Shown here one piece after another: positions 1 through 64,000 of a DNA stretch of 64,000 bases (the stretch's first letter is position 1; the number at the start of each line of letters is the position of its first letter). Below the pieces are notes generated by a model. The model had not been told where the DNA came from, did no database searches, and worked only from the letters and a program-made list of their open reading frames with translations. The position numbers were made by a program, and so were the translations under genes. The DNA comes from Acidimicrobiia bacterium (lineage in GTDB: Bacteria; Actinomycetota; Acidimicrobiia; Spongiisociales; UBA11373). The DNA lies in assembly GCA_040902765.1 (NCBI GenBank), contig JBBDWO010000011.1, positions 1 through 64,000 of the forward strand, given 5' to 3'.

Positions 1-95
1 CCGAAGGCCGATGACGGAGGGGGAGGCCAGACGCGTCGCGAGGCCCACGTAGCGTGCACCCTCCCCCCTCCCCTCCGGTCGCTGCGCTCCTTACG

Positions 96-124
96 GGACT
101 CCCCCCTACGGGGGGAGAGAGTCC
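96..124. terminator. GC-rich inverted repeat, possible terminator
   Basis: Outer arms GGACT/AGTCC and inner arms of six C and six G enclose a TAC loop, with a four-base bulge on one side. It lies just past the stop of the minus-strand metallopeptidase and could end its transcript. There is no T-run, so an intrinsic terminator is not certain. Nothing else is recognisable in bases 1-156. Confidence 0.4.
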
Positions 125-156
125 TACCGCCGGATGGTCCAAGTTCTGAGTACTCC

Positions 157-516
157 TCATCCCCAGCCGAGGTCGTGGAGTCGCTCGTCGTCGATGCCCA
201 GGTGGTGGGCGACCTCGTGGAGGACGGTGCGCCGGATCTGCTTGCGCAGACGGGCCGGCGTCAGCCGCATCGCCAGGTGGGGTCCCATGAAGATCGAGAT
301 CCGGTCCGGCAGCACGCCGGTGTAGTGGCTCCCCCGATCGAGCAGGGACACCCCCTCGTACAGCCCGAGGAGGCTGCGGCCCTCGGCGACTGCCTCCTGG
401 TCGGGGTTCGGCCACTCCTCCACCACTACGTGCAGGTTGTTCACGACCTCACGCACCCACTCGGGCAGCTCGGCGAGGGCCTCGTCGACGATCTTCTCGA
501 ACTCGGCGATGTTCAC
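157..516 (-). CDS. Small zincin-like metallopeptidase (PF06262-type)
   Basis: A small soluble protein with a C-terminal HEVAHHLGIDDERLHDLGWG, that is an HExxH zinc site followed by a conserved H-x-G and a distal Asp/Glu region, as in the minimal zincin family PF06262 (function poorly known). I place the start at the GTG at 516 because family members begin close to an F-E-x-x-V-x-E-A-L segment and are about 115-130 residues long; this gives 119 residues. The frame is open to 597 with ATGs at 597 and 570, but those would overlap the start of the divergent acetyltransferase. No clear ribosome site precedes 516. Substrate unknown. Confidence 0.75.
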   Translation of the reverse strand: MNIAEFEKIVDEALAELPEWVREVVNNLHVVVEEWPNPDQEAVAEGRSLLGLYEGVSLLDRGSHYTGVLPDRISIFMGPHLAMRLTPARLRKQIRRTVLHEVAHHLGIDDERLHDLGWG

Positions 517-568
517 CCGGTCGAGGATACGGCCGTCACCGGCAGCGGCGGTCGACGAGAATCCACCC

Positions 569-1150
569 ATGCCCGAGATCACCGTCGTGCCCGCCACCGC
601 GGATCGCTACGAGGACGTGTGCTCGATCCTGCCCACCTCCGGCGGGTGGGGCTGCACCTGCCAGTACTACCGCCTGTCGGCAGGCGACTTCTCCAGGTCG
701 ACGATGGAGGGACGGCTCTCTGCCCTGGAGGCGCAGATGGCGAAGCCACCGGCGCCGGGCGTGGTTGCCTACGCCGACGGCGTGCCGGTGGGCTGGTGCG
801 CATTTGCGCCTCGCACCGAGTACGAGCGGCTGATGCGATCGCGCACCATCCCCTTCGTCGACGACGTCCCGGTGTGGTCGGTGGTCTGCTTCGTGGTCAA
901 GACGGGCCATCGTCGCCAGGGCATCAGCAAGGCCCTGCTGGAGGGGGCCGTCGAGTACGCCCGGTCTCAGGGTGCCCCGGCGCTGGAGGCGTACCCGATA
1001 GATCCGGCAGGCGAACGGGTGAGTACGGCCTTCCTGTTCGTCGGGACGGTGAGCACCTTCGAGGAATCCGGCTTCCGCAAGGTGGTCGAAACCGACGCCC
1101 GAAGCGCCCGTCTCCCCCGCTGGCTGATGCGTCTGGACCTCACCGGGTAG
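569..1150 (+). CDS. GNAT-family N-acetyltransferase
   Basis: A 193-residue protein with the acetyl-CoA pyrophosphate-binding loop of GNAT enzymes (TGHRRQGISKALLEGA, about residues 112-127) after a VVCFVVK beta strand, and the usual C-terminal beta-alpha region. The start at 569 (MPEITVVPATADRY) fits family N-termini; the frame is open further upstream but would run deep into the divergent metallopeptidase. A WGCTCQYYR segment near residue 27 is Cys-rich and resembles GNAT proteins of unknown substrate. Acceptor unknown. Confidence 0.85.
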   Translation: MPEITVVPATADRYEDVCSILPTSGGWGCTCQYYRLSAGDFSRSTMEGRLSALEAQMAKPPAPGVVAYADGVPVGWCAFAPRTEYERLMRSRTIPFVDDVPVWSVVCFVVKTGHRRQGISKALLEGAVEYARSQGAPALEAYPIDPAGERVSTAFLFVGTVSTFEESGFRKVVETDARSARLPRWLMRLDLTG

Positions 1151-1184
1151 ACCCACACGCCACCACTACAATCCGGCGCCCCTG

Positions 1185-1259
1185 GGGCGCTTAGCTCAGC
1201 GGGAGAGCGCTGCCTTCACACGGCAGAGGTCACTGGTTCAATCCCAGTAGCGCCCACCA
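1185..1259 (+). tRNA. tRNA-Val(CAC)
   Basis: Full cloverleaf: acceptor GGGCGCT/AGCGCCC, D-arm GCTC/GAGC, anticodon stem CTGCC/GGCAG with loop TTCACAC (anticodon CAC), T-arm ACTGG/CCAGT, discriminator A and an encoded CCA. A LigD-polymerase fragment starts about 35 bases downstream. Confidence 0.97.
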
Positions 1260-1293
1260 CGCACAGATCACCGCGGTTCCCACTCCCCCGTAG

Positions 1294-1518
1294 TCTCACT
1301 TCCATGCCCCGACCGTCACCGTCGACGACGCGTCACACCCGGACGGGGTGATCTGGGACCTCGACCCTCCTCGAGTCGACCTCGCCCGCGATGCCGCGCG
1401 GGCACTGCGCGCGGTGCTTGACGACGTCGGTGTGTCCGTCGGCCTCATGACCTCGGGATCGAACGGGTATCACCTAGTGGAGGTCGAAGACCTGGAAACC
1501 CTGGATCCCGTCTCCTAG
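1294..1518 (+). pseudogene. LigD-type DNA polymerase/primase domain fragment
   Basis: The frame between TAG at 1291 and TAG at 1516 encodes residues typical of the LigD polymerase domain: HPDGVIWDLDPP (the D-x-D metal motif) followed by an amphipathic helix and LMTSGSNGYHLVEVED (compare the T-S-G-x-x-G-x-H motif). Both motifs are in order and correctly spaced, but the rest of the roughly 300-residue domain is missing on both sides. The only start-like codon is GTG 1348. This is best read as a gene remnant; a short expressed peptide is possible. It may be what is left of an end-joining polymerase gene or an element beside the tRNA. Confidence 0.6.
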
Positions 1519-1614
1519 GGCCGATGTGCCCCAACAACGCTGAGAAAGGGCCAACGGCCCTACCGCACACCAGACCGACTGGCGGAGGCTGCGAGGGTCA
1601 ATGGAGGTGTTTCG

Positions 1615-2028
1615 ATGGACGAACGAAGCGTCATCCTCATCGACCTCCCCGAAGGGCGGTCTGTCGACACGGACTTCTTGGAGAACTTGGGCCACACGGT
1701 CGTCGTGTGCCACGGCCCGCCGCTCCGCACCCTGTGTCCGATCCTCGCCGGAGAGGAGTGTCCGAAGGTCGGTTCAGCCCATGGTGTCATCTTCGAACTC
1801 GATCTGGAACGGCCTCAGCACCGGGCGATCCTGGCTGCATACCAGGACATGCTCCCGGATGACATCCCCCTCCGGGTTTCGACGACGCCAGAACTGGCTC
1901 GCCGTCACGCCGCGTTGCTCTCGGGCGTGCAGGTCTGGACCCACGAGCCGACCATCGGTGAGCTCGACGGCTTCTCCGCCCTGGTAGAGGCCAGCGATCG
2001 GTTCCGAGAGGCCGAGCGCACAGCCTGA
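1615..2028 (+). CDS. Conserved hypothetical protein, receiver-like fold
   Basis: A 137-residue soluble protein. A ribosome site (GGAGGT at 1603-1608) precedes the ATG by six bases. The alternation of strands and helices (SVILIDLPE, HTVVVCHGPP, AHGVIFELDL, PLRVST, GVQVWTHEPTIGEL) suggests a Rossmann- or receiver-like fold. Three cysteines cluster at about residues 34-53 (C-H-G-P-P, L-C-P-I-L, E-C-P). There is no recognisable phospho-acceptor pocket and no DNA-binding domain. I do not know its function. Confidence 0.75.
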   Translation: MDERSVILIDLPEGRSVDTDFLENLGHTVVVCHGPPLRTLCPILAGEECPKVGSAHGVIFELDLERPQHRAILAAYQDMLPDDIPLRVSTTPELARRHAALLSGVQVWTHEPTIGELDGFSALVEASDRFREAERTA

Positions 2029-2067
2029 GGCCGCCCCCTGGTGGCTGGTCGGTAGGCCCAGCAGATC

Positions 2068-2094
2068 GAACCCCTGTTCGGTTAGACTCCGGCC
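2068..2094 (+). promoter_or_regulatory. LexA (SOS) box and -10 element for dinB
   Basis: GAAC-CCCT-GTTC at 2068-2079 is a perfect GAAC-N4-GTTC palindrome core, the actinobacterial SOS box, flanked by TC and GG. It ends three bases before TAGACT (2083-2088), a -10 hexamer placed six bases before the GTG of dinB. LexA bound here would cover the promoter. The same core recurs at lexA in this window. Confidence 0.8.
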
Positions 2095-3315
2095 GTGGGA
2101 GCCGCGTCGAACATCCTGCACGCCGACCTCGATGCGTTCTACGCGTCCGTCGAGCAGCTCATGGATTCGACGCTTCGGGGGCTGCCGATCGCCGTTGGTG
2201 GCGGGGTGGTCCTCGCCGCTTCCTATGAGGCGAAGGCCTTCGGGGTCCGCGGTGGCATGCCGGGGCGGCAGGCACGTCGGCTGTGCCCCGAGTTGCGGTT
2301 CGTTCCCGGGCACTTCTCCGAGTACCAGCGGCTGGCCGACGAGGTCTTTGCCGTGTGCGAGGACTTCACCCCGGTGATCGAGCGCGTCTCGATCGACGAG
2401 GCGTTCATCGACGTAGCGGGGTCGACCCATCTGTTCGGATCTGCTGCCGACATCGCTGCGACGATCCGACGCCGGGTGAGCGCCGAGATCGGACTCCCGC
2501 TGTCGATCGGCGTCGCCCGCACCAAGCATCTCGCCAAGATCGCTTCCCAGGTCGCCAAGCCCGACGGACTCGTCGTGGTCGAACCCGAACGCGAGTCGGA
2601 GTTCCTTCATCCGCTCCCCGTCGGTCTCATTTGGGGCGTGGGTCCGGTCACCCGAGAGCGGCTCGAGGCCGAGGGCATCACCACCATCGGCCAACTGGCG
2701 GTCGCTGCACCGGATCGGCTCGAGCAACTGCTCGGCGCTGCGGTGGGGGCGAAAGTCGGATCCCTCGCCCGCAACGACGACCCCCGGCGCGTGACGGGTG
2801 GTCAGCGGGTTCGGTCGCTCAGTGCTCAGTCGGCGACCCGGCGACGCACGCCCGACCCTGACTTCGTCACCCGCACGCTGCTGCATCTCGCCGATCGGGT
2901 GTCATCCCGGCTGCGCGCCAAGCACCGCATGGGCAGAACCGTCACCGGACGGGTCCGCTTCGCCGACCTGCGCGCCGTCAGCCGCTCGGTGACCCTGCCC
3001 GAAGCGACCTCCAGCACCTCGATCATCGCCGAAATCGCCCGCGAGCTGGTGATCGCGGCCCTGGCGGACCATCCCGAGGAGCGCGAGATCAGCCTGCTCG
3101 GCGTGGCGGTCTCCGGCCTGGAAGACGAGACGCCGGATCAGCCGTCACTGCCGTTTGCCGCGAGGGCTAGGCCCGTCGCTCGGCGTGACCTCGAGCGTGC
3201 CGTCGATGGGGTTCGACAGAAGTTCGGACGGGGCTCCGTCGGCTTCGCGTCCGTGGAACTCCGCGAGCAGGGTGTCCCCGACCCCTTCCGCGAGTTGGCG
3301 GAGCGGGACCTCTGA
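2095..3315 (+). CDS. dinB: DNA polymerase IV (Y-family, translesion)
   Basis: A 406-residue Y-family polymerase. HADLDAFYASVEQ at the N-terminus and SIDEAFIDV near residue 100 carry the catalytic acidic residues; IGVARTKHLAKIAS (about 140-153) and the helix-hairpin-helix GVGPVTRERLEAEGI (about 180) follow, then the little-finger domain. The GTG start has no ribosome site but sits six bases after a -10 box, so the mRNA is probably leaderless. The C-terminus lacks an obvious clamp-binding pentapeptide of the QLxLF type, though QPSLPF near 350 could serve. LexA box directly upstream: SOS-induced mutagenic bypass polymerase. Confidence 0.95.
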   Translation: MGAASNILHADLDAFYASVEQLMDSTLRGLPIAVGGGVVLAASYEAKAFGVRGGMPGRQARRLCPELRFVPGHFSEYQRLADEVFAVCEDFTPVIERVSIDEAFIDVAGSTHLFGSAADIAATIRRRVSAEIGLPLSIGVARTKHLAKIASQVAKPDGLVVVEPERESEFLHPLPVGLIWGVGPVTRERLEAEGITTIGQLAVAAPDRLEQLLGAAVGAKVGSLARNDDPRRVTGGQRVRSLSAQSATRRRTPDPDFVTRTLLHLADRVSSRLRAKHRMGRTVTGRVRFADLRAVSRSVTLPEATSSTSIIAEIARELVIAALADHPEEREISLLGVAVSGLEDETPDQPSLPFAARARPVARRDLERAVDGVRQKFGRGSVGFASVELREQGVPDPFRELAERDL

Positions 3316-3322
3316 CCCTTGT

Positions 3323-4891
3323 TCAACCGAGCATCGCCATCCCGGGCGGGGTGAGGAACTCGGGGAACGCCTCTTCGAGGCACACGGTGGCGAACAGGTC
3401 CCGGGCGTCGTCGATCCTGCCGGGATGACCCGCATCGCGCAGCATCTGGACCTCGTCCTCCAGGGCGGCGCTGACACGCTCGCGGGTGACAACGGATCCG
3501 TCGGTCGTCTCGGCTCCGTGCCGTATCCACTGCCAGATCTGTGACCGCGAGATCTCGGCGGTCGCGGTGTCCTCCATGAGGTTGTCGATGGCGACAGCGC
3601 CCGATCCTCCCAGCCAGGCAGCCAGGTAGCGCAGGCCCACTGACACATTGTCGTGCACGCCTCCGTCGGTGACAGCGGCACCGGGGATCGTCACGTCGAG
3701 AAGGTCGGCGGCGGAAACGTCGACGTCCTCTCGCAACCGGTCGATCTGGTTGGGCTGGTCGCCGAGGGCCGCGTCGAACACCTCGGTCACCACCGGAATG
3801 AGGTCCGGGTGGGCCACCCACGCTCCGTCGAAGCCCTGGGAGCACTCGCGCTCCTTGTCGGCGCGAACGCGAGGCAGCGCGACTTCGTTGATCGCCGGGT
3901 CCTTGCGAGACGGGATGAGGGCCGACATGCCGCCCATCGCATGGGCGCCGCGGCGATGGCAGGCACGCACGAGCGCCTCCGCGTAGGCACGCATGAAGGG
4001 GACCGCCATGGTCACCGAGCTGCGATCCGGAAGGAGGAATTCGGGGTGCTCGCGGAACTTCTTGATGACCGAGAAGATGTAGTCCCAGCGGCCCGCGTTG
4101 AGCCCGGACGAGTGGTCGCGCAGCTCGTAGAGGATCTCTTCCATCTCGAAGGCTGCGGTGATCACCTCGATGAGCACGGTGGCGCGCACCGACCCATGCG
4201 GGATGCCGAGACGCTCCTGGGCGAAGACGAATACGTCATTCCACAGCCGCGCCTCCAGGTGACCCTCCAGCTTCGCCAGGTAGAAGTAGGGGCCGGAGCC
4301 TCGATCGAGCAGTTCGGCGGCGTTGTGGAACAGGTACAGCCCGGCATCGACGAGGGAGCCGGACATGGGTTCACCGTCGACGACGACGCGGGGCTCGTCG
4401 AGGTGCCACCCACGGGGACGGACGAGCAGCGTCGCCGTGCGGTCGGAAAGCTCGTAGGACTTGTCGTTCTCCTCGTGGGAGATCGTGCGGCGTACCGCGT
4501 CGAACAGGTTCACCTGGCCTTCGATCATGTTCGTCCAGGTCGGAGAGTGAGCGTCCTCGAAGTCCGCCATGAAGCACCGGGCCCCCGAGTTGAGCGCGTT
4601 GATCACCATCTTGCGGTCGGTGGGTCCGGTGATCTCCACCCGGCGATCGCGTAGGTCAGCCGGAGGCTCGGCCACGCTCCAGTCGCCGGATCGAATCGCG
4701 GCGGTGTCCGCCCGGAAGTCGGGACGCTCGCCCCGGTCGAAGGCCTCCTGTCGCGCTGCCCGCTCGGTGAGAAGGGAGCGACGCGTCGGCTCGAACCGCC
4801 GGTGCAGCTCGGCCAGGAAGGTGAGAGCCTCGCCGCTGAGGATCTCTTTGAAACGGCCATCGGTCGAGCCGGTCACCTGCGCAGCCGTCAT
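3323..4891 (-). CDS. aceB: Malate synthase A
   Basis: A 522-residue enzyme that condenses glyoxylate with acetyl-CoA to malate, the second step of the glyoxylate shunt. The signature region [19 protein letters not shown] (about residues 95-113) and [20 protein letters not shown] (catalytic Glu/Arg segment, about 235) are typical of form A. Length matches the A form (about 530), not the roughly 720-residue G form usual in actinobacteria. I start at the ATG at 4891, which overlaps the aceK stop in ATGA and follows a G-rich site; upstream codons lie inside aceK. Last gene of aceA-aceK-aceB. It ends seven bases from the convergent dinB, with no room for a separate terminator. Confidence 0.95.
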
Positions 4892-6660
4892 CTCGCGCTC
4901 CCTTCCTGCGGGTCGTTTCGCTCGCGCTGTGAGTCTGGCGCGGGCTCCGGCGACACGCTCAGCCGGCGGTCCTCCGGATATGGGGACGGGTCGAACAGCT
5001 CGCCGGCGGCGAGACGCTCCTGCACATCGGTCCACCACGCCGGGTCGAAGAGTCCGGGGTGATGCTCCTCGAGCACCGTTCGCATCGGCTTCGCCATCAT
5101 TCCGGCCAACTCCTCGGGGAAGACATCCTCGTGGCGCACGCCGTACCAGGGCTCGGCCGACAACTCGTCATCGGGATTCGTCGGCTCCGGGACGGCTCGG
5201 AAGCACATCCGATCGAGGAGCTCGAGCTCGTCATAGTCGTAGGACACGACCCGCCCGTGACGGGTCACACCGAAGTTCTTCGGGAGCAGGTCACCGGGGA
5301 ACACGCCGGTGACGGCGAGGTCCTCGATGGCCCGTCCGAAGTCGGCTATTACGCGATCGCGCCCCTCGGGGTCGCCCGCGAGATGGACGTCGAGGGGTGT
5401 GACGCGCCGCTCCAGGTATGCGTGCTCGATCACCAGGTACTCCCCATCCTCGTGCACCGTCCGTGCCGCCTGGTCGAGCAGTTCCGCGGCGAGAGGGTCG
5501 GTGAACCGATCACGCCGCAGCCGGAGGTGCTCGAACTCCTGGGCCTCGACGAGGCGCCCGGCGCGGTCGTGCCCGAAGACGAGTCGGTAGCGGTCGCGCA
5601 CCGTCTGGCGTGTGATCCGCTTCTGCGGTGGCAGGTGATCGCGGATCACCTTGAACACGATGTCGAAGCCAGCCATGGTGAACACGACCATCACCATGCC
5701 CGGGGTCCCGGGAGCGTGATCGAACCGTTCGTCGGTCGCGGCGAGATGGTGGACCAGGTCGCGGTACAACACGGTCTTGCCGTGCTTGTGGTGTCCCACA
5801 GCCATGTACAGCTCGGCGGTGCGCTTGCGAGGCAGGAGGCCGCGCAGGAACTCGACCAGTGCGTGAGCGGGCTCGGCGTCCACGAGGAACGGTGAGCGTG
5901 TGAACGAGAAGAGGATGCTCACCTCGTCCTCCGAGGTGAGCATCGCGTCGAGGCGTACTCCCTCCTCGGTGTGGGCGAAGGCGAGCACGAGAGGCATAGG
6001 ACCGGCCGTGGTGATTGCCCGTCCCACGAGGTACGCCGCGGTGCGTCGATGGAACAGTGCGGTGATCGCCTCCACTCGGTCGATCCCCGCCGGTGCCATC
6101 TCAGCGAGCCGCCGGGCGGCGGCGGCCACATCGCCGTCTCGATCGGCATACGGGGCGTCAGGGCCGAGTGCATCGAGAAGCCGGTCGATCAGGGTCGCCG
6201 CGTTCGATCCCTCGAAGACCGCGTGGACCGGCGAACGAGCCGCAGGCGGTGGATTATCCCAGTCGGTGTCGACGAACTCGATGTCGGGGTCGACACCGGC
6301 GGTGGTGAACACGCGCCGGGTGAGGGAGTTGAAAAAGGTCTCGGCGAGCTGCCAGTCGGCGTCCGCGGCGATGTGCCCCGAGTACACGGCCTTCATTCCC
6401 GCCCACACGATGCGATCGTCGATCCGGTCGCCCAGGATCGCTCGCACCCCCTCGAGCGCGTGCGACACCGACGCGTCGTACGCGTCCAACCGGTGAGAGG
6501 CGTCGGCGACTGATCCGTGCCAGTCGCGATCGGCGAACCGCTCGCTGGCCTGTTTCGTCACCGCACGAAACGCTTGTCGGGAGGCCCAGAAGGCGTCCTC
6601 GATTGTTGCGGCACCCTCGTTGGCGAGGAAGCTGGCGCTTCGGCGCCCGGTGAGGGTCAC
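4888..6660 (-). CDS. aceK: Isocitrate dehydrogenase kinase/phosphatase
   Basis: A 590-residue AceK. In enteric bacteria it phosphorylates and dephosphorylates isocitrate dehydrogenase to divert isocitrate into the glyoxylate shunt. The kinase-like C-terminal half is well conserved: [16 protein letters not shown] (ATP lysine), [28 protein letters not shown], then [19 protein letters not shown] and SYDYDEL with the catalytic and metal-binding Asp/Asn residues, and EPWYGV. The N-terminal regulatory domain is more divergent. GTG start at 6660 overlaps the aceA stop (GTGA). AceK is known mainly from Proteobacteria, so its presence here is noteworthy; the isocitrate dehydrogenase target is not in the window. 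Confidence 0.93.
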
Positions 6661-7937
6661 GGTGTCCCGACGAACTGGTCCTGTTCGGTGGAGCCCGCCA
6701 GTGCCAGGGTGGAGGCGGCGCCGCCGGAAATCACCTGCGCCACCAGGTCGAAGTAGCCGGCGCCGACCTCGCGCTGGTGCCGCGTCGCCGTGTACCCGAA
6801 CTCTTCCGCGGCGAACTCCCTCTCCTGGAGGTCGACGTACGCCGCCATCCCGGACCGCGCGTACCCGTGGGCCAGTTCGAACATCGACAGGGCCACAGCG
6901 TGGAAGCCGGCCAGTGTGATGAACTGGAATCGGTACCCCATCGCCCCCAACTCCTTCTGGAAGTCGGCGATGGTGGCGTCATCGAGGTGGCGCCTCCAGT
7001 TGAAGGACGGAGAGCAGTTGTAGGCGAGCAGCTTTCCGGGGAATTCGGCGTGGATCGCGTCGGCGAATACGCGGGCCTCCTCCAGGTCGGGGGTGGCGGT
7101 CTCGCACCAGATGAGGTCGGTGTAGGGGGCGTAGGCAAGTCCGCGCCGCACCGCCGCCTCCATGCCGTTGCGGACCACGAAGTAGCCCTCGGAGGTGCGT
7201 TCGCCGGTCACCAAGTCCCGGTCCGCAGGGTCGATGTCGCTCATCAGCAGCGAGGCCCCGAGCGAGTCGGTGCGGGCGACGAGGACGGTGGGCACCCCCG
7301 CCACGTCGGCGGCGAGCCGTGCCGCCGTCAGCGTGCGTACGTGCTGTGACGTGGGGACCAGGACCTTGCCCCCCATGTGGCCACACTTCTTCTCGGAGGC
7401 GAGCTGATCTTCGAAGTGGACGCCGGCGGCCCCTGCCTCGATCATCGCCACGGTGAGCTCGTAGGCGTTGAGGGCACCGCCGAAGCCGGCCTCAGCGTCG
7501 GCGACGATCGGCACCATCCAGTCGCGGGTCGCCCCGCCCTCTGCGGACTCGATCTGGTCGGCGCGCCGAAGGGCGTTGTTGATGCGGCGGACAAGGGTCG
7601 GGGCGCTGTTCGCGGGATACAGGCTCTGGTCCGGGTACGTCTGCCCGGCGAGGTTGTTGTCGGCGGCCACCTGCCACCCCGAGAGATAGATCGCATCGAG
7701 GTTCGCCTTCACCATCTGCACGGCCTGAGTGCCGGTGAGGGCGCCCAGCGCCGGAACGAAGTCCCGCTCGTGGAGGAGGCGCCACAGGCGCTCGGCGCCC
7801 CGGCGGGCGAGGGTGTGTTCGACGGCGACCGAGCCGCGCAGGCGGGCGACGTCGGCGGCCGCGTAGTCCCGACGGATGCCCTCCCACCTCGCAGAGGTGG
7901 CCCACTCTCGTTCCAGTGCCTCGATGACCTCGTCCAT
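6657..7937 (-). CDS. aceA: Isocitrate lyase
   Basis: A 426-residue isocitrate lyase that splits isocitrate into succinate and glyoxylate. The active-site motif [14 protein letters not shown] (about residue 185) and [15 protein letters not shown] are diagnostic; [14 protein letters not shown] is also a family hallmark. The ATG at 7937 is preceded by GGGAGGA at a somewhat long nine-base spacing and gives the usual length; the frame is open upstream but runs into the divergent regulator. First gene of the aceA-aceK-aceB operon and therefore the gene whose promoter faces the RamB-like regulator. Confidence 0.96.
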
Positions 7938-8016
7938 GCGGTGGTGTCCTCCCTCGTGAGCGCTAGCCGTTACAGAGGAGTATTCTTCACTCGGCGCGGC
8001 CATTCCAGGGGTCCTG
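7938..8016. promoter_or_regulatory. Shared aceA/ramB-like control region
   Basis: A 79-base divergent intergenic region holding both promoters. A short palindrome GAGT-N7-ACTC (7978-7992) in an AT-richer patch is the best operator candidate for the neighbouring regulator. In Corynebacterium glutamicum, RamB represses aceA and aceB and its own gene; the site here does not obviously match the corynebacterial consensus, so the operator assignment is an inference. Confidence 0.4.
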
Positions 8017-9507
8017 ATGGTTAAATCCGACCAGAGTTCACAAAAGCCCACGACGCGTGCGAATGATTTGCCCGGCCTTGACACCCGAGTCTTCGGTCAC
8101 CGTCTGCGCCATGCCCGCAAGGAGGCCGGCCTGACCCTCGCCGAGCTCGGTGAGCGGGTCGGTCGCCAGGCCTCGTATCTGTCGATGGTCGAGAACGGGC
8201 ATCGCGACCCGCCGCTGGGCCTGGTCGACGCCCTCGCCGCGGCGCTCGGTGTCGGGGTGGGGTCGCTGCTCGAGCCGGAGGCGCCCACACACAGGGCACG
8301 CCTCGAGATCGCAGTGGAGCGTGCCCAGGAAGACCCCTTGTACCGGGAGCTGGGGCTCCCCCACTTCAAGGCCTCGGCGCGGGTACCCGACGAGGCACTC
8401 GAGCACATCGTCGGGCTGTACGGGGAGCTACACCGGCGGTCTCTGCTCCGCTCCGCCACACCCGAAGAGGCGCGACGCGCCAACGCCGACCTGCGTGACG
8501 ACATGCGCCGGCGCGGCAACTACTTCCCCGAGATCGAGGAAGTGGCCGCCGAAGCCCTGCGTGGGGCCGACTACGGGGGATCGGGAGCGGTGCCGCCGCG
8601 GCTCCTCTCCGATGTCGCGGCCGGCTTCGGCTTCACGGTGCGGCAAGTGCAGGACCTCCCGACGTCGACCCGGTCGATCACCGACGGGAGGTCCCGCGTC
8701 ATCTACATCCCGCAGCGTGACGAGCTGCGCACCCGTGCCGCCAGGACCGTGGTGCTGCAGACCCTGGGTCACTTCGCTCTCGGGCACCGCGACCCCGTCG
8801 ACTTCGGCGACTTCCTCCGGCAGCGGGTCGAAGCCAACTACTTCGCCGCCGCCGTCCTCATGCCCGAGGCGGCCGCCGTGGCGTTCCTCAACGGCGCCAG
8901 GGCCGAGCGGGACCTGTCGGTGGAGGACCTCAAGGAGATCTTCTACGTGTCCTACGAGATGGCGGCGCATCGGTTCACCAACCTCGCCACACATCACCTG
9001 GGTATCGGGACCCATTTCATCCGTTCCGACGAGCAGGGGGTCATCTGGAAGGCGTATGAGAACGACGGTGTGCCCTTCCCGGCGGACCCGTTCGGCGCGA
9101 TCGAGGGGCAGCGGCTCTGTCGACGGTGGGGCACCCGCCAGGCGTTCGGGTCCGACGACCAGTTCGCCGTTCACTACCAGTACACGGACACTCCCGCGGG
9201 CACCTTCTGGTGCGCCACCCACGTCGAGGCAGACCGCGAGCCGCCACACGCCGTCACGGTGGGTGCCCGGTTCGAGGACAGCCGGTTCTTCCGTGGACGG
9301 GAGACGACGCGACGCTCCACCTCGACGTGTCCGGACGAGTCGTGCTGCCGGCGGCCCCCGGCGGAGCTGGCGGACCGGTGGGACGGGATCGTGTGGCCCG
9401 CGGCACGCACGCAGAGCCACGTCCTCGCCGCGCTCCCGGCGGGCACCTTCCCCGGCGTCGACATGACCGACGTCTACGAGTTCGTCGAGCGTCACACCCC
9501 CCGCTGA
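8017..9507 (+). CDS. ramB: RamB-like regulator (XRE domain plus IrrE-like and C-terminal DUF2083-type domains)
   Basis: A 496-residue regulator. A Cro/CI-type helix-turn-helix occupies about residues 28-82 ([20 protein letters not shown], then [15 protein letters not shown]). The centre has an IrrE/ImmA-like region in which the zinc motif is degraded ([13 protein letters not shown] instead of HExGH), as in short-chain fatty-acid regulators, so it is probably a sensor and not a protease. The C-terminus carries a STCPDESCC cysteine cluster that could bind a metal or cofactor. Its divergent position next to isocitrate lyase supports a role in acetate/glyoxylate control, as for RamB. Effector unknown. 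Confidence 0.85.
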
Positions 9508-9533
9508 CCGCGGCGGTGCCCCATACTGGGGGC

Positions 9534-9977
9534 GTGAGAAGGTTCATCGCCCGGATCGACGCGGTCCTCATCCCCTGGCTGCGCCGGTGGAGCGTGCCGC
9601 TGCTGCGCGGCGCGCTCGGGGTGGTCTTCGTGTGGTTCGGCGCACTCAAGGTGCTCGACGTGTCCCCGGTCTCCGACCTGGTGGCCGACACCGTCTACTG
9701 GGTCGACCCGTCCTGGCTCGTCCCGGTACTCGGCGGGGTCGAGATCATCATCGGACTGGGACTGCTGCTGCGCCGTGGGCTTCGCCTCGTACTGGCCGCC
9801 CTGGTCCTGCAGCTGGCGGGAACCTTCCTGGTCTTCGCCGTCCGACCCGAGGTCGCCTTCCAGGACGGGAATCCGTTCCTGCTCTCGGTCTTGGGCGAGT
9901 TCGTCATCAAGAACCTGGTGCTGCTCACCGCCGCGCTGGTCGTCGGCTCGACCATCGAGCGCAGACCACGCGCCTAG
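9534..9977 (+). CDS. DoxX-like membrane protein
   Basis: A 147-residue protein with four predicted membrane segments: PLLRGALGVVFVWFGALKVL, LVPVLGGVEIIIGLGLLL, LVLAALVLQLAGTFLVFA and a last segment near FVIKNLVLLTAALVVG. The order and the polar G-x-x-K and E residues in the helices fit the DoxX/YkgB-like superfamily; molecular role unknown. GTG start lies six bases after CATACT (9522-9527), a -10 element, so the transcript is probably leaderless. Confidence 0.75.
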   Translation: MRRFIARIDAVLIPWLRRWSVPLLRGALGVVFVWFGALKVLDVSPVSDLVADTVYWVDPSWLVPVLGGVEIIIGLGLLLRRGLRLVLAALVLQLAGTFLVFAVRPEVAFQDGNPFLLSVLGEFVIKNLVLLTAALVVGSTIERRPRA

Positions 9978-10120
9978 TCGGGGGCGCCTCCCACCACCCC
10001 AGCCACAACGGCGGCAATGCGGTCCAGCATCGCGGCGCCGACGGTCAGGGCGGGGTCGTTGTGATCCGCTCCCTCGATGGCGAGAAGGTCCTTCGGCCTG
10101 GGTAGGAGATCGGGTGCGCC
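9974..10120 (-). pseudogene. C-terminal fragment of an alpha/beta hydrolase
   Basis: The minus frame ending at 9974 encodes KDLLAIEGADHNDPAL followed by a helical tail. This matches the catalytic-His segment (G-x-x-H-N-D) at the end of ABHD13/YfhR-like alpha/beta hydrolases. The nucleophile elbow and the rest of the domain are absent; upstream the frame loses any hydrolase character. It looks like the 3' remnant of a deleted gene between the DoxX-like gene and carA, and its stop overlaps the end of the former. Confidence 0.45.
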
Positions 10121-10143
10121 CGTGCCTCCCACGCCTCCCCTGC

Positions 10144-10312
10144 TACCGTCGCCCGAGCACCACGCTCCCGGCCCGGACCGGGAGGCAGCAGAACGGGGAG
10201 GGATGGCGATCGACCACGGGGCCACCGGCACCCGACAGGTCATCCACCCGCCCGCAGCGGCGGGTCCCCCACCCTTTCCGGGACTCTCCTCACACCCGCA
10301 GGACGGTCGCCC
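10144..10312 (+). promoter_or_regulatory. carA promoter and structured leader
   Basis: TACCGT (10144-10149) is a possible -10. The leader then has two clear hairpins: CTCCCGG/CCGGGAG (10165-10184) and ACCCGCC/GGCGGGT (10246-10265). Neither is followed by a T-run. With the small upstream reading frame this suggests post-transcriptional control of carAB, possibly by pyrimidines or arginine; I cannot identify a known riboswitch or a convincing PyrR site. Confidence 0.4.
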
Positions 10313-10316
10313 GTGA
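10203..10316 (+). other. Possible 37-codon leader ORF upstream of carA
   Basis: ATG 10203 opens a 37-residue, proline-rich reading frame whose TGA overlaps the carA GTG (GTGA), the same arrangement used between true genes in this window. A purine-rich GGGGAGGG directly abuts the ATG, closer than usual for a ribosome site. It may be a translated leader coupled to carA, or chance. Confidence 0.3.
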
Positions 10317-11459
10317 AGCCGGGCCTCCTGGTCACCGCCGACGGCGCCGAGTTCCGTGGCGTCTCCGTGGGCGCCGAGGGGATCACCTCCGGCGAGGCCG
10401 TCTTCAACACGGCGATGACCGGATACCAGGAGGTGATCACCGACCCCTCCTACTCGGGCCAGATCGTCGTCATGACCTCCTCCCACATCGGCAACTACGG
10501 GGTAAACGGCGCCGACGATCAGGCCGACCGGCCCCACTGCGCCGGGCTGGTGGTGCGCTCGCTGTCGCGCATGACCACCGGTCCGAGTGCCACCGGCTCC
10601 CTCCACGACTACCTCACCGCCAACGGCGTGATCACCCTCGCCGAGGTCGACACCCGCCGCCTCACCCGCCACGTCCGCGACCGCGGGGCGATGCCGGCGG
10701 CGATGGGGACCGATGCCGACGCCGCCGAGCTGCGCGCCGTCGCCGAGGCGGCACCGCACATGGCGGGCCGTGACCTGGTGTCCGAGGTGACCACGCCCGA
10801 GCCGTACCGGGTGGCGGCCTCGGGCGAGCGGCGGGCGACGGTCGTCGCCTTCGACTTCGGGATGAAGCGGGAGATCGTCCGCCAACTGGCCGCCCGAGGC
10901 TGCGACGTCCACGTCGTGCCAGCCGGCACCGGAGCCGACGAGGTGCTGGCGCTCCGACCCGACGGGGTGTTCCTGTCCAACGGCCCCGGCGACCCAGAGC
11001 CGCTCGCCGGCCCCATCGCCACGGTGCGGGTCCTGCTGGGCACGGTGCCGGTCTTCGGCATCTGCCTGGGGCATCAGGTCCTCGGGCTGGCCCTCGGCGC
11101 CGCCACCTACAAGCTGCCATTCGGCCACCACGGGGCGAACCACCCGGTGCGACGCCTCTACGACGGCGGCATCGAGATCACCTCGCAGAACCACGGGTTC
11201 GCCGTCGACCTGTGGTCACTCACCGGTCGGACCCCGCCGACGGTCACCGGACTCCCCGGACCCGAGTCGCTCCCGACCACGGTGACCACCGACTTCGGTG
11301 AGGTCGCCGCCACCCACCAGAACCTCAACGACGGGACCCTGGAGGGGATGAGGTGCCTCGACCTCCCGGCGTTCTCGGTGCAGTACCACCCGGAGGCGGC
11401 GCCCGGCCCCCACGACGCCCGGGGGCTTTTCGACCGCTTCCTCGACCTCATGGCCGCCA

Positions 11460-11467
<8 letters not shown>
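10313..11467 (+). CDS. carA: Carbamoyl-phosphate synthase, small (glutaminase) subunit
   Basis: A 384-residue glutamine amidotransferase subunit that supplies ammonia to CarB for pyrimidine and arginine synthesis. The N-terminal CarA domain ([20 protein letters not shown]) is followed by the class I glutaminase with nucleophile [16 protein letters not shown] (Cys about residue 247) and the His/Glu pair in [16 protein letters not shown] start at 10313; only a weak AGGACGG precedes it. Its end overlaps the carB start by eight bases. Confidence 0.96.
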
Positions 11468-14703
<3,236 letters not shown>

Positions 14704-14720
<17 letters not shown>

Positions 14721-14815
14721 GTGCGCACCGTGGGGTAGGCGAGATCGATGTCGGGTCGCTGGGCGAAGGACTTCAGCACCGCCCTTCACACCTCTGCTCG
14801 GCGGCGCGCCGACCG
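14704..14815 (-). pseudogene. 3' fragment of an mscS paralogue
   Basis: Bases about 14704-14815 align in the same orientation with the 3' end of the intact mscS at about 16968-17092, sharing long stretches such as GGGTAGGCGAGATCGATGTC and CTCGGCGGCGCGCCGACCGC. The intact copy encodes the C-terminal E-V-W-R-Y-L-L-K-A-F and [11 protein letters not shown] segment; the copy here carries indels that break the frame. It is a duplication remnant wedged between carB and the dehydrogenase gene. Confidence 0.7.
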
Positions 14816-14841
14816 CCGCGGGCCGCGGCGGTCGCTGGCCC

Positions 14842-16266
14842 TCAGCCCTCGATGTTGCTCATCACGTGCTTGATGCGGGTGTAGTCCTCGAAGCCGTACA
14901 CCGACAGGTCCTTGCCGTATCCCGACTTCTTGAACCCTCCGTGGGGCATCTCAGCGACGAGCGGGATGTGGGCGTTGATCCACACACAGCCGAAGTCGAG
15001 GAGCTGCGCCATCCGCATCGCCCGGCCGTGGTCCCGGGTCCACACACTCGACGCCAGGCCGTACCGCACGCCGTTGGCCCACTCGATCGCCTTGTCCTCG
15101 TCGTCGAACGACTGCAGGGTGATGACCGGCCCGAAGATCTCGTCCTGGCTCATCTCATCGTCCTGCCGGAGCCCACGCACGACGGTGGGCTCGAGGAAGA
15201 ACCCGGCGTCTCCCACCCTGCCGCCTCCGGCGAGGACCTCGGCATGACCCGGGGCACGCTCGAGGAACCCGGAGACCCGGGCGAACTGGTCGGCGTTGTT
15301 CAGCGGACCGAAGTCGGCTTCCACGCTGGGCGGACCAGTCGTGGTCGCCCGGGCCTGCTCGGCGAGTGCCGCCGCCAGGTCTGCCTCGATCGACGAGGCC
15401 ACCAGCACGCGGCTGGCGGCGGTGCAGTCCTGACCGGCGTTGAAGTAGCCGGCGCCGGCGATGCCCGCCGCAGCAGCTTCGATGTCGGCGTCGGCGAACA
15501 CGACCACGGGGGCTTTCCCCCCGAGTTCGAGGTGCACCCGCTTGACTTCCTTCCCGGCGGCCTGAGCGATCTCCGAACCCGCCCGGATGCTGCCCGTTAT
15601 CGACACCATGGCCGGGGTCGGATCGGCGACCAGCGCGCGTCCGGTGTCGCGGTCGCCGCAGACGACGTTGAACACACCCGGCGGGAGCACTTCGGCCATG
15701 AGCTGCGCCATTCGGACCGTCGTCACCGGCGTGGTGTCGGACGGCTTGAGGACCACGGTGTTGCCGGCGGCGATGGCGGGAGCAAACTTCCACACAGCCA
15801 TCATCAGCGGGTAGTTCCAGGGCGTCACCTGGGCGCACACACCTATCGGCTCGCGGCGGATCATCGAGGTGTGGCCCCGCATGTATTCGCCGGCCGAGAG
15901 TCCATGGAGGATTCGGGCCGCCGACGCAAAGAAGCGGATCTGGTCGACCGCCGGGGGGAGTTCTTCGTCGAGAGTGAGCTGGTACGGCTTGCCCGTGTTG
16001 TCGCTCTCGAGGCGGGCCAGCTCGGCGGCATTGGCCTCGATCACCTCGGCCACCCGCAGCATCGCCAGTGACCTCTCGGACGGCGTGGTCCAGCGCCACT
16101 CGTCGAAGGCACGCGCGGCCGCATCACACGCCGCCCTGACATCGGCTTCACCCGACACCGGGGCGGTGGCGAACACCTCGCCGGTACTCGGGTCGATGAG
16201 ATCCGCCACCGCCCCGTCGGCAGCCGGCACCGAGCGTCCGTCCACGAAGTTCTGGACTTCCAACAC
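14842..16266 (-). CDS. patD: Aminobutyraldehyde dehydrogenase-like aldehyde dehydrogenase
   Basis: A 474-residue NAD-dependent aldehyde dehydrogenase. [40 protein letters not shown] (general base Glu) and [10 protein letters not shown] (catalytic Cys) are in order. TGKP near residue 90 and the C-terminus [20 protein letters not shown] are typical of gamma-aminobutyraldehyde dehydrogenases that act in putrescine-to-GABA breakdown; substrate is an inference. GTG start at 16266 follows GAGGAGG by six bases. It is alone in its transcript. Confidence 0.85.
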
Positions 16267-16390
16267 GCCACACCTCCTCGTCCCGCGGCCGGAGCCAGGC
16301 TACCGGTGGCGGACTGGTCGACGCGGTGGCACCTGGTGCGGTCGAGGCAGAAAGGATGCGGCCCGTCTTCGAACTCCTCGACGACAGCGT

Positions 16391-16870
16391 CTAGGTCAGG
16401 CCAACCCGGCGCAGCAGATCGCCAAGCAACCCGGGTGCGGTCATCCACACCACGGCCGCTGAGGTCCCGAAGATCACCGCGGCGAGCCAACGGGTATAGA
16501 TGCCGCGGGTCCGGGTAAAAAGCACCACGCCGAGTGCGGCCATCGCCACAGGGAATACGACACTCACGTCTCCCAACGGCACCTGCTCCCCGACGATGTC
16601 GAACCGGTCCGTGCCGAAGAGTTCGCTCAGGTCATAGGAGATCCGGAAGACGGTGACGACGATCAGTGCGACAGTGAGCACCGCAAGGAGCCACGATGCC
16701 CACGTGGTCGATGCGCCCTCGGTCCGGTAGACCTCGTAGACGACGGCCGGGACCAGCAGCGCAACGGGATAGATCACCTCCCCGGTGAGGATCCCGATCA
16801 GGATTCCGAGGGCTGCCAGCACGGTGACGGCGAGACAGATCCGGGTTGCATATCGCGTAGGTCGGGCCAT
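16391..16870 (-). CDS. Hypothetical membrane protein, about five helices
   Basis: A 159-residue protein with hydrophobic segments at about 10-28, 33-44, 57-74, 96-114 and 125-146. I chose ATG 16870 because GGAGGAGG lies five bases upstream; a GTG at 16876 would overlap that site. No family recognised. It sits between patD and mscS, all on the minus strand. Confidence 0.65.
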   Translation of the reverse strand: MARPTRYATRICLAVTVLAALGILIGILTGEVIYPVALLVPAVVYEVYRTEGASTTWASWLLAVLTVALIVVTVFRISYDLSELFGTDRFDIVGEQVPLGDVSVVFPVAMAALGVVLFTRTRGIYTRWLAAVIFGTSAAVVWMTAPGLLGDLLRRVGLT

Positions 16871-16936
16871 CGACACCTCCTCCCCGAATAGTAGAGAGAC
16901 AGCACCTCCGGGCGCAGGGCGATAGTGGCCGGGGCG

Positions 16937-17839
16937 CTAGGCGTCGCCGGACCGCTTCAGGTCGAGGGGGCCGTCGAAGTAGGTCCGGACCGTCGGGTAG
17001 GCGAGATCGATGTCGTCGCGACCGGCGAACGCCTTGAGCAGGTACCGCCACACCTCTTGCTCGGCGGCGCGCCGACCGCCGCGCGCCGCGACCAGCAGCC
17101 GGCCGGTGATCAAGATGCCCGAGTCCTCGACGGTGACGATCGTCGACGGCGCCAGATCGGTGATGTGAAACCGGTACTCCGTGGCCGTCTGGCGCAGCTG
17201 CTGAGCCACCTGGTCCGGGGAGATCGCCGCCGACGCCTCCTTGACCGCTTCGAGGACGAGCGGCTCGGCGGCCTCCCAGTTGGACTCGAAGGTCACGAGG
17301 ACCGGGATCTCGTGCCAGATGTACGAAAACCCTTCGCTGAAGTTGGTGAGTGGCTCGGTGAAGACCTTCCCGTTGGGCATGTGCAGCATGCTCCCGGTGA
17401 CCTGGCGCACTCGCCCGCCTACCTCGAGCAGGGTGAAGCTGAACACCCGGATGTCGATGACGTCCCCCGTGTGGCCGTCGAGCTCTATGCGATCGCCAAG
17501 CCGAAAGGGACGCCGAAGGACTATGTACAGCCATCCAGCCAGATTCTTGACCACGTCTCCGAGGGCAATGGCCAGCGCCGCGGTGAGGAACCCGATGTAG
17601 GTGACGAAGCCGCTGCCGTCGAACCAGATGCTCGCCACCACGATGAGCCCGATGGCGGTGATCGTGTACGACAGCGCCTTGCGGGTGCGGTACCACACGG
17701 CGGCGTCGTCGATGCGGCGGTGGACGATCGCCACCACCACCGCTCGGATCAAGAAGAGCAGGACGATGGCGGCAGCGGTGATCACCAGTTGCGCCTGCCC
17801 CGTCGTCAGCCCGAATGCTTCGGTGAGCCGCTGGACCAT
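16937..17839 (-). CDS. mscS: Small-conductance mechanosensitive channel
   Basis: A 300-residue MscS-family channel that releases solutes on hypo-osmotic shock. Three N-terminal membrane segments end in the pore helix GFLTAALAIALGDVVKNLAGW, followed by the beta domain (RPFRLGDRIEL, HTGDVIDIRVFSFTLL, MPNGKVFTEPLTNFS) and the C-terminal alpha-beta domain. ATG at 17839. A broken copy of its last 40 or so codons lies near 14704-14815. Confidence 0.93.
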   Translation of the reverse strand: MVQRLTEAFGLTTGQAQLVITAAAIVLLFLIRAVVVAIVHRRIDDAAVWYRTRKALSYTITAIGLIVVASIWFDGSGFVTYIGFLTAALAIALGDVVKNLAGWLYIVLRRPFRLGDRIELDGHTGDVIDIRVFSFTLLEVGGRVRQVTGSMLHMPNGKVFTEPLTNFSEGFSYIWHEIPVLVTFESNWEAAEPLVLEAVKEASAAISPDQVAQQLRQTATEYRFHITDLAPSTIVTVEDSGILITGRLLVAARGGRRAAEQEVWRYLLKAFAGRDDIDLAYPTVRTYFDGPLDLKRSGDA

Positions 17840-17906
17840 GCGCCGAGGCTAGGCGCGATCCCTCGGCCATGGCCCCAGACCGAGGGTCCGTGTATTGTGG
17901 CGCGCC

Positions 17907-18266
17907 ATGTCATTCCTCATACGCCTCGTCATCAATGCCTTCGCCCTGTGGGTCGCCGTCGGGATCGTCTCCGGTCTCGAGATGGCCGGTTCCTTCTGGC
18001 AGCTGCTCCTCGTGGCCTTGATCCTCGGGGTCATCAACGCCTCGGTGAAGCCGATCATGAAGCTGCTCAGCATCCCGCTGATCCTGGCGACGCTCGGTCT
18101 GTTCCTGCTCGTGATCAACACGATCATCTTCGGCTTCGTGATCTGGCTAGCCGCACCTGAGCGCCTCGACCTCGGTCTCACCTCGAGCAGCTTCTGGGCG
18201 ACCTTCTTCGGGGCCGTGGTCATCTCCCTGGTCAGCGGCATCGCCTCGAGCGTCATCAAAGACTGA
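17907..18266 (+). CDS. Phage-holin-4/YvlD-like small membrane protein
   Basis: A 119-residue protein with four hydrophobic helices and the conserved N-A-x-V-K-P segment (VINASVKPIMKLLSIPL) of the PF04020 family, which occurs in many bacterial envelopes; function unknown. ATG 17907 follows TATTGT (17893-17898), a possible -10, with no ribosome site, so it may be leaderless. Divergent from mscS. Confidence 0.8.
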   Translation: MSFLIRLVINAFALWVAVGIVSGLEMAGSFWQLLLVALILGVINASVKPIMKLLSIPLILATLGLFLLVINTIIFGFVIWLAAPERLDLGLTSSSFWATFFGAVVISLVSGIASSVIKD

Positions 18267-18276
18267 GTCCCAGTCG

Positions 18277-18292
18277 CCAGGCAGCAGCCTGG
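18277..18292 (+). terminator. Small hairpin after the YvlD-like gene
   Basis: CCAGGC-AGCA-GCCTGG, a perfect six-base-pair stem ten bases after the stop codon, followed by only two T. Possible weak terminator. Confidence 0.4.
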
Positions 18293-18348
18293 TTCCGGCG
18301 GGTGCCCGACGGCTTGCCCCTGCCTCGAACCCCCTAGCGTTGTCCGGG

Positions 18349-20133
18349 ATGCAGTACCAGCCGATCACCGACCCGGCTACCGGCGAGCGCTACCTCCCGG
18401 TGGAACGGCGCGGCAGGACGCTCGTCGAAGAGCCACTACTGAACAAGGGCACCGCTTTCACCGCCGAGGAGCGGCTCGCCCTGGCACTCGAAGGGCTGCT
18501 CCCCCACCACGTATCCACGCTCGACGAGCAGGTCGCCCAGGCCCTGGAGCAGTTGGCGGACAAGGAGAGCGACCTCCAAAAGCACATCTACCTCGCCGGG
18601 CTCCAGGACCGCAACGAGACACTCTTCTACCGGGTGCTCACCGAGAACCTGACCGACACCGTGCCGCTCGTGTACACACCCACCGTCGCCGACGCCTGCA
18701 AGAACTGGAGCAAGAACTTCCGGCGTCCCCGCGGCGTCTACGTGACGCCGGACGATCGCGGGCGCATCGCCGACCTGCTGCGCAACGCGGACATCGAGGC
18801 AGCCATCGTCGTCGTCACCGACAACGAGCGGATCCTCGGCATCGGTGATCAAGGGGCGGGCGGTATGGGGATCCCCATCGGCAAATTGGCCCTCTACACC
18901 GCCGGTGCCGGCATCCACCCCTCCGTGTGCCTGCCCATGTCGCTCGACGTGGGGACGGACAACCAGGAACTCCTCGACGACCCGCTGTATCTCGGCTACC
19001 GGGCGCCACGCCTGCGCGGCGACGACTACTGGACCCTCATCGACGAAACCGTTTACGCCCTCAAGGCCGTGTTCCCCGAGGCGATCCTCCAGTGGGAGGA
19101 CTTCAGCAACCGCACCTCGTTCCGGCTCCTGGACACCTATGTCGATGTGATCCCGTCGTTCAACGACGACATCCAGGGCACCGCGACCATGGTGGTGGGC
19201 GGTCTCCAGGCGGCGATGCGCCACACGCGACGCTCCCTCGGCGAGCAGCGGGTCGCCATCGCCGGTGCCGGGTCGGCGGGGGTGGGCATCGCCCGGCTTC
19301 TCACCGCGGCGATGGTCCGAGACGGCGTGGATGAGAAGACGGCGCGGCGGCGGATCGTCCTCTGCGACAGCCGTGGCCTGGTCGTGGAAGGCCGCGACGG
19401 GGTCGAAGGCGAGCGGGCCGAGTTCGCTGCCGACCGGGCCACGGTGGCCTCGTGGGGTGTGACCAGCGACATCGTCGGGCTCGAGTCGGTCGTCACCCAT
19501 CACCAGCCGTCGATCCTCATCGGCGCCACCGGGACGCCGGGCACCTTCACCAGGGTGATGGTGGCCTCGATGGCCGCGACCCACGACCGACCGATCGTCA
19601 TGCCGCTGTCCAACCCGACACGCTCCGCCGAGGCCAAGCCGTCCGACATCATCGCCTGGTCGGACGGGCGGGCGCTGGTGGCCACCGGCAGTCCGTTCCC
19701 GGACGTCGACCACGGCGGCGTCCGCCACCGGATCGGTCAGGCGAACAACGTCTTCATCTTCCCCGGGCTCGGACTCGGGGCCATGGTCGCCCGGGCGAGC
19801 GCCATCACGCCCGGGATGTTCCTCGCCGCCGGCGACGCGCTCGCCGACACGGTGACACCGGAGGATCTCGACGGTGGCTCGCTGTACCCGTCGATCACCG
19901 GGCTACGCGGCGTGTCCGAGAAAGTGGCGATCGCCGTCGCCACCGCCGCGGTTGGCGACGGGGTGGCCCGGTCCCGGCCCACCGACCTGCCCGCAGCGGT
20001 CCGTGCCGCCATGTGGACCCCCGAGTACGTGCCGTATCGAACGGCTGCGACCGAGCCGACCGTGTCGGCCCCGCCGGCCGCCGAGCCACCGGCCCCGTGG
20101 TATCGCCGCTGGTTCAGAGCTTCGGGAGCTTGA
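18349..20133 (+). CDS. maeA: NAD-dependent malic enzyme
   Basis: A 594-residue malic enzyme of the large (SfcA/MaeA) type that decarboxylates malate to pyruvate. It has VYTPTVADACKNWSKNF with the catalytic Tyr, DNERILGIGDQGAGGMGIPIGK with the catalytic Lys, the metal site in QWEDFSNRTSF and FNDDIQGT, and the nucleotide loop AIAGAGSAGVGIARLL. A TAGCGT -10-like hexamer (18335-18340) lies eight bases before the ATG; a TTG three codons upstream is an alternative. Together with the glyoxylate genes it would connect C4 acids to pyruvate. Confidence 0.94.
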   Translation: MQYQPITDPATGERYLPVERRGRTLVEEPLLNKGTAFTAEERLALALEGLLPHHVSTLDEQVAQALEQLADKESDLQKHIYLAGLQDRNETLFYRVLTENLTDTVPLVYTPTVADACKNWSKNFRRPRGVYVTPDDRGRIADLLRNADIEAAIVVVTDNERILGIGDQGAGGMGIPIGKLALYTAGAGIHPSVCLPMSLDVGTDNQELLDDPLYLGYRAPRLRGDDYWTLIDETVYALKAVFPEAILQWEDFSNRTSFRLLDTYVDVIPSFNDDIQGTATMVVGGLQAAMRHTRRSLGEQRVAIAGAGSAGVGIARLLTAAMVRDGVDEKTARRRIVLCDSRGLVVEGRDGVEGERAEFAADRATVASWGVTSDIVGLESVVTHHQPSILIGATGTPGTFTRVMVASMAATHDRPIVMPLSNPTRSAEAKPSDIIAWSDGRALVATGSPFPDVDHGGVRHRIGQANNVFIFPGLGLGAMVARASAITPGMFLAAGDALADTVTPEDLDGGSLYPSITGLRGVSEKVAIAVATAAVGDGVARSRPTDLPAAVRAAMWTPEYVPYRTAATEPTVSAPPAAEPPAPWYRRWFRASGA

Positions 20134-20179
20134 ACCCTCCTAAGATCGCCGCCGAACCGATCGCAAACGGAGTGGACCG

Positions 20180-20632
20180 ATGGCCAAACTCGACGTGCTC
20201 AGGCTCGTCCACATTCTCGCCGGGATGGTGTGGGTCGGCGGGCGCATCATCTTCGTGGCCCTAGGGGCGCGCCTGGCGAATGCAGCCCGTGACCGCCAGC
20301 TGGCCTTCAACGAGACCATGGGGTTCGTGGGCGGCCGCATCTTCGGGCCGGCTGCGTTCCTCGTCCTCGGAGCCGGCATCTGGCTCGTCGTCGAGGACCC
20401 CGCCTACTCCTTCAACCAAACCTGGATCGTCCTGGCCCTGGGAGGTGTCGCCCTCTCGGTCGCCATCGGCATCGGGTTCTTCGGACCGCAGGGCAAGGCC
20501 CTGACCGCGGAGTTGCTGGCGGACGATCCTGCCGCCGCCGCCCGCTCCCGACGGATCGGGCAGGTGTCGATGCTCGACACGCTCATCCTGCTGGTGATCG
20601 TGTGGGCGATGGTCTACAAGCCGGGGATCTGA
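20180..20632 (+). CDS. DUF2269-like integral membrane protein
   Basis: A 150-residue protein with four membrane helices and the N-terminal LRLVHILAGMVWVGGRIIF motif, a conserved His and Trp in the first helix, as in small membrane proteins of the DUF2269/CopD-like group. Function unknown. It lies 46 bases after malic enzyme and may share its transcript. Confidence 0.7.
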   Translation: MAKLDVLRLVHILAGMVWVGGRIIFVALGARLANAARDRQLAFNETMGFVGGRIFGPAAFLVLGAGIWLVVEDPAYSFNQTWIVLALGGVALSVAIGIGFFGPQGKALTAELLADDPAAAARSRRIGQVSMLDTLILLVIVWAMVYKPGI

Positions 20633-20700
20633 GCAGCCGGCGCGCGGTCAGGCGTCACCGATAGCGAGAAGGCCCGCAGCAACCGGTCGAGTCGAGAGAA

Positions 20701-22476
20701 CTACTCGGCGTACATGGCGTCGATCTCTGCCGAGAAGTGCTCGGCGACGATCGGGCGCTTCACCTTGAGCGTGCCGGTGAGCTCGCCGCCCTCGATGGAG
20801 AGCTCCCTGGGCAGGATGGTGAACTTCTTCACCTGCTCGACCCGGGCGAGCCGATGGTTGGTCTCGTCAACGGTCCGCTGGATCTCGGCGCGGATCTCCT
20901 CGGATCGGTGGAGCGGCCCGGTGACCCCTTGCTCCTCGGCGAAGGCCGCGGCCGCCTCCAGATTCAGCGTCACCAGGGCGGTCAGGTACCGGCGTCGGTC
21001 GCCGATGAGGACCGCCTCGGAGACCAGCAGGCTCTGCTTCAGCCCCTCCTCGAAGGTTCGGGGTGCGATGTTCTTGCCGCCGGCGGTGATGATGATGTCC
21101 TTCTTGCGTCCAGTGATGTACAGGTAGCCGTCGTCGTCGAAGGATCCGAGGTCGCCGGAGTACAGCCAGCCGTCGCGCAAGGTCTCGGCGGTGGCGTCCG
21201 GGTCGCGGTAGTAGCCGGAGAACACGTTCCCGCCGCGAAGCAGCACCTCGCCGTCGTCGGCGACCCGTACCTCGCATCCCGGATAGGGGATCCCGACGCT
21301 GCCGAACTTCGTCTGTCCGGGACGATTGAAGGTCGTCGGACCCGTCCCCTCGGACTGCCCGTACACCTCGAGGATGGTCAGGTCGAAGGTGGAGAAGAAC
21401 TCGAGGATCTCCTTGTCGATGGGGGCGGCCCCGCTCACCGCCGCCTGGCAGGCATCGAATCCCAGAGCCTTCTTGACCTTGTGGAACACCAGGCGATCGG
21501 CGATCTTGTACTGGAGGGCCAGGCCCGGGCCAGGAGCCTCCCCGCGATTCCGCCGGGCGGCGACCTCGGCGCCGACGCGACGAGCCCAGGCACCGATCTT
21601 CGCCTTGGGGCCGTGCGACTCGGCCAGCGCGGCGCTCACCCCGGCATGGAACTTCTCCCACACCCTGGGGACGGCGAAGAACACGGTCGGGCGCACCTCC
21701 TTGATGTTGTCCGCCAGAGCCTCGATCGACTCGGCGAACGACACGGAGAACCCGATCGAGATCGGGATGTGGACGCTGAACATCTGCTCGGCGATGTGGC
21801 TGAGCGGCAGATAGGAGATGACACGCTCGTCGGGGCTCAGTGTCGAAAGCACCTCCCGGGCGGCATCCGCGGTCCACGTCAGGTTTCGGTGCGTCAGCAT
21901 GACGCCCTTCGGAGATCCCGTGGTCCCGGAGGTGTAGATCAGGGTGGCCAGGGCGTCCGGCTGAAGCGCATCGATCCGTCCATCGAATTCTGCGTCGTCC
22001 ACCGCATCGCCCATCTCGAGGAACGCATCCCACGACACCACCATCGGGTCTGACGACTCCTCGGCGCCCCGCATGGTCACGATCCACCGTAGGCCGGGGA
22101 GGCTGGAACGGACCGCGAGCACCTTCTCCAGCTGCACCTTGTTCTCGACGAGGACGAGCGGGGCATTGCAATGGCCGAGGATGTACTCGACCTCCTCTGC
22201 CGACGACGTGGTGTAGATGCCCGCCGGCGCTCCCCCGACCGACATGCAGGCCACGTCGAGGATTACCCACTCCGCCCGGTTGAAGCCGAGGATGCACACG
22301 TGCTGTCCGGACTCGAACCCCTGGGCGATCAGCGCCTTGCCGGCGCGACGCACCTCGTCGGCGTAATCGGCCCACGACATCGGCCGATACTCACCGTCGG
22401 TCCTGGTGAGCAGCGCAGGGCTTCCGGGTCGGCGGCGCGCCTGCCCGATGAGGCGAGCGGGAATGGTGTCGGCCAC
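20701..22476 (-). CDS. fadD: Long-chain acyl-CoA synthetase (AMP-forming)
   Basis: A 591-residue ANL-superfamily ligase. The P-loop-like LIYTSGTTGSPKGVMLTHRN (about residue 188), YGQSEGTG (A5-type motif), DGWLYSGDLG and the hinge ITGRKKDIIITAGGKNIAP are all present. Closest in layout to the long-chain/bubblegum group. The GTG start at 22476 has GGAGG five bases upstream. It is divergent from the 4-hydroxybutyryl-CoA dehydratase gene with 92 bases between starts; the ligase might activate the acid used there, but that is inferred from position only. Confidence 0.92.
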   Translation of the reverse strand: MADTIPARLIGQARRRPGSPALLTRTDGEYRPMSWADYADEVRRAGKALIAQGFESGQHVCILGFNRAEWVILDVACMSVGGAPAGIYTTSSAEEVEYILGHCNAPLVLVENKVQLEKVLAVRSSLPGLRWIVTMRGAEESSDPMVVSWDAFLEMGDAVDDAEFDGRIDALQPDALATLIYTSGTTGSPKGVMLTHRNLTWTADAAREVLSTLSPDERVISYLPLSHIAEQMFSVHIPISIGFSVSFAESIEALADNIKEVRPTVFFAVPRVWEKFHAGVSAALAESHGPKAKIGAWARRVGAEVAARRNRGEAPGPGLALQYKIADRLVFHKVKKALGFDACQAAVSGAAPIDKEILEFFSTFDLTILEVYGQSEGTGPTTFNRPGQTKFGSVGIPYPGCEVRVADDGEVLLRGGNVFSGYYRDPDATAETLRDGWLYSGDLGSFDDDGYLYITGRKKDIIITAGGKNIAPRTFEEGLKQSLLVSEAVLIGDRRRYLTALVTLNLEAAAAFAEEQGVTGPLHRSEEIRAEIQRTVDETNHRLARVEQVKKFTILPRELSIEGGELTGTLKVKRPIVAEHFSAEIDAMYAE

Positions 22477-22556
22477 GGCATCCTCCGGGTCGGTTCGCCG
22501 CAGAGCCTACACCCGCAAGCACCGCCGTCCCCTTGGCAGCCGGCACGATGTTGGCG

Positions 22557-22568
22557 TACCCTCCGGCC
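22557..22568 (+). promoter_or_regulatory. -10 element for a leaderless dehydratase mRNA
   Basis: TACCCT at 22557-22562 is separated by six bases from the GTG at 22569, with no ribosome site. The same TA/CA-hexamer-N6-GTG layout precedes dinB and the DoxX-like gene. Confidence 0.5.
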
Positions 22569-24035
22569 GTGACCACCACCTGGATCCCCGGCGACCCGAT
22601 CCGCACCAGTGAGGACTATCTGGCCAGCCTCCGGGGCCGCAAACTCGCCGTCTGGCTCTTCGGCGAGCAGGTGGACGAGCCGATCGACCACCCGATCATC
22701 AGACCGTCGATCAACGCCCTCGCCGCCACCTACGATCTCGCGGTCGAGAACCCCGACCTGGCGACCGCCGAGTCGCCGCTGACCGGCGAGCGGGTCAACC
22801 GGTTCCTCCACATCACCGCCTCCGCCGACGACGTGGTCGACCAGAACCGCATGCAGCGCCAGCTCGGACGCGCCACCGGGACGTGCTTTCAGCGATGCGT
22901 CGGCATGGATGCCCTCAACTCCCTGTTCTCCCTCACCTACGACGTCGATGCCGATCGGGGCACCGACTATCACCAGCGGTTCGTCATCTGGCTCACCGAG
23001 ATGCAGCGCCTCAACGTGGTCATCGGTGGAGCCATGACCGACGTCAAGGGCGATCGCAGTGTCGGGCCATCGGGTCAGGCCGATCCGGACGCGTACGTGA
23101 GGATCGTCGAACGCCGACCCGACGGAGTGGTCATCCGCGGCGCCAAGGCGCATCAGACCGGTGCGGTGAACTCCCACTGGATGATCGTGATGCCGACGAC
23201 CAGGCTCACCGAGACGGACCGCGACTACGCCATCGTCGGCGCGATCCCGGTGGACGCACCTGGCATCACCTACGTGTATGGACGACAGTCGGGGGACACG
23301 CGGAGCATGGAGGGCAACATCGACGTGGGCAATGCCCGCTTCGCCGGCCAGGAGTCGCTCGTCATGTTCGACGACGTCTTCATCCCGAACGAATTGGTGT
23401 TTCTCGACGGCGAGGTCGAGTTCGCCGCCGAGCTGGTCGACCGGTTCACCGCCTACCACCGTCGCTCCTACGTCTGCAAGTCCGGCGTCGGCGACGTCCT
23501 CATCGGCGCGGCGGCGCTCATCGCCGACTACAACGGCGTCCCCAAGGCGTCCCACATCCGAGACAAGATCGTCGAGATGTCACACCTCAACGAGACCATC
23601 TTCGGGTTGGGCATGGCGGCGAGCCACGAGTCCCACCGTCGCCCGGCGGGGAACTGGGAACCGGATCCCCTGCTGGCGAACTCGTGCAAGCTCGACGTGA
23701 CCCGGTATCCGTATGAGCTGGGCCGTCTGGCGCAGGACCTGGCCGGAGGTGCCGTGGTGACCCTTCCCTCCGAACGCGACTTCGATCATCCCGACATCGG
23801 CCCACTCCTGGACAAGTACTTCCGCGGCCGCCCAGGGGTGCCCACCATGGACCGGGTGCGGATCCTGCGGCTCATCGAAAACATGACGATGGGTCGCAAC
23901 GCGGTCGGGTACCTCACCGAGTCCCTCCACGGAGCGGGTTCGCCGCAAGCGCAGCGAATCGTCATCGAGCGCACCACCGACCTCGAGGAGAAGAAGCGCC
24001 TGGCGGCGCGGCTGGCTGGGATCGACGAAGCCTGA
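22569..24035 (+). CDS. abfD: 4-hydroxybutyryl-CoA dehydratase / vinylacetyl-CoA isomerase
   Basis: A 488-residue flavin and [4Fe-4S] enzyme that converts 4-hydroxybutyryl-CoA to crotonyl-CoA. GTCFQRCVGMDALN supplies the Cys-x3-Cys cluster ligands (C106, C110); GAMTDVKGDRSVGPS, RGAKAHQTGAVNSH and MTMGRNAVGYLTESLHGAGS are family signatures. The His and third Cys ligands are in AYHRRSYVCKSGVGDVL (H297, C303). As I recall the Clostridium enzyme, these are seven residues apart there and six here, a one-residue deletion next to the cluster. The GTG start is chosen because it is leaderless; ATG 22533 in the same frame would place the -10 inside the gene. Confidence 0.88.
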   Translation: MTTTWIPGDPIRTSEDYLASLRGRKLAVWLFGEQVDEPIDHPIIRPSINALAATYDLAVENPDLATAESPLTGERVNRFLHITASADDVVDQNRMQRQLGRATGTCFQRCVGMDALNSLFSLTYDVDADRGTDYHQRFVIWLTEMQRLNVVIGGAMTDVKGDRSVGPSGQADPDAYVRIVERRPDGVVIRGAKAHQTGAVNSHWMIVMPTTRLTETDRDYAIVGAIPVDAPGITYVYGRQSGDTRSMEGNIDVGNARFAGQESLVMFDDVFIPNELVFLDGEVEFAAELVDRFTAYHRRSYVCKSGVGDVLIGAAALIADYNGVPKASHIRDKIVEMSHLNETIFGLGMAASHESHRRPAGNWEPDPLLANSCKLDVTRYPYELGRLAQDLAGGAVVTLPSERDFDHPDIGPLLDKYFRGRPGVPTMDRVRILRLIENMTMGRNAVGYLTESLHGAGSPQAQRIVIERTTDLEEKKRLAARLAGIDEA

Positions 24036-24096
24036 CTGACGGCAGAGGCGCGAAGTCGGGGATACTGGCGCCTGGTGTCGGCGACGGAGGACGATC

Positions 24097-26121
24097 GTGA
24101 CCAGGGAGACCCGCCGTCGGCTCCTCCTGCCCGTCGCCCTCGTCGCCGTCACGCTGGCGGCCGTCGCCTTCCCGGCTCCTCCGGCTGCGGCGGGTGGCGG
24201 ACTCCGGGTCGAGGCATCGACCCTCTGGGTGCTCGATGCCGGCGACACCGCGGTGCGCGTCACGATCGACTTCACCCTCACCAACCTCCAGGAGGACGTG
24301 GTCGAGGACGACGCCGTCACCAGCTTCTTCTTCGAGACGCTCCGGGTGGGCATGCCGCCCGAAGCGGTCGAGATCTCGGCCTCTTCGGGTGACACCGTCC
24401 TCTCCGTACTGCCGGCGGTCACCGAGGACGAGGAGGGCCAGTCGTCGCTCTCCGCGGTCGTCAACCTCCCCGCCCGGCTCGAGTACGGGGAGACTCATAC
24501 GCTCACCGTCGCCTTCGAGCTGCCCGGATCGCCACCCCGGTCGGAGGGCCGGGTCCGGGTCAACCCGGCCTATGCCGCCTTCGATGCCCGCGCCTGGGGC
24601 GACCCGGGCCGCTCATCCGTGGAGGTCAGGGTCGCCGACGGTTACGAGGTGCAGACCTTCGGGGCCGACGTGACACCGGTCTCACTCGGTGGCTACACCG
24701 TTTTCTCGGCTCGTGCGATCGAAGATCCGACCAGCTGGTTCGTCTTCGTATCGGCGCGCAACGACGACGCCCTCGACGTGAGCGTCGCCGCCGTCGACGG
24801 CCTCGCCGTACGCGTCCTGTCGTGGCCGGGCGACGCCGAGTGGGCCACCCAAGTCCGGGACCTGGCCGAGACCGGCCTTCCCTTTCTCCGCGACCTCGTC
24901 GGCCTCGACTACGCGCCGGTGGAGGGGGTGGACATCTACCAGGCCCGCGATCCGTCGCTGCTCGGGTTCGCCGGGTGGTACATCGCCGACCAGGACCGAA
25001 TCGAGATGGGAGAGGTGGTCGACGCTCATGTGATCCTCCACGAGCTGACCCATCTGTGGTTCAACCAGCGGCTCTTCTCGAGCCGGTGGATCAATGAGGG
25101 CATGGCCGAAGTGTTCGCCGCCCATGCCACCGAAGTGCTCGACCTGGAAGCCGATGCCGATCACGGCTCACCGACACAACCGGTGCTCGGCGATCCCTCG
25201 AGGGTGGCTCTCAACGAATGGCTGTTCCCCGAGCTGGCTCCGAGCGAGGACCAGTTCACCCGCAACCGCGAGCTCTTCGGATACAACGCCTCGTTCTGGG
25301 TCGTCGCCGGCATCGCCGCCGATGTCGGCATCGAAGGCCTCCAGCGGGTCATCGACGCCACCAGCGAAAGGGTGACTGCCTACCAGGTACCCGACCGCGA
25401 ACCCGAGGCCGCCGACGAGCCGCGGGTCGACTGGAGGCGCTTCCTGGACCTCCTCGAGGAGCACGCCGGCGCGACGAACATCCGGGACCTCTTCCGCGAC
25501 TACGTCGTCACCGTCGAGGAGCGGCCGCTTCTCGACGAGCGAGACCGAACGCGCGCCGCTTATGAACCCCTCCGCTCCGGGCACATGGCGCCGCCGTGGG
25601 CCGTGCGCCGCCTGCTCGACGCCTGGGACTTCACCGAGGCCCGCAAGGCGATCGCAGCCGCGACCGACATCCTCGCCATCGCCGGCGACATCGTCGCCAC
25701 CCTGAGCGGGACCGGACTCGACCTCCCCCGCTCCCTGGTGACCAGCTATGAGTCGGCCGCCACCCTTGCCGACCTCGACGCCGCTGCCCTGATCGCCGAT
25801 CGACACCTCGAGGCGGCGCTCGTCCTGGCAGCCGCGCAGGAGGCGTTCGACGCACCGCGCGACCCACTGGTCCGTCTCGGCCTGTTCGGCAGCGACGCCG
25901 CGGGATACCTGGATGCGGCCAGGGCTGCCTTCGCCGCCGAGGATCCCCCGACCGCCATCCGCGAGGCCGAGGTGGTGCTGGAGCTGTTCGCCGGTGCTCG
26001 GGACGCGGGCCGTCTCCGTGCCTTCTGGGCCGGCGGCGTGGCGCTCTTCGGACTCGGGATCGCCATCACCTGGGTCGTGGTCCGGTGGCGTCGCCGTCGG
26101 AGGGCGACACGCGCCGGATAG
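24097..26121 (+). CDS. Secreted, membrane-anchored gluzincin peptidase
   Basis: A 674-residue exported protein. An N-terminal signal peptide (about 1-32, ending A-A-A) precedes a beta-rich domain; HELTHLWFNQRLFSSRWINEG holds HExxH at 315-319 and the third ligand Glu in NEG at 334. The x14 gap is shorter than the x18 of classical M1 aminopeptidases, so this is a peptidase-MA-type relative. Helical repeats follow, then a C-terminal membrane helix (about 640-662) and an Arg-rich cytoplasmic tail. The GTG start has GGAGG six bases upstream. Substrate unknown. Confidence 0.8.
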   Translation: MTRETRRRLLLPVALVAVTLAAVAFPAPPAAAGGGLRVEASTLWVLDAGDTAVRVTIDFTLTNLQEDVVEDDAVTSFFFETLRVGMPPEAVEISASSGDTVLSVLPAVTEDEEGQSSLSAVVNLPARLEYGETHTLTVAFELPGSPPRSEGRVRVNPAYAAFDARAWGDPGRSSVEVRVADGYEVQTFGADVTPVSLGGYTVFSARAIEDPTSWFVFVSARNDDALDVSVAAVDGLAVRVLSWPGDAEWATQVRDLAETGLPFLRDLVGLDYAPVEGVDIYQARDPSLLGFAGWYIADQDRIEMGEVVDAHVILHELTHLWFNQRLFSSRWINEGMAEVFAAHATEVLDLEADADHGSPTQPVLGDPSRVALNEWLFPELAPSEDQFTRNRELFGYNASFWVVAGIAADVGIEGLQRVIDATSERVTAYQVPDREPEAADEPRVDWRRFLDLLEEHAGATNIRDLFRDYVVTVEERPLLDERDRTRAAYEPLRSGHMAPPWAVRRLLDAWDFTEARKAIAAATDILAIAGDIVATLSGTGLDLPRSLVTSYESAATLADLDAAALIADRHLEAALVLAAAQEAFDAPRDPLVRLGLFGSDAAGYLDAARAAFAAEDPPTAIREAEVVLELFAGARDAGRLRAFWAGGVALFGLGIAITWVVVRWRRRRRATRAG

Positions 26122-26135
26122 CCCTCTCGGCCTGG

Positions 26136-26280
26136 TATCATGGCCGCTACCGCAGTCGGCAACGAGGCGTGCACACGCGCACCCGGCCGCGGCTCTCATC
26201 CGGGAGGCCTCGCCCGGTCCCTCGATTTCTCGTCCCTGTTCGTGGCGATCGCTCGAGCGACCAACACGACAGGAGTACCC
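26136..26280 (+). promoter_or_regulatory. Promoter and long 5' leader of the DEAD-box gene
   Basis: TGGTATCAT contains an extended -10 (TATCAT at 26136-26141), giving a leader of about 130 bases before the ATG. Long leaders are usual for cold-induced RNA helicases. No known RNA motif was recognised. Confidence 0.45.
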
Positions 26281-27534
26281 ATGACCACCTTCGCCGACCT
26301 TGGCGTGCCCGATGAACTAGTGGCGTCCCTCGCCACCAAAGGCATCACGACGCCGTTTCCCATCCAGACCGCGTCCATTCCCGACGGCCTCGCCGGCCGT
26401 GACGTGTGCGGCCGCGCCGTCACCGGTTCGGGCAAGACACTCGCCTTCGCCCTCCCCCTGATCACCCTGGTCGACCGGGCCGCTCCCAAGCGGCCCCGTG
26501 CCCTGGTGCTCTCACCGACGCGAGAGCTCGCCGAGCAGATCAAGGACGAGATCGCACCGCTCGCCTCGGCCATGGGGCGCTCCGTGGCGACCGTCTACGG
26601 CGGGGTCTCCTACGAGCCGCAGCGCCGCGTGCTGAACCGGGGCGTCGACATCGTCGTGGCCTGCCCCGGGCGACTCGCCGACCTGATCAGGCAGCACTCC
26701 GTGGACCTGTCCGACGTCGACCTGGTCGTCGTCGACGAGGCCGACCGCATGGCGGACATGGGATTCCTTCCCGAGGTGCGACGGCTGCTCGACATGACCG
26801 CCTCCAAGCGCCAGACCTGGCTGTTCTCGGCGACGCTAGACGGCGCCGTCGCCACCCTCACCCGGGACTATCAGACCTCACCCGTCCGCCACGACGTGGA
26901 GACGCCCGAGGGTGCCCGAACCGACGGGCGACACGTGTTCTGGGGGGTGCGCCACGAGGACCGCGTCTCCCACACCGCTGCCGCGATCGCGGCCACCGGA
27001 TCCAGCATCGTCTTCTGTCGAACCCGCCACGGAGCCGACAGGCTCGCCAAGCAGCTGACCCGCGAGGGCATCCACGCCGAGGCCATCCATGGCGGTCGCA
27101 GCCAACGCCAACGGCAGCGTGCCCTCGATGGCTTCGCCGCCGGCCGAACCCAGGCTCTGATCGCCACCGACGTGGCGGCACGAGGCATCCACGTGGACGG
27201 GGTCGCCGCGGTGATCCACTTCGATCCCACCCCGGACGCAAAGACGTACCTGCACCGCTCGGGCCGTACGGCCCGCGCCGGCGCCGACGGGGTGATCGTC
27301 TCGATGGTCAGCCCCGATCAGCGCCGTCAGGTGGGGACCATCCAGCGCAGCGTGGGCCTCAGCGCTCGGGTCGACGAGCCATCGGTCCACGCTCTGGCCA
27401 GCGGGGGCGAGAGGGTCGATGGGATAAGCCGCGAGCTTCCGGCCGCCAAGCCGCAGCAGCAGCGACGCCCCCAGAGTCGCAAGAACCAGCGCTACCAGCC
27501 GAGAAACCGCAAGGCGACGCAGCGCCGTCGGTGA
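26281..27534 (+). CDS. DEAD-box ATP-dependent RNA helicase
   Basis: A 417-residue RhlE/CsdA-like helicase. Q motif (FPIQTASIP), motif I AVTGSGKT, PTRELAEQ, motif II VVDEADRMADMGF, motif III SAT, and motif VI HRSGRTARAG are all present. A basic, Gln/Arg-rich tail of about 40 residues (KPQQQRRPQSRKNQRYQP) probably binds RNA. AGGAG stands seven bases before the ATG. The frame is open to 26140 but that region reads as leader. Confidence 0.94.
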   Translation: MTTFADLGVPDELVASLATKGITTPFPIQTASIPDGLAGRDVCGRAVTGSGKTLAFALPLITLVDRAAPKRPRALVLSPTRELAEQIKDEIAPLASAMGRSVATVYGGVSYEPQRRVLNRGVDIVVACPGRLADLIRQHSVDLSDVDLVVVDEADRMADMGFLPEVRRLLDMTASKRQTWLFSATLDGAVATLTRDYQTSPVRHDVETPEGARTDGRHVFWGVRHEDRVSHTAAAIAATGSSIVFCRTRHGADRLAKQLTREGIHAEAIHGGRSQRQRQRALDGFAAGRTQALIATDVAARGIHVDGVAAVIHFDPTPDAKTYLHRSGRTARAGADGVIVSMVSPDQRRQVGTIQRSVGLSARVDEPSVHALASGGERVDGISRELPAAKPQQQRRPQSRKNQRYQPRNRKATQRRR

Positions 27535-27617
27535 GGGATGTCGGGTCCGGCTTTCGCGACGCCCCTGCAGCGGGGTCCCGTTACTATCGCCCATAGTCGA
27601 GGGGCGGGAAGCCAAGC

Positions 27618-28346
27618 TTGAAGCGGGCAACCTACGAGGGTAAGGCGAAGCGGGTCGTGTCGCAGCCTGACGGGATCGCGCACATCTACTACAAGGACGA
27701 CGCCACCGCCTTCAACGGCGCCCGGCACGAGGAGTTTGAGGGCAAGGGCACCCTCAACAGCCAGATCACCGAACGCCTCTTCGAGTACCTGGCCGGCCGC
27801 GGCATCCCCACCCACCACCTGGGCCGGGTCGACGAACGCACCCTCGCCGCCAGGTGGGTCGACATCATCCTGATCGAGGCCGTAGTCCGGTACAAGGTCG
27901 CCGGGAGCCTCGGCAAGCGCACCGGGCTCGACCACCTCGCGGTGTGCGATCCCCCGATCATCGAGATGTACTACAAGCGCGACGACCTCGGCGACCCGCT
28001 CATCAACGACGACCACGTTCGGCTGCTCGGCCTAGCGACGCCGGACGAGGTCGAGTGGATCCGCTCTACGGCGCGAGGCGCCGCCGATGCCCTCCGAGAC
28101 CTCTTCTTCAAGTCGGGGATCGACCTGGTGGACTTGAAGTTCGAGTTCGGGCGGACCGCCGACGGCGAACTGGTCCTCGCCGACGAGGTCTCCCCCGACA
28201 CCTGCAGGTTCCGGGACCTCGCCACCGGCGAGATCCTCGACAAGGACCTCTTCCGTTTCGACGAAGGCGACCTCCTCGCCGGCTACCGAAAGCTCCTCGC
28301 CCACCTCGATCGGGCCCTCGCCGACGGTGCCGATGTTCAGAGTTGA
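27618..28346 (+). CDS. purC: SAICAR synthetase
   Basis: A 242-residue phosphoribosylaminoimidazole-succinocarboxamide synthase, joining CAIR and aspartate. YEGKAKRVV at the N-terminus, then NSQITERLFEYL, VRYKVAGSLGKR, and LADEVSPDTCRFRD are family motifs. The start is TTG 27618, the only start-like codon next to KRATYEGKAK. Upstream TACTAT or CATAGT (27580-27597) could be the -10. It is the first gene of the purine cluster. The end overlaps purS by 14 bases. Confidence 0.95.
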   Translation: MKRATYEGKAKRVVSQPDGIAHIYYKDDATAFNGARHEEFEGKGTLNSQITERLFEYLAGRGIPTHHLGRVDERTLAARWVDIILIEAVVRYKVAGSLGKRTGLDHLAVCDPPIIEMYYKRDDLGDPLINDDHVRLLGLATPDEVEWIRSTARGAADALRDLFFKSGIDLVDLKFEFGRTADGELVLADEVSPDTCRFRDLATGEILDKDLFRFDEGDLLAGYRKLLAHLDRALADGADVQS

Positions 28347-28584
28347 GCTGGCGGTCCGCCCCCGCCCGGGAGTCAAGGACCCGCAGGCGGAGGCCGTTCA
28401 GGAGAGCCTCACCCGACTCGGCCATGTCGGCGTGAGCGTCGCTGCCGTCGGACGGCTCCTCTCCCTCACGATCGAGTGCGACACCGCAGAGGAGGCCGAG
28501 CGGATCACCGCCGACCTCTGCGACCAGCTCCTCGTCAACCCCAGCCTCGAGACCTACTCCGTGTCGGTCGGGGAGGTGGTGTGA
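28333..28584 (+). CDS. purS: Phosphoribosylformylglycinamidine synthase, PurS subunit
   Basis: An 83-residue PurS, the small dimeric partner that bridges PurQ and PurL in the three-part FGAM synthase. FRVELAVRPRPGVKDPQAEAVQESL is typical. ATG 28333 is preferred over GTG 28327. Its stop overlaps the purQ GTG (GTGA). Confidence 0.93.
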   Translation: MFRVELAVRPRPGVKDPQAEAVQESLTRLGHVGVSVAAVGRLLSLTIECDTAEEAERITADLCDQLLVNPSLETYSVSVGEVV

Positions 28585-29329
28585 GCGACCCGAGGGCCGC
28601 CGTCATCGTCTTCCCCGGTTCCAATGGGGACCGGGATCTCCTCGAGGCACTCGGCACAGCCGGGTTCGACCCTTTCCTGCATTCGTCCCACCGGCCGCTC
28701 CCCGACGACATCGCACTCGCCGGCCTCCCCGGCGGATTCTCGTTCGGTGACTATTGGCGGGCGGGGATGCTCGCCAGCCAGGAGCCCGCGGTCCGCAGCC
28801 TCGCCGGGCTGGTCGACGCCGGCGGCCTGGTCATCGGGGTCTGCAACGGGTTCCAGATCCTCGTCGAGGCGGGACTGCTCCCCGGTGCCCTCTCGTACAA
28901 CGACCCGGCCGGGTTTCGGCACCGCTGGGTGAGGGTGCGCTACGCCCTCGAGACCGACAGCCCCTGGTTCCGGGACCTGGCGCAGGGAGCAACGCTCCGC
29001 CTCCCCATCGCCCACGGCGAGGGCTCGTACTTCCATCCCGGGGGATTCGATGCGGTGAGATCTCAGGCTCCGCTGCTGTATGAGGAGAACCCCAACGGCT
29101 CGGTCGGAGACGTGGCGGCGCTGCTGGACGAGACCGGGAGGGTGCTGGGGATCATGCCGCATCCCGAGCGCGCCTCGGATCCCGACCTGGGGAGCGAGGA
29201 TGGTTCGATGCTCTTCTCGGGGGCACGGTCTTGGGTCGACGGCCACTCGAAGCCCCTCGACGGTCCACCCTCGACGATCCACGACCCGAACGATCTGAGG
29301 GTCACTCCGAGCATCATGGGAGGATCGCC

Positions 29330-29333
<4 letters not shown>
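28581..29333 (+). CDS. purQ: Phosphoribosylformylglycinamidine synthase, glutaminase subunit
   Basis: A 250-residue class I amidotransferase that feeds ammonia to PurL. VIVFPGSNGDRDL, the nucleophile GVCNGFQIL (Cys about residue 89) and the His/Glu dyad MPHPERAS are present. A tail of about 30 residues after the catalytic dyad (KPLDGPPSTIHDPNDL) is longer than in many PurQ proteins. GTG start overlaps purS; GGGGAGG lies upstream. Confidence 0.95.
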
Positions 29334-31494
<2,161 letters not shown>

Positions 31495-31498
<4 letters not shown>

Positions 31499-32865
31499 TC
31501 GCTGTCCCGCTCGACAAGCTCCGCGAGAACTGCGGGGTGGTCGCCGTCTACAGCGTGGACGGCGCGGCCCCTCTGGTGCACCGGGCGCTGTTCGAACTCC
31601 AGCACCGCGGTCAGGAGGCCGCCGGGATCGTCTCGGCAGGGCACGACGGAGCGCTCCACGTCGAGAAGGGCCTGGGCCTCATCGCCGAGGGCCTCCCCTA
31701 TCACCAGATCGAGAACATGGAGGGCACCCGGGCGGTAGGTCACTGCCGCTACTCCACCGTCGGACTCGAGCAGAACGTGCAGCCCTTCGTCGCCAACACG
31801 CCGTACGGACGCCTTGCCCTCGCCCACAACGGCAACATCAAGAACGCCGACCAGCTGCGGGGGGAACTGGAGTCCGAGGGTTCGCTGGTCACCACCTCGC
31901 TCGACACCGAGCTTCTCGTCCATCTCATCGCCCGTTCCCACGCCCCCGACTTTGCCTCGGCCCTCCAGTACATGGCGACGCGGGCAATCGGGGCCTACTC
32001 GCTCGCCATGGTCTGCGACGGGACCATCTACGCGCTGCGGGATCCAAATGGGCTGCGCCCTCTCGTCCTCGGCGAGATGAAGGGAGGCTGGGTGATCGCC
32101 TCGGAGACCTGCGCCCTCGACGCCATCCACGCCGAGTACGTCAAGGAGATCGGCGCCGGCGAGCTCGTCACCATCGGCCCCGAAGGCGCCACCACCGTGC
32201 AACTCCTCGAGCCCGCCGCGCCGAGCCCATGCATCTTCGAGCTCGTCTACTTCTCCCGTCCCAACTCGACCGTCTTCGGCCAGTCGGTCAACAGCGCCCG
32301 GATCCGGATGGGCATGGAACTGGCCGTCGCCGATGAGGCGGCGGGGACGCCCCCGCCCGACGTCGTGATCCCGGTGCCCGACTCCGGAGTCCCTGCGGCG
32401 ATCGGCTACTCGCGGCGCAGCGGTGTCCTCTACGAAAAAGCGATCCTGCGCAGCCACTACGTCGGGCGCACCTTCATCCTCCCCGACCAGGACTCCCGCA
32501 CCTCCCAGATCGAGCTGAAGCTCTCGGTGATCCGCGACGCGGTCAGGGGAATGCGGGTGGCACTGGTCGACGACTCGATCGTCCGCGGCAACACCTCGCG
32601 CCAGATCGTCCGGATGATCCGGGAAGCCGGCGCCACCGAGGTGCTGATGCGGGTCGCCAGCCCGCCCTTCGCATGGCCCTGCTACCTGGGGATCGACACC
32701 CCCGACCGCGACGAACTCGTGATCAACCGGGCCGGGTCGGTGGAACGGGTCGCCGAGATGATCGGAGTCGACGACCTGCGCTACCTCTCGGTCGAGGGGC
32801 TGCGGCGCGCCACCGGCGGAAGCGACTTCTGCATGGGGTGCATGACCGGGGAGTACCCGGTGTGA
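31495..32865 (+). CDS. purF: Amidophosphoribosyltransferase
   Basis: A 456-residue enzyme for the first committed step of purine synthesis (PRPP to phosphoribosylamine). The N-terminal nucleophile follows a 12-residue propeptide (KLRENCGVVAVYS, Cys13). The PRPP loop VALVDDSIVRGNTSRQIV is near residue 355. The C-terminal SDFCMGCMTGEYP pair resembles the iron-sulfur ligands of the Bacillus-type enzyme. GTG start overlaps the purL stop and follows a GGAGGAGAGGA run. Confidence 0.97.
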
Positions 32866-33881
32866 CCGGGCCGCTCTCCTACGAGGCCGCCGGCGTCGAT
32901 GTACCTGCGGCCGGGCGGTTCGTGGAGATGATCGGTCCGATCGTCCGCTCCACCCACGGCGACGCGGTGATCACCCACCCCTCGCATTTCGCCGGGCTGA
33001 TTCGTCCCGACTTCCCGGGCATGGAAGACCCGCTGATCGCAGCCACCTGCGACGGCGTGGGCACCAAGGTCCTCCTCGCCTCCTCGTCGGCCCACTATGA
33101 GGGCCTGGGCCGTGACCTCGTCGCGATGAACGTCAACGACCTCCTCCCTCTGGGGGCGCGCCCGCTGCTCTTCCTCGACTACCTCGCCGTCGGAAAGCTC
33201 AGGCCAGAACGCCTCGAGGCGGTCGTGCGCGGAATGGCCGCCGCCTGTCGGGAGGCGCACTGCGCCCTGCTCGGTGGCGAGACCGCCGAGATGCCCGATG
33301 TGTACTCGGGTGATGACATCGAGATGGCGGGCTTCGCTGCCGGCCTGATCGACGCGGCGCGTCTTCCCGACCCGGCCACCATCGGACCCGGGGATGCGGT
33401 ACTCGGCCTCCCATCCACCGGGCTCCACGCCAACGGCTTTTCCCTCGCCCGCAAGGCGCTCTTGGAGCGCGGGAGCTTCGACCTCGAGGCGCCCCTCCCC
33501 GGCCTGGACGGCACCCTCGGCGACACTCTCCGAATACCGACAGCCATCTACGTCGATCAGGTGCTGGCGCTCGCCGACGACGTGGGTTTCAAGGCCGCCG
33601 CTCACATCACCGGTGGCGGCCTTCTGGGAAGGACGGCCGCCATGCTCCCCGACGGCGTCGGGATGCGCATCGATCCCGACTCGTATGCCCGGCCCCGGAT
33701 TTTCGCCCTCATCGCGGCGGCGGGAGACATCGAACCGGGCGAGATGGCCACCACGTTCAACATGGGCCTCGGATTCGTGGCGATCGTCGACCCCGATCGA
33801 GCTGCGCAGGCCCGGGGATGGCTGCACGTCGGTGAGGTGGTCGAAGGCGGAGGGGTCGACCTTGGCTACGCCTCCCGATAG
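32862..33881 (+). CDS. purM: AIR synthetase (phosphoribosylformylglycinamidine cyclo-ligase)
   Basis: A 339-residue PurM that closes the imidazole ring of AIR. LIAATCDGVGTKVLLA, MNVNDLLPLGARPLLFLDY, LLGGETAEMPDVY and HITGGGLLGR are family motifs. GTG start at 32862 overlaps the purF stop. The last 20 bases contain the ribosome site and TTG start of the next gene. Confidence 0.96.
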   Translation: MTGPLSYEAAGVDVPAAGRFVEMIGPIVRSTHGDAVITHPSHFAGLIRPDFPGMEDPLIAATCDGVGTKVLLASSSAHYEGLGRDLVAMNVNDLLPLGARPLLFLDYLAVGKLRPERLEAVVRGMAAACREAHCALLGGETAEMPDVYSGDDIEMAGFAAGLIDAARLPDPATIGPGDAVLGLPSTGLHANGFSLARKALLERGSFDLEAPLPGLDGTLGDTLRIPTAIYVDQVLALADDVGFKAAAHITGGGLLGRTAAMLPDGVGMRIDPDSYARPRIFALIAAAGDIEPGEMATTFNMGLGFVAIVDPDRAAQARGWLHVGEVVEGGGVDLGYASR

Positions 33882-35946
33882 GCCCCGCTTCGCCATCCTC
33901 GCCTCAGGCAGGGGCTCCAACGCCGAACGCCTCATGGAGGCGTTCGCCACCGACCTGGACGACGCCGAACTGGTACTGGTCGTCAGTGACAATCCCAACG
34001 CCGCGGTGCTCGAGAAGGCCGAGCGACACGGGGTAGCCACCGCGGTGGTGCCCCGGGACGGAGCGCGCGAGGATCACGAGCGGGCCCTCCTGGCGACGAT
34101 CGGCACCGGCGGGGTGGATCACCTACTGCTCGCCGGATACATGCGGATCCTGTCTCCATGGTTCCTGGAGCGGTTCGAAGGAACCATCCTCAACATCCAT
34201 CCCTCGCTGCTTCCCGACTTCCCCGGCCTCGACGCCCAGGCCCGGCAATGGGAGGCGGGGGTCGAGATCGCCGGAGCGACGGTCCACCTGGTCGACGAGG
34301 GGGTCGACTCGGGTCCGATCCTGCTGCAGGGCTCGATCGCGGTACGAGGTGACGAGGGTCCGGACGGCCTGGCCGACCGGATCCTCACGGAGGTCGAGCA
34401 TCGCATCTACCCCCAGGCGGTGCGGATGCTGATCGACCGGCTGTGGGATCCGGCGCCCCGGGTGAGCCGGGCACTCTTCAGCGTGGCCGACAAGACCGGC
34501 ATCGCCGACTTCGCCGGGCGTCTCGCCAGACTCGACGTCACGCTGCTGGCCTCAGGGGGCACCGCCGCCGCACTCGAGGAGGCCGGGCTGGGGGTCACCC
34601 GCATCGAGCAGGTCACCGGCGCCGGCGAGATGCTGGGCGGCCGGGTCAAGACTCTCCACCCCGCGGTCCACGCCGGGATCCTCGCCGATCGCCGCAAGCC
34701 CGAGCACATGGCCGAGTTGGACGCCTCCGGGCACCTCCCCATCGATCTCGTCGTCTGCAGCCTCTATCCGTTCGAACAGGCCCTCGCCTCCGGCGCCCCG
34801 CGAGACGCCGTGATCGAGGAAATCGACATCGGTGGACCGACGCTGGTGCGGGCTGCGGCGAAGAATGCCGACGGCGGGGTCACCGTCGTGATCGATCCTG
34901 CCGACTACGACGACGTCGCCGAGGCGATCGACTCCACCGGCACGGTCCCGATCGATGTCCGGCGCCGCCTCGCCATCAAGGCATGGCAGCACATCACCGA
35001 ATACGACGCCGCCATCTCGGCGTGGGCGTCGGGGCGGGCTCCGCAGCCGTTGCGCTACGGGGAGAATCCCCATCAGGAGGCGCGCCTCGAGAACGACGGA
35101 ACCGGTCGCGGGGTCGCCGCCGGGACCCTTCTCCAGGGCAAGGAGCTCTCCTACAACAACCTGCTCGATCTCGACGCGGCATATCGGGCGGTGTTCGGCG
35201 ACGGGGCGCATCGATGCTCAGTGGTGAAGCACACCAATCCCTGCGGGCTCGCCGAAGCCGCGACCCAGGCCGAGGCGTTCCGCCAGGCGCTGTCCGGTGA
35301 CCCGGAGGCGGCCTTCGGGGGGGTCCTCGGGTTCAACCAGCCACTGGAACCCGCCACCGCCGAGGCGATCGTCGGGTCGGGGATGTTCGTGGAGTGCATC
35401 GCCGCGCCGGGATTCGACGCGGCGGCACGGGATGCCCTGGCATCGCGCAAAAACCTGCGGCTGCTCGACGTGCCGCCCGGAGATCCCACCCCGAGCCGGC
35501 TCATCCATGCGGTGGGAGGCGGGGTACTGATTCAGGACGCCGATCCAGGCCCAGATCCGTCGACATGGAAGCCGGTGACCAGGGCTCGGATCGGCGACGA
35601 CCAATGGGCGGAGTTGGAGTTCGCCATGCGGGCCGTGGCGATCCTCAAATCGAATGCAATCTGCGTGACCCGCGACCTCACCCTGCGCGGCGCCGGTGCC
35701 GGGCTGATGAGCCGCGTCGACGCCTGCCGCCTGGCACTCCAGAAGGCCGGCGCCGAGGCGCGGGGCGGTGTGCTCGCCTCCGACGGCTTCTTCCCCTTCG
35801 ACGACTGCGTCCGTCTCGCTGCCGATGCCGGCATCACCGCGGTCGTCCAACCCGGCGGGTCGAGGCGCGACCAGGAGGTCATCGACGCCTGCGACGACCT
35901 CGGCCTGGCGATGGTGTTCACCGGCCGCAGGCACTTCAGGCATTGA
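33862..35946 (+). CDS. purNH: PurN-PurH fusion: GAR transformylase plus AICAR transformylase/IMP cyclohydrolase
   Basis: One 694-residue frame holds two purine enzymes. Residues about 1-190 are PurN: FAILASGRGSNAERL, catalytic NIHPSLLPDFPG and GATVHLVDEGVDSGPIL. Residues about 198-694 are PurH: an IMP cyclohydrolase domain starting RALFSVADKTGIADFA with LGGRVKTLHPAVHAGI, and an AICAR transformylase domain with LRYGENPHQ and the catalytic Lys-His in VVKHTNPCG. The two parts join with almost no linker and no stop or frameshift. Start is TTG 33862, with GGAGGGG six bases upstream, inside the end of purM. Both activities use 10-formyl-THF. Confidence 0.93.
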   Translation: MATPPDRPRFAILASGRGSNAERLMEAFATDLDDAELVLVVSDNPNAAVLEKAERHGVATAVVPRDGAREDHERALLATIGTGGVDHLLLAGYMRILSPWFLERFEGTILNIHPSLLPDFPGLDAQARQWEAGVEIAGATVHLVDEGVDSGPILLQGSIAVRGDEGPDGLADRILTEVEHRIYPQAVRMLIDRLWDPAPRVSRALFSVADKTGIADFAGRLARLDVTLLASGGTAAALEEAGLGVTRIEQVTGAGEMLGGRVKTLHPAVHAGILADRRKPEHMAELDASGHLPIDLVVCSLYPFEQALASGAPRDAVIEEIDIGGPTLVRAAAKNADGGVTVVIDPADYDDVAEAIDSTGTVPIDVRRRLAIKAWQHITEYDAAISAWASGRAPQPLRYGENPHQEARLENDGTGRGVAAGTLLQGKELSYNNLLDLDAAYRAVFGDGAHRCSVVKHTNPCGLAEAATQAEAFRQALSGDPEAAFGGVLGFNQPLEPATAEAIVGSGMFVECIAAPGFDAAARDALASRKNLRLLDVPPGDPTPSRLIHAVGGGVLIQDADPGPDPSTWKPVTRARIGDDQWAELEFAMRAVAILKSNAICVTRDLTLRGAGAGLMSRVDACRLALQKAGAEARGGVLASDGFFPFDDCVRLAADAGITAVVQPGGSRRDQEVIDACDDLGLAMVFTGRRHFRH

Positions 35947-35985
35947 AGAAGCCCCCGGCCTCCGGCCACCAGTCCCCAGCAAGAG

Positions 35986-36022
35986 GAGCACCCTCGGCCC
36001 CGCCCGGGTCCAGTGGGTGCTC
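35986..36022 (+). repeat. Inverted repeat between purNH and purD
   Basis: GAGCACCC and GGGTGCTC form a perfect eight-base-pair stem around a 21-base loop in the only real gap (109 bases) of the purine cluster. There is no T-run. It could be a processing or attenuation hairpin. Confidence 0.45.
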
Positions 36023-36055
36023 GTGCGATCAGCGGGTGACGGGAGGTGGATGGCC

Positions 36056-37318
36056 GTGAAAGTCCTGGTGGTCGGCTCGGGAGGACGGGAGCACGCCATG
36101 TGCCGTGCCCTGACGACAACACCGGAGGTCGAGATCTTCACCGCCCCCGGCAATCCGGGGACGGCGCAATTCGGGGAGAACGTCGATGTCCGAGCCGACG
36201 ACGTCGCCGGCCTGGTCGCGCTGGCCCGGAGGGCGCGTGTCGATCTCGTGATCCCGGGTCCTGAGGCGCCGTTGGTGGCGGGGCTCGCCGACGCCCTCGC
36301 AGAAGCGGGCATCCCGTGTTGCGGGCCGAGTGCGGCAGCGGCACGCCTCGAGGGGTCCAAGGCGTTCACCCGGATGCTGGCCCAAGCGGCCGGCATCCCC
36401 TCCCCCGATCACCGAATCGTCACCTCACCGACCGGAATCGCGGCAGCGCTCGCCGCCTTTGAGTCACCCCCCGTCATCAAGGCGGACGGCCTCGCCGCAG
36501 GCAAGGGCGTGTTCCTCCCCGACACGTTCGACGAGAGCGCCCAGGTCACGCGGGATCTCCTCGCCGGGAGCCTCGGCCAGGCCGGCGCTACGGTGGTGAT
36601 GGAGCGACGCCTCGCCGGCATCGAGGCATCGTGGTTTCACGCCTGCCGGGGCAACGAGGCGATCACCTTGCCGGACGCGCTGGACCACAAGCGGTTGCTC
36701 GACGGCGGCGAGGGTCCCAACACCGGAGGCATGGGGGCGGTGAGTCCCAATCCCGACGTCGACACCAGGATCGACGTACCGGTCCGCGACCAGTTCGTCC
36801 TTCCCGCGCTGGAACGGCTCACTGCGGACGGAACGCCCTTCAAAGGGTTCTTGTTCAGCGGCATGATGCTGACCGAGGAGAGCCCATATCTCCTCGAGTT
36901 CAACGTTCGGCTCGGCGACCCCGAGGCACAGGTGGTGCTCCCCCGCCTCCCCGATGGGGTGTTCACCGAGGTGTGTGCCTGGGTGGCGGGGCTGCGTGCC
37001 AACCCGCCGACGTTCGAGTTCGATCGGCGCCACACCTGCGCGGTGGTGCTCGCCGCCGACGGTTACCCGGGCGCCCCGCGTCGGGGCGACCCCATCACCC
37101 TCTCCCCGGGTCTGGAGTCGGAAGACCGCTGGTTCATCCACGCCGGGACCCGGCTCGACAATGGGACGCTGCTCACCGATGGAGGGAGGGTGGGCGCGGT
37201 CGTGGCGCGAGCCGAGTCAAAGGAGGCGGCGCGGGTCGCGGCCTACGAAGGCGTCTCCCGCGTACAGTGGGCCGGCATGACCCACCGCAGCGACATCGGA
37301 GTGGCCCTACATGGCTGA
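36056..37318 (+). CDS. purD: GAR synthetase (phosphoribosylamine-glycine ligase)
   Basis: A 420-residue ATP-grasp ligase. KVLVVGSGGREHAMCRAL opens the protein, followed by LVIPGPEAPLVAGLAD, GSKAFTR, KADGLAAGKGV (ATP lysines) and EFNVRLGDPEAQVV (metal site). I take GTG 36056 because GGGAGG lies nine bases upstream and MKVLVVGSGG is the family N-terminus; ATG 36050 is too near that site. The end overlaps purE by eight bases. Confidence 0.95.
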   Translation: MKVLVVGSGGREHAMCRALTTTPEVEIFTAPGNPGTAQFGENVDVRADDVAGLVALARRARVDLVIPGPEAPLVAGLADALAEAGIPCCGPSAAAARLEGSKAFTRMLAQAAGIPSPDHRIVTSPTGIAAALAAFESPPVIKADGLAAGKGVFLPDTFDESAQVTRDLLAGSLGQAGATVVMERRLAGIEASWFHACRGNEAITLPDALDHKRLLDGGEGPNTGGMGAVSPNPDVDTRIDVPVRDQFVLPALERLTADGTPFKGFLFSGMMLTEESPYLLEFNVRLGDPEAQVVLPRLPDGVFTEVCAWVAGLRANPPTFEFDRRHTCAVVLAADGYPGAPRRGDPITLSPGLESEDRWFIHAGTRLDNGTLLTDGGRVGAVVARAESKEAARVAAYEGVSRVQWAGMTHRSDIGVALHG

Positions 37319-37799
37319 ACCCGTGCGCGTCGCCGTGATCGTCGGCTCGGCCTCGGACGCCGACCAGATCGAGGGATGCCGGGAAACCCTGCGTCGGCTC
37401 GGGATCGGCCACGAGGCCAGGGTGCTGTCGGCGCATCGCACCCCCGGCGAGCTGGTCGACTACCTCGACGGCCTCGAGGGTCGTGGGATCGAGATCGTGA
37501 TCGCCGCAGCCGGCATGGCCGCCCACCTCGCCGGTGTAGCCGCCGCCCACACCACGCTGCCGGTGCTGGGCGTGCCGATGGCGTCGGGGCCACTGCAGGG
37601 CATCGACGCGTTGTTGTCCACGGTGCAGATGCCTCCAGGAGTTCCGGTGGCAACGCTGGGGATCGGATCACCAGGTGGCAAGAACGCGGCATACCTTGCG
37701 GCACGAATCCTGGCGCTGAGTCACCCCGGGGTGAGGGAACGCTTGGAGCAAGCCCTCGCCGAGGATCGGGAGCAGGTGCTGGGTTCGGAGTTGCCCTGA
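37311..37799 (+). CDS. purE: N5-carboxyaminoimidazole ribonucleotide mutase
   Basis: A 162-residue class I PurE. VAVIVGSASDADQIEGCRETL, SAHRTPGELVDYL (catalytic His) and AAAGMAAHLAGVAAAHTTLPVLGVP are typical. It normally needs PurK to supply N5-CAIR; purK is not in this window. Last gene of the purine cluster. Confidence 0.95.
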   Translation: MAEPVRVAVIVGSASDADQIEGCRETLRRLGIGHEARVLSAHRTPGELVDYLDGLEGRGIEIVIAAAGMAAHLAGVAAAHTTLPVLGVPMASGPLQGIDALLSTVQMPPGVPVATLGIGSPGGKNAAYLAARILALSHPGVRERLEQALAEDREQVLGSELP

Positions 37800-37825
37800 G
37801 GGGAGTGCCCGGGGAGGCGCACAGG

Positions 37826-37842
37826 GGTCGGCGCGCCCGACC
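37826..37842. terminator. Hairpin between convergent purE and pyrD
   Basis: GGTCGG-CGCGC-CCGACC, a six-base-pair stem in the 93-base gap where the purine and pyrimidine operons converge. No T-run on either strand, so a shared terminator is only possible. Confidence 0.35.
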
Positions 37843-37892
37843 GGACTATCACCGCCTGGGGTGGACCGAGCCACGGACATCGGGCGACGGTC

Positions 37893-38867
37893 CTAGCGGA
37901 GCGCGTCGAGACTGCTCCTCAATAGCTTTGGCCCGGCGTAGACGAGCCCGGTGTACAACTGGACGAGGGTGGCTCCCGCCTCGAGCCGTCGGCGTACGTC
38001 TTCGGGGGTCATGATCCCCCCGGACGCCACCACGGGAATCCGGCTGCAAGCAACGGCTCGGCGTAGCCGGTCCAACGCGATCGGCCCCAACGGGGCTCCA
38101 CTCAATCCGCCGGGCGGGTCCTCCTCGATCCCCGGACGCTGGGTGGTGGTGTTGCCGATGACGAGACCGTCGACTCCCGCCGACTCCGCCGCGTGCACCG
38201 CCCCCTCCAGGTCGTCGAGGTCAGGCGAGAGCTTCAACAGCAAGGGAACCGGGCGACCGAGACGCTCAGCCCACTCCTGGCGGCGAGCCACCAGCGGATC
38301 CAAGAAGCCAGGCAGCGCGCTCTCGAGATCGCGCAGCCCCGGCGTGTTCGGCGAGGAGACGTTGATCGCGAGGTAGTCGGCGATGGCGGCGAACCGATCG
38401 ATCAGGAACAGGTAATCGCCAGTCCGCCCGTCGGCGGCGGTGTCGGCGTTGGGCCCGATCGAGACACCGATGACCAGTCCGTCCGGCCTCTTGCCTGCCA
38501 GCCGCGCCGCCACGGAGTCGGCGCCGGCGCTGGGGAAGCCCATGCGGTTGACGAGAGCCCTCCGATCGGGGAGCCGATGCACCCGGGGCCGGGGATTTCC
38601 GGGCTGGGGCCGGGGCGTCACCGTGCCGATCTCCACGTGGCCAAAGCCGAGCGCAGCCAGCGCCCGCCATGCCGACCCATCCTTGTCATACCCCGCGGCG
38701 AGGCCGATCGGATTACGGAATCTCAGGCCGTACACCTCGACCGGTACCACCTCGAAGCGCCGCCGCCGTGGCAGCGCCCGGCCGAGGCGCACTCCCCGAA
38801 GCGCCAGACGGTGGGCACGCTCCGGATCCAGAAGGAACCCGAGGGACCGTATAGCCCGGTACATCAC
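37893..38867 (-). CDS. pyrD: Dihydroorotate dehydrogenase, quinone-dependent (class 2)
   Basis: A 324-residue FMN enzyme that oxidises dihydroorotate with quinone, attached to the membrane by its N-terminal helices ([21 protein letters not shown]). NPIGLAAGYDKDGSAWRALAALGFGHVE-type core, LVNRMGFPS and NVSSPNTPGLRDL (class 2 active-site Ser) are present; GTVTPRPQPGNPRPR is a class 2 hallmark. GTG 38867 overlaps the preceding stop (GTGA); ATG 38864 is an alternative. Last gene of the pyr operon. Confidence 0.95.
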   Translation of the reverse strand: MMYRAIRSLGFLLDPERAHRLALRGVRLGRALPRRRRFEVVPVEVYGLRFRNPIGLAAGYDKDGSAWRALAALGFGHVEIGTVTPRPQPGNPRPRVHRLPDRRALVNRMGFPSAGADSVAARLAGKRPDGLVIGVSIGPNADTAADGRTGDYLFLIDRFAAIADYLAINVSSPNTPGLRDLESALPGFLDPLVARRQEWAERLGRPVPLLLKLSPDLDDLEGAVHAAESAGVDGLVIGNTTTQRPGIEEDPPGGLSGAPLGPIALDRLRRAVACSRIPVVASGGIMTPEDVRRRLEAGATLVQLYTGLVYAGPKLLRSSLDALR

Positions 38868-40234
38868 CGACCGGCCAGGAAGGCGACGACGGCCCGGCGC
38901 TCGTCCTCTCCGATCGCGCCCGCCGCACCGAGATCGTCGACGAGCGAACCGAGCGTTGCGATGGCGTGCAGCGTGATCCCCTGTTCGGCGAGCGCCGACC
39001 TCGCCTGTTCCTCGCGTTCGATGAGCACCACCAGATGCTCGACGACCAGCCCCGCCTCACGCAGCAGGTTCGCCGCCTCGGTGGCGCTGATGCCGCTGGT
39101 GACGACATCGTCGACCAGGACCACCCTGTCACCGGCGCGCCACTCCCCCTCGACACGGACCCCGGTGCCGTGCTCCTTCGACTCCCGGCGGGGCCACACC
39201 AGCGACCTGGACCGTTCCAGCGCCACCGCGGTCGCCAGCGGCAGGGCCCCGTATGGCACGGCTCCGACGTGGTCGTAGGCGAGTCGCCCGAGCACCGATC
39301 CGTAGAGAGCCGCCACCTGGCGTAGCAGTCCCGGCCTGCCCGACAGTCGCCTGAGATCCACATAGATCGGCGAGACGGCGCCGGAACGAAGCGTGAACTC
39401 GCCGAAGCGCACGCAGCCGGACTCGTGCAGGTCGACCGCCATGCCGCGGGGACGCAGCACCGGCTCTCTCGGCTCGACCCTCCTCAGTGCGTCACGGAGG
39501 TCTGCCGCCATGCTCGCCGGGTTGGATGCGCTACCCACCAGCCGGGACGACGGTACGAGGACTCCTCGCCGATCGGAACGGAGCGCCACCCCGATGGCAT
39601 CGGCGTCACCACCCTGGGGGCCGACCCCGGGCGCGAGGATCCAGTGCCCCGGGACGATCGCCCTGGTGCGAGCGAGCGCCCCGGGCTGGGTGGCGCCCAC
39701 GACGAGTCCGAGGCGGTCGGGCCCCGCCCACCCGGCGACGAGGCGGGCGACGCGCTCGTACACCATCTCGCCGCTGTCCAGAATGTCGTCCTGGATCTCT
39801 GCTCCGCTCGGATTCGAGGTGCGGCACAGCACCCAGACCCCCCGGCCAGGATGGGCGAGGAACGGGTCGACGGCATCGCGACCGAGATACGGGTTGATGG
39901 TGACCGCCCCGGCCCCGATCACGCCGAAGCAAGCCTCGGCGTAGGCGGCGGCGGTCGAGGCGATGTCACCCCGCTTGGCATCGAGGATGACCGGGATCTC
40001 CTCGGGGACGGCCTCGACCACCTCGATGAGTGCCTCGAGCCCCGACGGGCCGTGCGCCTCGAAGAATGCGGAGTTCACCTTGAACGCCGCCGCGGCCGGG
40101 GCGGTGGCCGCGATCAGATCGAGGGACACCTTCTTCGCCTCCGCCGCATCACGGGCTCGCGGGTCGATGCCGACGCACAGGAGCGAGTCGGCTGAGGCCG
40201 ACCGCTCCTCGAGCAGCTCGAAGAACCCGGTCAC
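38864..40234 (-). CDS. pyrFE: PyrF-PyrE fusion: OMP decarboxylase plus orotate phosphoribosyltransferase
   Basis: One 456-residue frame carries the last two UMP enzymes. Residues about 1-265 are a type 2 OMP decarboxylase with the catalytic [19 protein letters not shown] and [19 protein letters not shown]. Residues about 280-456 are orotate phosphoribosyltransferase with the PRPP loop [21 protein letters not shown]. The order decarboxylase then transferase is reversed from human UMPS and matches fusions known from kinetoplastids and some bacteria. GTG start overlaps the pyrB stop. Confidence 0.94.
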
Positions 40235-41211
40235 GCCTTGCCCAACACCATCGCCAGCAACGCCATCCGCACGTACATGCCGTACTCCATCTGCCGGAAG
40301 TAGGCCGCCCTCGGATCGGCGTCGACCTCCATGGTGATCTCGTTCACCCTCGGGAGCGGATGCATCACGATCATCCGCTCCTTTGCAGCCTCCAGTGTGG
40401 CTGGGGTCACGACGAACGCGTCCTTGACGGCGTCGTAAGCGCTCTCATCCTCGAACCGCTCCTTTTGGACCCGGGTCACGTACAGCACGTCGGTGGCGGA
40501 TATCACCGTGTCGAGCGAGTCATGCACCGCGAACAGGGTTCCGGCCTCGGTCAGTTCCTCGAGGATCTCCTCGGGCATGCTGAGGATCTCGGGAGACACC
40601 AGCTCGAGTCTCACGTCGAACTTCGACAGGAGCCGGGACAGGGAGTGCACCGTGCGCCCGTATCTGAGGTCACCGACCATCGTCACCGTCAACCCGTCCA
40701 CGTCGCCGAGCTCCTCGAGGATCGTGAAGAGGTCGAGCAACGCCTGGGTGGGATGCTCCCCCACCCCGTCACCGGCGTTGATGATCGGTTTCGAGGCGTA
40801 TGTCGCCGCCTCTGCCGACGCCCCGACATCCGGATGGCGAAGCACAATCACATCGGCATAGCGCTCGAGGGTACGAATCGTGTCGGGCAGGGACTCGCCC
40901 TTCGACACCGAGGAATACCGGACTTCGTTGATCGGGATGACGCTCCCGCCGAGCCGCTCCATGGCGGCAGTGAACGACGACGAGGTTCGGGTGGACGGCT
41001 CGTAGAACAGGTTGGCCAGCAGCTTTCCCTTCAGAAGGTCGAAGGTCCCCACCCGGGCCACCATCGCCTGCATCTCGTGGGCGACATCGAAGATGTAGTC
41101 GAGGTCCTCGACGTCGAACTGCTTCACGGACACGATGTCGCGCCCGTAGAAAGGCGCGTCATGCTTGTCTCCGAAGGGGAGGTACGCGCGTGCCATGGTC
41201 TCTCGATCCAT
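40231..41211 (-). CDS. pyrB: Aspartate carbamoyltransferase catalytic chain
   Basis: A 326-residue transcarbamoylase joining carbamoyl phosphate and aspartate. [13 protein letters not shown] and [20 protein letters not shown] bind carbamoyl phosphate; [11 protein letters not shown] and [10 protein letters not shown] are diagnostic. A 30-residue N-terminal extension ([20 protein letters not shown]) precedes the usual start of the fold. No regulatory chain PyrI is encoded nearby. The ATG shares one base with the pyrC stop (TGATG). Confidence 0.95.
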
Positions 41212-42296
41212 CACTGCTCCTTCGTCCGTAGATTCCGTCCCGATCCGGGGGCGGCGAGGACCTCGCCGTCCCGATAGACCTCCACCCCTCTGACCACGAC
41301 CCGGACCACTCTCCCCCGCATCGTCCTGCCCTCGAACGGGGTCCACCCCGCCCTGGTCTGCTGGGCCATCCCCTCGACCACCCATGACGCCTCGGGATCC
41401 ACCTCGACCACGGCGTCCTGCTCGTCGAGCCCGAAGATCCGCCGGGGGCCGTCGTGGAGCCGTGCCACGACGTCGTCGATGGTGAGCAGGCCATCGTGGA
41501 CGGCCCCGATGAGCAGCGGCAGGGCCGTCTCGAGACCGGGGAACCCCGGCGGTGGGGAGTCCGTCGACTTCTCGGCGATGGTGTGCGGGGCGTGGTCGGT
41601 GGCGAAGCAATCGATGTCGTCGAGGTGTCGCCACAACGCCTCCCGATCGGATGGCGACGCCAGTGGCGGGCGCACCGAGGCTCGTCCGGCGAGAAGACTC
41701 ATCTCATCCTGGTCGAGGAAGAGGTGATGGGGGGCGACCTCGCAGGTCACCGGGACGCCGCGATGTCGCGCCTCGAGAACGCTGAACATCTCCTGCTCGG
41801 TGGACAGGTGGCACACGTGCACCGGTCGCTCCAGTTCGGTCGCCATAGTGAGGACGGCGTCGAGGGTGTCCCCCTCGGCGTGAAGGGCGATCGGACAGTC
41901 GACGGGCCAGGACTCGAGATGTCGCCGCCACGACCCGGGCCCATCGAGGCGCAGCCCACCGTAGGTCGAATCGAGGTACATCTTGAGACCGGCCGCTTCG
42001 GGGGCGAGCGCCGCCACCGCCATCGCATTGGTCTCTCCGGCCCCGACGAACTGGCCGTAGTCACATCGGGCGCGCTTCCCGGCGGCGTCGAGCGCACCGT
42101 CGAGAGACCCCCGGTCGATCACCGGTGGCCGGGTGTTGGGCATGGCGAGGACGGCGGTGAACCCCCCGGCGAGGGCGGCGGCGGTGCCCGAGGCCCAGTC
42201 CTCCTTGTGGGTCTCGCCCGGATCGCGCATGTGGGTGTGCACGTCGATGAGGCCCGGGAGGTGAAGCGTCGTCATCTGTGCCATCCCGGCGGGCAT
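41211..42296 (-). CDS. pyrC: Dihydroorotase, CAD-like
   Basis: A 361-residue amidohydrolase closing carbamoyl-aspartate to dihydroorotate. [20 protein letters not shown] carries the metal HxH, LKMYLD the carbamylated Lys, then HAEG, HLST and TDHAPHT. Short length and the [10 protein letters not shown] segment resemble the dihydroorotase domain of animal CAD. Three ATGs (42296, 42284, 42275) are possible; the last, just before [12 protein letters not shown], best matches the fold. First gene of the pyr operon, after an attenuator-like leader. Confidence 0.93.
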
Positions 42297-42318
42297 GCCA
42301 GCAGCCGCAGATGGCCAG

Positions 42319-42345
42319 AAAAAAGGGCCCCCATGTCGGGGGCCC
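42319..42345 (-). terminator. Intrinsic terminator in the pyrC leader
   Basis: GGGCCCCC-GACAT-GGGGGCCC followed by six T on the minus strand, a textbook intrinsic terminator. It ends only about 22 bases before the first pyrC ATG, and the only upstream minus-strand promoter is that of pyrC itself. It must therefore act inside the pyr transcript, as an attenuator. Confidence 0.85.
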
Positions 42346-42439
42346 AGAGGACTGGATCGGGAACGGGTCGGGAGTCAGCCAAGGCGACCCCGTTCGAATC
42401 GTGTGATCACACCGCTCCCCGTCAGGCTCACGGAGTGTA
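42346..42439 (-). promoter_or_regulatory. pyr operon promoter and attenuator leader
   Basis: TACACT (42439-42434 read on the minus strand) is a good -10. Downstream a strong hairpin (arms GAACGGGGTCG and CGACCCGTTC, 42395-42361, one bulged G) precedes the terminator and a small CCAG/CTGG hairpin (about 42354-42343) that overlaps the terminator's 5' arm. Mutually exclusive folds would allow control of read-through by pyrimidine levels. I do not see an unambiguous PyrR-binding loop within the transcribed part. Confidence 0.55.
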
Positions 42440-42577
42440 GACACCCCCACCCCGGTCGGGCTGTACTGCCCGCGCCACGAATTGTGGGAGGATGGCTCCA
42501 GCCTCCCCGAGTACGAGCCCGAATCCTCGGCTCGGCCCATCGAGCGAACCCTCGAGTTCCTCGGTAGGTACGGCTGA
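42407..42577 (+). other. Coding-like remnant without a start codon
   Basis: The frame from after TGA 42404 to TGA 42575 has strong G/C at third positions and reads VGLYCPRHELWEDGSSL then ARPIERTLEFLGRYG before the stop, which looks like a protein C-terminus. No ATG or GTG begins it; TTG 42482 is the only candidate. It may be the tail of a gene cut off when the adjacent island junction formed. Family unknown. Confidence 0.25.
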
Positions 42578-42612
42578 GCCGTCCGAGTAGGGACGGGGCT
42601 GCCGTGGGGAGA

Positions 42613-42681
42613 TGGTGGGCGCTTCTGGGATTGAACCAGTGACCTCTTCCGTGTCAGGGAAGAACGGGCCTCTAAGCGCCG
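42613..42681 (-). pseudogene. tRNA-Val(GAC) pseudogene lacking the D-arm
   Basis: Relative to the intact tRNA-Val(GAC) at 53684-53760, the anticodon arm (CTTCC-CTGACAC-GGAAG), variable loop and most of the T-arm are kept, with 32 consecutive identical bases. The D-arm (18 bases) is replaced by ten unrelated bases, the first acceptor pair is mismatched, and the last T-stem pair is broken. Its T-loop (TTCAATC) matches the CAC isoacceptor and not the GAC gene. Encoded CCA is still present. Same orientation as the intact gene. Confidence 0.85.
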
Positions 42682-42840
42682 CAACGGAACCCGGCGGAAT
42701 CCCTTACGCGGCAACGGTTCACGCCTGACGGGGACTCGCGACGGTTCGCGCTATCTGACGGACTCTCGCGGACACCTCGCGGACAGGTCTGCTCCGGGAC
42801 GCGCGGGTGGCGTTTCGAGCCCGGCGCCATACGCCTCGGT

Positions 42841-42978
42841 GACGTCGCCGCGCGGCTCGAAACCGATGCCTAGGCCGATCCGACCGAAGCCGATCTGAGC
42901 CAGCTCCGCGACACCCTGGAACGGAGGCTCGGCGACGCTGGCATCGATCTCGAGCCGTTCGAGCGCTTCCGCTCCTGA
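42841..42978 (+). pseudogene. Short gene remnant with internal stop
   Basis: The frame 42841-42978 reads GDVAARLETDA, TAG at 42871, then SQLRDTLERRLGDAGIDLEP and FERFRS before TGA. The part after the stop is coding-like (helical, high G/C third positions). No family recognised. The rest of 42682-42997 shows no gene; it has short direct repeats around CGCGGA. Confidence 0.3.
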
Positions 42979-42997
42979 TCCACCCGCGCCGGCGCGC

Positions 42998-43402
42998 TCA
43001 CATCTCTGGGGGAGGGCCCTCCGTCTCAGGCCGGGAACGCATGAGGACGATCGCGGCGACGAAGGCGACGAGGCCCGCGATTCCGAAGACCGCCTCTTCC
43101 CGTACCCAGCTGTCCCCGGGAAGCGCGGACAGCCCGGCCTGACCCAGGCCGACGATCACGGCGACGGCGACGACCGCTCCCACCGCATAGACGACCCGAC
43201 GGCCGACCGAATCCCGGCGCCCGATGTAGGCGCCGAACGCTGCAGCGGCGATCACGACGCCTCCCAGCCCGGCAAAGAACGCAAGCGCCTCCACCAGGCT
43301 GTCCTCGTCGGGGCCGCCCTGGGCGGCCATCACCGCGATCTTCCCCATCCACCCGATGCCCCCGACCAGGCCGGCGACGATCGCCACCGTGCGTGCCCTC
43401 AT
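42998..43402 (-). CDS. Hypothetical four-helix membrane protein
   Basis: A 134-residue protein with four hydrophobic helices (about 4-26, 38-58, 66-88 and 98-118) and a short acidic tail. ATG 43402 follows GGAAGGA by seven bases. It is the last gene of the ccm transcript, 64 bases after ccmE. No family recognised; the final tail (SRPETEGPPPEM) is cytoplasmic or periplasmic depending on topology. Confidence 0.65.
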   Translation of the reverse strand: MRARTVAIVAGLVGGIGWMGKIAVMAAQGGPDEDSLVEALAFFAGLGGVVIAAAAFGAYIGRRDSVGRRVVYAVGAVVAVAVIVGLGQAGLSALPGDSWVREEAVFGIAGLVAFVAAIVLMRSRPETEGPPPEM

Positions 43403-43466
43403 GCGTGTTCCTTCCTCTCTCCTCGATGCTGCTTGCGATCCGACCCTCACCGAGCCCCCTTCTCGA

Positions 43467-43829
43467 TCACCCGCCCTCATCGTGCGCCCGCACCGACACC
43501 TGATCGCTCTCGACGACACCGTCGCGATACACGCCCTTGGCCACGACCAGACGCCCCTCCTCGAGGGTCAGGGGGCGCCGACCGACATAGGCGTACCGAA
43601 CGAGTGCGGTTGCCCCGGTGCCGTCGGTCAGCTCGAACGTGAGATGATCGGTCCCGACCTCGAGACGCTGGACGATGCCCTCGACCTGGACCCTGCGTCC
43701 CTCGTGGTCGGCGGTGAGGTCTGCGGGAGCGACGAACGGCGTCGAGGCCTGGAAGGTTCCGATGAGCACCAGGGTCATCGCTACCACGGTGACCGTGCCC
43801 GCCAGGATCAGGCGTCCCCGCCTACTCAC
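43467..43829 (-). CDS. ccmE: Cytochrome c maturation haem chaperone CcmE
   Basis: A 120-residue membrane-anchored haem chaperone: N-terminal helix (RRGRLILAGTVTVVAMTLVL) then an OB-fold with VQVEGIV, LTFELTDGT and EGRLVVAKGVYRDGVVESDQV. CcmE normally binds haem through His in H-D-E-x-Y; here the protein ends VRAHDEGG, so His116 remains but the following Tyr and tail are absent. Start is GTG 43829, overlapping the ccmD stop (GTGA). Confidence 0.88.
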   Translation of the reverse strand: MSRRGRLILAGTVTVVAMTLVLIGTFQASTPFVAPADLTADHEGRRVQVEGIVQRLEVGTDHLTFELTDGTGATALVRYAYVGRRPLTLEEGRLVVAKGVYRDGVVESDQVSVRAHDEGG

Positions 43830-43954
43830 TCCGTCCCCGAATCGCCCCCGGCGCGGATCGACCGCAGCCGGCGCTCCCAACGAAAGGCCATGAGGGCGGG
43901 AACCAACCAGACCGCAGCGAAGATCGCCGCCGCGCAGAACTCGAGCACGGTCAT
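43826..43954 (-). CDS. ccmD: CcmD-like small membrane protein
   Basis: A 42-residue protein, one membrane helix (LEFCAAAIFAAVWLVPALMA) followed by a basic stretch FRWERRLRSIRAGGD. Size, topology, charge and position between ccmC and ccmE fit CcmD, which releases holo-CcmE from CcmABC. Overlaps both neighbours by four bases. Confidence 0.75.
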   Translation of the reverse strand: MTVLEFCAAAIFAAVWLVPALMAFRWERRLRSIRAGGDSGTE

Positions 43955-44613
43955 GGCGTGCCCCTTCGCGGCGCCGCCGCCTCGCGTTCGGCGCCCTCGA
44001 GCCGCCACCGCAGCGACACGAGGTAGTAGTAGACCAGCGACATACCGACCGGGGTCAGGATGAATGCCGGGAGGTGGATGGCGACACTCTCCGTGGCAAT
44101 CGTCGTGCCGTGGAATGGGCTCTGCCATAGCCGGGTCGATGCCACGGTGATCGGCACCGAGACGAATGCCAGCACACAGAAGACCGCACCCCGCCGGTAC
44201 CCGGCGGGGTCGTGAACCCCTCGGTGGTAGAGCAGATACCCCGCGTAGATGAACCACACGACCAGGGCGGTGACGAGCCGGATATCGCTCCACTCCCACC
44301 ACGAATTCCAGATGAAGCGGCCCCACACCATCCCGGTGGCCAGCGTGAACGTGAGGAATACGAAGGACACGACGATGGCGCCCTGAGCGATCCAGCTGTG
44401 TCGCGCCACCCCGCGCCGCAGGTAGCCGATGCTGGCCACGGTCGCCACCGCCAACCCGGCGAAGCCCACCCAGGCGACGCCGACATGGAAGTAGAACAGG
44501 AGGTTGATGGGATGGTCGACGCCGTAGAACTCGGTGGGCGCCCGCAGCGCGATGAGCACAGTCGTACCGATCAGCACCGCCAGGCCCGCGAGACCGGCTC
44601 TACGCCACGACAC
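43951..44613 (-). CDS. ccmC: Haem lyase/exporter CcmC
   Basis: A 220-residue six-helix protein that loads haem on CcmE. The periplasmic WWD-type loop is present as VWGRFIWNSWWEWSDIRLVT, and external His residues (FYFHVGVAWVGF, TESVAIHLPAF) are the expected haem ligands. GTG start has GAGGAG six bases upstream, inside the end of the fused ccmAB. Confidence 0.93.
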   Translation of the reverse strand: MSWRRAGLAGLAVLIGTTVLIALRAPTEFYGVDHPINLLFYFHVGVAWVGFAGLAVATVASIGYLRRGVARHSWIAQGAIVVSFVFLTFTLATGMVWGRFIWNSWWEWSDIRLVTALVVWFIYAGYLLYHRGVHDPAGYRRGAVFCVLAFVSVPITVASTRLWQSPFHGTTIATESVAIHLPAFILTPVGMSLVYYYLVSLRWRLEGAEREAAAPRRGTP

Positions 44614-44616
44614 CGC

Positions 44617-46074
44617 TCACTCCTCGGCCGCGAATTCGAACACCATCATGCCTGCGGCGACCATCCCGACGGCGTAGAGGGCGAGCACCCGCAGCCAGCC
44701 GACGTCCAGCTCCCCGGACTCGAGGAGGGTCGCGACCGCCTCCACTCCGGCGAGCAGGACCGGCACGGCGAGCGGTAGGAACAGCAGCGGCAAGAAGGTC
44801 TCCCCGAGCCTCGAGTGGTGCGAGAGCACGCTAAGGACCGAGCCGACCGCGGCGAGCCCCACGGCGGCGAGGGCCATGATCACGGCGAGTCCGGGCAGCA
44901 CCGCGAGCAGCGTCGGCGCAGCGAAGAACACCGCGAGCCCCACTGCGGCGACGAGTGCCACACCGAGCAGCAGGGCTGCGGTGCTGGCGACACGGCCCAG
45001 GTACATCCCCATGGGATCGGCCCCGCTCAGCAACAGCCCCCGGAGGGCATCGTCACGGAAGTCCTCGTCGAAGCCTCGTGCGAGTGCGTGCAGCGCGGTG
45101 AACACGATCAGCACCCACAGCATCCCGCTCACCGCCCGAGGGCTGCCGGCGAGTGGCTCAAACGCCATGGCGAGGACCGTTGCGAGCAGCCCGGCCAGGA
45201 CCAGTACCGCCGACGACATCGAGCGGGTGCGCGCCTCGACGGTCAGGTCCTTGCGCAGCACCGCCGCAGCCGTGTCGAGTACGCCCGAGGAGTGGCCGGG
45301 TATCCGAACCGCAGCCTCGGCGCGCCCGTTCGGGGCCACCTGCTCGACCCGGGATGCCGCAACGTGGGCCGTCTCCGAGACCACTCTGCCCTCCTCGAGC
45401 CTGACGACCCGATCGGCGAGCACCCGCACGCGTTCCGCCTCGTGTGTGGCGAACAAGAGCGTCTTGCGCCCACGCACCTCGACGAACATCCGGGCGAGTT
45501 CCTCCTGGGCCCCGGCATCGAGCCCCGAGAACGGCTCGTCGAGCAGCAGGACCGAGGGGTTGTGCAGCAGGACCCTCGCCAGCGAGAGACGCTTGCGTGT
45601 CCCGTGCGACAACCCGCCGACACGCCGGTCGGCCACGCCGTCGAGGCGAGTCTCCTCGATCACGGCTGCGACCCGCCACGCCGGAAGGCCCCGTAGGCGG
45701 GCGTGCAGCGCGAGGTTCTCCCTGCCGGTCAGCCCGTCGTACAGCATGGAGCGGTGGGTCAACACGCCGAGAAGACCGTTGGAGCCGTTCCCCCGCGTCA
45801 CCGCGTGTCCTTCCACCGTGACGGTGCCGGAGAGCGGGCGGTTCATCCCTGCAGCGACCGCGATCAACGACGACTTACCCGCCCCGTTGGCTCCGACGAT
45901 CGCCGTCGCCGAGCCCGCGGGAAAGTCGATCGAGATCTCATCGAGAGCGAGCACGTCACCGTAGGCGAGCGACACCCTTTCCAGACGAAGAGCGGGCCGG
46001 GTGTCCGTAAGGGCATCGGCGCCCACCGGGGAACTGCGGAGCGCAACCGACTCGGGAACGACGAGACGCTTCAC
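44617..46074 (-). CDS. ccmAB: CcmA-CcmB fusion: haem-export ABC transporter
   Basis: One 485-residue frame. Residues about 29-240 are the ATPase CcmA: VGANGAGKSSLIAVAAGM (Walker A), LSHGTRKRLSLARVLLHNPS (signature) and VLLLDEPFSGLD (Walker B). Residues about 265-485 are CcmB, with six membrane segments and the conserved R-K-D-L-x-x-E-x-R-x-R start (VLRKDLTVEARTRS). The two are normally separate proteins. GTG start overlaps the ccmF stop. Works with CcmC and CcmD to release haem-loaded CcmE. Confidence 0.92.
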   Translation of the reverse strand: MKRLVVPESVALRSSPVGADALTDTRPALRLERVSLAYGDVLALDEISIDFPAGSATAIVGANGAGKSSLIAVAAGMNRPLSGTVTVEGHAVTRGNGSNGLLGVLTHRSMLYDGLTGRENLALHARLRGLPAWRVAAVIEETRLDGVADRRVGGLSHGTRKRLSLARVLLHNPSVLLLDEPFSGLDAGAQEELARMFVEVRGRKTLLFATHEAERVRVLADRVVRLEEGRVVSETAHVAASRVEQVAPNGRAEAAVRIPGHSSGVLDTAAAVLRKDLTVEARTRSMSSAVLVLAGLLATVLAMAFEPLAGSPRAVSGMLWVLIVFTALHALARGFDEDFRDDALRGLLLSGADPMGMYLGRVASTAALLLGVALVAAVGLAVFFAAPTLLAVLPGLAVIMALAAVGLAAVGSVLSVLSHHSRLGETFLPLLFLPLAVPVLLAGVEAVATLLESGELDVGWLRVLALYAVGMVAAGMMVFEFAAEE

Positions 46075-48164
46075 GAGCCGCGCCCTCCCCCGTGAGCAGA
46101 CACCGGGTCACCGAGGCGCCGATCCGCGGAGCGGGAGACTCCGCCCCTGGACCCGGCCATCATCATCCCCATCCCGCCGACGAACAGCAGCATTCCTCCG
46201 AACAACAGGCTCACCGCCGGGATGTGGCGGACCGTGACGGGGACCCCCTGAGGCCCCATGTCGCCGGACCCGTGGTACACGACCTGCACGTCGGCGGCCA
46301 GCCCGCGGCTCACCATGACCTGAGCATGACGGCCCATGGCCCTCTCCGGATAGGTGGACACGCTCGCCTCGCCGGTCGTCTCCAGGCGTCCACCTCGCCA
46401 GACCTCAAGTGTCGCCGACTCCCGCACCTCGGCGAGCCTACCCATGCCGTCGTAGTGCTCGGAGCTCTCGACGCCGAGCACGCGGACGGTGACGCCTCCG
46501 CTCGCCCCAACGCCGGTCATCGGATCCACGGCGACCGTGACGCTCGTGGAGAAGATCGTCGCCAGCGCCGCCCCGACGATGACGGCGACGACACCCAAGT
46601 GCATGGCCGCACTCCCCAGGTGGCGGAGCCTGGCATCGGCCGTGGATTCCCGTCGCCGGAGCCACCACCAGCGTTCGACGGCGGCAACGAGGGCGTAGGC
46701 GGCAGGAGGGAACAGCATGAGCGCGCTCGCGCCCCCGAAGAACGACTCGAAGGCGCCTGACCCCGCCCGCCCCTCCGCCGAGAGCAGCTCCATTCCCGGC
46801 ACCGGCTTCACCGCGGCCGCCACCGCGGTCGCCACCATGAACAGGGCGAGCATCGGCATCGCCTCGCGTCGTCGTCCCTGAGCGGCCTGCATCCCGAACC
46901 CCATCACGAAGAGGAGACCGACCGCGAGCACATAGCCCCACAGTACGAAGAAGCCGGTGTCCAACTCCACGGAGCGCCCCATCGCGCCGGTGGCCAGCAT
47001 CGGATACACGAGGCCCCACACGATCACACCCGAACCGGCGAGCAGCAGCCACCACGCCCACGACAGCCACGGCTGCCGGGTCGGTTCGACGGCGGTCGCA
47101 CGCCACGCCCTGACCGCCAGGATGGCCGTCACCCCAAGCACCACGACGAGGAGGAGGCCCAGCATACGACCGGCCGACCCGCCCGCGAAGGCGTGAACGC
47201 TGGGATGCAGCCCGGATCGCGTGACGAACGACGCGAACACCACCCCGACCCAGGGAAGGGCGCCGACGAGCGGCGCGGTGACGAGCTGCCGACGGCCGCC
47301 GTCCTCACTGCGGTCCGCATGGAGCGCGGCGGTCAGGAGCAGCCATACGACCAGGGTGGCCGTCTCCACCGGATCCCACGACCAGAACCAGCCGAAGGTC
47401 ATCTCCTCGTATGCCCACACGATCCCCGTCAGGAGCGCACCCGACAGGAGGAGCCAGGCCAGCCTGCCCACCCGTGCCGACCACAGCTGCAGCCCGGAGT
47501 CTCGCGGCGCTCTGCCGGCCGCCGCATTGGCGAGCCGACGGAGCGCGATGGCGAAGCCGAGTCCCAAGAGAGCGTACGCGGCGAACGTGAGCAGGGTGTG
47601 CGGTGGCATCCACGGGTTGGTGAGCACCGGGTTCAGACCTCTGCCCTCACCGGGGACGCTCCCCACCGGGAGCGTCGGAAACGCCGCCGAGAAGGAGCGG
47701 AATGGGCCGCTGGCTGCAGTCACGACGACCAGGAGCAGCACGATCAAGCTCACGACCGCGTGCACGAACGTCGCATCGGCCCGGTCGGCAGCGACGCTGG
47801 ACCGAACCCGGCGTCCCGTCCACACGGCGACGCCAGCTGCGAACAGTGACCACACCAGGAACGAGCCCTCCGACCCGGCCAGGAGGCCGCTCATCCGCTG
47901 CAGCACCCCCTGGTAACTGGCGCTGTGTTGCCACACGTAGTGGACCGAGAAGTCTCCGGCCACGAGCAGGACGAGAAGCTGGAGCGTCGCCGCCGCAACG
48001 AACGCGAACACCATCCAGGAGAAGCCCGCGCCGCCCGCTCGCGCGAGCAAGCGCTCGGCCGATCCCCGCGAGCGGCTCCGCAGATCGTGGGTGGCGGCGA
48101 AATGACGTCGGGTCGCGTCAGCAGCCGCCACGGCGGCGGCCAACACCGCCACCGTGATGATCAC
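46071..48164 (-). CDS. ccmF: Cytochrome c haem ligation protein CcmF
   Basis: A 697-residue multi-helix protein that transfers haem from CcmE to apocytochromes. The WWD domain is seen as EEMTFGWFWSWDPVETATL, and GSEGSFLVWSL near residue 96, VWAYEE and conserved His residues are typical. A C-terminal periplasmic domain (about 560-660) and a final helix with Met-rich MGMMMAGS follow. GTG start. The Ccm partners CcmH and CcmI, which normally present apocytochrome, are not encoded nearby. Confidence 0.94.
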   Translation of the reverse strand: MIITVAVLAAAVAAADATRRHFAATHDLRSRSRGSAERLLARAGGAGFSWMVFAFVAAATLQLLVLLVAGDFSVHYVWQHSASYQGVLQRMSGLLAGSEGSFLVWSLFAAGVAVWTGRRVRSSVAADRADATFVHAVVSLIVLLLVVVTAASGPFRSFSAAFPTLPVGSVPGEGRGLNPVLTNPWMPPHTLLTFAAYALLGLGFAIALRRLANAAAGRAPRDSGLQLWSARVGRLAWLLLSGALLTGIVWAYEEMTFGWFWSWDPVETATLVVWLLLTAALHADRSEDGGRRQLVTAPLVGALPWVGVVFASFVTRSGLHPSVHAFAGGSAGRMLGLLLVVVLGVTAILAVRAWRATAVEPTRQPWLSWAWWLLLAGSGVIVWGLVYPMLATGAMGRSVELDTGFFVLWGYVLAVGLLFVMGFGMQAAQGRRREAMPMLALFMVATAVAAAVKPVPGMELLSAEGRAGSGAFESFFGGASALMLFPPAAYALVAAVERWWWLRRRESTADARLRHLGSAAMHLGVVAVIVGAALATIFSTSVTVAVDPMTGVGASGGVTVRVLGVESSEHYDGMGRLAEVRESATLEVWRGGRLETTGEASVSTYPERAMGRHAQVMVSRGLAADVQVVYHGSGDMGPQGVPVTVRHIPAVSLLFGGMLLFVGGMGMMMAGSRGGVSRSADRRLGDPVSAHGGGRGS

Positions 48165-48194
48165 GACGCTCCCCGAAGGACCATCCAGGCTGGC

Positions 48195-48794
48195 TCACGC
48201 TCCGCCACCCGATACCACCCCCTCACGGGGAATGCGGACAAGCTGGTATACCGCGGACGCCAGTGCCAGCCACACTCCGATCAGGAGGACGAGGAACCAG
48301 ATCGCCGTGACGCCCCGAGGCAAGATCGAGTCGGCGACCACCGGAGTCAGGAAGGTCACCACTGCGGTCCCCGATGCGACGGTGAACGGCGTCGTGGCAC
48401 GCGCTGCGCCGAACTCCTCGGTACCGGCGAACTCGACGCTGAGGCTGCTGTCCCCCGGCGCCCTCGGCGTGAGGGCCACGGTCACCGTGCCCTGACTGTC
48501 GGTGCGCAGGAGGCCGACCGTTCGAAAGTCGACGTAGTCGAAGAATCGGATCTCCTCCAGCACCACGACGGTGGCGCCGGCGATCGGACGGCCGCGCTGG
48601 TCGAGGAGACTGATCGTCGCTTCGAAGTGCTCGCCCTGCACGGCTTGCTGCGGCGCGTCGATCGTGAGTCGGACCTCCTGGCGTACTTCGCCCGCTACCG
48701 CGGGTCCGGCCCACAGGAGCACGACGGCGAGGCCCGCCACGACCGACCATGCCACCGGGCGCCGTCCAACGGTGTGACGCGATCGGGAACTCAT
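48195..48794 (-). CDS. Exported Ig-like protein with C-terminal membrane anchor
   Basis: A 199-residue protein. A signal peptide (VAWSVVAGLAVVLLWAGPAVAG) is followed by a beta-sandwich of the bacterial Ig/carboxypeptidase-regulatory kind (GRPIAGATVVVLEE, then TDSQGTVTVAL) and a C-terminal helix (TAIWFLVLLIGVWLALASAV). No metal or haem motif. It is translationally coupled to nrfD (ATGA) and precedes ccmF, so it probably belongs to the redox complex or its assembly. Function unknown. Confidence 0.75.
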   Translation of the reverse strand: MSSRSRHTVGRRPVAWSVVAGLAVVLLWAGPAVAGEVRQEVRLTIDAPQQAVQGEHFEATISLLDQRGRPIAGATVVVLEEIRFFDYVDFRTVGLLRTDSQGTVTVALTPRAPGDSSLSVEFAGTEEFGAARATTPFTVASGTAVVTFLTPVVADSILPRGVTAIWFLVLLIGVWLALASAVYQLVRIPREGVVSGGGA

Positions 48795-50119
48795 GTGCTC
48801 TCCTTCCCTGCCGCGTCCCCGGACGTGCCCACCCGCTCCGCCCCCTCGAGGCCGTGCTCCACCTCCCACATCGAGATGATCGGGAAGACCCGCTGAAAGA
48901 TCATGAACACCAAGACGAGTCCCGCCGCCGCGGCCGCGGTGATCGCCCACTCGATCCAGGTCGGCGAGTAGGTGGCAAGGCTGCCAGGGGTCATCCCCGA
49001 CTCCAGGGGAGGCACCACGATGATCCAGCGCTTCAGCCACATGCCGACGACGACGAGGACCGAGGCGAGGGTGATTCCCCCCACCGTACGGGTCCATGGG
49101 ATCGCGACGAGAGCCGCAGGCACCAGCATCCCGAGGACGATGGCGAACCAGAAGGCCCACGCGTGTGCCCCGCTCATGATCGATGCCAACGGCGCCTGAT
49201 AGTCGGCCGACACGGTGGTGTAGCCGATCGTCCAGTACTCACTGAACGTGAAGTACATGTAGGTGAGGTTGAGGGTGAGCAGGATGTACCCCAGCCTGAC
49301 GAAGTGGGCATCGGTGAAGAACGCCTGGAGCCCCTGGGATCGGCGGTAGACGGCCATGATGATGACGATCACGGCCGTGCCGCTGAACACCGCGCCGAGG
49401 ACGAAGTAGGGGGCGAAGATCGTGCTGTTCCACACCGGACGCGCGGTCACGCCGAAGATCCACGCCACCGCCGAGTGGGCGAGGATGGCGACCGGGATGA
49501 TGGTGACTGCGAGGATCCCCATGCCCTTCTCCAGCCTGCGTCGCTGCGCGGCGTTGCCGACCCAGGAGAACGCGACGAGGCGGTAGAGCCGGTATCGGAT
49601 CCCCTTGCGTGTGGGATGCAGGTCGCGGCACCGGGCTGCGTCGGGAACCAGCGGCAGCAGCAGGAACAGCAGGGCGGCGAACATGTAGGTGCTGAGCACG
49701 ACGACGTCCCAGATCAGCGGCGATCCGGCCCGGCCGGCGGTGATGATGTGCCACGACGCGATCCCGGGTCGTCCGAGGTCGGCGAAGATCATCAGGAAGG
49801 CGATGAGGAGAGCCGCCACGGTGACGATCTCGGCGATGCGGGTGACCGGTCGCCGCCACTCGACATTGACGAGGCGCAGCACCGCCGACAGCAGCGTGCC
49901 CGCGTAGCTGATGCCCACGAAGAAGATGAAGTTGATGATGTAGATCCCCCAGGGCTGCGATGACGAGAGCCCGGTGACGCCCAGCCCCTGTCGAAGCTGG
50001 ATACCCCACGCCACGAGGCCCAGCGCGACGATCAGGCCCAGCCCCGCGGCGAGCACCCAGTACGTCCTTCCGGCCCGTCCTTCGAGGGGACCCATCACTG
50101 CTCGTTCGACCGACGTCAT
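48791..50119 (-). CDS. nrfD: NrfD/PsrC-family membrane quinone subunit
   Basis: A 442-residue polytopic protein with about ten membrane helices. PWGIYIINFIFFVGISYAGT in the first helices, MIFADLGRPGIASWH and the FTFSEYWTIGYTTVS region resemble NrfD/PsrC/ActC proteins that exchange electrons with quinones. Partner of the iron-sulfur protein directly upstream. The gene symbol denotes the family, not nitrite reduction. Confidence 0.9.
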   Translation of the reverse strand: MTSVERAVMGPLEGRAGRTYWVLAAGLGLIVALGLVAWGIQLRQGLGVTGLSSSQPWGIYIINFIFFVGISYAGTLLSAVLRLVNVEWRRPVTRIAEIVTVAALLIAFLMIFADLGRPGIASWHIITAGRAGSPLIWDVVVLSTYMFAALLFLLLPLVPDAARCRDLHPTRKGIRYRLYRLVAFSWVGNAAQRRRLEKGMGILAVTIIPVAILAHSAVAWIFGVTARPVWNSTIFAPYFVLGAVFSGTAVIVIIMAVYRRSQGLQAFFTDAHFVRLGYILLTLNLTYMYFTFSEYWTIGYTTVSADYQAPLASIMSGAHAWAFWFAIVLGMLVPAALVAIPWTRTVGGITLASVLVVVGMWLKRWIIVVPPLESGMTPGSLATYSPTWIEWAITAAAAAGLVLVFMIFQRVFPIISMWEVEHGLEGAERVGTSGDAAGKEST

Positions 50120-50123
50120 CGCC

Positions 50124-51014
50124 TCACACCTCCGCCACGTGTGGCAGGTAGTAGACCTTCGGCTCGGTTCCCTTGTCTTCCTTGTACCGATAAGCCGCCC
50201 GGGACTCGAGCAGCTCGGTGAGCCTGCGGACCTCGGTGCCGTTGGTGACGACGTCGGTGGTCCTCTCTCCGAACCACAGGACGTCCTTGGGGCACTGCTG
50301 CACGCACCTGGGGAGTCGGGACTGCTGCAGGTAGTCGGCGCAGAAGACGCACTTGCCCACCGTCCCGCGACGGGCCGGCATGGTCAGTTCCGGCGTGTAC
50401 TGCTCGGGCGAGAGATGTGACGGCGGCGGTTCGTCCCACCAGAAGTACCGCGCGTCGTACGGGCAGGCAACCATGCACATCCGGCAGCCGATGCATTGAC
50501 GGTTGTCTACGAGCACGATGCCGTTCTTGTTGGAGTAGGTGGCCCCGACCGGACACACCTGGACGCACGGCGTGTTCTCGCACTGCATGCACGGCATCGG
50601 CCGGAAGAACTTCCCCGACGGGCCCTCCTCCTCCCACACGTTGATCCAGTGATGGTCGTCGTCGGGGAGGTTGTGACCGCTCTTGCATGCCTGCATGCAC
50701 TGCTTGCACCCGTCGCACTTGGCCAGGTCGATGACCATCACCCAACGATCGGCGGCGGGAAGGCGCAGGGCACTGCCATCCTGCACCGCAGAGTCGGCAT
50801 CGGACATGGCACGGGCGATGGCCGAGCCTCCCAGCGACGCCACGCCGGCGGCGCCGAGCGCCAACGCGAGGCTGCGCAGGAACGCCCGACGGCTCAGCAC
50901 GGTCCGTTCGTCGAGGCCGCCGAGGTCGAGATCTCCCGCCTCGATCGCGACCGGGTCGGTGGACATGCGCAGGAAGCCGTCGAGTTCCCCTCGCACGCTC
51001 TCGCCGGTCGTCAT
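50124..51014 (-). CDS. Tat-exported 4x[4Fe-4S] ferredoxin-type subunit
   Basis: A 296-residue electron-transfer subunit of the DmsB/PsrB/NrfC kind. A twin-arginine signal (SRRAFLRSLALALGAAGVAS, about residues 42-61) follows an unusually long N-region of about 40 residues. Four clusters are shown by KCDGCKQCMQACK, CMQCENTPCVQVCP, CIGCRMCMVACPYDAR and CVFCADYL followed by CVQQCP. ATG overlaps the haem protein stop. It should carry electrons between NrfD and the haem protein outside the membrane. Confidence 0.92.
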   Translation of the reverse strand: MTTGESVRGELDGFLRMSTDPVAIEAGDLDLGGLDERTVLSRRAFLRSLALALGAAGVASLGGSAIARAMSDADSAVQDGSALRLPAADRWVMVIDLAKCDGCKQCMQACKSGHNLPDDDHHWINVWEEEGPSGKFFRPMPCMQCENTPCVQVCPVGATYSNKNGIVLVDNRQCIGCRMCMVACPYDARYFWWDEPPPSHLSPEQYTPELTMPARRGTVGKCVFCADYLQQSRLPRCVQQCPKDVLWFGERTTDVVTNGTEVRRLTELLESRAAYRYKEDKGTEPKVYYLPHVAEV

Positions 51015-52747
51015 GCCGTGTCATCCGGCTCTTCGGTCGTCGCCTTTCGAGCCCTGCCGAGCACGATGGCGCCACCGACGGTGAGGAGGGCGATGATGAA
51101 GAACACGAAGGCCGCGTTGCCGGGGTCGAACGCCCGGATGAGGATGCTCCGCGACTCACCGTCGGGAAGCGCCACGCCGGCGAGCCGTGGTTCGATGGCC
51201 CGGTTGGCGGCTCCGAGCCCGATCGGATCGTCGTGACATCCGAGGACCGACATGCTGTCGTTGCGGACCTCCGTGGCCCCGGGGTGATCGTCGCTGGTGA
51301 GGAACTCCCAGTTGGTCTGTCCCGGGTAGATTGCCGTCAGGGTCGTCGCCTCGATGGCGTCCCAGTCGGGTGCGTCACCGTCGAATCGTGTCGCCGTCAC
51401 GTCCGCGGGCATGTCGACGCCGATCCGGAAGGGCAGCGTCACGAAGTGCCACCGGCTGCCGGTCGCCAGGCGATGAACGGCAATGGCCGCGTCGTAGGTG
51501 CGTCCCGGCAGGAACGGCTTGTCGGCGGTGGGATATCCCGTGTCCATGGGCCGCCACAGCGTGACGTCCCACACCCAGCCACCCTCTCCGTCGGAGAGCA
51601 GCCGCCCGTCCGCCCTGATGCTCCCCCGACTCTCGGTGGGCTCGGTGTTGAGCATGCGCCGGGGGATGACGTCGCCGTTGCGCCACTCACGGTCCGGGTC
51701 GAACGGGACCGCGTTGACCCCGTCGGCGATGAAGAAGTTGTCATCGTACCCGTATCCCTGAGCCTGCACGGTGTCCCAGTCGAGCGCGTCGTACCCGGTG
51801 ACCGCGGAGTCGAACATCAGCAGGGGCTGGCCGGCCTCGCTGTCGAAGTTAGTCGAGAAGGGCCCACGACCCGGGCTGGGACGCCGGTACTCGAAGACGG
51901 ACTCGTTGTCGCTGAATCCGATCGGGTTCGAGCGATGCGACCGCCAGTGCCACAGGTCCAGGAACACGCCCGCCTCGCGTCGGGCCTCGTACTTGTCGAG
52001 GTCCCCCAGATCGATGGCGTCCCAGCCGTTGGCCCGCCACCATTCCGGGCCGGCGTCGCGGGACTGCGGAAGATACTTGCGGACCTCTTCGAAGCGCAAC
52101 GCCTCAGCGATGGGATGTGCCACGACCTCGTCGTTCGGCGGCCCGCCGTACATGAAGGGGTTCCTCATGTCGTCGTGGCACGTGAGCCAGCCGCCCTGAT
52201 TGGCGAACCCCTTCACGCTGCCGTCGTCGACGAGCATCGAGATGCGATCCTCGTAGAGACCGTGGGGCTCGTTGCCCACCGGAGAGCGCCCGACCCGAAT
52301 CCACTTGCCGTCCTGATAGACGAAGTAGTCGTGGTAGTAGGACGGCAGGGGCGTCGGCACGCGATACCTGAAGAAGATGTCCTCACCGTTGTGGGCTGCC
52401 TGGATCTCGAGCTCGAAGGCGACCTGGTCGGGGGAGACGATGCCGGCCGCCGGGTCGTACACGCCCTGCGTGCCCACAAAGATGTCGCGGAACGCCTCTC
52501 CGAGCGGGGCGTTCTCGACGAACTCGGTCGCCGTGGGGGATTCCGACAGCGGTGCCACTCGCTGCGATGCCAACGCAATGGTTCCTGCGCCGAGCGCCAC
52601 CATGACGACGCTCGCCGACAGCACCCGGAGTGAGGGTCCGAGCCAGCCCGGCCTTCCATCTCGTGCCGCCACCGCTCCGGCTTCGAGTTCCGAGGCGGCT
52701 CCCAAACGAGGCCTACGCGACTCCCTGATGCCCATGCTCGTCCCCAT
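51011..52747 (-). CDS. Membrane-anchored ethylbenzene-dehydrogenase-type haem protein with two Cys-His motifs
   Basis: A 578-residue protein with a membrane helix near 41-60, a large extracytoplasmic beta-rich domain like the haem-binding gamma subunit of ethylbenzene and DMSO dehydrogenases (EB_dh), and a C-terminal helix at 546-565. It has exactly two cysteines, C190 in GGWLTCHDDMRN and C504 in MSVLGCHDDPIG. Neither is a CxxCH, but both are Cys-His-Asp-Asp, so each could bind haem by a single thioether. First gene of the redox-ccm operon. ATG 52747 and ATG 52735 are both possible starts. The physiological substrate is unknown. Confidence 0.8.
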   Translation of the reverse strand: MGTSMGIRESRRPRLGAASELEAGAVAARDGRPGWLGPSLRVLSASVVMVALGAGTIALASQRVAPLSESPTATEFVENAPLGEAFRDIFVGTQGVYDPAAGIVSPDQVAFELEIQAAHNGEDIFFRYRVPTPLPSYYHDYFVYQDGKWIRVGRSPVGNEPHGLYEDRISMLVDDGSVKGFANQGGWLTCHDDMRNPFMYGGPPNDEVVAHPIAEALRFEEVRKYLPQSRDAGPEWWRANGWDAIDLGDLDKYEARREAGVFLDLWHWRSHRSNPIGFSDNESVFEYRRPSPGRGPFSTNFDSEAGQPLLMFDSAVTGYDALDWDTVQAQGYGYDDNFFIADGVNAVPFDPDREWRNGDVIPRRMLNTEPTESRGSIRADGRLLSDGEGGWVWDVTLWRPMDTGYPTADKPFLPGRTYDAAIAVHRLATGSRWHFVTLPFRIGVDMPADVTATRFDGDAPDWDAIEATTLTAIYPGQTNWEFLTSDDHPGATEVRNDSMSVLGCHDDPIGLGAANRAIEPRLAGVALPDGESRSILIRAFDPGNAAFVFFIIALLTVGGAIVLGRARKATTEEPDDTA

Positions 52748-52875
52748 CTCTCGAGCCGGATCGTGCCGGCCGTAGGATCTTCAGTCCGTCGGTCCCCCCG
52801 ATAGGGGCGAAAGTCACAAACCCGTAGTGTGGGAACGGCTCCTGCGCAAGGTCGATCTGGCAGCGTGGAACCCAC
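52748..52875 (-). promoter_or_regulatory. Intergenic region before the redox-ccm operon
   Basis: A CCCC-TATC-GGGG hairpin (about 52796-52807) follows the lipoprotein gene and may end its transcript. The redox-ccm promoter should lie between it and 52747, but I cannot single out convincing -35 and -10 boxes. Confidence 0.3.
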
Positions 52876-53319
52876 TTACGGCGTGGGAACCTCCAGCGTG
52901 TCGGGGTACCCGGCTGCGATGAGCACTGACTCACCATCGACAACCGCCACAATGGCCCGGCTGTAGGGTTCAGGAGCCTGGCTGGAGGGACCCATCGGCG
53001 GAGACTTACCGATCGGCCCATCCAGGTAGCAGATCGTTGCGGGATGGGTGGAGGTCAGGCTGCCCCAGCGTGCGGGTCCACCGGGTTCCGGGATCAGACT
53101 CTGGACACTTCCAACGTCGCTGAGGAAGGCAGCCGCAACCGAGAACGTCGGGCCATAGGCCGCAACAACTAATGCACACGTGGCATCAGGATCCCCCGAC
53201 CCCACGGATCCACCAGGATCGTCCTGAGCGGGTGCCCCGCAGGCCGAAACGATAGAGACGACCAACACCAAGAGGGCTCTCTTCAAGGGCAACCCCATCC
53301 GCTTGACGAAACACTTCAC
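52876..53319 (-). CDS. Putative lipoprotein
   Basis: A 147-residue exported protein. The signal peptide KRALLVLVVSIVSACGAPAQ ends in a lipobox (V-S-A-C). The mature part has two further cysteines (about residues 47 and 97) that may form a disulfide, and a repeated small-residue beta pattern. GTG 53319 follows AAGGAG by five bases; ATG 53298 is an alternative. No family recognised. It lies between the tRNA cluster and the redox operon on the same strand. G+C looks lower than in neighbouring genes. Confidence 0.65.
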   Translation of the reverse strand: MKCFVKRMGLPLKRALLVLVVSIVSACGAPAQDDPGGSVGSGDPDATCALVVAAYGPTFSVAAAFLSDVGSVQSLIPEPGGPARWGSLTSTHPATICYLDGPIGKSPPMGPSSQAPEPYSRAIVAVVDGESVLIAAGYPDTLEVPTP

Positions 53320-53683
53320 GAGCGCTCCTTCGAATTCATCCCTTATGACGTAGCCAGGCACTAGCTGCGTTCCGGCACCTCTGACCCTATGAGCCGGGGG
53401 TTTTCCATTCGCTCGGAACTTCCGGATCCATACGTCCCTCGTATCCGGCCGAATCAAAGCATCACTGCCTGATCGTCTAGGACAAGCAGACGAAGCATGT
53501 TGTGTTGAGGACGAGGGTTTCCATCTAGGTCAGGTGGACCCGTCGGTGTCACAAACTCGCCCCGAAACTGGCTCCCCCGTGGGATGTTTCTCATGTGGAC
53601 GCAATGTGGTCGCGGCCTCGATCACGGGGTCTCGGACTCGAACGCTGATCGGCACCTTTCCCTTGTGCCGCACCGGATTCCGC
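53320..53683. other. Gene-free stretch beside tRNA-Val
   Basis: About 360 bases of lower-G+C sequence with no convincing reading frame, tRNA or clear repeat on either strand. It must hold the lipoprotein promoter. Such a gap is unusual in this compact genome and fits a decayed island end. Confidence 0.5.
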
Positions 53684-53760
53684 TGGTGGGCGCTACTGGA
53701 TTTGAACCAGTGACCTCTTCCGTGTCAGGGAAGCGCTCTCCCGGGCTGAGCTAAGCGCCC
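53684..53760 (-). tRNA. tRNA-Val(GAC)
   Basis: Acceptor GGGCGCT/AGCGCCC, D-arm GCTC/GAGC, anticodon stem CTTCC/GGAAG with loop CTGACAC (anticodon GAC), T-arm ACTGG/CCAGT, discriminator A and encoded CCA (53686-53684). Its damaged copy lies at 42613-42681. Confidence 0.97.
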
Positions 53761-53838
53761 TCAGGGGCCGCGAGCGTAGCCGCTGCCGGGCGACGTCCTC
53801 GCGTGTTAGCGCGTCATGGGGTCGGTCGCCGACCGACA

Positions 53839-53912
53839 TGGAGGCGGCGCCCGGAATTGAACCGGGGTAGAGGGTTTTGCAGACCCTTGCCTAGCCACTC
53901 GGCCACGCCGCC
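53839..53912 (-). tRNA. tRNA-Cys(GCA)
   Basis: Acceptor GGCGGCG/CGCCGCC, anticodon stem AGGGT/ACCCT with loop CTGCAAA (anticodon GCA), T-loop TTCAATT, discriminator T and encoded CCA. Confidence 0.95.
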
Positions 53913-53947
53913 ATGGAATGAGAAGGGCGGCCGAAGCCGCCCCGCCG

Positions 53948-54020
53948 AGCGGACGACCGGTCTCGAACCGGCGACCTTCACCTTGGCAAGGTGACGCTCT
54001 ACCAACTGAGCTACGTCCGC
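53948..54020 (-). tRNA. tRNA-Gly(GCC)
   Basis: Acceptor GCGGACG/CGTCCGC, D-arm GCTC/GAGC, anticodon stem TCACC/GGTGA with loop TTGCCAA (anticodon GCC), T-arm GCCGG/CCGGT, discriminator T. CCA is not encoded, unlike in its two neighbours. Confidence 0.96.
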
Positions 54021-54054
54021 GAGGCGGCTCAATATATCACGAGCCGGATTTGCC

Positions 54055-54483
54055 TCAGGAGCCGGTCGATCCGAAGCCGCCGTCTCCCCGAGTGCTGTCC
54101 GGGAGCTCGTCGACCTCGACGAACTCCTGCACGGCGACCGGGACGACGAGGAGTTGGGCGATCCGGTCACCGCGTTCCAACGATACCGGCTCGGCTCCGT
54201 GATTGATCAGGACCGCCTTGATCTCCCCCCGATACCCGGCGTCGAGCACGCCGGGTGTGTTGACCAGGCTCAGACCATGGCGCACGGCGAGCCCCGACCG
54301 TGGTGCGATGAGTCCGACGTATCCTTGCGGGATGGCGACGGCGATCCCCGTCGGCACGGCGCGGAACTCCCCTGGTGCCAGGGTTGTCGATTCGGCGGCG
54401 TGAAGATCCACTCCACCATCACCCGCATGGGCGTGGACCGGGGCGGGCAGGCCGGGATCGAGTCGCTTGAGTGGAATCCGCAT
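54055..54483 (-). CDS. dut: dUTP diphosphatase
   Basis: A 142-residue trimeric dUTPase that removes dUTP and supplies dUMP. Motifs in order: [58 protein letters not shown] and the C-terminal arm [12 protein letters not shown] that closes the active site. ATG at 54483. It is followed by the tRNA cluster on the same strand. Confidence 0.97.
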
Positions 54484-54563
54484 CGGGCCGATTATGCCCG
54501 CCGGAACGGAGGTGGCCCATCAGGTCTCGCAAGAGTGAAGAGCATCGGCGAAGCATCCTCGCC

Positions 54564-55448
54564 ATGCTCGAGACCACCGCAGCCACCGCGGCGCGTCCGG
54601 CGAGGGGCGATCAGGACGGTGAGATCGAGGACATCGACTTCAACTGGCGCCCGGAGCCGCTGGACCGCGCCCTCGGGTCGGATCGCTCGTTTCGCTGGCC
54701 CATCGTCATCGCCGCCCTGTTCATCGGTGTCTCGGTGGCGCTCGTACTTCGGCTCTTCGTGCTCGCCCCGGCGAACGCCGCAGCCGTGCGCCTCGACGAA
54801 TACCGCAGTGTCGCCGCCGACCTCGACGCGGCGCTCCGTGAGGTCATCGACGCCCCGGCCGGCGACCCGGATGCCGCATCAGACCTCGCCGAGGCCGCCG
54901 CATCCCTGCAGGCGTCGCTAGCGCCGCCCCTCCCCGGAGGACCGATCGGAGGTCAGGGTCCGAGCGGCGAACTCGCTGCCGCTCACCAGACGCTGCGTGC
55001 GATCGCCGACTCGGCCACCAACCTGTCGGCGCGCCTGCAACTGGCGACGGAATACCGCCGCAACGCCGATGCCGCCCTGACCCTGCCGCTGCTCCCGACC
55101 GAAGCGCCAGAGGATCTGATCGCATCGGCGGAACGGACCCTGGCCGACTACCGCGCCGGCGCGGTCGCCGCCATGGCTCGCTTCACCGACGAAGCAGCGT
55201 TCGGGGATCTGCGGGACCAGTTCGGTACCTTCGTCGATGGACTCCAGGGTTGGTCTGACCAGTACCTGCTGTCACTGCGACGGGGCGAGACCGAGACCAC
55301 GACCGAGCTCCTCCAGGAGGCGCGCACCGAAACGGGCCGGCTCCGGGCGATCCTCGACACCCGGCTCGAGTCCGTCGAGGGCAACGTCGCCGCGGACTCA
55401 CTGGCGCTGCTCAGCGCACTCCAGCAGGCGAGTTTCGGAACGGGCTGA
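54564..55448 (+). CDS. Hypothetical membrane-anchored protein
   Basis: About 294 residues: a 40-residue acidic N-terminal segment (EIEDIDFNWRPEP), one membrane helix (WPIVIAALFIGVSVALVLRLF), and a long, mostly helical Ala/Leu-rich extracytoplasmic part that may form a coiled coil. No family recognised. The start is uncertain: ATG 54564 lacks a ribosome site, while an in-frame ATC at 54519 is preceded by GGAGG at six bases. ATG 54471 overlaps the dut start. Confidence 0.6.
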   Translation: MLETTAATAARPARGDQDGEIEDIDFNWRPEPLDRALGSDRSFRWPIVIAALFIGVSVALVLRLFVLAPANAAAVRLDEYRSVAADLDAALREVIDAPAGDPDAASDLAEAAASLQASLAPPLPGGPIGGQGPSGELAAAHQTLRAIADSATNLSARLQLATEYRRNADAALTLPLLPTEAPEDLIASAERTLADYRAGAVAAMARFTDEAAFGDLRDQFGTFVDGLQGWSDQYLLSLRRGETETTTELLQEARTETGRLRAILDTRLESVEGNVAADSLALLSALQQASFGTG

Positions 55449-55451
55449 CCG

Positions 55452-55901
55452 TCAGGAAGGGTCCTCGAGAGCCGCCATTTCCTTTTCGAAGTCGCTGGCG
55501 CCCTCGAATTCCTTGTACACGGATGCGAACCTGAGGTAGGCCACCTCGTCGAGGGGGCGGAGGGACTCGAGCACCCAGTGGCCGATCTCAGCCGTCGGGA
55601 CCGGGCCGCCGTACGCCTGGGCTCGGCTCTCGATCTCGCTGACCAGCGCAGCCACCGCCCGCTCCTCCACAGGGCGACCGGCGAGCGCACTCGACACCCC
55701 GGCAGCAATCTTCTCGGGAGCGAACGGTTCGAGTCGCCCATCGCGCTTGCGGACCATCGTCGCCGGCTCCCGGCGCTCATAGGTGGTGAACCGCTCGCCA
55801 CAGACCTCGCACAGCCTCCGTCGTCGGATCGCTGCATTCCCCTCGGCGGGGCGACTGTCGATGACGCGCGTGTCTTCCGCGCCGCAGTGGGGGCACCGCA
55901 T
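55452..55901 (-). CDS. nrdR: Ribonucleotide reductase repressor NrdR
   Basis: A 149-residue regulator with an N-terminal zinc ribbon (MRCPHCGAEDTRVIDSRP, then RRLCEVCGERFTTYER) and an ATP-cone domain (VRKRDGRLEPFAPEKIAAGV). It represses ribonucleotide reductase genes when dATP is high. Three bases separate its stop from that of the convergent membrane protein. Confidence 0.97.
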   Translation of the reverse strand: MRCPHCGAEDTRVIDSRPAEGNAAIRRRRLCEVCGERFTTYERREPATMVRKRDGRLEPFAPEKIAAGVSSALAGRPVEERAVAALVSEIESRAQAYGGPVPTAEIGHWVLESLRPLDEVAYLRFASVYKEFEGASDFEKEMAALEDPS

Positions 55902-56019
55902 GGGAGTTCGACAGTACCCGAGTTCGGCGATCCTCGCGTCGAGGGCTGCCGGTCCGTCATCTTCTCCTGAGGCCGAGACCGCCCGCCCTCCCCGCGCCCT
56001 CTTGTGGCATGCTTAGCCC

Positions 56020-56985
56020 GTGCTGAAGACGGCGTTCACCGATCTCGTCGGCTGCTCGGTCCCCGTGCAGGGGGCGCCGATCACGTTCCGAGCGGAGTTC
56101 ATGGCTGCGATGGCCTCCGCAGGCGCGTTACCCATGATGGGCACCGGCACCGAGCCTCCCGATGCCGCAACGCTCGTGGAACGGGTCGAAGCCGTCCAGC
56201 AACTGACGCCAGAGCCGTTCGGTGTCAACTTCCTCATGCCCTTCCTGGACCGCTCCGCCCTCGCCGCGATCGCTCCCTTGGTGCGGGTCGTGGAGTTCTT
56301 CTTCGGCGAACCGGACCCGGCGCTGGTGGAGGTGGGCCACGAAGGAGGGGCGCTGGTCTGCTGGCAAGTCGGGTCCCCGGGCGAGGCGCTGGCGGCGATG
56401 GACGCGGGATGCGACTTCATCGTGGTCCAAGGGGACGAGTCCGGAGGTCACGTTCGCGGACGCACGCGCCTCTTGCCCCTGCTCGGCGAGGTGGTACCCC
56501 GGATGGAGGTGCCGGTGGTCGCCGCCGGGACGATCGGCACCGGTGCAGACATGGCCGCCGCTCTCACCGCTGGTGCCGATGCGGTGCGGATCGGGACCCG
56601 GCTGGTGGCGTCGCACGAGTCGCTTGCCCATCCTCGATACAAGGAGGCCCTAGTGGCGGCGGACGCCGAAGACACCGTGCTCACCGGTGCCTTCGATCGA
56701 GAATGGCCCGGAGCGCCCCATCGCGTGCTGCGCACGAGCCTCGAGGCAGCTACCCGATTCGAGGGTGAGGTAGTCGCCGAGATCGTGATCGGTGATCTCC
56801 GGACACCGGTGTATCGCTTTTCGACCGCTCCACCCTCCGTCTACGCAGAGGGAGCCGTCGAGGCGATGGCGCTCTATGCCGGGGAGTCGGTGGCCGGAAT
56901 CCGTGAGATCCAACCCGTGGCTCACATCGTGAGGCAACTGTGTGAGGATGCGGGCAGGCTCCTCGACGCTTCAGACGAGGCCTGA
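56020..56985 (+). CDS. Nitronate monooxygenase family protein
   Basis: A 321-residue FMN-dependent TIM-barrel of the NMO/2-nitropropane dioxygenase family. PFGVNFLMPF, VVQGDESGGHVRG with the active-site His, VVAAGTIGTGADMAAAL and GADAVRIGTRLVAS (FMN phosphate site) are present. CATGCT (56008-56013) six bases before the GTG suggests a leaderless mRNA. True substrate unknown; family members detoxify alkyl nitronates such as propionate 3-nitronate. Confidence 0.85.
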   Translation: MLKTAFTDLVGCSVPVQGAPITFRAEFMAAMASAGALPMMGTGTEPPDAATLVERVEAVQQLTPEPFGVNFLMPFLDRSALAAIAPLVRVVEFFFGEPDPALVEVGHEGGALVCWQVGSPGEALAAMDAGCDFIVVQGDESGGHVRGRTRLLPLLGEVVPRMEVPVVAAGTIGTGADMAAALTAGADAVRIGTRLVASHESLAHPRYKEALVAADAEDTVLTGAFDREWPGAPHRVLRTSLEAATRFEGEVVAEIVIGDLRTPVYRFSTAPPSVYAEGAVEAMALYAGESVAGIREIQPVAHIVRQLCEDAGRLLDASDEA

Positions 56986-57023
56986 CCCGTTACGAGTCTC
57001 CGGCCCGCTGTCGGCGGGCCCTG

Positions 57024-57323
57024 TCAGCCGCCGACCGGGATGAAGAGCACCTGCCCGGGGGCGATCAGGCTGTTGGTCAGGCCGTTGTGCCGTTTGATGT
57101 CCTCGACCACGGTGCGGACGTCTTCGCCCGGTGTGGTGACGTCGAGAGCGATCTCCCACAGCGTGTCGCCACCGACGACCAGGTGCGTCGCCGTCCAGTC
57201 TGAGGCGTCGACGTCGCCGGGGTCGGCAGCCGAGACCGAGGATACGAACAGGAGGACCAGCGCCAGGGCGACTGAGGTGAGGAGAACCACAACCCGCTGC
57301 TGTCGGGTGATGGAAATCGTCAT
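57024..57323 (-). CDS. LysM-domain SOS cell-division suppressor-like protein
   Basis: A 99-residue exported protein: N-terminal membrane helix (VVVLLTSVALALVLLFVSSV) and a C-terminal LysM domain (HLVVGGDTLWEIALDV to LIAPGQVLFIPVGG). It is divergent from lexA and shares three LexA boxes, the same arrangement as YneA in Bacillus, DivS in Corynebacterium and Rv2719c in Mycobacterium, which delay division after DNA damage. ATG 57323 follows AAGGAAGGA at eight bases. Confidence 0.8.
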   Translation of the reverse strand: MTISITRQQRVVVLLTSVALALVLLFVSSVSAADPGDVDASDWTATHLVVGGDTLWEIALDVTTPGEDVRTVVEDIKRHNGLTNSLIAPGQVLFIPVGG

Positions 57324-57404
57324 GGCGCTGGTCCTTCCTTGTCCGTATTGCAGGGCCTCCGGGGAGGCCCTCACACGCTCCACACCCTACGAACCGGGTG
57401 TGAC

Positions 57405-57478
57405 ACGAACGTGTGTTCGCTCTGGGAAGGCAAAGGTATCGAACGCGTGTTCGTTTGTCAAGTCGAACATATGTTTGT
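57405..57478. promoter_or_regulatory. Three LexA boxes between the LysM gene and lexA
   Basis: GAAC-GTGT-GTTC (57407-57418), GAAC-GCGT-GTTC (57441-57452) and GAAC-ATAT-GTTT (57465-57476). The first two are perfect GAAC-N4-GTTC cores, the third has one mismatch. Centre spacings are 34 and 24 bases. The first is nearest the LysM gene, the third nearest lexA, so both genes should be LexA-controlled. Confidence 0.9.
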
Positions 57479-57526
57479 ATCGCGGACGCGATTCGGGTAC
57501 CGTCACGGTTCTGAAGGAGGTTTCTC

Positions 57527-58156
57527 ATGAGCCCAACCGACCTGAGCGAGCGCCAACGCCAGATCCTCGACCTGATTGTCGACACCGTGAACCGCAGGGG
57601 CTACCCGCCGTCGGTCCGTGAGATCGGCGAAGCGATCGGCCTGAGCTCCCCCTCCACCGTCCACAGCCATCTGTCCTCACTCGTCGAAGGCGGGTATATC
57701 CGCCGCGACCCCTCGAAGCCCCGTGCCATCGAAGTGGTCGATTCCGGGGCCACCGGAACCGAACTGCGCAGGGCACCCGTTCGCGACGTCCCCCTGGTAG
57801 GTCGAATCGCCGCCGGTTCTCCGATCCTCGCCGAAGAGGACATCGAGGAGATCTTCCCGCTCCCGACCGAACTGGTGGGCAACGACCCGGTATTCATGCT
57901 GCGGGTGCGTGGCGACTCGATGATCGGCGCCGGCATCTTCGACGGCGACTTCGTCGTCGTTCGCCGACAGCCCGAGGCTCGCAACGGCGAGATCGTCGCC
58001 GCGCTGATCGACGGTGAGGAGGCGACGGTGAAGCGCTTCCGCCGCGAGGCGGACCGCGTGGTGCTCCTTTCGGAGAATCCGGCCTACGAGCCGATCGTGC
58101 TCCACGGCGGTGTCGAGATCATCGGCAAGGTCGTCGCCGTCCTGCGGTCCATCTGA
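57527..58156 (+). CDS. lexA: SOS repressor LexA
   Basis: A 209-residue LexA. N-terminal winged helix (RQRQILDLIVDTVNRRGYPP, VREIGEAIGLSSPSTVHSHL), cleavage site Ala-Gly in GRIAAGSPILAEEDIEE, nucleophile Ser in RVRGDSMIGAGIFDGD and Lys in EATVKRFRREADRV. GGAGG precedes the ATG by seven bases. Self-regulated through the upstream boxes; RecA is encoded 5 kb away. Confidence 0.98.
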   Translation: MSPTDLSERQRQILDLIVDTVNRRGYPPSVREIGEAIGLSSPSTVHSHLSSLVEGGYIRRDPSKPRAIEVVDSGATGTELRRAPVRDVPLVGRIAAGSPILAEEDIEEIFPLPTELVGNDPVFMLRVRGDSMIGAGIFDGDFVVVRRQPEARNGEIVAALIDGEEATVKRFRREADRVVLLSENPAYEPIVLHGGVEIIGKVVAVLRSI

Positions 58157-58159
58157 GAC

Positions 58160-58915
58160 TCAGGCGGGCAGGGTCCCGCGGAACACCGCCACGGCGGGAC
58201 CGTCGATCCAGGCGACCCCGTCGATGATTTCCACACCGAGCGTGCCACCGGGTAGGTGGATGAGCACTCGAGACCCCGTCAACCCGAGCGCATGGGCGGC
58301 TGCCGTCGCCGCCGCGGCGCCGGTGCCGCAGGCGAGCGTCTCGCCGACACCGCGCTCCCACACCCGCAGGTGGATCTCCTCCGCCGAGGCGATCGTGGCG
58401 AACTCGACGTTGGTTCGCTGAGGAAACGCCGGATCCGTTTCCACGAGGGGACCCGAGACCTCGATCGGCACCGAGTAGGTGTCGTCGACGAACGCCACCG
58501 CGTGGGGGTTGCCCACGGACACCACCGCAAAGTCGTACCCGGCGATCGTCGGGCCGCCCTCACCAACCAAGGCCGGGCCCAACTCGGCCCGAACCCCTTC
58601 CTCTCCGACACTCACCGAACGGGGACCGATCGGCGTGTGCACGGTGAACTCGGACCCATCCACCATCCCCGAATCCACGGCATGTTTCGCCACACAGCGC
58701 AGGCCGTTCCCGCACATCTCGGCCGCAGAGCCATCGGCGTTCCAGTAGCCCATCTCCACGGCAGTCCGGTCCATGGGGGTCACCACGAGAACTCCGTCGG
58801 CGCCGATCCCGCGGCGCCGATCACACCAGCTGGCCACCTGGTCCGGCGAGGGCGTGAACGGGCCGTCCACCACCACGAAGTCGTTACCGAGGCCCTCCAT
58901 CTTCACGAATTCCAT
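58160..58915 (-). CDS. dapF: Diaminopimelate epimerase
   Basis: A 251-residue PLP-independent epimerase (LL- to meso-diaminopimelate) for peptidoglycan and lysine. The catalytic cysteines are in EMCGNGLRCVAKH and ETLACGTGAAAATAAA; GLGNDFVVVDG opens the protein. It stands three bases from convergent lexA. ATG 58915 lies inside the end of miaA. Confidence 0.96.
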   Translation of the reverse strand: MEFVKMEGLGNDFVVVDGPFTPSPDQVASWCDRRRGIGADGVLVVTPMDRTAVEMGYWNADGSAAEMCGNGLRCVAKHAVDSGMVDGSEFTVHTPIGPRSVSVGEEGVRAELGPALVGEGGPTIAGYDFAVVSVGNPHAVAFVDDTYSVPIEVSGPLVETDPAFPQRTNVEFATIASAEEIHLRVWERGVGETLACGTGAAAATAAAHALGLTGSRVLIHLPGGTLGVEIIDGVAWIDGPAVAVFRGTLPA

Positions 58916-59823
58916 CCGGCCTCCTCGAGGTGGCGTCCCGCCGCATCGGCCAGAGCGCGTGGATCATCATCCCACTTGGCCCACCAGATCCGAGGGTCGC
59001 GACGCAGGAAGGTTCGCTGACGGCGGGCGAGTGAGGTCGTCGCGCCGAGAATCCGCTCCCGAGCGGTGTCCATGGGCCACTCGCCTTCGACCACCCGCAG
59101 CAGTTCCCGGTAGCCCACCGCCTGACGGGCCGTCGGACCGATCCGGTCGCTGAGGCCGACCACCTCCTCGAACCAGCCGGCCGTCAACATCCGGCCGAGC
59201 CGCCGCTCCACCCTTCCGGGCAGCGCATCTCCCGGATCCACCCCCACGGCGACGAAAGGCACCCTCGGTCGGTACTCGCGCAGCGCGACTGCTTCGGAGC
59301 CCGAAGCGCGCTCCGACGGGGTCTCTCCCGTCACCTCGAAGATCTCGACGGCTCTCGCCACGCGGCGGGGGTTGTCCAGGTCGACGACCTCGCCGGCCCT
59401 GGGGTCTGCCGCCAGCAGCCGATCCTGTGCCTCCTGAGCCGACAGAGCCTCGACGGCCGCACGAACCGTGTCGTCGTGGCCGGGGAACGTCATCGGGTCG
59501 ACCAGCGCTCGGAAGTGGAGCCCACTCCCGCCGCAGATGATCGCCGGGCGCCCTCGTGATTCCAGGTCGTCGAGCACGGCGACACCGGCCGTCTGGAACT
59601 CGGCGACGGTGAAGCGCTCCTCCGGCTCAACCAGATCGATCAGATGATGCGTGACCCGGCTCTGCTCCGCCACCGATGGCTTGGCGGTACCGATGTCCAG
59701 GCCGCGATAGACCTGCATGCTGTCGACCGAGATGATGTCCGCACCGGTCCGCTCGGCAAGGTCGAGGGCGATCTCCGACTTCGCCGATGCAGTCGGGCCG
59801 ACGATCGCCGCGAGGAGGGTCAG
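58903..59823 (-). CDS. miaA: tRNA dimethylallyltransferase, probable CTG start
   Basis: A 306-residue prenyltransferase for A37 of UNN-reading tRNAs. AIVGPTASAKSEIALDLAE, DIISVDSMQVYRGLDIGTAKP, GGSGLHFRALVDP and RQRTFLRR are family motifs. In the usual P-loop G-P-T-A-x-G-K-S/T the second Gly is Ala here (GPTASAKS). No ATG, GTG or TTG exists between the P-loop and miaB; the CTG at 59823 overlaps the miaB stop as CTGA, and GGGAGG stands eight bases upstream, so a CTG start is very likely. Confidence 0.9.
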   Translation of the reverse strand: MTLLAAIVGPTASAKSEIALDLAERTGADIISVDSMQVYRGLDIGTAKPSVAEQSRVTHHLIDLVEPEERFTVAEFQTAGVAVLDDLESRGRPAIICGGSGLHFRALVDPMTFPGHDDTVRAAVEALSAQEAQDRLLAADPRAGEVVDLDNPRRVARAVEIFEVTGETPSERASGSEAVALREYRPRVPFVAVGVDPGDALPGRVERRLGRMLTAGWFEEVVGLSDRIGPTARQAVGYRELLRVVEGEWPMDTARERILGATTSLARRQRTFLRRDPRIWWAKWDDDPRALADAAGRHLEEAGWNS

Positions 59824-61208
59824 ACGGCCAGCCTCCCGACGAGGTGACTGGGGGCAGCCTCGTCGACCGCCACGTCGACGAAAGACCCGGGATCGAAGAC
59901 ACCGGGGGCATGGACCACCTTGTTGGTTCGCGTCCGCGCCGTCACGACTGTCGGGTCCTTGCGCGACGGGCCTTCGACCAGTCCCTCCACCACGGTCCCG
60001 ACCAGCGTCTCGTTTTTCTCCAGCGATATCCGCTGCTGGAGCGTCGCCAGGCGTGAGAACCGCTCCGACGCCACAGCCGGGTCGACCTGGTCGGGCATCT
60101 CCGCCGCCCGGGTTCCCGGCCGCGGCGAGTAGATGAACATGTAGGCGCCGTCGAACCGGGCCGCAGCAACCAGGTCGAGGGTGGCCTGGAAGTCGTCCTC
60201 CGTCTCTCCGGGGAACCCCACGATGATGTCGGTGGAGGTTGCCAGCCCGGGGATGATCTCCTCCGCCATGCGAAGCTTGGCCAGGAACCGCTCGGGGGTG
60301 TATCCCCGCTGCATCGCTCGCAGGATCGAGGTGCTTCCGCTCTGCAGCGGCAGGTGGAGCTGTTCGCACACAGCGGGCGTGTCGGCGATCGCCTCGACGA
60401 CGTCGGCTTTGATGTCCTTGGGATGCGGGCTGGTGAACCGGACCCGGCGGATGCCGTCCACGGCGCCGACCCGACGCAACAGGTCGGCGAAGATGGGCCG
60501 GCGCTTACCGTCGACCAGCAGGCTGCGCCCGTATGAGTTGACGTTCTGGCCGAGCAGGGTGACCTCCACCACCCCGGACCGAGCGAGGTCAGTGACCTCG
60601 CGCACGATGTCAGCGGGACGACGTGAGATCTCCCGACCCCGGACCGACGGGACGATGCAGAAGGTACAGGCGTTGTCGCAGCCGATCGTGATCGTGACCC
60701 ATGCCGAGTGGGTGGTCTCGCGCCGCGTCGGCAGCGTGGAGGGCACATCGTCGATGGACGCGGTCTCGTCCCAGATCTCGGTGACCGGCCCCCACTCCTC
60801 GGCGCGGTCCAGGAGGTCGACCACCCGATGGAGGTTGTGGGTACCGAACACGACGTCGACCCACGGCGCCTTCGTCTGGACGATGTCTCGGTCCTTCTGG
60901 GCAAGGCATCCGCCCACCAGGATCCGCATGTCGGGCCGCTCGTCCTTGATCGCCTTCAGTTGTCCCAGGTTCCCGTAGAGACGGTTGTCGGCGTTCTCAC
61001 GGATGCAGCAGGTGTTGATCATCACCACATCGGCATCACCGACGTCGTCCGCCCGAACCATGCCGTCGGCCTCGAACAGACCCGAGATCCGTTCCGAGTC
61101 GTGCTCATTCATCTGGCAGCCGAAGGTCCGAACCAGATACCGTCGCCCCGATCTCGTGGGCACCCGACGCTCTCTCACCGTCGGCGTGCCCAGCTCGACG
61201 AGGGTCAT
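59820..61208 (-). CDS. miaB: tRNA-i6A37 methylthiotransferase
   Basis: A 462-residue radical-SAM enzyme that adds methylthio to i6A37 made by MiaA. The N-terminal UPF0004 domain has cysteines in RTFGCQMNEHDSER, INTCCIRENADN and VGGCLAQKD; the radical-SAM CxxxCxxC is IGCDNACTFCIVPSVRG; a TRAM domain ends the protein. ATG overlaps the rny stop (ATGA). Confidence 0.97.
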   Translation of the reverse strand: MTLVELGTPTVRERRVPTRSGRRYLVRTFGCQMNEHDSERISGLFEADGMVRADDVGDADVVMINTCCIRENADNRLYGNLGQLKAIKDERPDMRILVGGCLAQKDRDIVQTKAPWVDVVFGTHNLHRVVDLLDRAEEWGPVTEIWDETASIDDVPSTLPTRRETTHSAWVTITIGCDNACTFCIVPSVRGREISRRPADIVREVTDLARSGVVEVTLLGQNVNSYGRSLLVDGKRRPIFADLLRRVGAVDGIRRVRFTSPHPKDIKADVVEAIADTPAVCEQLHLPLQSGSTSILRAMQRGYTPERFLAKLRMAEEIIPGLATSTDIIVGFPGETEDDFQATLDLVAAARFDGAYMFIYSPRPGTRAAEMPDQVDPAVASERFSRLATLQQRISLEKNETLVGTVVEGLVEGPSRKDPTVVTARTRTNKVVHAPGVFDPGSFVDVAVDEAAPSHLVGRLAV

Positions 61209-62737
61209 CGAGCCACGTCGGTCGCCCGCAGCTCCCGGATCACCGTCACCTGGATCTGACCGGGATAGTTGAGATCCTCCTGGACCCGACGCGAGATGCG
61301 GCGGGCGAGATCGTGGGCACCGAGGTCGTCGACCACGCCAGGATCGACCACCACCCGCACCTCGCGGCCCGCCTGCATGGCGAATGCCTTCTCCACGCCC
61401 GCAAAGCTGGTTGCTATCGCCTCCAGCTTTTCCAGGCGGCGAACGTACGACTCGACGGCCTCGCGCCGTGCCCCGGGACGCGCTGCCGATACCGCGTCGG
61501 CGGCCTGAACGATGATGGCGGTGAGGGTGCGCGGCTCCACCTCGTTGTGATGGGCTTCGATGCCGTGGACCACCCCGGCCTCCTCACCGAAGCGTCGGGC
61601 GATCTCGGCGCCGACCATGGCGTGGGATCCGCTTAGCTCGTGGCTCACCGCCTTGCCGATGTCGTGCAGGAAGGCGGCTCGGCGGGCCTCCTCCGGGTCG
61701 ACGCCGAGCTCCGAGGCCAGCATGTGCGCCACCTTGGCGCTCTCGACGAGGTGATGCAGGACCGGCTGCCCGTAGGAGAGGCGGTACTTCAGCCGACCCA
61801 GCAGGGTCACCAGTTCTGGGTGGACCCGTGACACGCCCACCTCGAGCGTCGCCCACTCACCGGCGTCCTTGACGCTCTGCTCCACTTCGGAGGCGGCCTT
61901 CTCATACGCGTCCTCGATGGAGGCGGGGTGAATTCGACCGTCGGCGATCAGCCGTTCCAGTGCGATACGGGCGATCTCGCGACGCACCGGGTCGAACGCC
62001 GACAGGGAAACCGCCTCGGGGGTGTCATCGACGATGATGTTGACCCCGGTAACCGCCTCGAAGGCGCGGATGTTACGGCCGTCGCGCCCGATGATGCGAC
62101 CCTTCATGTCGTCACTCGGGAGCGCAACAGTGGCCACGGTCGCCTCGACCACTACTTCGGAGGCAAGGCGCTGGATGGTGGTGGTGAGGATGCGGCGGGC
62201 CCGCCGCTCGGCCTCCTCCCGGGCCTTGATCTCCAAGTCGCGAACCAGGACCATCGCCTCGCGATTGGCCTCGTCCTCCACCCGGCGCAGCAGCTCCTCC
62301 TTGGCGGTGCGGGCGTCGAAGCCGGCCACCGCCTCGAGCGCCTCGCGGGCCTGGTCGCGCATCGCATCCACGGCCTCTTCGGAGCCCAGGAGCGTGCGCT
62401 CCCGGTCGACCAGCGAGCCCTCGCGCTGGGCGAGGTTCGAGGCTCGCTGCTCCAGCGTCGCCTCCCGCTGCATCATCCGCGCCTCTTGCGACTCGACCTC
62501 CAGGCGCCGATTGGCGAGACCCGCCTCCTCGTGCTCCCGGTAGGCCTCAGCCCGGGCACGCGCCTCACCCTCCGACCGGTCGAGCACTCGCTGCGCTTCG
62601 ACGCGTGCCTCGGCCACGAGCACTTCGGCGTGCCGGCCCGCCTTGGCGATGCCCCGACGCAGGATCCGTCTGCCCAGGACGAAGCCGACCGCGATGGCTG
62701 GCAGCGCAGTGAGCGCAACCACCAGAGCCGTCTTCAT
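61205..62737 (-). CDS. rny: Ribonuclease Y
   Basis: A 510-residue membrane-anchored endoribonuclease that starts mRNA decay. N-terminal membrane helix (ALVVALTALPAIAVGFVLG), a long coiled coil (about 30-190, rich in E/A/R), a KH domain (MKGRIIGRDGRNIRAFEAVTG) and an HD domain (AAFLHDIGKAVSHE, and GIEAHHNEVEP). AAGGAG precedes the ATG. RNase Y is best known from Firmicutes; many actinobacteria rely on RNase E instead. Confidence 0.96.
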   Translation of the reverse strand: MKTALVVALTALPAIAVGFVLGRRILRRGIAKAGRHAEVLVAEARVEAQRVLDRSEGEARARAEAYREHEEAGLANRRLEVESQEARMMQREATLEQRASNLAQREGSLVDRERTLLGSEEAVDAMRDQAREALEAVAGFDARTAKEELLRRVEDEANREAMVLVRDLEIKAREEAERRARRILTTTIQRLASEVVVEATVATVALPSDDMKGRIIGRDGRNIRAFEAVTGVNIIVDDTPEAVSLSAFDPVRREIARIALERLIADGRIHPASIEDAYEKAASEVEQSVKDAGEWATLEVGVSRVHPELVTLLGRLKYRLSYGQPVLHHLVESAKVAHMLASELGVDPEEARRAAFLHDIGKAVSHELSGSHAMVGAEIARRFGEEAGVVHGIEAHHNEVEPRTLTAIIVQAADAVSAARPGARREAVESYVRRLEKLEAIATSFAGVEKAFAMQAGREVRVVVDPGVVDDLGAHDLARRISRRVQEDLNYPGQIQVTVIRELRATDVAR

Positions 62738-62776
62738 GATCTGGCTCCTTCCCGGGGGCAGGTGTTGGGGAGTGTG

Positions 62777-62812
62777 ATGAGGTCCGATCGGAACACCGAC
62801 CGGACCTCATCG
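62777..62812 (-). terminator. Long hairpin after recA
   Basis: Two 16-base arms, beginning GATGAGGTCCG and ending CGGACCTCATC, enclose a four-base loop with a single G-T wobble pair. It lies 25 bases beyond the recA stop and before rny. No T-run follows, so it may terminate weakly or protect the recA 3' end. Confidence 0.65.
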
Positions 62813-62837
62813 TACCGCTAGAGCCTGGATGTGAGTG

Positions 62838-63923
62838 TCAGTCCTCGTCGGTGGTCCCGTCGACCCGCTCGATCGACCCGGCCATCTCGGCCTCCGGCTC
62901 CTCGTCGTCTGCTGACTCTTCCACTGCTTTGGGCCGATCTCCGTTGAGGCCAACGGCAGCGAGTACCCGCGCCTGCAGCTGCATGGCGACCTCCGGATTC
63001 TCCCGCAGGAATCGCTTGGCGTTCTCCCGACCCTGGCCGAGCTGGTCGTCGTCGTAGGTGTACCAGGCGCCGCTCTTGCGCACCACGTCCTGCTCGACCG
63101 CCACGTCGAGGAGGCTGCCCTCCCGGGAGATCCCTTCCCCGAACATGATGTCGAACTCGGCGTTGCGGAAGGGCGCCGCCACCTTGTTCTTGACCACCTT
63201 GGCCACGACCCGGGTCCCGATCGACTCCTGACCCTCCTTGATGGTCTGGATGCGCCGAACCTCGATCCGCACCGACGAGTAGAACTTGAGGGCGCGACCA
63301 CCCGGGGTCGTCTCGGGCGAGCCGAATATGACACCGATCTTCTCCCGGATCTGATTGATGAAGATCGCCGTCGTGTGGGAGCGATTGATGGCCCCGGCGA
63401 GCTTGCGGAGCGCCTGGGACATCAGGCGTGCCTGCAGACCCATGTGGCTGTCTCCCATCTCGCCCTCGATCTCCGCGCGAGGCACCAGGGCGGCGACCGA
63501 GTCGATGACGACCACATCGAGCGCTCCGGAGCGGATCAGCATCTCGGTGATCTCGAGAGCCTGTTCGCCGGTATCCGGCTGCGAGATGAGGAGCTCGTCC
63601 ACGTCGACACCGAGCGCCTGGGCGTATGCCGGGTCGAGGGCGTGCTCGGCGTCGATGAAGGCGGCGATCCCGCCATTGCGCTGCGCCTCGGCGATGATGT
63701 GCAGGGCGAGGGTCGTCTTGCCGCCGCTCTCCACGCCGTAGATCTCCACGATGCGCCCGCGCGGGACACCGCCGATGCCGAGCGCCAGGTCGAGGGCCAG
63801 GGCACCCGTCGGGATCGCCTCGATGTGCTGGGCGTGATCCGAGCCGAGCTTCATGATGGCGCCCTTGCCGAACTGCTTCTCGATCTGCGACATCGCCATG
63901 TCGAGCGACTTGTCCCGTTCCAC
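62838..63923 (-). CDS. recA: Recombinase RecA
   Basis: A 361-residue RecA for strand exchange and LexA co-cleavage. Core motifs: [18 protein letters not shown] (Walker A, where the usual P-E-S-S reads V-E-S-G), [19 protein letters not shown] (Walker B, loop 1), [20 protein letters not shown] (loop 2) and an acidic C-tail ([11 protein letters not shown]). GTG 63923 with AGGAG seven bases upstream. The usual downstream recX is missing; rny follows instead. Confidence 0.98.
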
Positions 63924-64000
63924 TGTGGGCTCCTTTGCCGGGTTTGGTGTCTGTGCGGAGAACCTACGACCCGGGTACGACAGGATTCCGGAGAATTACA
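63924..64000 (-). promoter_or_regulatory. recA upstream region, no LexA box seen
   Basis: 77 bases before recA contain the ribosome site but no GAAC-N4-GTTC core. The nearest resemblance, GGTC-GTAG-GTTC on the minus strand, keeps only one half-site. The true control region may lie beyond the window edge. Confidence 0.35.

Follow-up and report, generated by a model that had tools for sequence, protein, structure and literature searches.

Islander maps islands in tRNA genes by means of the tDNA and its displaced fragment (PMC4383910). Dedicated haem attachment is known from Shewanella, where SirEFG acts as the dedicated haem lyase for the CX12NKGCH site of SirA (PMC6976685); NrfEFG fulfils this role for NrfA. 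System I* is a natural Ccm set that works without CcmG/CcmH (PMC3601427). A literature search for EB_dh together with NrfD and Ccm in actinobacteria returned only work on NrfA in which no EB_dh term occurs. Here we describe a locus with features of all of these: within the window (the whole stretch of 64,000 nucleotides analyzed in this study) an intact tRNA-Val(GAC) and a displaced 3' part of this tRNA bracket genes for a putative redox complex and a Ccm core.

Gene content and affiliation of the block

The block between the tRNA copies consists of one co-directional set of genes on the minus strand. The preliminary description had read it as a single operon for a haem/iron-sulfur/NrfD complex plus Ccm proteins, and both the Pfam matches and the co-directional layout bear this out. 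The outermost gene next to the intact tRNA is a lipoprotein-like ORF of 147 aa (52876..53319) with the lowest GC3 in the block (0.69) and no match in Pfam or NCBIfam. It is followed by a 578-aa protein with an EB_dh haem-binding domain (51011..52747; PF09459, 121 bits at a Pfam cut-off of 33.3) and hydrophobic stretches close to both ends. The next gene encodes a DsrO-like Fe-S protein of 296 aa (50124..51014; Pfam Fer4_11 and others) with a twin-arginine motif (RRAFLR) and 16 cysteines, and the third subunit is an NrfD/DsrP-like membrane protein of 442 aa (48791..50119; Pfam NrfD, 109 bits). Against the NCBIfam models DsrO and DsrP the latter two score 180 and 113 bits, below the cut-offs of 200 and 350, respectively, and the other Dsr subunits are absent from the block, which is thus not classified as DsrMKJOP. 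Nor is it a type II DMSO-reductase-family enzyme such as ethylbenzene dehydrogenase, as the block contains no molybdopterin gene. An Ig-like domain protein of 200 aa (48195..48797; weak Big_1 match) again carries hydrophobic stretches close to both ends and occupies the same position in both Nitriliruptoria discussed below.

The Ccm genes begin with a CcmF/NrfE-family haem lyase of 697 aa (46071..48164), identified by Pfam and the WWD motif FGWFWSWDPVE and scoring below the cut-off of the NCBIfam NrfE family. CcmA and CcmB form a single reading frame of 485 aa (44617..46074; ABC_tran at residues 44-182, CcmB at 270-481), as they do in the Nitriliruptoria locus L200. Then come CcmC (220 aa, 43951..44613; Cytochrom_C_asm, 80 bits), a CcmD-like small membrane ORF of 42 aa (43826..43954) assigned by position and sequence only and without a Pfam match, and CcmE (120 aa, 43467..43829; Pfam CcmE, 34.4 bits at a cut-off of 24.6). 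The C-terminus of CcmE (VSVRAHDEGG) keeps the histidine without the following tyrosine. A small membrane ORF of 134 aa (42998..43402), matching no family above cut-off, closes the set.

The cargo is syntenic in two Nitriliruptoria genomes (L200 and L217 in G395; L218-L219 in G451) at 47-78% protein identity: 75-78% for NrfD, 71-74% for the Fe-S protein, 63-64% for EB_dh, 65-69% for CcmC and 53-56% for CcmF. For carB, identity amounts to 57-58% with the Nitriliruptoria genomes and to 79% with G008, which is the closest relative sharing the neighboring genes, such that the best-conserved block subunits exceed carB in identity to Nitriliruptoria; CcmF and NrfD of the own class share only 30-41% identity with the block proteins. 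When 84,980 species genomes were scanned with a motif, the only CcmF relative to emerge was in the Nitriliruptorales MAG G395 (56%). EB_dh was found in 9 of 397 genomes of the phylum, namely this one and eight others, all from two families, with scores and coordinates that agree with those of the loci detected in G395's class. Searches of viral contigs for CcmF and of plasmids for NrfD yielded no close relatives. In the CcmF and NrfD trees, which had been proposed as a check, the window groups with L200 and L218 (support 100/100 and 95/100, respectively). The closeness to Nitriliruptoria beyond that of carB, together with the low identity to the own-class proteins, indicates that the cargo was transferred between classes, probably from a Nitriliruptoria-like donor. 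Base composition adds nothing to this argument. The G+C of the block is not distinctive against the flanks and its codon use is only marginally different (as large a difference is seen in 2.6% of flank gene groups of the same size); the proposed composition check gave no clear foreign signal, and we rejected base composition and codon use as evidence for being too weak.

The strongest competing scenario assumes two layers, a tRNA island first and a respiratory operon that homologous recombination brought into the old scar afterwards or independently. Its basis is that the two end ORFs (the 147-aa ORF with its low GC3 and the 134-aa ORF) lie outside the Nitriliruptoria cluster, that neither a tRNA-Val sequence nor a called tRNA is found beside this cluster in G395 and G451, and that hotspots often gather successive insertions, one locus (G012:C68) resembling a two-element junction or attP. 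Yet the operon nearly fills the space between the element arms, and a third tRNA fragment that would separate the layers is absent. We consider a two-step origin unlikely, albeit the only rival that deserves serious weight.

The tRNA-Val(GAC) copies and the edges of the block

The intact tRNA-Val(GAC) (53684..53760, minus strand) was identified by both ARAGORN and Rfam; its positions 28-77 (53684-53733) constitute the attL core. The corresponding attR core is the displaced 3' fragment at 42613..42662 (minus strand), a 50-nt direct copy of positions 28-77 with 94% identity, on the same strand and 11,071 bp apart, at which neither program calls a tRNA. The two direct copies of the preliminary description were thus confirmed. 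Its interpretation of the second copy as a pseudogene with a deleted D-arm was not, since the homology extends no further than position 28, where the anticodon stem begins. The gaps it had noted at both edges are real (53320-53683, ~365 bp; 42663-42997, ~335 bp). The second includes a gene remnant, i.e. a stop-interrupted reading frame (42808..42975, plus strand) without a convincing match among the other loci compared.

Element-derived arms adjoin both cores. The attL arm (53560..53683, minus strand) recurs elsewhere: beside GCCCACCA on contig C28 of the same genome (86%), in G012:C68 behind a 3' fragment of tRNA-Val (79%), and in part after tRNA-Val(TAC) in G012:C161. It contains a repeat-like site, GACCACATTGCGTCCACA (53594..53611, minus strand), that matches GTCCRCRN4GTCCRCR with at most one mismatch. 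The attR arm (42663..42800, minus strand) shares homology with sequence flanking a tRNA-Val fragment in the relative G009 (contig C167; 75%, 7.6e-27) and carries a perfect 10-bp direct repeat, CTCGCGGACA, at 42765-42774 and 42776-42785, with a second match to the arm-type site at 42767-42784. These two arms hold the only two matches to this pattern (again allowing one mismatch) in the 64 kb.

The arms also bear on the idea that the second copy is a decayed tRNA-Val duplicate, or that the copies are unrelated, with an ordinary resident operon in between. The genome has several tRNA-Val genes, and upstream of the fragment, at roughly the right place, letters resembling a 5' acceptor stem (GGCGCTTAGA) can be found. 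The acceptor-stem-like letters GCGCTTAGA read ACGCCTAGA in G009, and over ~120 bp the sequence upstream of the fragment matches, by homology, the region flanking a tRNA-Val fragment of another element. In an alignment, five loci share a conserved part that starts with the anticodon stem. On the strength of arm homology and this shared start, the decayed duplicate was rejected. A resident operon is at odds with the absence of the block at the matching place in G008 and with block genes that resemble those of another class more than those of their own family, and this reading as a whole is very improbable.

The T-loop of the intact tRNA reads TTCAAATCC, as against TTCAATCCC in the closest relatives (G013, G007, G003, G012) and TTCGATCCC in G008. 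The attR fragment has the T-loop of the closest relatives, with one mismatch nearby. An intact tRNA with a T-loop unlike that of its relatives is what is expected if its 3' half arrived with the element. On the few informative T-loop positions, the 3' half of the intact tRNA has been replaced by that of the element, and the displaced fragment is the ancestral host half.

Other islands occupy the same tRNA in relatives. An intact integrase (PF00589) adjoins it in G018, with a fragment 7.4 kb on; G024 has a decayed integrase match plus a fragment, and in G031 a fragment lies 4.1 kb away. The tRNA-Val(GAC) after dut is thus a recurrent landing site in the order. In G008, which belongs to another genus, dut-tRNA-Gly-tRNA-Cys-tRNA-Val is separated from pyrC by 3.9 kb with other genes, and both the block and the fragment are missing there, which answers the synteny comparison suggested earlier. 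The contig of the window (C11) has no PF00589 match. As no integrase is present in the interval, the block is filed as an integrase-less remnant and not as an intact or mobile island. The one clear phage-type integrase of the genome (contig C31) was rejected as the lost partner because it neither sits beside tRNA-Val nor shows an arm match. The att anatomy, the recurring arms, the islands at the same tRNA, the absence in G008 and the Nitriliruptoria affiliation support the original suggestion of a tRNA-targeted island that was gained in one block and lacks its integrase.

An assembly or binning artefact that joined Nitriliruptoria-like DNA to this genome (35 contigs, maybe a metagenome bin) is the least credible alternative. 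The block is embedded in a contig of 130.5 kb and flanked by host genes on either side, its composition is host-like, its identity to the known donor group is limited to 47-78%, and both edges show tRNA/arm junctions that make biological sense.

The Ccm set and the EB_dh Cys-His sites

CcmF with its WWD motif, CcmA, CcmB, CcmC and CcmE assign the set to System I, on the basis of Pfam matches above the cut-offs for CcmF_C, Cytochrom_C_asm, CcmB and CcmE, the NCBIfam models remaining below theirs. System I* is not indicated, as the CcmE histidine is not replaced by cysteine. CcmG/CcmH thiol-redox genes were found in the block with neither Pfam nor NCBIfam. The preliminary description had proposed that the block explains System I in an actinobacterium; this is not supported by our data. 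CcmF homologues occur in 221 of 395 sampled genomes of the class (E<=1e-20), and native CcmF and CcmC are encoded on contig C28, which makes the island Ccm set a second one.

No protein of the block contains a CXXCH haem site, i.e. a conventional c-type cytochrome client is lacking. The only two cysteines of the EB_dh protein sit in WLTCHDD and VLGCHDD, two Cys-His sites (C190/H191 and C504/H505) 314 residues apart. Both sites are present in all three ccm-linked homologues and in none of 14 unlinked ones, and this tie to ccm linkage suggests that the core Ccm set may be dedicated to haem attachment at non-CXXCH sites. A more specific version, which we regard as possible but rather doubtful, is that a self-contained Ccm core (CcmAB fusion, C, D-like, E, F; no G/H) would be dedicated to covalent haem on EB_dh via the two Cys-His sites, turning a normally b-type haem fold into a c-type one, and that the two would move together from one actinobacterial class to another. 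Structural comparison gave little guidance: an AlphaFold model made without an alignment reached a pLDDT of 35.3, single-sequence phmmer returned no matches, and the similarity to 2IVF chain C (E 0.12) covers a short stretch from which haem ligands cannot be placed.

Proposed history and comparison with known systems

We consider it highly probable that integration at tRNA-Val(GAC), a lost integrase, a Nitriliruptoria-like cargo operon and an extra Ccm set serving the complex belong to one history. The parts read directly from the sequences are the anatomy, the recurring arms, the other islands at this tRNA and the absence in the nearest relative with the same neighbors, where the interval holds other genes. 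A tyrosine-recombinase element would have integrated into tRNA-Val(GAC), which follows dut-tRNA-Gly-tRNA-Cys, at a site centered on the anticodon. In this recombination the tRNA would have been restored with the 3' half of the element, and the host 3' half would have moved 11 kb off, beside the pyrimidine genes. Later loss of the integrase gene would then have fixed the block. The cargo operon, probably from a Nitriliruptoria-like donor, would have brought an EB_dh haem protein anchored in the envelope, an Fe-S protein that has four clusters and is exported, and a membrane subunit of the NrfD/DsrP type, plus the Ccm core (CcmA-CcmB fusion, CcmC, CcmD-like, CcmE and CcmF). Judging from the domains, the complex may exchange electrons between the quinones and a redox partner beyond the membrane, and the additional Ccm set may work next to the native Ccm and load haem onto EB_dh, a subunit of the complex itself.

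In this scenario a whole respiratory module with a complete second core for haem export and attachment moves between actinobacterial classes, in an island that would escape finders relying on integrases. Should EB_dh be the sole client of the extra Ccm, the latter would represent a minimal ABCDEF system that is separated by nature, and the Ccm parts needed without a CXXCH motif, and without a vicinal cysteine pair to reduce, would become directly testable.

The block resembles Islander islands (PMC4383910) in its intact tRNA, the 3' fragment downstream in the same orientation, the anticodon-centered crossover and a spacing within 2-200 kb. It differs in being an old, fixed remnant without an integrase in the interval, which the Islander integrase filter would reject. 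As in SirEFG and NrfEFG, a genome that has a general Ccm also encodes an extra CcmF-family protein next to one redox protein; unlike in these systems, the haem-export half (CcmA-B, C, E) is included, a CcmG/CcmH-type gene is not, and the putative EB_dh client has widely spaced Cys-His sites instead of CXXCH. With System I/I* (PMC3601427) it shares the core ABCDEF without CcmG/CcmH genes in the block, but its CcmE has a histidine rather than the System I* cysteine, lacks the following tyrosine, and CcmA and CcmB are one protein. The exported Fe-S and NrfD-type membrane subunits resemble DsrO and DsrP of DsrMKJOP; their scores stay below the curated cut-offs, however, and in place of DsrM, DsrK and DsrJ the block has an EB_dh haem protein. 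The closest counterpart is the EB_dh-FeS-NrfD-Ig-CcmF-CcmAB-CcmC-CcmE cluster of Nitriliruptoria, with the same genes in the same order, from which the window copy is set apart by two extra small ORFs and by tRNA-Val att sequences at its ends.

Gene order and the matching place in relatives

On the minus strand, the gene order is dut, tRNA-Gly, tRNA-Cys, tRNA-Val(GAC) (53684..53760), a co-directional block of 11 kb, a 50-nt tRNA-Val(GAC) fragment (42613..42662) and pyrC with its neighbours. By Pfam content the block encodes an EB_dh haem-domain protein, a 4Fe-4S protein, NrfD, an Ig-like protein, CcmF, CcmA and CcmB, CcmC and CcmE, functions being deduced from domains alone; a 42-aa ORF occupies the CcmD position. 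Pfam and curated-family profile searches found no CcmG or CcmH gene in the block, and a scan of its protein sequences found no CXXCH. CcmA and CcmB share a single reading frame (44617-46074), as they do in a 475-aa frame of the Nitriliruptoria locus L200 (genome G395); we know of no description of such a fusion. Given its twin-arginine motif and 16 cysteines, the Fe-S protein is probably exported with four clusters. The closest curated families, DsrO for this protein and DsrP for NrfD, both score under the cut-off.

In G008, which belongs to another genus of the family, dut-Gly-Cys-Val is followed by 3.9 kb of other genes (sulfotransferase-like, HpaB-like and repeat proteins, assigned from sequence) and then by the pyr genes, with neither block nor fragment between tRNA-Val and pyr. 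The synteny comparison proposed in the preliminary description thus yielded a relative lacking both, but not an exact empty site, the nearest genome compared being from another genus. An HpaB-like gene between the tRNAs and pyrC (locus L123, 11214-12677) is common to G008 and a further relative, G013; its apparent homologue in the window (22533-24035) lies ~20 kb away, which points to rearrangement around the tRNA-pyrC locus.

Origin of the cargo

Motif scanning across 84,980 species genomes found a sole CcmF relative, in the Nitriliruptorales MAG G395 (56%). The entire cluster is present in the same order in G395, where it is split across two contigs, and in the Nitriliruptoria genome G451. 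Identities between window and these two genomes are 63-64% (EB_dh), 71-74% (FeS), 75-78% (NrfD), 47-51% (Ig-like), 53-56% (CcmF), 58% (CcmAB), 65-69% (CcmC) and 57-59% (CcmE); the housekeeping yardstick carB is 57-58% identical to the same two, whereas G008 reaches 79% and another relative, G020, 68%. NrfD of the own order is at most 41% identical over its length, and CcmF of the own class ~30%. EB_dh relatives occur in only 9 of 397 phylum genomes. One is the window's own; the remaining eight belong to two families, and their hits agree in score and coordinates with loci found in the class of G395. The suggested CcmF and NrfD trees join the window to L200 and L218 (in G451) with support of 100/100 and 95/100, respectively; they carry a long-branch warning and are therefore used together with synteny, not alone. 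From distribution and attachment-site structure we infer transfer from a Nitriliruptoria-like donor to the window's genome. Beside the ccm cluster, L200 also has a second module (7621-9866), made up of a secreted protein whose end looks CuA/COX2-like from its sequence, an Fe-S protein of Tat type and the first part of a further NrfD.

The second Ccm set and the EB_dh cysteines

The idea that the block brought System I to an actinobacterium is not supported by our data: a CcmF match exists in 221 of 395 class genomes, and native CcmF and CcmC lie on contig C28 of the same genome. The island genes are a second set added to the native one.

The window EB_dh protein has exactly two cysteines, within WLTCHDD and VLGCHDD. 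Both recur in the other two ccm-linked homologues and are missing, wherever the site is covered, from 14 unlinked ones (no CcmF, CcmC, FeS or NrfD beside the gene), 3 linked versus 14 unlinked being few independent events. G451 has the pair in its linked paralogue and in neither of its two unlinked ones. GGWLTCH of the linked proteins aligns with GGFMT, GGYMT or GGFLT in the unlinked. Of the 14 unlinked loci (Nitriliruptoria without ccm, L203-L216), 13 have a gene for an ABC ATPase nearby, classed as MacB-like from the genes around it, a separate and uncharacterised association. Covalent haem at the EB_dh Cys-His sites is a tentative, rather doubtful prediction; the main alternative is that the pair forms a disulfide or a metal site. 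Haem lyases dedicated to unusual sites have precedents (SirE for CX12NKGCH, PMC6976685), and the case has been made that ABCDEF forms the fundamental core of System I (PMC3601427). Together with the cysteine distribution, this tips the balance towards an extra Ccm set serving the EB_dh/FeS/NrfD complex.

The attachment site at tRNA-Val(GAC)

Identity between the fragment and the intact tRNA spans positions 28-77, ending where the anticodon stem begins. The fragment's island-side flank (attR arm, 42663..42800) shares homology with the sequence beside another tRNA-Val fragment, that of the relative G009 (75%, E 7.6e-27). The supposed 5' half with deleted D-arm is therefore element sequence, and what had been taken for a pseudogene is an attachment-site fragment, positions 28-77 plus that sequence. 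The T-loop is TTCAAATCC in the window's intact tRNA, TTCAATCCC in G013, G007, G003 and G012, and TTCGATCCC in G008; when tRNA-Val(GAC) genes are aligned across the order, the fragment carries the closest relatives' type with one mismatch nearby. This pattern, drawn from few positions, matches what integration predicts, a new 3' half from the element and a displaced host 3' half. A GTCCRC-type direct-repeat pattern, taken from the aligned arms, has two matches (<=1 mismatch) in 64 kb, one per arm; since chance alone would give about two somewhere in 64 kb, the evidence is their position and not their number.

The island-side flank of the intact tRNA (attL arm, 53560..53683) recurs in G012 and, at 86%, on the window genome's own contig C28 (184874-184997; L009 12873-12998). 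The C28 copy follows sequence resembling a tRNA 3' end, on the same strand as tRNA-Val(TAC) and 5.8 kb downstream of it, and is probably a scar that a related element left in a different valine tRNA; beside it (L009 12648-12880) is a tandem repeat of a ~120-bp stretch containing GGGCCGGGCAGGACGCGAACC. In G012 (contig C68; L132 8310-8640) a tRNA-Val fragment is flanked on both sides by element arms, being either the point where two tandem islands meet or an assembled attP. The isoacceptor tRNA-Val(TAC) may also be a landing site, because an integrase match immediately adjoins it in G009 (contig C28; L152 147-890).

The dut-Gly-Cys-Val(GAC) arrangement is kept across the order, and other islands occupy the same tRNA. 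In G018 a PF00589 integrase lies ~220 bp past tRNA-Val(GAC), and a fragment follows at 7.4 kb; in G024 a sub-threshold integrase match adjoins the tRNA, with a fragment ~0.9 kb away; in G031 the fragment is at 4.1 kb, on a contig that gave no integrase match. With these islands, the fragment and the recurring arms, the reading as a tRNA-targeted island without integrase holds: the window shows an end state in which arms and fragment remain and the integrase has been lost. The island shares the signature of tRNA plus displaced fragment described by Islander, which lists 2083 anticodon-centred islands (PMC4383910).
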